DNA from: a virus
DNA length: 25,613 nt
Strand: one strand, 5' to 3'
Virus record (IMG/VR): IMGVR_UViG_3300005528_002115
Location: 1 to 25,613 of that record
Every line of letters starts with the position of its first letter. Position 1 is the stretch's first letter. Positions 1 to 25,613 of this stretch are shown piece by piece. The notes beneath the pieces are model-generated. The model saw only the letters and a list, made by a program, of their open reading frames with translations, was not told the origin of the DNA and made no database searches. A program made the translations under genes and the position numbers.

Positions 1-3000
1 GCTTCATCATGCATTGATTCATTTACATCACCATTAACTGCAAATCTTGATGCTTCTGTTAATGGATTAGGAGTTGTCTCTACTAAATACATACCATTTC
101 CTAATTTATTAATAGGACGATATTTAACCACTGACTTATCTAATGTAACATCACTTCCAGTTGTATCTGTTATTTTAATTCTTTCATATAAGTTAAGCTT
201 AAATCTTTCATCAAATGGTAATTTATCATTTTTCGTATCAACTCCATCAACAGGAACATACATTTTAATATACTGATTTCTAGCAATATTTCTATCACCT
301 CTTATAACAAGCAGACCATTTTGAAGGTATTTTGCAGAATACTTTTGTTTAGGAACTATTTTATTGTTCTTATAGTTATTCTGATGAAAAGTTTTCCACA
401 CTTGATCTACATTTACAACATCTGGTGAATTAGCATAATTTTTAAATATATCTGCTGTTAATCCTGCATACAGATTAAGTGGTAACACTTTTGTAAATGT
501 TACAGGACTAAGCTGCACACCAGATTGCAAGATAGCTAATCTAGCTAAATTATCAATAAATTCTTTTAATTCAAAATCACCAATCATCTCAGCTTGAGAA
601 TATAATATGTCAATAGACTCACTTATAACATTAACATCATAAGATGACATTTTATTATTAAACATCTTAATGTTATCTGTACTAAGTCTATTCTGATTAA
701 TCACTGGGAATAAGTTCTTAAGAGCTAAGCTATCAGGATACTTATCCTTCATCCTTTTAAGACGTTTAGCCAAAGACTCGTTTTTACCATCTGTAAATAA
801 GTTGAAATATTGGTTAAGTCTTTCATTATTTCCAAATGGTGTATTCTGTAATATATATGCAATAAAGAAGTTTTGGTATCTATTAAGATATTCAGCTTTA
901 TCTTCATTGGTCATAAATATACCATCGTCATCAAGCTTTTCTAATATAGGCTCAAATGCAGGTAGAGATTTAGGATTAAGAACAACAAAGAATTTCTCAA
1001 ACATATTACGCACATCATCTTTAACTTCCTTCACCTTTCCTAAGAATGTTTTATCAAACACTCTATCTAATGAATCTTGTTTAATAAAATTATCATTAAC
1101 AGCACGATTATATCTAGATTGTTGTAAATGACTCTCAACTATGTTTTTAGTTTTAGTTGTATCATAAGATATACCTCTAATAAAGTTTGATAATTTATCA
1201 GCTTGTGTTTTATAATCAAGCATATCCATAAGAATAGCCACTTGCATTAAGTTCTGTTCTTTTGTAAGTGTTTTACTTGATATTGCTTCTGCTAATTGTT
1301 GAGGAGTATATTGTTTGAATTGTTGTTGAATACCTCTAAATAATGCTAATGTTTTATCTGGATATTGTGTTGTATCAATAACATTCCCAGTTCCTTGTGT
1401 GTAATAAAGAGAAGCTGCTTTAATTATCACTTCGTTAAAATATAAGGCCTCATCATTCACTTCATTAACAAATGTCTTATTAGCATCTCTATATTTAAAG
1501 TAATCATCTATAACAGGTTGATTAAACATCAATGCTATATTCTCTTGAGACACACCACGTTTTGTTAAATAAAACCACGTAGCAGCAGTTTCTAGATTAA
1601 GACGTATATCAAATATAAATGGATCTTTTGCAGCATCCACTGATCCTGTAAGAGCTTCATTAAACAAGTCAAATATATACATTCCATCTTCATCTACTGT
1701 AAGATCTAGTTTATTTGTATTTGAGTTTGGAAGTTTAATTTTCACTTGTCTAGTAGTACCATCATAATCTTTATATGTACCTGTTAACTCCACCTCACCA
1801 ATTTGACTCATTGTGTGTGATGTAATCTGCAATGCTGCTACACCCACCAATTGTTTTGATGTTACAAATGTTTCACGCGTTTCTGACATAGTAACCCATT
1901 CAGAAAGCTTAGTCATATTTGTGTCATCTCTTTTTATTCCTTTAAGCTCAAGAATATATTCAGATAGTTTTTTAAGTTTTGAAGCACTATTAGGAGTAAG
2001 AAGCTGACGTTGATTATCAGGATGTTCAAGAATTGTCTTTATTATTTCAATCACCCTATTTTGTAATGCCTTTTTACTATTTTGGTCTTCAATAGATCTT
2101 TTTGAAAACTCTTGCAAACTATCTTTTGTAGTAATTTCAGTTTTAAGAGCATTGTAGTCATCTGCTGCTTTATCTAATGCCACTGATAAAGCTTCAACAT
2201 TTAACTGATTCATTTTTAATTCTTCATCAGCTAACATTGCTTGTTGAATATTTTTAATCTTTTTATTAAAAAGATCAGAAACTAATTTTCCTTCAATAGC
2301 ATTACCTTTATAAATAAGCTCTTCAAAATAATATAATTCTTCTTCTAATTGTTTTATTTCTTTAACACCTGTTCTTATTTCTTCTTTTAGATTATTAATA
2401 ATATTTATTACAGGTTTAATTATATCTGCATATTTATCATTAATGTATCTATTATAACGATTGTTTAATTCATCTGGTGATGAACTATATTTAATGTATT
2501 TAATCTCATTAGTTTTCTTACTAATATAGTAGTTAGCTAAAAACATATTGAGTTTATCCACGTCAAAGTCAGATCCTGTTTTACCTACCATTTCAGAAGG
2601 AACAACCACCATATCTCCATATGAAGGATCTAAGAATCCTTTAATAACAATAGAGTCAATCATATTTAACCCTGATGTAGGAATACGAGAACCTATAGAA
2701 TTTAATAAGTCAGCAAAATCTTTACCTTCAGGAGCAACCCAAATTCCTTCTTCGTTTTGCACAAAGCCAGCTTCTTGTGGTGTAATTCCTTTAAAGTACC
2801 AAGGAGTGTACACTTCAATGTATCTACCGTAATCAGTATTATAGAAGTTAAGATTACTAGAAGATATTGTAACAGATTCTTTTTCTTTCTTTGAAAGTTT
2901 AGAGTAATCCTCTACATTTTGATACACTCCGTCTTTTATATAAAGTAGCTTTCTACCCTGAGCAAACAATGTAGATGACACCTGAACATTAGCCTTACCA

Positions 3001-6000
3001 AACATTTCTGTTCTGATAATTCTATTGTCAACTAGTGAATTTAAAACAGATTCAATACGTTCTCTAGCTGGGTTTGCATCTAATGGATATTTTGGTACTT
3101 CTTTATTATCATCTATAAATGTATCAAGCATTTCAACCACATTGTCAGGAAGATTTCTTTTTATAGCTTCTTGACGTAATGTTTCCATTAGTTTTCCAAC
3201 ATTCTCAATATCGTATGAACCATCTTCATTTTGTTTTAATCCAAGCTCTTGTAAAAGAGCTTCTCTTTCAATATCTAATAAAGCATTTAATACATTTTTG
3301 TATTCTTCTGCATAAGGCTTAAGACTTTCAGGAAGATCACTTAGAATAAGTTTTCTTATCTGGCTACCAAAGATTACAACATTTTTAGCATAGTCAGGGG
3401 TAGATACCTGTATACCAAAATATTTACTGAATATATCTTGCAGGATGGGAACTTCTTTAGATATAGTTCCATCTTCATTATAAAATGGTGTAAGCTTTCC
3501 ATTAGGTTTAGTCATTGCACCCACTTTATGTCCTGATCCAAAGTCAATAATATCAACACCTTGATTTTTAGCATCAATATATTTAGACATCATCTCTGGA
3601 TTGTTCTTCACTCTACTCCAAGTTAAAGGAAACACTGAGTTTTTAAGGAAATTAATATGGGACATTCCATCAGTGTTTTGAAATCCAAAACCTTGTGGTT
3701 TTAACACTTGAAGAATAGCTTCTGGTTTTGGTTTACTAAGAACTTCTTTAGCTTTTTGAATTTGTTCTTTAGTGTATTTAGGATTATAATAAGGATGAGA
3801 TTTATCAGAACGATCAATTATTTCTAAAGCATTTTCATAATCCAATAATGCTTCTTGTTCTTTTGATAACATTCCAGATAGATATAACATATCTCTAAAA
3901 TAATCAGGCATAATCATTGCTTGACCATCAGCTTCATCCATATTAATATATGAACTAATATATGTTCCTTTACCCCCTACTATAGATTTAAGAGAACCAT
4001 CTTCATTAAACTTAGCACCAATCAATTGCTCTGCTCTTTTCTTATCAACCTTAGTAGAAATATCTTTGAACAATTCTTCAGCAATATATTTTAAATAAGG
4101 ACTTGTCACCTTTGGATCAGCATAAGATATACTTCTCATTACAGGATTATCTGCATCACGAACTCTACCATCATAACGAGGTTTGTTTTGTTCCATCCAA
4201 GAAATAACATGAGGATTTTCGCTTATAACATTCTTTTGAGAATTAGCACCACTAGAACGTTTAGCTAAGTCTTTATATAATGCAGGATGACCATAAAACA
4301 ACTTATGTTGCTCATATACAGCAAGTTGTCTATTTACAACGAGGAATCTAGCAAGTTTGTTAAACTCCGCTTCACTCATTTCTTTAGTGTTAATACCAGA
4401 TATAGCATCTGCATCTTTTGGAATACCAAGAGCTTTAAATCTGTTTAGCACATTTATAACAGTGACCCCTGCATCAATTTCAACAGTTTTAACTATTTCT
4501 TTATTTACCAACCATTGTTTTGTTTCCTTCACTTGAGATTCAACATAATCTTTTAATATACCTTCATTCTTTACCGTGCTAACAAAGTTTTCTGTTAATG
4601 CTTCAAATATTAATGTAGCATTTTCAATTTTTGTTCTTTTAGTTATTTTAGTATCCTTAACAAGTTTTTCAAAATAATTACGAAGGTTTGATCCTTTCTC
4701 TAGTCCAGGGATATTAGAAAAATGTCCAAGCTCAAGTATTCTATCTTGATGATTCTGAATATTATTAGGATAGAAATGAAATCTTAAAGCATGCATCACC
4801 TCAGCTTTAAGAGCATTGATATACTTATCTTCAATTAAACCAAGATTAGATATCTCACTCATTTTTACAAAGTGACCCATTTTAACTGCAAACTCACTAG
4901 ACTTATCTGAATTGATTACAGTGAAATAAGATCCTCTTAGTATGTGATAGATTTCTTGAATAATCTTATCATTAAAGTTAAGTTTATCAGTGTTCTCACC
5001 ATCGCTTTCACGTTCTGCAGCCATACCTGATATATACTCATAATCTATTTTAACACCTTCTCTTTTTCTTCCCTTAGCATCAAATACAATACCACCAGGA
5101 GAAAGTATTTCAGACGTAGAGTTATATGGATTTAACTTTATAATATCCCCAACCACTGTACCATATTGTGGGTTGGACATAATAAACTCTTCTAAAGTAT
5201 TTGCACTATTAAGAGAATGCAATACATAAGATATTTCAGAAGGAAGTGTAATAGCATACTGAGTTTTACCATCAGCAGTTTGGTGAGAAAGCAATGTATC
5301 TTCTGAACGGAAGTTTAGTTCTAATTCAAGAAGAGCATTTAAAGGACCACCTATTAAATCAGTTCCAAATAAAGAATCATATTTAATAGTTTTATTATTT
5401 TTAACAGCATCTTCTAATACATATTTTAAACTATTATATGCATTCTTAATTATATTCTTATTAGTCTCAGAAAGATTTTCTGGTTTAGTAGATAGACTAA
5501 TACCTAATGCATTAAACGCACCTAAATGTCCTTTTACATCAGAAGCACCTAAAATATATGTAAGTCTTGGACTACTTAAGTTTATTTCAATTGTATTAGC
5601 AGGACTAATATAAACTATTCCACCTGTATCAAGTTTTGAAATATCTACTTTGTATGCCTTCTCTTTAATACCATTTCTCCACTCTTCACGTATCTTTTCT
5701 TTTGTATTAACGCTTACAGCATTAACGTGACGTATTTTACCATCAGCACCTACAATAATTTTAAGAGGATTATTTCTGTTTCTTGTAAAAGAAGTTTCAA
5801 ACGCTACAAGAAGACGAACATCATCATCAGAAACAATACCACCATTTTTTAATGTATCATATTTAAGTCTTGATTTTAAGTTCTCAATCCACTGATATCC
5901 ATCCTTATATCTAAATTTATAAATGGGATCTTTAAACTTCTTATCAAGCTTATTAAACATTTCTTCTAATGCACTAGTCTTTTTAAACGTACCATCTTCT

Positions 6001-9000
6001 TGCTTTCTCATCATTGGTACAACGTCAGAAAGTTCGTTAAGAAGAATATTCATTTTACGTTTATAAGAAACAAGAGAAGGAAGATTTAACTTATTTCTTA
6101 CATCACTAACTTTTCCTGATTCATCCGTTTTATTATCTGGAAGAGAAAGAATAAGAAGTCTTACAGTGGGGTTAGTTAAACTAGTAGGATCTACATATAT
6201 AACATCTCTAATCCCTAGTGTATTAGCATTTTCTTCTTTTGCTTCTATTTCAGCAATATCTTCTTCAGATTTCTTAACATCTTCAACTTGTTTAAATTTC
6301 AAGCCAAACTGAGAAAGGTAATTTTTAAATTGCTCTTTAACTTCTGTATTATATATTTCGCTATTTAAAACACGTTCTTTTTGAAAATAAAGATTGCTTG
6401 CAATTTTTTGATCTTCAGCTATTCTATATTCTCTATATTGATTTATAAATTCAGTTTGTACTTCAGGAGATGCATATTTAAATTCATCTCTTTGCATTAC
6501 ATCATTTAACCCTGGCATAAACCTGTTAAATATTGTAGACCAGCTAGCTTTAAACAAATCTTCAAAAATGTTATTGTCTTCATCAAACATTTTTTCAATA
6601 GTATATCCCTTAGCTTTATATGATTCATTATTAAGTTTACTAAAGAATATAGCTGTCAAGCCTTCCATAAGTTGCTGTGTAAACTCTACAGAGGTTCCAC
6701 TTACAGAAGCGCGATTGTGTTTAACAGAAGGATCAAAGTTTTGTAGTGGTGTAGCATCTTTAAATTCACCCTTAGCAATTTGACCAAATAGTTTTGTAGT
6801 TTCATCTTCTATCTCAGCCACCTTTTCTTTGGTTAATCCAAGAATCTTTTTAAGCCAATTCCAGAGTCTTCTAAAAAATGTGTTTCGTTTAGGAGATTCT
6901 GCTTTTACTTCTGTACCTTCTTTAAGCATGTATTCTCTAAACTCTTCAGCAAGAGCTTCTTTTATAAGTCTTTTTTCATCTTGAGTTTTGTAGTTTGCTA
7001 CAGCCCACAGATAAGAAGGTTGTGACTTGTAATCTTTTCTTTTCTTATATTCATCTATAAGAGCTTGTTGTTTTTCAGGAGATAGATATGCATTCCATAC
7101 AGCTTCAAAAGCTTCGTGGAAACCTGTACCTTCTTCAGCAAACTTATACATGCGAATCATTCCATTAACGAATTGACCCATGTATTTACCATCTACTAAT
7201 TCATCTAATATATCTAATGGAATTTGAGGAAGCACCTTACTAAGCCACTCTTTAAACTTAGCAATATCTTCTGTTTTAGTAGCAGCTGTTATTTCACCCA
7301 CCCTTGCATTAGCATCATAATCATCTTTTGGCTTAGCTTGTTTAGCCATATCCAAAAGATTTTGAGCTGAAGTTTGAGCTGATACTTGTACCTTACTTTT
7401 ATATTCTAAGTTTAATTGTTTATTATATTTGGTAGTGTATTCTTCTTTTGACAAAGGTGTAGCACCTTGAGACCTAGCTTCACTAACGTAGTCTTTATAT
7501 TTCTGATTTACAAAATCATCAAATGTAATACCACTAGCTGCTAGTGTTTTACCAACAACAGGTGCAGCTGTAGATTTTAAACTAATTGGTTGTTTAGATG
7601 CTAACGCTTTATTAATCAAATCTTGATCAAACAAAACAAACTCGTTTTGTAAAGCCCCATCTATAGAACCTATTTCAGCTTTAATGCCAAGGTTTTGTTT
7701 AAACTCATGTAGTGTTTCTAAAGAAGGTCTTGCTTGATTTTTCTTATTAATAAACTCATCTTCTGAAATTTTTCCATATCCAAACTTTCTATCTAATAGA
7801 TTTTCAGGAGATATCTCAATCTCAACTGTATATATTTCTTCTCCAGGATAAGGTTTATCTAGAGATAAGTACAATCCTTTACCTCTTTGAAATTGATTTT
7901 TAGAAGTAGGTCCAACTTTTTCAGTCCTATAAGCAACTATTCTTAAGTTTCCATTAGGTAAAACAGTTATTCCTGGTTTTCTTTCTATATCAGACGTTTT
8001 AGTAACATCATAGACAACACTTCCATCAGGATTTTCTATCTTAACAATAGTTGATAAATCTACTGTTACTCCTTTATTTCCTATACCAAGCTCATTACCA
8101 CTTAAAGATATTCTAACCGCAGACTCTCTAGTACCATCTGATAGAGTTACAAAGAACTGTCCACCTTCTCCTTGTCCTGCTTTTTGTATAGCAGCTCTCA
8201 CTTCTTTTCTTTTAGCTTCTACATTAAAGACAGGAGCTGTAGAAGCTATTTCATCTTTATACTTCTCATCAATTTGCTTTAAAACATCTTCTCTTGTATC
8301 TCCAATTAATTCATCAGCAGAAGCTCCACCTGGATCATCAGCAATAGCTCTCCATCCATCTGTTACTTTTTCTATAGATGCAATTGCTTTATTTTTTCTA
8401 GTTTGTGCATCAGAAACAGAAACTGGTGTTACAGGAGTAGATTGACTTGTAAGAACTTGAGCCACCTTAACATCATTAACTGTTTCTCCTTGTTTAGCGT
8501 ATTCTTCTATGCGAATAAATGTTTCTTTAAAACTATCTATCATTTCCAACTGAATAGATTTTCCCTGCGCAACAGTTTGAGAAAATTTATTAACAGCTTC
8601 AAATCTTTTATCAAATTCACCTTGATAGAAGTCTTTAACTTTTTGACCATTTAAATCTGCATTAGTTAGATCTTCTCCTTTTTCATCTATAACTTGAAAT
8701 ATTTCATATTTACCATTTTTATATTCAGTGTGTAAATACAATTCATTTCCATTTCTACGTCTAGTTACAAATGTAACTTTACCTTCTTTTGGAATGTTGT
8801 TTTCAATATTATAAAATATAGATCCATCATCTGCTCTTACTTCTTTTTGATATAAAGAATATTGCTTAATGCTTTTTGGTGTTGTAGTGGGTTGATCACC
8901 AGCAGCTTGTACAGGTTCTGCTACAAATCCTGAAGCATCATATTTAAAATAAACATTTTTAAGTTGATAGTTTTGAGCCTCAGTTTTATTTTCTGAAGGA

Positions 9001-12000
9001 GATGTGTATGGTTTAATATTAGTGTATAACACTGATCCACCAGGTCTTTCAGCTAAAAGATAATGTTGATAGTTAACATATTGTTTTCCTCTAACTATCT
9101 TACCATCTATCACTTTAACATCATAAAATGACTCTGTTTTGTTCTTATCATTTAATAATGTATTATTAACTTTATGATATTGAAGAGCTTCTAATATTTT
9201 ATCTCTATTTTTTTCTATAGAGTCAGCTGTAAATAAAATATTAGTAGAGCCAATATTTAATCCACTCTGTACAGATAGTTGAAAAGGACTTGGTTTTTTA
9301 CCTTCTTGAACAGGAGACCAATATGTAACACCTTGCAAATATCTTAAAGCTGTTTGAAACTCAGCAAGTTGCTCTTCATTAAGTCCTAATTCAGAATTCT
9401 TTTGAATGAATAATTCTGAAAGTCTTTTTAATATATTAATTACATTCTCTTGTTCTTCTGCTGTAAACTTACGATTGTAAACAACAATAGGAGGTTCACC
9501 AGGTCTAACAACCATGGCTCTACCTGCTTTCACCCTAGTATCGTTCTTACTAATTACAATTCTTACAGGTCTACCATCAGGATGTTTAAGATTTGTAAAA
9601 TCAGGATTGTCTTCTATAAGTCTACCTTCTAAAGAAAGCTCTTGAGGACGTTGAGGTGTAGGATTACCATCTTCATCATAACCACCTACCAATGGTTCTC
9701 TATTATATATACCAGGACTTTTATCAATAATAGGTAATACAACTGTTTCACCAGCTTTTACCTTTTCTTTAATAGCATTACGTACTTGTTTAAAATAAGT
9801 TGCAAATGCTAACGCTTGTTCTTTTGTTACACGATTCTTTTGTGTTTTCTTATCGTATATAGCAAAGTTATCTTTTAACCACTCATATGTAGCATCAGCA
9901 TCATCACCTAACAACTCTTTACTACCATGCATTCCTGTATAAACCATGTTCTCTTTAGTGGGATTTTCAAGTATGTTCCCATCCATTCCAACTGGTTTAA
10001 AATTACCCATTGCATCTCTTCTAACAACAACTAGTCTAATATCATCCTCAAATCCTTCAGATCTTAATTCTTGAAACTCCTTTGAGTCTTTTGTAACAGG
10101 CATTAAATAAAACACAGACCCATTCTCATCACTAAGTTTAGCTGTTTCACTAAATTTAAAAAATCTAGCTTCTTGTGGTGATGTAATTTGTGTATCATTT
10201 TTATCAGCAAAATGCCTACCTGCTGTTTTAAATAAAGCATTCTCATCTAATATAGGAGCAAATGCTTCCATTTGCTTAAATGTTTCTGCTTCTTCTTCAC
10301 TACCAGGTGCAATATCTATAATAGGTTCTGTACTAAAAAGAGCATCTACTCCTTGAATCATTTCATCTTTTACAGGAACTGAATTTGGTTTTGTTATTAT
10401 TTTATTTCCTTCTTGTTTTATTATTCCTTCTTTTTGTTGAATTAAATTATAACCAAGAATAATTCCTTCTTGAACAGCTTGAAGCATTCCAATTCTTTTT
10501 TCAAGAGCTGAAATTTCACCTCTCTGTTGATAGGCTAAAGTGAGTCTATCATATCTATCTTGAAGATATCTAGCTTGTTCCAATAACTCTTTAAGTTCCT
10601 TTTTAGAATCAACCACTCTATCTACTAATTCAAATATATAAGCCAACTCCATAGAGTCGCCATCATTTAATGAATTAATAATATTCTGAATTGTTTTTTT
10701 ATTATCAGCATCTTTCTCTTGTCTTTTCATTAGAACAAGCTGATTAAGAAGCTGTTTTTTATCGTTTATACCTGCAAGCGTATCAAATAAATCTGTAACA
10801 CGATTAATTCTTTCTAATAGTTTATTAGAATAATCAATCATGTTTTGAAGAATAGATATTCTTTCATTAACTAAATCTAATTCAAGTTCAGTTTCATCAA
10901 GCATACCACTAATTTGATCTGTAGTAATACCTCTTGATGGTTTAATTATTTCTTGTTGCTGAGCTTCATTTAATCTTTCTTGTTCAGATGTGTAAATTTT
11001 ACCATCAACCATTGTAAATGGTTGACCAGATTGTTCAATTTCTTCAATACCTTCAAAATAATATTCTAAAAGTTGATTTAGTACATCTTGTTGTTTTTGT
11101 AACTCTTGACTTTGAATTTGTAAATTCTCAATTAATCGCTCAGCACTTTGAACAAGATTTATCAATACCTCTTTACGTTGTTCAAGTTCAATTCTCACCT
11201 TAGACTTTCTACCTCTTACATAAGGTTTATTTTGAAACTCTTCTTCAATTAATTCTATTTCAGCAATATAATCTTCTAATTCTTTTTTAATTTTATTATA
11301 TTCTTCTTCATTTTTATTTCTATCTACCAACAATTTATCACTCTTAGACATAACATCTTCAAGAGCTTCATTTAACATTTTTAATTGCGACTGTCTTCTA
11401 GTTTCTGTTCTTCTACTAACAACTTCATCTTCACTTTCTGTTATATCTAAAACATCTTTTTTATTACTAGCATATTTTTTTAGATATTCTGCATTATAAT
11501 AAATAGATTCTTTAACATTTCTTACAGGGTTTATATAAACAATTTTTAAAACATATTCTCCATTTTCTTTAATTAATTCTAAACGAGCTTTAACATTTAT
11601 TCCTGTAGAACTAAAATCTTTGTTAGCATATTTACCTTTTGTATAATGTGGTTTACCAGTCTTTTTAAATACATTTAGATCAAATACAACATCTCTATTT
11701 TTAAAATATATACGTTCATGATCTGTCATTGAACTTAATGGATAAAGTTTTCCTATTTGTGAAAACTCATCCACTGACATTATTATCACTTCTTTTTCAT
11801 CATTATATGTAAAACTAATACCTCTATCATCAATAGATACAATTTTAATTATATCTTGATCATATTGTATTACTGGTACTTTTCCTTTATATATACGTTT
11901 TTTAGGACTTGATTCAGTTATATAATTCTCACCTTCTTTTATTTCAAATGTTACTTCTTTACCTTCTTTGTCTTTTGTAACAATTGTTGTTACTGCTTTA

Positions 12001-14783
12001 GGTGTATCATCTTCAACTCCAGCATTTTTTTCTATTTCTTTTAAATGCTCCTCTAATTTCTTTTTCTCAACAGCTATAATTGCATCAGTTATTCTTTCTT
12101 GCATTTTAGCAAACTCAATTGGATTGGCCAATTTATTATAAGCATCAATATATTCTTTATTATCTTTATTTAATTCAATATAGTCTAATAAATTAGTATA
12201 TATTTCATCCAACTGATCTTCTTTAATTACAATATCAATTTTAGATTCTTTATTTTTAGAATTTAAATATGTAACTAAAGCTTTTTTAGCTTTATCAGAT
12301 TTTAACTTATCTCCGCGTTCCATGTTAGCTAACTGAGAATAGTTTTCTTTCCATTCTTCTAAACTAGCTAATTGTTCTTTTTTTGCTTCTATTAAATCTT
12401 TTGTTGCATTGTCTTTTGTTTCTTGAGACTCTAAATTTTTAATCTCCATTTTTAGAAGATCTATTTCTGCCTCTGTATTTTTAGTAGCGCCAATATTTCT
12501 AAATGCTATAGCTGCTGTAGATCCTAATACAGGAACACCAGCCATTTTAACTTGCAATTCTCCAGCGCGCATTGTAGCTTTTCTAGCTTTGTAATCAACT
12601 GTGGCAAGCACTTCAATAGCATCATCCAAAGCTCGTTTAGCTCTTAATGCTGTTTTTCTCTCAGGTGTACCTTCTTTATAAAGTTCAGGAATAACTAAAT
12701 CACCAAAACGATTTTTTAAATCTCTCCATGTTTTATGAAAATCAATAACATTATCAGCAATCTTATTAAAGAATTCTTTAGTTGAAGCTACGTTTTCTTC
12801 TGTCTTATCAAATCCAAAAGCTTCTTTAAATTCATTATCATTAAAAGCATCCCCGTAGGCACGAATTGTTTCAATAACACCATCAATCATATCTGTCTTA
12901 ATAGCAGCAGATATCATTTTAGCAAATGCTGAATCTTTATTATTATGAAAAACATATGCATCTCTATTAGCAATAGCCTCTTGCATATTTTGTGCAGTTT
13001 TGTTCTGCACTTTGACATTAGCTATATGCTCAGGTAGATACTTATTAGGATTTTCATAAAAAGCATTAAGGGCTTGAATACTTTCTGTAAGTTGTTTTTT
13101 TCTTTCTTTTACTTGTAGTGGATCACTGCCTATTTTTTCTTTTGCTTTACCAACAGCAAAATTAATAGGTGATAACAATCTACCTGTTAAAGCACCCATT
13201 AAGAATGTCTTTAAGCCTTGTGTACTATACTGTTCTTTAGCAGCTTTACTTATGTAGTCAGTTAATTCAGAACCTTTTGCTCCATGATACAAATCATAAT
13301 AATAATCTTGTAAAGCTTTATTTGATGTTTCTTGAAAAAGTTCTTGAATACCTTCACTTGCTTCCCATTTAAATACATTTCTACCTACAGACTTAGTTGC
13401 TTCCCAAGCTGCTTTTTTAACACCAAAATCTTTAGAAATTTCAGAAAACAAACCTAAAGTTCCTAATGTACCTTTTTCATACACTTTAGTTAATGATTTA
13501 CCAACACCTTCTTTTGCAGCTGCTTTACCAGAAACTTTTAAAACATCTTCAGCAAACTCAGAAGTTCCTTCACCTAACACTTTTCTACCAAAAGAAAACT
13601 TGGTAAATAAGTTATCAAATTGAAGTCTATTAGCAAGCATTAAAATACCACTATTTACTTGAAAGTTATCAAATGCTGCATCTTTAGCTATTTGTTCTAT
13701 AGCAGTTAATTTATCAGGTGTAGGAGCTTCACCTGTTTTAAATAACTCTTCATCGTATAGTTTAGTATAAAGATCACCATATGTACCAGCTGCTTCCATT
13801 CTAGCTTCTGTCATTGCCATATTAGCTTCTGATAAGAAACGTCTCACCCCACCTAATCCAATAGCACCTAGTTGCAAAGCTCCAGCTCCTGCTTTACCAT
13901 ACTTAGCTAGTGCATATCCTGTATCAACAAATGGTATTATTTTACGAGCTCCTGTTACAAGAAACTCAGGAATACTATTTGACTTCCAAATAGGCGTACC
14001 TAATTTTACCATATCTTTGGCAATATCAGCTTTGGTAACTATTCTACCTGCCCACTTAGGAGCACTTAAACCAAGTTTAGCTACTGAAAATTCTGTAGAT
14101 AAACCTAAAGTTAAAAGTTCTTCAGAAAGAAATTGACCTATAGTTCCAAGAGCAAATCCTGATTGCTGAAGCATGTCACCAAAAAACTTCCTATTAAATA
14201 TGCCTTCTTCATATTCAGGTAAATTATAAATGGCATATTTATTCATTATTTCTTTAGTAGCTCTATCTTGCTCTAATAAATCTTCAGGTGAACCTATTAA
14301 ATCTGTTTTAGCTTCATCCCAATTTGTACTCCATATAGCATCAATTAGATTACCCCATCCTTTCCATCCTTCAACAAATGTATTCCCAGCAAGTTTAAAC
14401 ATTCCTGTTAATCCATTACCCCATACATCACCCCATGTTTGACGTTTAGCATATGCAAATTCATTTTGAGGACCAAGATATGGATTATAACCAAGTTGGG
14501 CAAAGTCACGTGTATTACTAGTATATCTCTCTACTTGAGATCTATCCCAATCAAAAAATACAGGAGCAGCCATAGCTGTGCCTGAAGGTGCTTTATTTTC
14601 AAATGATTGCAAACCTTTTTCTACTGGATCAAGTTGAGCTGGTGGTTGATATCCAAAACCATCGTTAATACTAGTATTAATAAGATCCAACATATCTGGA
14701 CCTCTATCTGGAAGTGGAAGTTCAGGCTCACTTAAATATGCACCTTGTAGTTGTTCAGGAATTATACCAGTACCAAAATCCAT
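1..14783 (-). CDS. Giant crAss-like virion RNA polymerase polyprotein (C-terminus beyond window)
   Basis: This is one open frame of 4927 complete codons starting at ATG 14783-14781 (MDFGTGIIPEQ...). I read every codon to the left edge and found no stop, so the C-terminus lies outside the window. The start follows the previous stop by 19 nt. Order of parts: hydrophobic/Gly-rich segments near residues 203-228, 293-318 and 518-551; charged helices and coiled coil near 1120-1440; a zincin-like HEAFE site at 2556-2560; and, near 4033-4076, RxPT followed by DFDVD. The last matches the catalytic double-psi barrel of two-barrel RNA polymerases and the DFDxD loop of the crAss-like virion polymerase (phi14:2 gp66, about 2,200 residues). 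The family role is transcription of early genes from incoming DNA. Here some 2,700 extra residues lie N-terminal to the part that size would predict, so the product is a fusion or polyprotein. It contains no cysteine. The polymerase assignment is strong; the roles of the other parts are inferred. Confidence 0.9.
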   Translation of the reverse strand, partial: MDFGTGIIPEQLQGAYLSEPELPLPDRGPDMLDLINTSINDGFGYQPPAQLDPVEKGLQSFENKAPSGTAMAAPVFFDWDRSQVERYTSNTRDFAQLGYNPYLGPQNEFAYAKRQTWGDVWGNGLTGMFKLAGNTFVEGWKGWGNLIDAIWSTNWDEAKTDLIGSPEDLLEQDRATKEIMNKYAIYNLPEYEEGIFNRKFFGDMLQQSGFALGTIGQFLSEELLTLGLSTEFSVAKLGLSAPKWAGRIVTKADIAKDMVKLGTPIWKSNSIPEFLVTGARKIIPFVDTGYALAKYGKAGAGALQLGAIGLGGVRRFLSEANMAMTEARMEAAGTYGDLYTKLYDEELFKTGEAPTPDKLTAIEQIAKDAAFDNFQVNSGILMLANRLQFDNLFTKFSFGRKVLGEGTSEFAEDVLKVSGKAAAKEGVGKSLTKVYEKGTLGTLGLFSEISKDFGVKKAAWEATKSVGRNVFKWEASEGIQELFQETSNKALQDYYYDLYHGAKGSELTDYISKAAKEQYSTQGLKTFLMGALTGRLLSPINFAVGKAKEKIGSDPLQVKERKKQLTESIQALNAFYENPNKYLPEHIANVKVQNKTAQNMQEAIANRDAYVFHNNKDSAFAKMISAAIKTDMIDGVIETIRAYGDAFNDNEFKEAFGFDKTEENVASTKEFFNKIADNVIDFHKTWRDLKNRFGDLVIPELYKEGTPERKTALRAKRALDDAIEVLATVDYKARKATMRAGELQVKMAGVPVLGSTAAIAFRNIGATKNTEAEIDLLKMEIKNLESQETKDNATKDLIEAKKEQLASLEEWKENYSQLANMERGDKLKSDKAKKALVTYLNSKNKESKIDIVIKEDQLDEIYTNLLDYIELNKDNKEYIDAYNKLANPIEFAKMQERITDAIIAVEKKKLEEHLKEIEKNAGVEDDTPKAVTTIVTKDKEGKEVTFEIKEGENYITESSPKKRIYKGKVPVIQYDQDIIKIVSIDDRGISFTYNDEKEVIIMSVDEFSQIGKLYPLSSMTDHERIYFKNRDVVFDLNVFKKTGKPHYTKGKYANKDFSSTGINVKARLELIKENGEYVLKIVYINPVRNVKESIYYNAEYLKKYASNKKDVLDITESEDEVVSRRTETRRQSQLKMLNEALEDVMSKSDKLLVDRNKNEEEYNKIKKELEDYIAEIELIEEEFQNKPYVRGRKSKVRIELEQRKEVLINLVQSAERLIENLQIQSQELQKQQDVLNQLLEYYFEGIEEIEQSGQPFTMVDGKIYTSEQERLNEAQQQEIIKPSRGITTDQISGMLDETELELDLVNERISILQNMIDYSNKLLERINRVTDLFDTLAGINDKKQLLNQLVLMKRQEKDADNKKTIQNIINSLNDGDSMELAYIFELVDRVVDSKKELKELLEQARYLQDRYDRLTLAYQQRGEISALEKRIGMLQAVQEGIILGYNLIQQKEGIIKQEGNKIITKPNSVPVKDEMIQGVDALFSTEPIIDIAPGSEEEAETFKQMEAFAPILDENALFKTAGRHFADKNDTQITSPQEARFFKFSETAKLSDENGSVFYLMPVTKDSKEFQELRSEGFEDDIRLVVVRRDAMGNFKPVGMDGNILENPTKENMVYTGMHGSKELLGDDADATYEWLKDNFAIYDKKTQKNRVTKEQALAFATYFKQVRNAIKEKVKAGETVVLPIIDKSPGIYNREPLVGGYDEDGNPTPQRPQELSLEGRLIEDNPDFTNLKHPDGRPVRIVISKNDTRVKAGRAMVVRPGEPPIVVYNRKFTAEEQENVINILKRLSELFIQKNSELGLNEEQLAEFQTALRYLQGVTYWSPVQEGKKPSPFQLSVQSGLNIGSTNILFTADSIEKNRDKILEALQYHKVNNTLLNDKNKTESFYDVKVIDGKIVRGKQYVNYQHYLLAERPGGSVLYTNIKPYTSPSENKTEAQNYQLKNVYFKYDASGFVAEPVQAAGDQPTTTPKSIKQYSLYQKEVRADDGSIFYNIENNIPKEGKVTFVTRRRNGNELYLHTEYKNGKYEIFQVIDEKGEDLTNADLNGQKVKDFYQGEFDKRFEAVNKFSQTVAQGKSIQLEMIDSFKETFIRIEEYAKQGETVNDVKVAQVLTSQSTPVTPVSVSDAQTRKNKAIASIEKVTDGWRAIADDPGGASADELIGDTREDVLKQIDEKYKDEIASTAPVFNVEAKRKEVRAAIQKAGQGEGGQFFVTLSDGTRESAVRISLSGNELGIGNKGVTVDLSTIVKIENPDGSVVYDVTKTSDIERKPGITVLPNGNLRIVAYRTEKVGPTSKNQFQRGKGLYLSLDKPYPGEEIYTVEIEISPENLLDRKFGYGKISEDEFINKKNQARPSLETLHEFKQNLGIKAEIGSIDGALQNEFVLFDQDLINKALASKQPISLKSTAAPVVGKTLAASGITFDDFVNQKYKDYVSEARSQGATPLSKEEYTTKYNKQLNLEYKSKVQVSAQTSAQNLLDMAKQAKPKDDYDANARVGEITAATKTEDIAKFKEWLSKVLPQIPLDILDELVDGKYMGQFVNGMIRMYKFAEEGTGFHEAFEAVWNAYLSPEKQQALIDEYKKRKDYKSQPSYLWAVANYKTQDEKRLIKEALAEEFREYMLKEGTEVKAESPKRNTFFRRLWNWLKKILGLTKEKVAEIEDETTKLFGQIAKGEFKDATPLQNFDPSVKHNRASVSGTSVEFTQQLMEGLTAIFFSKLNNESYKAKGYTIEKMFDEDNNIFEDLFKASWSTIFNRFMPGLNDVMQRDEFKYASPEVQTEFINQYREYRIAEDQKIASNLYFQKERVLNSEIYNTEVKEQFKNYLSQFGLKFKQVEDVKKSEEDIAEIEAKEENANTLGIRDVIYVDPTSLTNPTVRLLILSLPDNKTDESGKVSDVRNKLNLPSLVSYKRKMNILLNELSDVVPMMRKQEDGTFKKTSALEEMFNKLDKKFKDPIYKFRYKDGYQWIENLKSRLKYDTLKNGGIVSDDDVRLLVAFETSFTRNRNNPLKIIVGADGKIRHVNAVSVNTKEKIREEWRNGIKEKAYKVDISKLDTGGIVYISPANTIEINLSSPRLTYILGASDVKGHLGAFNALGISLSTKPENLSETNKNIIKNAYNSLKYVLEDAVKNNKTIKYDSLFGTDLIGGPLNALLELELNFRSEDTLLSHQTADGKTQYAITLPSEISYVLHSLNSANTLEEFIMSNPQYGTVVGDIIKLNPYNSTSEILSPGGIVFDAKGRKREGVKIDYEYISGMAAERESDGENTDKLNFNDKIIQEIYHILRGSYFTVINSDKSSEFAVKMGHFVKMSEISNLGLIEDKYINALKAEVMHALRFHFYPNNIQNHQDRILELGHFSNIPGLEKGSNLRNYFEKLVKDTKITKRTKIENATLIFEALTENFVSTVKNEGILKDYVESQVKETKQWLVNKEIVKTVEIDAGVTVINVLNRFKALGIPKDADAISGINTKEMSEAEFNKLARFLVVNRQLAVYEQHKLFYGHPALYKDLAKRSSGANSQKNVISENPHVISWMEQNKPRYDGRVRDADNPVMRSISYADPKVTSPYLKYIAEELFKDISTKVDKKRAEQLIGAKFNEDGSLKSIVGGKGTYISSYINMDEADGQAMIMPDYFRDMLYLSGMLSKEQEALLDYENALEIIDRSDKSHPYYNPKYTKEQIQKAKEVLSKPKPEAILQVLKPQGFGFQNTDGMSHINFLKNSVFPLTWSRVKNNPEMMSKYIDAKNQGVDIIDFGSGHKVGAMTKPNGKLTPFYNEDGTISKEVPILQDIFSKYFGIQVSTPDYAKNVVIFGSQIRKLILSDLPESLKPYAEEYKNVLNALLDIEREALLQELGLKQNEDGSYDIENVGKLMETLRQEAIKRNLPDNVVEMLDTFIDDNKEVPKYPLDANPARERIESVLNSLVDNRIIRTEMFGKANVQVSSTLFAQGRKLLYIKDGVYQNVEDYSKLSKKEKESVTISSSNLNFYNTDYGRYIEVYTPWYFKGITPQEAGFVQNEEGIWVAPEGKDFADLLNSIGSRIPTSGLNMIDSIVIKGFLDPSYGDMVVVPSEMVGKTGSDFDVDKLNMFLANYYISKKTNEIKYIKYSSSPDELNNRYNRYINDKYADIIKPVINIINNLKEEIRTGVKEIKQLEEELYYFEELIYKGNAIEGKLVSDLFNKKIKNIQQAMLADEELKMNQLNVEALSVALDKAADDYNALKTEITTKDSLQEFSKRSIEDQNSKKALQNRVIEIIKTILEHPDNQRQLLTPNSASKLKKLSEYILELKGIKRDDTNMTKLSEWVTMSETRETFVTSKQLVGVAALQITSHTMSQIGEVELTGTYKDYDGTTRQVKIKLPNSNTNKLDLTVDEDGMYIFDLFNEALTGSVDAAKDPFIFDIRLNLETAATWFYLTKRGVSQENIALMFNQPVIDDYFKYRDANKTFVNEVNDEALYFNEVIIKAASLYYTQGTGNVIDTTQYPDKTLALFRGIQQQFKQYTPQQLAEAISSKTLTKEQNLMQVAILMDMLDYKTQADKLSNFIRGISYDTTKTKNIVESHLQQSRYNRAVNDNFIKQDSLDRVFDKTFLGKVKEVKDDVRNMFEKFFVVLNPKSLPAFEPILEKLDDDGIFMTNEDKAEYLNRYQNFFIAYILQNTPFGNNERLNQYFNLFTDGKNESLAKRLKRMKDKYPDSLALKNLFPVINQNRLSTDNIKMFNNKMSSYDVNVISESIDILYSQAEMIGDFELKEFIDNLARLAILQSGVQLSPVTFTKVLPLNLYAGLTADIFKNYANSPDVVNVDQVWKTFHQNNYKNNKIVPKQKYSAKYLQNGLLVIRGDRNIARNQYIKMYVPVDGVDTKNDKLPFDERFKLNLYERIKITDTTGSDVTLDKSVVKYRPINKLGNGMYLVETTPNPLTEASRFAVNGDVNESMHDE
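2544..2699 (-). other. RNA polymerase catalytic double-psi barrel segment (RxPT...DFDVD)
   Basis: Within the giant protein, R4033-I-P4035-T is followed 37 residues later by G-S-D4072-F-D-V-D4076-K-L-N. Multisubunit RNA polymerase largest subunits carry the same layout: E. coli beta-prime has RAPTLHR followed by NADFDGD, about 35 residues from R to the first D. The three aspartates at 2568-2570, 2562-2564 and 2556-2558 should bind the catalytic magnesium ions. The middle V replaces the cellular G, as expected for the DFDxD form in crAss-like phages. The segment between (IVIKGF, then MVVVP) has the alternating beta pattern expected of the barrel. Confidence 0.85.
6927..7118 (-). other. Zincin-like metallopeptidase site with altered second ligand (HEAFE)
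   Basis: The sequence GTGFHEAFEAVW has H2556-E2557-A-F-E2560, and 49-58 residues later comes a helix EALAEEFREYM (E2609, E2613, E2614). Gluzincins have HExxH plus a downstream Glu, and zincin domains are known in large phage polyproteins, so position and spacing fit that family. The second His is Glu here, so either the metal site is unusual or the domain is inactive. No other HExxH was noticed in the protein. Confidence 0.5.
10460..11430 (-). other. Long coiled-coil region of the giant protein
   Basis: Residues about 1118-1441 are dominated by Glu, Lys, Leu, Gln and Asn in long helices with heptad-like Leu/Ile spacing, for example around ALEDVMSKSDKLL, LIENLQIQSQELLQ and SALEKRIGMLQ. A short break (residues about 1255-1285, with GQPFTMVDGK) separates two halves. 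It probably acts as a rod or oligomerisation segment between the N-terminal part and the zincin and polymerase parts. Confidence 0.55.
13130..14175 (-). other. N-terminal hydrophobic, possibly membrane-active segments of the giant protein
   Basis: Three stretches stand out from an otherwise charged protein: around residues 203-228 (GFALGTIGQFLSEELLTLG), 293-318 (AGAGALQLGAIGLGG) and 518-551 (LKTFLMGALTGRLL). They are Gly/Ala/Leu-rich and amphipathic rather than clean 20-residue transmembrane helices. An ejected phage protein that must enter or cross the inner membrane could use such segments. This is inference from composition only. Confidence 0.35.
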
Positions 14784-14802
14784 ATCTTTATATTAATTTT
14801 AT
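14784..14802 (-). promoter_or_regulatory. 19-nt leader of the giant gene
   Basis: The minus-strand sequence before the ATG is almost only A and T, with a weak TAAAG three bases before the start and no GGAGG-like site. AT-rich leaders without a strong Shine-Dalgarno are usual in Bacteroidota and their phages. The tight spacing to the upstream stop indicates co-transcription with the gene before it. Confidence 0.5.
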
Positions 14803-17800
14803 TTATTTTAAATTAATTCCATTTTGATTAAAAAACAAATCTCTACTAATTATTGAAGGCGACCCTCCTCCAGTATTTTGAGTATTTTTTCTATTTTTTA
14901 AATACTCTTCATACTTTTGTTGTAGATCAAAATTAGCTTTTAAATTATCATAGTAAATCTTTTGTATTTCAAAAACAATTTCATCAGGAGTTTTTTCTTG
15001 AAGACTAAATATTCTATCAGTAATTTGTCTTTCTTCAAGTCTTGTTCTCATTTCATTTGTTTTAGGATCTATTTCGTTTATACGAACATTATATTTTAAA
15101 TTAAGCCTCACTGTACTAGGCATAGATTGAGGTGTAGATCCATCTCTATCAGGAGTTAATGTAAAATTAAAACCTGTTGCATTCATCATATCATCAGATT
15201 TAAATTGCTTTCCTCTTAATAATGTTTGATAAATATAATATCCAGAATTCTTAGGCATATCACGTAAGTTCGGACCTAAACTAGGACTTCCTTCATTAAT
15301 TGCAAATACAAATTTTTTGCCAGCCAAATCTGTTAATTTTTCAGTTCCTAAAACAATTTTTGAACCATCAGTAATAGCTCCAAAATCTACAGATATATTT
15401 GCTCTTCCTGCTATTAATCCACCACCTGCTGTATTGTATTTAAAACCTCCAAAATACTGTTCTGTTTGTTTTTCATTTTGTTGCAGTTTTCTTATTGCAG
15501 CCATTTCAGGAATAGTAGCTTCTCTTATTGTTCCATTACTTTCTTCTATATAAACTTCGGCATTTGCAGGTTCTAACACTTCTTGAAAAAGAGCAAATGC
15601 TTTATCACCATCTCTTGTACTTTTTTCTGGATCAAATAAATAACTAAAGTTAGTCCCCACTTTACCTGTTTGACTTGAAAAAAATTGTAAACTGGGAACT
15701 ACTGAATTATATACTTTGTTATAGTTTTTTCTAAAATCCCAAGGTTCTCCAAATTTATCAGTAAAGTTATCTATTGTCTGTTTAAGTTTTAAAAGATCTT
15801 TTTCCTGTGCATAAAGAGTTTCTCCATTCATTTCAATTTGAATAGACTTTAAAGCTGTTGGATCTGTAGATACAGGTGTTTTATAACCACCAATAATTTT
15901 ATAACTAAATTTATTATTAAAAATAGCTTGAGCTATTGCTTCAGGTTTAAGTTTAATATTAAACATATTTGGTACCTGAATTGGTAAATTTGCACCTATA
16001 ATTGGAACACCAGCATAAGTAGTAAACGTAAAATCTTTAAATGCTTTAACTTCAGATATTTGTGCAAGTTTTTCAGAAGTTAGTAACTCATATGTACCAT
16101 CATTTTTTTTAGTAAAATATTTATTTGCTTCTGCTGGATTTGTTTTTGCATATTTATCTAATATTTGTTTTCTATTTTCTTCATTAGCCAAATAAACTTC
16201 TAGGTTTGTTTTAGCAACGTTATAATTAATTAATGCTTTTTGTTCTTGAGCTGTTAACATAAAATCTAATGGTTGAGGTTTTCCATCTGCACCAATATGA
16301 TTTTTAGCCTCATCCATTCTATCTTTTAAATAACCCTGCGTATATGCAATTAAAGCATTACGCATTGTTCCTGGTCCTGTAAGTTTTGTTATACCAGCTT
16401 CTTTAACATATTTATTTTCAATAAGTAACTTTTCTAATTTTTTTGAAGCAGCAGCTTGCTCAGGTGTAAATTTATAATCAGGAGCTCCTGGATTAAACAG
16501 ACCACCTCTTAATTCATTATCAAAAGCTGATGAAATACTTGCTACTTCAGCATCAGTTAATCCTAAACCATTCTTTGCAAAATATAATAAACCATCAGGA
16601 CTAAATGCAAGATTATATGAACTATAAAAAAGTTCTTTTTGACGTCTATCAAATATTTCAGCAGCAGTTCCTTGTTCAATAACATTAGTTGTACCTAGTC
16701 CAAGATATCTACCACCAGTTACTGTTTCAATTCCTTTTATAGGTTCAGTTAAAACATTTCCTTTTTTGTCTACTAACTGACCTAATGCATTTGTAGTTAC
16801 ACCTGAAGATCCACCAGATCCACCAGATCCATCAGTTTTTTTATTAGGATTAGCTCTTTCCCACAAATCCTGGTCACGTTTCCACTCTGCTTCTTGTTTA
16901 TTTAACTCATAATTTAAAACATCTAAATCAAATTTTCTTTGATTAAGTTGGGCTTCTTGTGCTTTAAAATATGTTTCATTAGGCTTAATCTTTCTAGATT
17001 CTAATGAAGACACACCTGTAGACCAATTATCTACAAGACGTTGTTTAGCAAGTTTACCAAAGAAACCTTCAGGATTTAAAATAATATTGTTTTTAAGTTG
17101 GGCTTGATAATTTTTAGGAAAATTAATTTCGTATTCTTTATCTATAGCATTTGATTTTCCTAATAACTCAGCTTTTTGTTTTTGATATTGTAACGCAGCT
17201 TGTTGATATTCAGGAGTGAGATTTTTTGGAAGAGCGTTTAATAACCCATTAATTCTAGCAATTTCTACAGCTACATTATTTTTTCTTTTTTGATATCCTT
17301 TATCAAACTCACCTACTACATCATCAGCCATTTTTTCGTAAATCTGAGCATCTGTTAGATTAGGAAATTGATTTTTGTATTGTTTGTATCTTTCTTCTTT
17401 TTCCACTCTACCTGTTACACTAAATTGCTCATAGAAATTATTACCTATCATTGACTCAGCCCATGTAGCAAAATGTTTTTTAGATCTCTCTCCATTTTCT
17501 GTACTAATTAAATATGCACCATCAGCACTTGTCTCATCCCAAACTATTTTTAAACCATCTTTACCAGCAACTTCATTTAAATATTTTTCAATATTAGTAA
17601 AAGGAATAGCTTTACGCTTTTGTACTTTTGAAAAATCATCATCTGTTCTATTAGCATTAATCAAAACATCTAAACCGTTCTGAAGATCTTTAGCTACAAC
17701 ACCACTATATTGTTCTCTTATCTTAGGGTCATCACTATTTTTCCAACTTTCAAGAGTTTGAAATTCATTTTGATAAGCTTTGGTAAGTTGTGCATCTTTT

Positions 17801-18117
17801 ACAATAAAATTATCTTCCCAAAAAGGAGCAAATATTCCACGAGCAGCAGCTACATTTTGAGGTTGAGCAAAATCAAACCCAGCCATTTTTTGAAGATTTG
17901 CTCTAGCTTGTTTAATATACTCATCTCTTATTTGTATATTGTACTTATTAGAAAGAGGAGCATTAAGTACTGATTCCCAAGCACTTCTAGCTTTAGAAAT
18001 ACCTTCCTCATACAATGCAGTTTTCCTTTGAAGCATTTTATCATAAAATGCTAAATCAGGTTTGTATATATAAGGTTCAGGAAAAACGTCTGTAATATTG
18101 GGAATATAAGTTGCCAT
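14803..18117 (-). CDS. Conserved crAss-like virion (probable cargo) protein, 1104 aa
   Basis: The N-terminus MATYIPNITDVFPEPYIYKP continues with PDLAFYDKMLQRK, and residues about 85-100 read KMAGFDFAQPQNVAAARGIF. This N-terminal pattern is one I recall from large virion proteins encoded just before the RNA polymerase gene in crAss-like phages; I cannot run a search to confirm it. Residues about 270-425 are helical and charged (coiled-coil-like). A flexible Gly/Ser linker (GSGGSGGSS) near residue 430 splits the protein into two halves. The second half is mixed alpha/beta and ends in an Asn/Gly-rich tail. There is no signal peptide, transmembrane helix or metal-binding motif, and no cysteine in 1104 residues. 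It lies 59 nt after gene B and 19 nt before the giant gene, so it is probably in one late transcript. It probably travels in the virion and may be ejected; the biochemical role is unknown. Confidence 0.85.
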   Translation of the reverse strand: MATYIPNITDVFPEPYIYKPDLAFYDKMLQRKTALYEEGISKARSAWESVLNAPLSNKYNIQIRDEYIKQARANLQKMAGFDFAQPQNVAAARGIFAPFWEDNFIVKDAQLTKAYQNEFQTLESWKNSDDPKIREQYSGVVAKDLQNGLDVLINANRTDDDFSKVQKRKAIPFTNIEKYLNEVAGKDGLKIVWDETSADGAYLISTENGERSKKHFATWAESMIGNNFYEQFSVTGRVEKEERYKQYKNQFPNLTDAQIYEKMADDVVGEFDKGYQKRKNNVAVEIARINGLLNALPKNLTPEYQQAALQYQKQKAELLGKSNAIDKEYEINFPKNYQAQLKNNIILNPEGFFGKLAKQRLVDNWSTGVSSLESRKIKPNETYFKAQEAQLNQRKFDLDVLNYELNKQEAEWKRDQDLWERANPNKKTDGSGGSGGSSGVTTNALGQLVDKKGNVLTEPIKGIETVTGGRYLGLGTTNVIEQGTAAEIFDRRQKELFYSSYNLAFSPDGLLYFAKNGLGLTDAEVASISSAFDNELRGGLFNPGAPDYKFTPEQAAASKKLEKLLIENKYVKEAGITKLTGPGTMRNALIAYTQGYLKDRMDEAKNHIGADGKPQPLDFMLTAQEQKALINYNVAKTNLEVYLANEENRKQILDKYAKTNPAEANKYFTKKNDGTYELLTSEKLAQISEVKAFKDFTFTTYAGVPIIGANLPIQVPNMFNIKLKPEAIAQAIFNNKFSYKIIGGYKTPVSTDPTALKSIQIEMNGETLYAQEKDLLKLKQTIDNFTDKFGEPWDFRKNYNKVYNSVVPSLQFFSSQTGKVGTNFSYLFDPEKSTRDGDKAFALFQEVLEPANAEVYIEESNGTIREATIPEMAAIRKLQQNEKQTEQYFGGFKYNTAGGGLIAGRANISVDFGAITDGSKIVLGTEKLTDLAGKKFVFAINEGSPSLGPNLRDMPKNSGYYIYQTLLRGKQFKSDDMMNATGFNFTLTPDRDGSTPQSMPSTVRLNLKYNVRINEIDPKTNEMRTRLEERQITDRIFSLQEKTPDEIVFEIQKIYYDNLKANFDLQQKYEEYLKNRKNTQNTGGGSPSIISRDLFFNQNGINLK
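16801..16842 (-). repeat. Gly-Ser linker-coding repeat
   Basis: On the plus strand the unit gatccacca recurs in tandem with slight variation, encoding GSGGSGGSSG on the minus strand. It marks an interdomain linker in the 1104-residue protein. Confidence 0.7.
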
Positions 18118-18176
18118 ACTGTTACATTATAAATATACTATAAAATTTTCTAAGTTTAAAACTAAACTTCTAAGGT
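18118..18176 (-). other. 59-nt gap, the only sizeable intergenic space
   Basis: This AT-rich gap separates genes B and C. It holds the inverted repeat listed separately and a leader ending TAATGTAACAGT before the ATG, with no Shine-Dalgarno. Every other gap in the window is 19-20 nt, so if an internal transcription or processing signal exists, this is the likeliest place. Confidence 0.5.
18152..18169 (-). terminator. 7-bp hairpin after gene B (weak terminator or mRNA structure)
   Basis: On the minus strand AAGTTTA, a GTTT loop and TAAACTT form a perfect 7-bp stem starting seven bases after the TAA of gene B. The stem has one G-C pair at each strand's end region and is followed by AGAAAATTTTATAG, not a clean T-run, so strong intrinsic termination is unlikely. 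It could cause partial attenuation or protect the 3' end of a processed transcript. Confidence 0.3.
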
Positions 18177-20732
18177 TTATGACATAAATGGATATGCGCT
18201 AGCTCCAAAGTTAAATGCTACATCATCATCTGAAGAAGATCCACGTCTTGAAGATGGTCCATATTTTATTTTAAGATATTGATTAAGAGCATCTTTATCC
18301 ATTGTGCCTTTGTATTTATCGTAGTCTTTTAAAAATTCAGAAGACATGTTTGAACCAGAGGCTGTTGAACCCATAATAGCATCAGCTGCATTAACACCTG
18401 GTTTAAGTCTAAGTCTACCAAAAGGATCTGATGTATAATATTTAGATGTATCATAAAGTTGTCCTTTTTTAATACCTGCTTCAATACCTTCACCAAGCGT
18501 TTCTGCAAAATCAGTACCATATTTACGCATAGCATTTTGATATTGTTGTGCAGCAACAGTTTCACCCGTATATCTTTTATTTCTTGTTTCACGTTTTTGA
18601 GCAGCAAGAGAATTATATACTTGAGCTTGCAATGGAGAATACTGATTAGCCACACCAACATTAAGATTTTGATATCTTCCTATAGTGTCAGCTGATGTTT
18701 TAGCAGCATTTGCTTGTATATAGTTAGCCATAGCTCCAGCAGCTTGAGGATTGATCATACCAGCCATTTGTTCTAATCCTCTAGCAGTTTCTTGTGCTGA
18801 AGCAAGTTCTCTTTCAGGATCATAAAATGTAGGTCTAGGTATAACTCCTTGAGGCTCATCGTAAAAAGGACGAAGATAGAGAGGAGGATAAGCAGCAGCT
18901 GCCATTATTCCTAATGTGTTTTGAAAAGGAATTCCATAATAACCACCACCAAAATTACCACCAGTTACATCACCTGCTTTAGGTCCTTCTTCACCTTCTT
19001 CATATGTTATATATTCTTGAATTTCTTTTTTTCTTTCACACTTTCCTGTTTTTTCATTATACTCTAATGTAGGATCAGGATTACCTTTTTCATCAAGACA
19101 CGTACCTTTTGTTTCAGGAACTACTTCATCTGGTGTTGCTTGTTGTATAGGTTTATAATATGATTTATATTTTTGTAAACCACTAACAGTACCATGACCC
19201 TTTTTAGCAAGTTCTTCTATTGTAACACCTTTTGCTAATTGTGCTTTAATCCAATCTTCCCAAGCTTTACCAGGTTTACCACCAGAAACAGCTCCTCTAA
19301 CTTCAACTGATTTACCAGGTGATCCTTTTTTAGTATATCCTGGTGTACCTGGTTTGTATGTACCAGCTACCTCAATAACTGTATTTCCTTTTCTTGCTTT
19401 ATTAGTTCCTTGTATACGTTGATATTCTCCACTAGCAACTTTAGCTTCAAAATCTTTTTTTGACACTTTATTTGGAGATTGTAATCCACCTTGAGCTTTT
19501 GGTAGCATGTAGTTATCATAGTCATATATCTCACCACCAAACTGATCATTATAAGAACTATCTCCATATGTAGGAACAAATGATCCTCCATTAGCAAAAT
19601 ATGTTCCTTGATAATATGTACCACTATAAGAACCTCCTCTTCTCATTTGTTGAGTTTCTTCTTCTTCTGTAGGTTGTTCTTCTTGAGCTTGTTGCATAGC
19701 ATAATCTGGTTCTCCACCTGGAGCACTATAGTATCCCGATGTATCTTGTTGCTGCATCATTTGCTGATCTCCACCACCACCACCTTGTTGTTGAGAAATA
19801 ACGTCTTCAACAGTTTGCATAATGTTTTGCAATGCTTCTTGTTGTTGTGCACGACCAAGCGATTGAAGTGCTTGATATATTTCTTCCTCAGACTTTTTTG
19901 TTAGTTGAGCATAAACAGAAATGTATTGAGCTATCTTCTTATCTTGACTACGAGATGATCCACCAGCTTGATATCTATACATATCACCTATACTACTATA
20001 GTCAGGAACAAATCCTCCATAGTTCATAGTGTTATATCCATACATAGCCATAGGTTGTTGACCCATCATAGGTGGTTGTTGCATCATTTGATCTTGAGGT
20101 TGCTGCTCCATTTGTTGTTGTTGAGATTGTTGCATATATTGTTGCATTTTAGCAAATTTTTCTTTAGCAATTTCTGGAATCCCCTGTGGAAAACCTTTTT
20201 TAGATTCTTGTAATATAGCTAGACTAGCAAGCTTATCATCATATTTTTGTATCATTGCTGCTGCTGTTGCTTTTTGTAAAGGATCTGCTTTATCATTTTG
20301 AAGAATATCATAATATTTATTTGGTCTATATTGACCAGCTAATTCTGCAAAAGAATAAGTTTTTTTATCTTTTTCTGATTTACCAAATTGAGATAGAACA
20401 CTACCTTTCACTCCCATTTTTCCTTTTCTTTTAGAATAAACAAATGAGTTATCAGGTAGATTCATAGGAACACCACCTTCTTTATTAGGATCGGGATTAT
20501 GATTAGGACCCACTGCTTTTTGTAATGGACCAGTTGTATATTTAATTTCTTCACCTCCTTCAACTTCTACATTTGAATCCTCTCTAGGATCAGCACTACG
20601 AGTGTTTTTTCTTTCAACATCATTGTAATCAGGATCATAATCATCAATCGTTGTTCTCACTATATCAAGTGAGTGTTTCTTTTGTCCACCATAAACCATC
20701 TTTTGAGGAGCTCTTGTAATTCTAACTTTCAT
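18177..20732 (-). CDS. Gln/Gly-rich crAss-like structural protein with repeated GG motifs, 851 aa
   Basis: The protein starts MKVRITRAPQKMVYGGQKKH and ends SYPFMS. I do not recognise a catalytic domain. Residues about 196-232 and 310-330 are Gln/Met-rich (QQSQQQQMEQQ, GGGGGDQQMMQQQ). Between and after them are short aromatic/Gly units: YGGFVPDYSS, YQAGGSS, RRGGSYSG, NGGSFVPTYGDSS, QFGGEIY and AQGGLQ. GG-x-FVP-x-Y occurs twice, showing internal repetition. The only two cysteines form one pair (TCLDEKGNPDP, then GKC). Residues about 595-640 are Gly/Pro/Tyr-rich. From about 650 the protein becomes a predicted helical domain with Ala/Gln heptads (ETARGLEQMAG, ANAAKTSADTI). It sits between the wall-degrading protein (20 nt gap) and the 1104-residue protein (59 nt gap). 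The likely role is a virion or ejected scaffold-like protein; the function is not known. Confidence 0.8.
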   Translation of the reverse strand: MKVRITRAPQKMVYGGQKKHSLDIVRTTIDDYDPDYNDVERKNTRSADPREDSNVEVEGGEEIKYTTGPLQKAVGPNHNPDPNKEGGVPMNLPDNSFVYSKRKGKMGVKGSVLSQFGKSEKDKKTYSFAELAGQYRPNKYYDILQNDKADPLQKATAAAMIQKYDDKLASLAILQESKKGFPQGIPEIAKEKFAKMQQYMQQSQQQQMEQQPQDQMMQQPPMMGQQPMAMYGYNTMNYGGFVPDYSSIGDMYRYQAGGSSRSQDKKIAQYISVYAQLTKKSEEEIYQALQSLGRAQQQEALQNIMQTVEDVISQQQGGGGGDQQMMQQQDTSGYYSAPGGEPDYAMQQAQEEQPTEEEETQQMRRGGSYSGTYYQGTYFANGGSFVPTYGDSSYNDQFGGEIYDYDNYMLPKAQGGLQSPNKVSKKDFEAKVASGEYQRIQGTNKARKGNTVIEVAGTYKPGTPGYTKKGSPGKSVEVRGAVSGGKPGKAWEDWIKAQLAKGVTIEELAKKGHGTVSGLQKYKSYYKPIQQATPDEVVPETKGTCLDEKGNPDPTLEYNEKTGKCERKKEIQEYITYEEGEEGPKAGDVTGGNFGGGYYGIPFQNTLGIMAAAAYPPLYLRPFYDEPQGVIPRPTFYDPERELASAQETARGLEQMAGMINPQAAGAMANYIQANAAKTSADTIGRYQNLNVGVANQYSPLQAQVYNSLAAQKRETRNKRYTGETVAAQQYQNAMRKYGTDFAETLGEGIEAGIKKGQLYDTSKYYTSDPFGRLRLKPGVNAADAIMGSTASGSNMSSEFLKDYDKYKGTMDKDALNQYLKIKYGPSSRRGSSSDDDVAFNFGASAYPFMS
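19735..20146 (-). other. Gln/Met-rich low-complexity region
   Basis: The plus strand shows runs of ttg and tgc triplets around 20036-20146 and 19741-19796, encoding Gln tracts mixed with Met, Pro and Gly. The separating stretch (about residues 255-310) is an ordinary helix with KKSEEEIYQALQSLGRAQQ. The tracts are probably disordered linkers and could be length-variable among relatives. Confidence 0.65.
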
Positions 20733-20752
20733 ATTGTTTGTTTTAATATATT
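20733..20752 (-). promoter_or_regulatory. 20-nt A-rich leader of the 851-aa gene
   Basis: The minus-strand leader reads TTAAAACAAACAAT before the ATG and has no purine-rich Shine-Dalgarno. It follows directly on the TAA of the upstream gene. This supports translation in a Bacteroidota-type host and co-transcription with that gene. Confidence 0.45.
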
Positions 20753-23700
20753 TTAAATATACTCTATGTCACCACCGTTTTCAAGAATTTGTCTTATTTG
20801 ATCTTCTGTTAAATCATATTCTTCACCTTCATTATAACTCACTTCTCCTCCTAATTCAAAATATTTTTTAAGATCTTTCATTTTTTTATATAAGATATTA
20901 TCTTCATATTTTACAAATAAAGAAGCAAGTTTATTAAATTGATCTTGAGTTAAATCTCTAATCTTTAAATTAGCACCAACTCCTAATTCTTTTAAAATAA
21001 ATTTAGAAGAATCAGTAATTTTATTAGGATCACCAGTAACCCATTTATTCCTAGCCTGTTCTATAGTAAAATCACTATAATCTGGTCCCGACAAAAGTTT
21101 TTTGTGTGCATCCCATCCTTCATCTAAAGATTTAAATTTAGCTACATGTCCTTTGTTATCATACGCTCCTTTTTCAGCTCCCCATTGACTTGTAAACTTA
21201 CCAAAGTGAATGTTACCAGGATTGTTATGTGTTAAAGCTATACTTTCTCCAGTTTTTTTATCATTCTTTTTTCCTTCATAGGGAAAGAAACTTATATGAA
21301 CATGAGTGGTATGTGGATTATTGCCATTAGCTTTAGTGGGTATATATTTATGCCAACCTTCTTGTGGATTCCATACTCTTCTATTAAATATAACATATTT
21401 TACTCTTTTTTCTTTTGCTTGACTAATAATCTGTTCAGCAATCTTATTACCTTGATCAATGTTAACTATACCAATATCAAGAGCATTACCTGTATTATGA
21501 TCACTTTCTCTTTGTCTATGTTTTTTATCACCCCATATACCAGACATTCTTACACCTGCATATTGTTTAAGAATTTCATCCCATGTTTGTTCTATCACAG
21601 GATTTACACCAGCAAAATTATATTTTTTTGGTTTAGACGAAGATGATGATGGTGGAGTTGTTGTTGTATTTGTAGTTTGTGGTTGAACAGAAGAAGCAGG
21701 TGTTTCAACAACAACTTCAGGAGTAACTATAGGAGAAAATTCAGTTTCTGGAACTACTAGTTGCTCACCAATAATACCTCCACCAAATTGAGCAAACTGT
21801 TGTGTACCTACTATTGCACCTGGCATATTAGATGTGTACATTCCTTTATTTACTGTATACTCATTAGGTCTAAATGCTCCAGTTTGTGTATAGTCTCCTC
21901 TAGATCCTGATACAGAAGGCATTACAGGTTGTGTAAATATTTTATTTCTTAAATTCTTTTCATAACTTTTTTGAAAATCTCTATGTTGTTTTTCAGCAGC
22001 AAGTCTATTACCAAGAGCAAATCCTGTATTTAAACCTTTAGCTACTTGAGTAAAAGCAGCTGCGCCTTTTTTATCCATCCATTCTCCAAACTTACCAAAA
22101 AGATATCTAGGAGCTTTTGTAGTGGTACTAGTTATTACATTACCATACATATCTGTTTCCTTAGAAGGATCGTATGTAGGATCACCCTCCCATTTCATAT
22201 CCATAATACTTTTTCCACTTGGAGGATCAATAACAGAGTTTGCTAAATTTTGATTATACCACTGAACCCATGTAGTTGTAGTTGAAGTTGTAGAAAATGG
22301 ATCACCAAATGTCTCATCATCCATAGATGGTGGTTTAAACATAGCAAAAATATTAGGATCTTGAATACACTTTGTAGGATCATTTGGATCAGGCATATAA
22401 CCAGGATCACAATTAGGTGGTGTTCCTCCTCCTTGCATTTTAGAAAGAACAGATCCTCCATGTCTTTTTTGTTTTAAATAAAAAGCAGCTCCACCTGTAT
22501 GATTAAAATTATCATATCTATTTTGATCTTTATTTGTTATAACGCCATCTTTTGTAAACAAACCTCTAGCAAATGTACCATTATCAAGTGGAATTAATTT
22601 AATTACTGATAGACCTGTTGCTTTTTTAAACTGTTCAACATAGTCATCAATATTTTTTAAAGAACCTGCAACTAGTACTTTTTTCTTTAAATCAGGTGTA
22701 GCTAAAATATACCTACCACCTCCAACAGCTCCAAATGATTCATGACCTTTATCAATTTGTTTTTTAGGAATTAAAATATTTAAATTAACTGTTGGATTAC
22801 CGTTTTCATCAAAAGCCATTGCTGTTCTTGCTACCTCATAATTAGATGTAGCATCACTATACATGTATTTTCCATTCTTTTCTTTTGCAATTCCAGTAAT
22901 TTCCGCAGATCTAAAATCAGCCATTTCTAAATTCTTTCCTTTCAAATTTTTACCATAATCTAAATAGAATTTACCTTCAGCATCAATTCCCCCGTATATT
23001 TTATCATCTGCTATTTCATTATCGCTGTATCTTCTAATTGTATTTGTACCATTATTATCAGTATACCCCTCACCCATTCCATATTCTTTTGCAAATGGTG
23101 TTATAACAAAACCTTCCGTTTTAATATCACCTAATCTACTACCTCTATTTCTTGCTCCTAATCTTAAACTAGAACTGCTTAGATCAAGCCATAATGGTTT
23201 TGTAATATATCTTTTATTCTTTTTATCATACGCTTCATTTTTATCATACATTTCTATTGCACTACCTTCTGCATATGGTGTACTTTCAAGTACTAATGGT
23301 GATTGACTAACAACTGGTTTTTCTACTTTTGGAATTGAAATTGTTGACTTTGATTTATTAAGATCATCACCTTCTTTAAGTGCATTTTTTCTTGCAAAAT
23401 AATTTTGACCGAGTTGAAATATATCATTAACACCGCTGCTTATTCTTTCTATGTTTTTAGTAGGATCTAAAAATTCACCCAAAAAAAGTCCAGCAGCTTT
23501 AGTACCAAGATTTAAATAATCAAAAAAACCTAAGTTGTTTTTTTGATTTTGTTTATTAGGTAAACCTTCTTCAGGTAATACATCAAACTCAGTATATTCT
23601 TCTTTTCTTTGTGAAATAGGTTGTTGACCAGGTCTAAATGGAATTTGAAGCAAACTTCTAGAATAATCTAAATATTTATTAAACTGATCCATTGCTCCTT

Positions 23701-25613
23701 TTTTAGCTTTAATTTCTTGAATTTGTTTTTTAGTTACAGGTGATGTAACTACCACTTCAGGAAGAACAAAAGCTTCTTCACCTTCTTGTATGGTTTTATA
23801 ATAACCACCAGGATCTGCAGTGTAATCTTCAGTAGTAGGATCAGATGAGTATTCTTCAGTAGAGACACTTGGTTTTTTATTCATTGCTGCATATTGAGAA
23901 GCATTATTAAAACCAAACTGAGGCATTGTCCCCATTCCTTTATTAATGTCCATAGTAGCAATATCTAAAAGAGCATTTAGTTTATCAGCATTATAATTAC
24001 TTCTAGCTTCTTCTTTTCCAGGAAGAGATGAATGTCTATCTAATCCTGCTTTATTTTTTGCATGCAATTGCTCAATTGTTTCAACACTAACTGGAGTAAA
24101 TGATTGTTGATGAGCTAAAAGAATATCTTGATTTTGTCTAAGTTTTTCAAGAAGCTCTAAGTTTTTTGCTGCCGAATAATCATACCCTTCAACACCATAT
24201 TCTTTAGCAAGTTGTCCTCTAAATGGTTTAGATCCTTGATACCCTTTTGTTGCTAAATAGTCTACAATACTTGAACCTGTATATTCTGCACCATCTTGTG
24301 CTTTTACTAAACCACCATCTTGTTTTTTATTTCTTTGACTTCCTAAATATGCTCCTGAAGCTACTGATCCTGTACCAAGTCCTAATTGAAGTGCTGTTTC
24401 TCCAACTTTACCCCAATCAATAACTCTAGATGGTGTTTCACCAAAAGTAAAAAATCTTCCTGTTTCACCAAAAGGATCTATTTCACCTCTATTCATTCTA
24501 GAAATTTCATCAAAGTTTACTTCAAATTTTTGAGGTCCTCCAGGTTTAGTAAAATATTGTTTTGGGTTACGAATCATTTGTCCAAGATCCCTTGTATTTA
24601 ATAATCCAGATTGTAAAGGTTGACCTTGAATCCCACTTTTACCTACAAAATTAAAACTACCCGATGTCAGATTAGGTTTAGGACTTTCAGAAATTAAAGT
24701 TCCAAAATTTCTACTATATTGACCTTGATAAGGTTTAATAAGCTCTAAAGGATCTGGAGTATGTCCATATAGTCTATTTAACCAATATCTTGTATTTTTA
24801 TCCCATATCTTACCTGTTGGATCTATAACTAATCCTTGGTCATTATTCGTAGGAATTGATTTACCAATTCCTTTAAAATTTTTTCTAAACCAATGTTCTA
24901 CAGGACCAATTTTTAAATCCTTTAATAAACTTGGTATTTTATGTTGCACATCTTCAAACGATCTTCCTGGTATAATCTGTTCTGGTATATCAACAAGTCT
25001 AGTTTCATACATTTTAGTTTTAGGATTAAATGATTGTATTGTAGCTTGTCTTGTTGATGTAGAAGTTGGTGCTACAAGTCTACTAGCAGTTCTACCTGCC
25101 ATTGGTATTGCTCTAGCTCCTAAAGAAAGTGCACCTTCTAACAAAGGTGCTGCTGTTAAACCAACATTTAATATTCTACCTAATCTTTCTTTATACTTAT
25201 TTGCTTCATCTAAATCTCTTTGTGTAGTTCCTTCAGGAATACCTAGTACTTCTGTTCTATATTTATTAACATCATCTACTTTTTGCTGCGCAACCTTTCT
25301 TTCATAATCTGTTCTATTATCTTGACCAACTGTTACATTTGATTTTTTCTGTGTTTGTTGTTGACGTATTTGTTGAGCAACAGGCCTACTTGCTCCTGTT
25401 TTTTTCATTATTTGTTTAACAACTTGTTCCTCTTTAATTTGTGGTTGAATTGCAGCTTTTGTTCCAACACTCATTCCTCTGTTTACTATATCCCCTTGAC
25501 TACCATATTGTTTATCTCTAACTTGAAGATAACCAGGAAGCGAAGCGTTACTACCACCTGGTTGAAATTGAGTTAATGCACCACCTGCTCTAAAATATGA
25601 AGGTGCAATTTGA
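20753..25613 (-). CDS. Virion peptidoglycan hydrolase: M15-type peptidase plus lysozyme-like domain (5' partial)
   Basis: Numbering is from the first visible Met (ATG 25474-25472; 1573 residues). The frame continues without a stop for 46 more codons to the right edge and reads like real protein, so the true start lies outside. The N-terminal third has Gly/Ala-rich hydrophobic stretches (about 98-120 and 365-385). Residues about 400-447 (YGVEGYDYSAAKNLELLEKL) resemble a small module I recall from Bacteroidota phage proteins. Residues about 750-1010 form an unrecognised mixed domain. Residues about 1280-1396 are an M15-type zinc peptidase (SDHNTGNALD, then HTTHVHIS). Residues about 1420-1545 contain HNNPGNI and resemble lysozyme/transglycosylase-like domains of phage proteins. 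The tail is GGEVSYNEGEEYDLTEDQIR and ENGGDIEYI. Likely job: opening the host wall during DNA entry. It has only two cysteines (NCDPGYMPDPNDPTKC). The hydrolase call is good; exact bond specificity is unknown. Confidence 0.85.
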   Translation of the reverse strand, partial: QIAPSYFRAGGALTQFQPGGSNASLPGYLQVRDKQYGSQGDIVNRGMSVGTKAAIQPQIKEEQVVKQIMKKTGASRPVAQQIRQQQTQKKSNVTVGQDNRTDYERKVAQQKVDDVNKYRTEVLGIPEGTTQRDLDEANKYKERLGRILNVGLTAAPLLEGALSLGARAIPMAGRTASRLVAPTSTSTRQATIQSFNPKTKMYETRLVDIPEQIIPGRSFEDVQHKIPSLLKDLKIGPVEHWFRKNFKGIGKSIPTNNDQGLVIDPTGKIWDKNTRYWLNRLYGHTPDPLELIKPYQGQYSRNFGTLISESPKPNLTSGSFNFVGKSGIQGQPLQSGLLNTRDLGQMIRNPKQYFTKPGGPQKFEVNFDEISRMNRGEIDPFGETGRFFTFGETPSRVIDWGKVGETALQLGLGTGSVASGAYLGSQRNKKQDGGLVKAQDGAEYTGSSIVDYLATKGYQGSKPFRGQLAKEYGVEGYDYSAAKNLELLEKLRQNQDILLAHQQSFTPVSVETIEQLHAKNKAGLDRHSSLPGKEEARSNYNADKLNALLDIATMDINKGMGTMPQFGFNNASQYAAMNKKPSVSTEEYSSDPTTEDYTADPGGYYKTIQEGEEAFVLPEVVVTSPVTKKQIQEIKAKKGAMDQFNKYLDYSRSLLQIPFRPGQQPISQRKEEYTEFDVLPEEGLPNKQNQKNNLGFFDYLNLGTKAAGLFLGEFLDPTKNIERISSGVNDIFQLGQNYFARKNALKEGDDLNKSKSTISIPKVEKPVVSQSPLVLESTPYAEGSAIEMYDKNEAYDKKNKRYITKPLWLDLSSSSLRLGARNRGSRLGDIKTEGFVITPFAKEYGMGEGYTDNNGTNTIRRYSDNEIADDKIYGGIDAEGKFYLDYGKNLKGKNLEMADFRSAEITGIAKEKNGKYMYSDATSNYEVARTAMAFDENGNPTVNLNILIPKKQIDKGHESFGAVGGGRYILATPDLKKKVLVAGSLKNIDDYVEQFKKATGLSVIKLIPLDNGTFARGLFTKDGVITNKDQNRYDNFNHTGGAAFYLKQKRHGGSVLSKMQGGGTPPNCDPGYMPDPNDPTKCIQDPNIFAMFKPPSMDDETFGDPFSTTSTTTTWVQWYNQNLANSVIDPPSGKSIMDMKWEGDPTYDPSKETDMYGNVITSTTTKAPRYLFGKFGEWMDKKGAAAFTQVAKGLNTGFALGNRLAAEKQHRDFQKSYEKNLRNKIFTQPVMPSVSGSRGDYTQTGAFRPNEYTVNKGMYTSNMPGAIVGTQQFAQFGGGIIGEQLVVPETEFSPIVTPEVVVETPASSVQPQTTNTTTTPPSSSSSKPKKYNFAGVNPVIEQTWDEILKQYAGVRMSGIWGDKKHRQRESDHNTGNALDIGIVNIDQGNKIAEQIISQAKEKRVKYVIFNRRVWNPQEGWHKYIPTKANGNNPHTTHVHISFFPYEGKKNDKKTGESIALTHNNPGNIHFGKFTSQWGAEKGAYDNKGHVAKFKSLDEGWDAHKKLLSGPDYSDFTIEQARNKWVTGDPNKITDSSKFILKELGVGANLKIRDLTQDQFNKLASLFVKYEDNILYKKMKDLKKYFELGGEVSYNEGEEYDLTEDQIRQILENGGDIEYI
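20840..21235 (-). other. Lysozyme/lytic-transglycosylase-like domain (NNPGNI)
   Basis: Residues about 1420-1545 begin LTHNNPGNIHFGKF, then FKSLDEGWDAHKKLL, then a helix with LTQDQFNKLASLFVKYE. The NNPGNI start and the following S.D.G..A pattern are typical of a small glycan-cleaving domain in phage virion proteins (PM2 P5-like). I do not see an unambiguous catalytic Glu, so activity is inferred. Confidence 0.55.
21284..21624 (-). other. M15-like zinc D,D/L,D-peptidase domain
   Basis: S1324-D-H1326-N-T-G-N-A-L-D1333 matches SxHxxGxAxD of M15 peptidases, giving two zinc ligands. H1388-T-T-H1391-V-H1393 supplies the third ligand. The spacing of about 60 residues between motifs is normal for a VanY-type or L-Ala-D-Glu endopeptidase fold. 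Such domains cut the stem peptides of peptidoglycan. All ligand positions are intact, so it is probably active. Confidence 0.8.
25475..25613 (-). other. Open coding extension upstream of the first visible ATG
   Basis: These 46 in-frame codons contain no stop and no ATG. They read FRAGGALTQFQPGGSN, then LPGYLQVRDKQYGSQGD. The GG units here match the GG units found downstream in the same gene and in its neighbour, which supports the reading frame. The bases before ATG 25474 (AGAGGA directly abutting) are too close to serve as a normal ribosome site. Confidence 0.75.

What the first reader, a model, noticed from the sequence alone, without database searches (positions are those of the whole stretch)
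2544..2699. crAss-like DFDxD RNA polymerase embedded at residue 4072 of a frame longer than 4927 codons
R4033-x-P-T and D4072-F-D-V-D4076 give both hallmarks of the catalytic barrel. The known relative, phi14:2 gp66, is about 2,200 residues with its motif roughly in the middle. Here some 2,700 additional N-terminal residues precede the expected polymerase start, and the C-terminus is still open at the window edge. A single polypeptide above 550 kDa combining membrane-like segments, coiled coil, zincin-like site and polymerase is unusual even for phages.
Basis: partly seen in the sequence, partly recalled or inferred. Interest (0 to 1): 0.75.

Follow-up and report, generated by a model that had tools for sequence, protein, structure and literature searches.

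The report
Giant phage-carried RNA polymerase fusion protein
A crAss-like phage encodes its RNA polymerase inside a single protein of about 5,260 amino acids fused to a protease-like module; such giant fusions are common among its sampled relatives, but the protease-like site shows a paired two-residue switch that looks new.

Summary
In detail: R4033-I-P-T and D4072-F-D-V-D4076 lie in a minus-strand frame of 4,927 codons, which closes at 5,259 residues (597 kDa) in longer contigs. The polymerase call is right too. A profile of the window and 65 IMG/VR relatives finds phi14:2 gp66 (6VR4) at E 1.5e-163, and the AlphaFold model of the core matches 6VR4 at Z 23.2 and QDE-1 at Z 15.5. The extra N-terminus is explained: residues 42–904 match crAss001 gp47, 2508–2679 match gp47's zincin end, and 2824 onward match gp66. 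It is an in-frame fusion of two neighbouring virion-cargo genes. It is not exceptional: 147 of 191 distinct complete relatives (a capped sample, led by fused queries) have the fusion, three are longer, and a review gives crAss-like RNAPs of up to ~6,000 residues. The 'zincin' reads HEAFE, not HExxH. Among 171 relatives, 74 of 75 HExxE proteins have Lys/Arg just before the downstream conserved Glu; 82 of 96 HExxH proteins have Glu there. The two sites switch together in about 13 of 15 independent pairs, never oppositely. That switch is the new element. Overall: new member of a known kind.

The parts
3..14783 (-). Giant ORF, 4,927 codons in the window (full protein 5,259 aa, 597 kDa; 332 aa lie beyond window base 3)
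12072..14660 (-). Residues 42-904: counterpart of the N-terminus of crAss001 gp47 (and 56-867 of phi14:2 gp67), virion cargo
   Evidence: hhalign to gp47 26-834 prob 99.8, E 7.2e-29; to gp67 23-709 prob 99.4
6750..7268 (-). Residues ~2506-2678: zincin-like domain, counterpart of the C-terminal end of crAss001 gp47
   Evidence: 2508-2679 vs gp47 2100-2295, prob 98.5; model pLDDT about 90 around the motif, 74.9 overall; weak fold matches to metallopeptidases, Z 6.9
7104..7118 (-). HEAFE (2556-2560): HExxE in place of HExxH
6945..6962 (-). K2608-E2609-xxx-E2613: second-helix motif; K2608 is the position that switches with E2560
6312..6746 (-). Junction region (residues ~2680-2824), where the separate-gene phages have the gp47|gp50 or gp67|gp66 gene boundary
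3..6314 (-). Residues 2824-4927 (to 5259 outside): gp66/gp50-type virion RNA polymerase
   Evidence: phi14:2 gp66 195-1381 vs 2824-4093, E 8.1e-69
1284..4586 (-). Polymerase core modelled (residues 3400-4500), two-barrel fold
   Evidence: (pLDDT 85.0, pTM 0.83)
2676..2687 (-). R4033-I-P-T (R4033 and P4035 invariant in 66 of 66 rows)
2556..2570 (-). D4072-F-D-V-D4076, metal-binding catalytic motif
14803..18117 (-). 1,104 aa gene directly upstream; by position a cargo/ejection protein, no significant family match
18177..20732 (-). 851 aa gene; weak match to Flavobacterium phage Fpv1 gp31 (E 1.9e-5), a gene of the corresponding block
20753..25612 (-). Large gene cut by the window end (1,836 aa in G002); peptidase/endolysin-like stretches

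Best explanation
[quoted passage not shown] The first ~2,680 residues are the gp47/gp67-type cargo protein, ending in a zincin-like module. The rest is the single-chain two-barrel DNA-dependent RNA polymerase of the phi14:2 gp66 / crAss001 gp50 type. Shown here: sequence homology over both halves, the fold of the core, invariant R4033/P4035 and the three Asp, and the order of the neighbouring genes, with a gp49/gp65-like partner directly downstream. Inferred from relatives: the chain is packaged in the capsid, passes through the tail at least partly unfolded (N-terminus first, by analogy with crAss001 gp45), refolds in the host, and transcribes early phage genes independently of host RNA polymerase. 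Whether it is cut behind the zincin module is unknown.
For: A profile of 66 rows (window and 65 IMG/VR contigs; no phage record fetched by name) finds 6VR4 at E 1.5e-163; the next match is E 0.039. Model pLDDT 85.0, pTM 0.83. Foldseek 6VR4 E 1.2e-30, the only match at or under 0.001. VIA-align 6VR4 Z 23.2 over 790 residues, QDE-1 15.5, RDR2 12.5, P23-45 gp96 8.6. R4033, P4035 and D4076, none of them in the search pattern, are invariant in 66 of 66. N-terminal half: gp47 prob 99.8, gp67 prob 99.4. Zincin end: gp47 prob 98.5; polymerase: gp66 E 8.1e-69, gp50 E 1.4e-45. The downstream gene (1,608 aa from its first ATG) matches crAss001 gp49, phi14:2 gp65 and cr4_1 gp27. crAss001 gp47, gp49 and gp50 were detected in virions by mass spectrometry (PMC10172136, passages); phi14:2 gp65-gp67 are annotated from MS/MS.
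Against: No activity, packaging or intact-protein data exist for this phage. GSDFD[IV] invariance is built in by the search pattern. Residues 905-2507 of the giant have no convincing counterpart in gp47 or gp67. Major capsid, portal and terminase genes were not identified on the contig.
Confidence: 0.93

Rival explanations
1. Polyprotein: the fused chain is cut next to the zincin-like module, so the working polymerase is a separate ~2,500-residue protein as in phi14:2.
For: The natural gene boundary in separate-gene phages falls right behind the zincin module, and separate and fused forms coexist in the group.
Against: No cleavage site or cleavage is shown. The module here lacks the canonical second His. 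P23-45 gp96 is a precedent for a fused giant that bears an active RNAP (PMC10770324, passages).
Confidence: 0.3
2. The polymerase half is catalytically dead and acts as a structural ejection protein.
For: Extreme sequence divergence (mean column identity 19% in the 66-row alignment).
Against: R4033, P4035, D4076 and several Lys (K3695, K3714, K3753) are invariant in 66 of 66 rows without being in the search pattern.
Confidence: 0.04
3. The very long frame is an assembly or frame artefact joining two genes.
For: Some crAss-like phages have the two units as separate genes.
Against: The same polymerase part occurs in two other contigs, with 5,262 open codons in each. 147 of 191 distinct complete relatives have the zincin motif in the same frame, against 4 of 188 for a control interval. 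Alignments to cr4_1 and cr108_1 run across the junction.
Confidence: 0.01

Closest known systems
Cellulophaga phage phi14:2 gp66 (PDB 6VR4), virion RNA polymerase
   Same: Two-barrel single-chain RNAP, RIP[T/N] and GSDFD[I/V]DK motifs, alignable over 1,053 columns
   Different: 2,180 aa with the upstream cargo unit as a separate gene (gp67); here one chain of 5,259 aa; about 22% identity
crAss001 gp47 + gp50 (+ gp49)
   Same: Both halves of the giant and its downstream neighbour have counterparts; gp47 carries the zincin motif near its C-terminus
   Different: Three separate genes, gp50 and gp49 on the opposite strand to gp47; HEAFH in gp47, HEAFE here
cr4_1 gp26 (4,491 codons, in-frame TAG read through), cr55_1 gp70 (4,551 aa), Fpv1 gp33 (4,401 aa), cr108_1 gp54/gp53
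   Same: Polymerase core preceded in the same frame by a large N-terminal part; the homologous stretch runs across the junction in cr4_1 and cr108_1; HExxH at 2001 in cr55_1
   Different: Shorter; about 22-27% identity in BLAST alignments; no HExx[H/E] at the usual place in Fpv1; cr108_1 is interrupted inside DFDxD
p-crAssphage gp44 and Rudgehvirus counterpart
   Same: Same catalytic core
   Different: About 4,070-4,100 aa with the catalytic motif near 1,450: by annotation (p-crAss) and layout (Rudgehvirus) joined to the downstream unit, with the zincin unit in a separate gene
Thermus phage P23-45 gp96 (5,002 aa tape-measure-fused RNAP)
   Same: One giant virion protein with two-barrel RNAP, metallopeptidase and membrane parts (PMC10770324, passages); VIA Z 8.6
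   Different: RNAP at the N-terminus of a tape measure protein (DFDGD at 779); here it lies C-terminal to a cargo protein

Membership tests
phi14:2 gp66-type crAss-like virion RNA polymerase | DxDxD catalytic motif with upstream R-x-P | tested here: met
   (R, P and the last Asp in 66 of 66 rows)
phi14:2 gp66-type crAss-like virion RNA polymerase | Two-barrel single-chain fold alignable with 6VR4 | tested here: met
phi14:2 gp66-type crAss-like virion RNA polymerase | Homology beyond the barrels, in the N-terminal part of the polymerase | tested here: met
   (2824-4093)
phi14:2 gp66-type crAss-like virion RNA polymerase | Gene block: zincin/cargo unit, catalytic unit, gp65/gp49-like partner on one strand, replication genes on the other | tested here: met
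   (contig G002)
phi14:2 gp66-type crAss-like virion RNA polymerase | Packaged in the virion and active in RNA synthesis | not testable with these tools
   known for relatives only (PMC10172136, PMC10136315, passages)
Order Crassvirales | Signature structural genes (major capsid, portal, large terminase) | tested here: inconclusive
   Counterparts of Fpv1 gp30 (virion structural), primase, PolB, SNF2 and Sak4 found; capsid, portal and terminase not identified, but only 10 ORFs were scanned with PHROGs and only part of the named genes was used as query; contig linear and possibly incomplete
Zincin metallopeptidase | HExxH motif | tested here: not met
   HEAFE at 2556; E in 22 of 58 aligned rows (window included), H in 36
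Zincin metallopeptidase | Zincin fold with downstream Glu helix | tested here: inconclusive
   Model has strands, HE helix and E2609/E2613 helix; best VIA matches are metallopeptidases but Z 6.9, Foldseek none at or under 0.001
P23-45 gp96-type tape-measure-fused RNAP | RNAP at the N-terminus of a tape measure protein | tested here: not met
   Catalytic motif at 4072 of 5259, C-terminal to a gp47/gp67-like unit

The most novel reading that the evidence does not exclude
The zincin-like module of these virion RNAP fusions exists in two coupled states that have interchanged many times: HExxH with Glu just before the conserved second-helix Glu, and HExxE with Lys/Arg there. The window is of the second type. 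Because the first His, the catalytic Glu and the downstream Glu stay in nearly all fused proteins of both types, the HExxE type is more likely a retuned working site (another metal, or a gated one), probably carried into the host with the polymerase, than a dead one.
Probability: 0.4. Interest if true: 0.6.

Novelty: new member of a known kind. Interest (0 to 1): 0.4.

Why it matters
It adds a very divergent lineage, without a named phage in the tree built here, to the crAss-like virion polymerases. It shows that the cargo-zincin-polymerase fusion is a frequent form among sampled contigs rather than an oddity, with the separate genes of crAss001 and phi14:2 as the other form. The coupled HExxH/HExxE switch is sequence evidence that the zincin-like module is under selection, and makes its unknown role testable.

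Tried and rejected
Pfam and PHROGs scans and single-sequence phmmer against the PDB gave nothing significant for the giant protein; profiles and tblastn worked. The profile A1 also found 6VR4 but contained phi14:2 itself, so I do not count it. Pfam scan of 58 zincin rows: no family matched more than one member; PDB profile search for the zincin: best E 0.74. phi14:2 gp67, p-crAss gp45 and the Rudgehvirus zincin unit did not match the zincin-to-polymerase profile, so the zincin module is not shown to be homologous there. The N-terminal profile did not match cr4_1 or Fpv1 convincingly (prob 32 and 2; cr108_1 96.4). 'Record length' was rejected: L225 (6,070), L075 (5,677) and L198 (5,322) are longer.

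Considered and rejected: a window-specific invention, chance motif, assembly artefact. Sampling bias: each of the five scans kept at most 80 of 329-495 relatives found, ranked by likeness to a lead sequence, and all five leads are fused forms, so 147 of 191 is not a population frequency. In the 77-row tree 9 of 13 named phages tried were entered; DAC15, cr111_1, cr55_1 and cr116_1 lacked the motif spelling that I searched for (their variants).

For the HExxE switch: the aligned set A3 has 57 contigs and the window; of 69 candidate loci I left out ten duplicates and two doubtful ones, L089 and L102. In A3 all 22 E rows have K/R; the 36 H rows have E 33 and N, S, A one each. The automatic count over all scans gave 72 of 72 and 78 of 91 in 163 rows (one is the window's own copy L026), with 9 rows unresolved. 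Read by eye, 8 of these 9 could be placed, two of them against the rule: L089 is HExxE with Ala at the second site and His where the others have the conserved Glu, and L339 is HExxH with Lys. The count is then 74 of 75 E rows with K/R; of 96 H rows, 82 E, 5 K/R, 9 other. L251 stays unresolved. L102, counted as E with R, is probably a chance match of the pattern. Other columns of the same helix (2563, 2564) and column 2691 also track the H/E state, so clade signal is present. The trees are FastTree trees. HE was part of the pattern; as a check, 161 of 163 fused-length frames have HExx[H/E] in the right interval, while an interval nearer the catalytic motif has it in 4 of 188. No paper on this switch appeared in the listings (terms crAss+zincin; two of phage, HExxE, metalloprotease, 20 of 2,371 listed); this is a narrow search. 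Searches gave nothing nearer. Drobysheva et al. and Yutin et al. 2018 are not held; what I say of 6VR4 comes from the structure tools.

Full report
What is in the sequence. The minus-strand frame from window base 14783 to 3 is open for 4,927 codons and starts with ATG. DFDxD would occur 0.06 times in a protein of this composition, and 0 of 2,000 shuffles gave RxP[T/N] followed by DFDxD at a comparable spacing. The window is an IMG/VR virus record of 25,613 bases. Two other contigs, of 52.7 and 89.1 kb, hold the polymerase part at 100% identity over the 1,326 residues searched, in a frame of 5,262 codons. In the 89 kb contig the protein is 5,259 residues, 596.8 kDa.

It is a polymerase. Family and single-sequence structure searches found nothing significant. 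tblastn against 50,697 phage records found 139 records at E 0.01, among them crAss-like proteins annotated as RNA polymerase. In an alignment of the window and 65 contigs R4033, P4035, the GSDFDxD block and Lys at 3695, 3714 and 3753 are invariant; GSDFD[IV] was in the search pattern, the rest was not. A profile of these 66 rows finds phi14:2 gp66 (6VR4) at E 1.5e-163; the next match is E 0.039. The model of residues 3400-4500 has pLDDT 85.0 and pTM 0.83. Foldseek ranks 6VR4 first at E 1.2e-30, with nothing else at or under 0.001. VIA-align gives 6VR4 Z 23.2 over 790 residues at 4.0 A, then QDE-1 (15.5), plant RDR2 (12.5) and P23-45 gp96 (8.6).

What the extra N-terminus is. Profile-profile alignment puts residues 42-904 on crAss001 gp47 26-834 (prob 99.8) and residues 56-867 on phi14:2 gp67 23-709 (prob 99.4). 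It puts residues 2508-2679 on the zincin-bearing end of gp47 (prob 98.5), residues 2824-4093 on phi14:2 gp66 195-1381 (E 8.1e-69) and 2863-4098 on crAss001 gp50 (E 1.4e-45). The part between 905 and 2507 has no convincing counterpart there. The gene boundary of the separate-gene phages thus falls just behind the zincin module. The next gene, 1,608 aa from its first ATG (1,612 from a TTG that overlaps the giant by ten bases), matches crAss001 gp49, phi14:2 gp65 and cr4_1 gp27. The giant is a fusion of neighbouring cargo genes.

How usual it is. Of the 80 loci of the first relative scan, 69 have HExx[H/E] 1,250-1,750 residues upstream in the same frame, 54 of 60 among complete frames. Over all scans, 66 of 398 loci had no GSDFD[IV]D in an open frame; the other 332 gave 231 distinct sequences. 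191 frames were complete, and 147 of 191 hold the motif 1,200-1,800 residues upstream, against 4 of 188 for a control interval 300-900 upstream. Of the 44 without it, 35 have the catalytic motif at 1,270-1,480, as in the separate-gene form. The sample is capped and led by fused sequences, so this is no population frequency. Frames of 6,070, 5,677 and 5,322 residues exceed this one. Among named phages cr4_1, cr55_1 and cr108_1 have the fused form, and Fpv1 has it by position; p-crAssphage and Rudgehvirus have the catalytic unit in a long protein of another layout, joined to the downstream unit. Yutin et al. 2021 describe large multidomain proteins of the transcription block (PMC7886860, passages and part 1 of section 7). 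A review states RNAP genes of up to ~6,000 aa (PMC10136315, passages). So size and giant fusions are known.

Where it sits. In a tree of 77 polymerase cores (window, 67 contigs, 9 named phages) the window falls in a set of 10 rows that holds no named phage (SH-aLRT 99); by branching the nearest named phage is cr108_1, the only named one in the 62-row half of the midpoint-rooted tree. The habitat of the contigs was not available to me.

The zincin-like module. The motif here is HEAFE. In 58 aligned rows the fifth letter is H in 36 and E in 22; the residue before the conserved downstream Glu is K or R in 22 of 22 E rows, and E in 33 of 36 H rows, with N, S and A once each. In the automatic count over all scans 72 of 72 E rows have K/R, and 78 of 91 H rows have E, 4 K/R, 9 others. 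With eight further rows read by eye it is 74 of 75 E rows with K/R, and 82 of 96 H rows with E, 5 with K/R, 9 others. The one E row that breaks the rule, L089, has His where the others have the conserved Glu, as if two ligands had changed places; it is a single sequence. crAss001, cr4_1 and cr108_1 are H with E. On a tree from the polymerase core alone the H/E state changes at least 13 times; in 13 independent pairs the second site goes the same way in 11.7 on average and never the other way (p about 0.0005). With the eight rows added: 15 supported pairs, 13.3 the same way, none the other way (p about 0.0002). Among 380 columns tested, that second site is first in association with the H/E state and the only other column that separates it fully. 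HExx[H/E] is present in 161 of 163 fused-length frames. The model shows strands, the HE helix and the Glu helix; the nearest folds are metallopeptidases at Z 6.9, below the bar of 8. I read this as a metal site that exists in two matched forms. Loss of metal with a Glu-Lys/Arg bridge, or a retuned site, both fit; conservation of the first His and the catalytic Glu in a fast-evolving protein favours a site still in use. Zincins with substituted motifs are known elsewhere; there the second His is over-replaced by Lys, Arg and above all Leu (PMC3650047, passages).

How it probably works. crAss001 virions contain gp47, gp49 and gp50, thought to leave the capsid partly unfolded through the tail (PMC10172136, passages); the phi14:2 polymerase is active in vitro and has a role in rifampicin-resistant early transcription (PMC10136315, passages). 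By homology the fused chain is packaged, ejected and refolded in the host, where the polymerase transcribes early genes; N-terminus-first ejection is an analogy with crAss001 gp45. Packaging, cleavage and activity are inferred, not shown.

Verdict. The phage adds a divergent member to a known kind. The coupled switch in the zincin-like module deserves the follow-up.

Noticed in passing
L011 10483-22073 (cr108_1) and L111 7446-15730 (cr116_1): The catalytic motif itself is split: cr108_1 gp54 ends at the first Asp of DFDxD and gp53 resumes after it; cr116_1 gp51 ends shortly after GSDFD, before a small gene. Disruption at this motif is reported for zeta crAss-like phages (PMC7886860, passages).
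   Followed up: partly
window 20753-25612: Large gene (1,836 aa in G002) with L-alanyl-D-glutamate peptidase-like and endolysin-like stretches upstream of the cargo genes.
   Followed up: no
window 7104-7118 and 6945-6962: HExxE with Lys at 2608: coupled two-site switch across relatives, see report.
   Followed up: yes
L089: HExxE with His in place of the conserved downstream Glu: possibly two metal ligands with exchanged places.
   Followed up: no
L225 (6,070 aa), L075 (5,677 aa): Longer polymerase fusions than the window's; L075 has 2,640 residues after the catalytic motif, so it may also include the downstream unit.
   Followed up: no
L256, L268: The only two fused-length frames of 163 in which no HExx[H/E] was found at the usual distance.
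   Followed up: no
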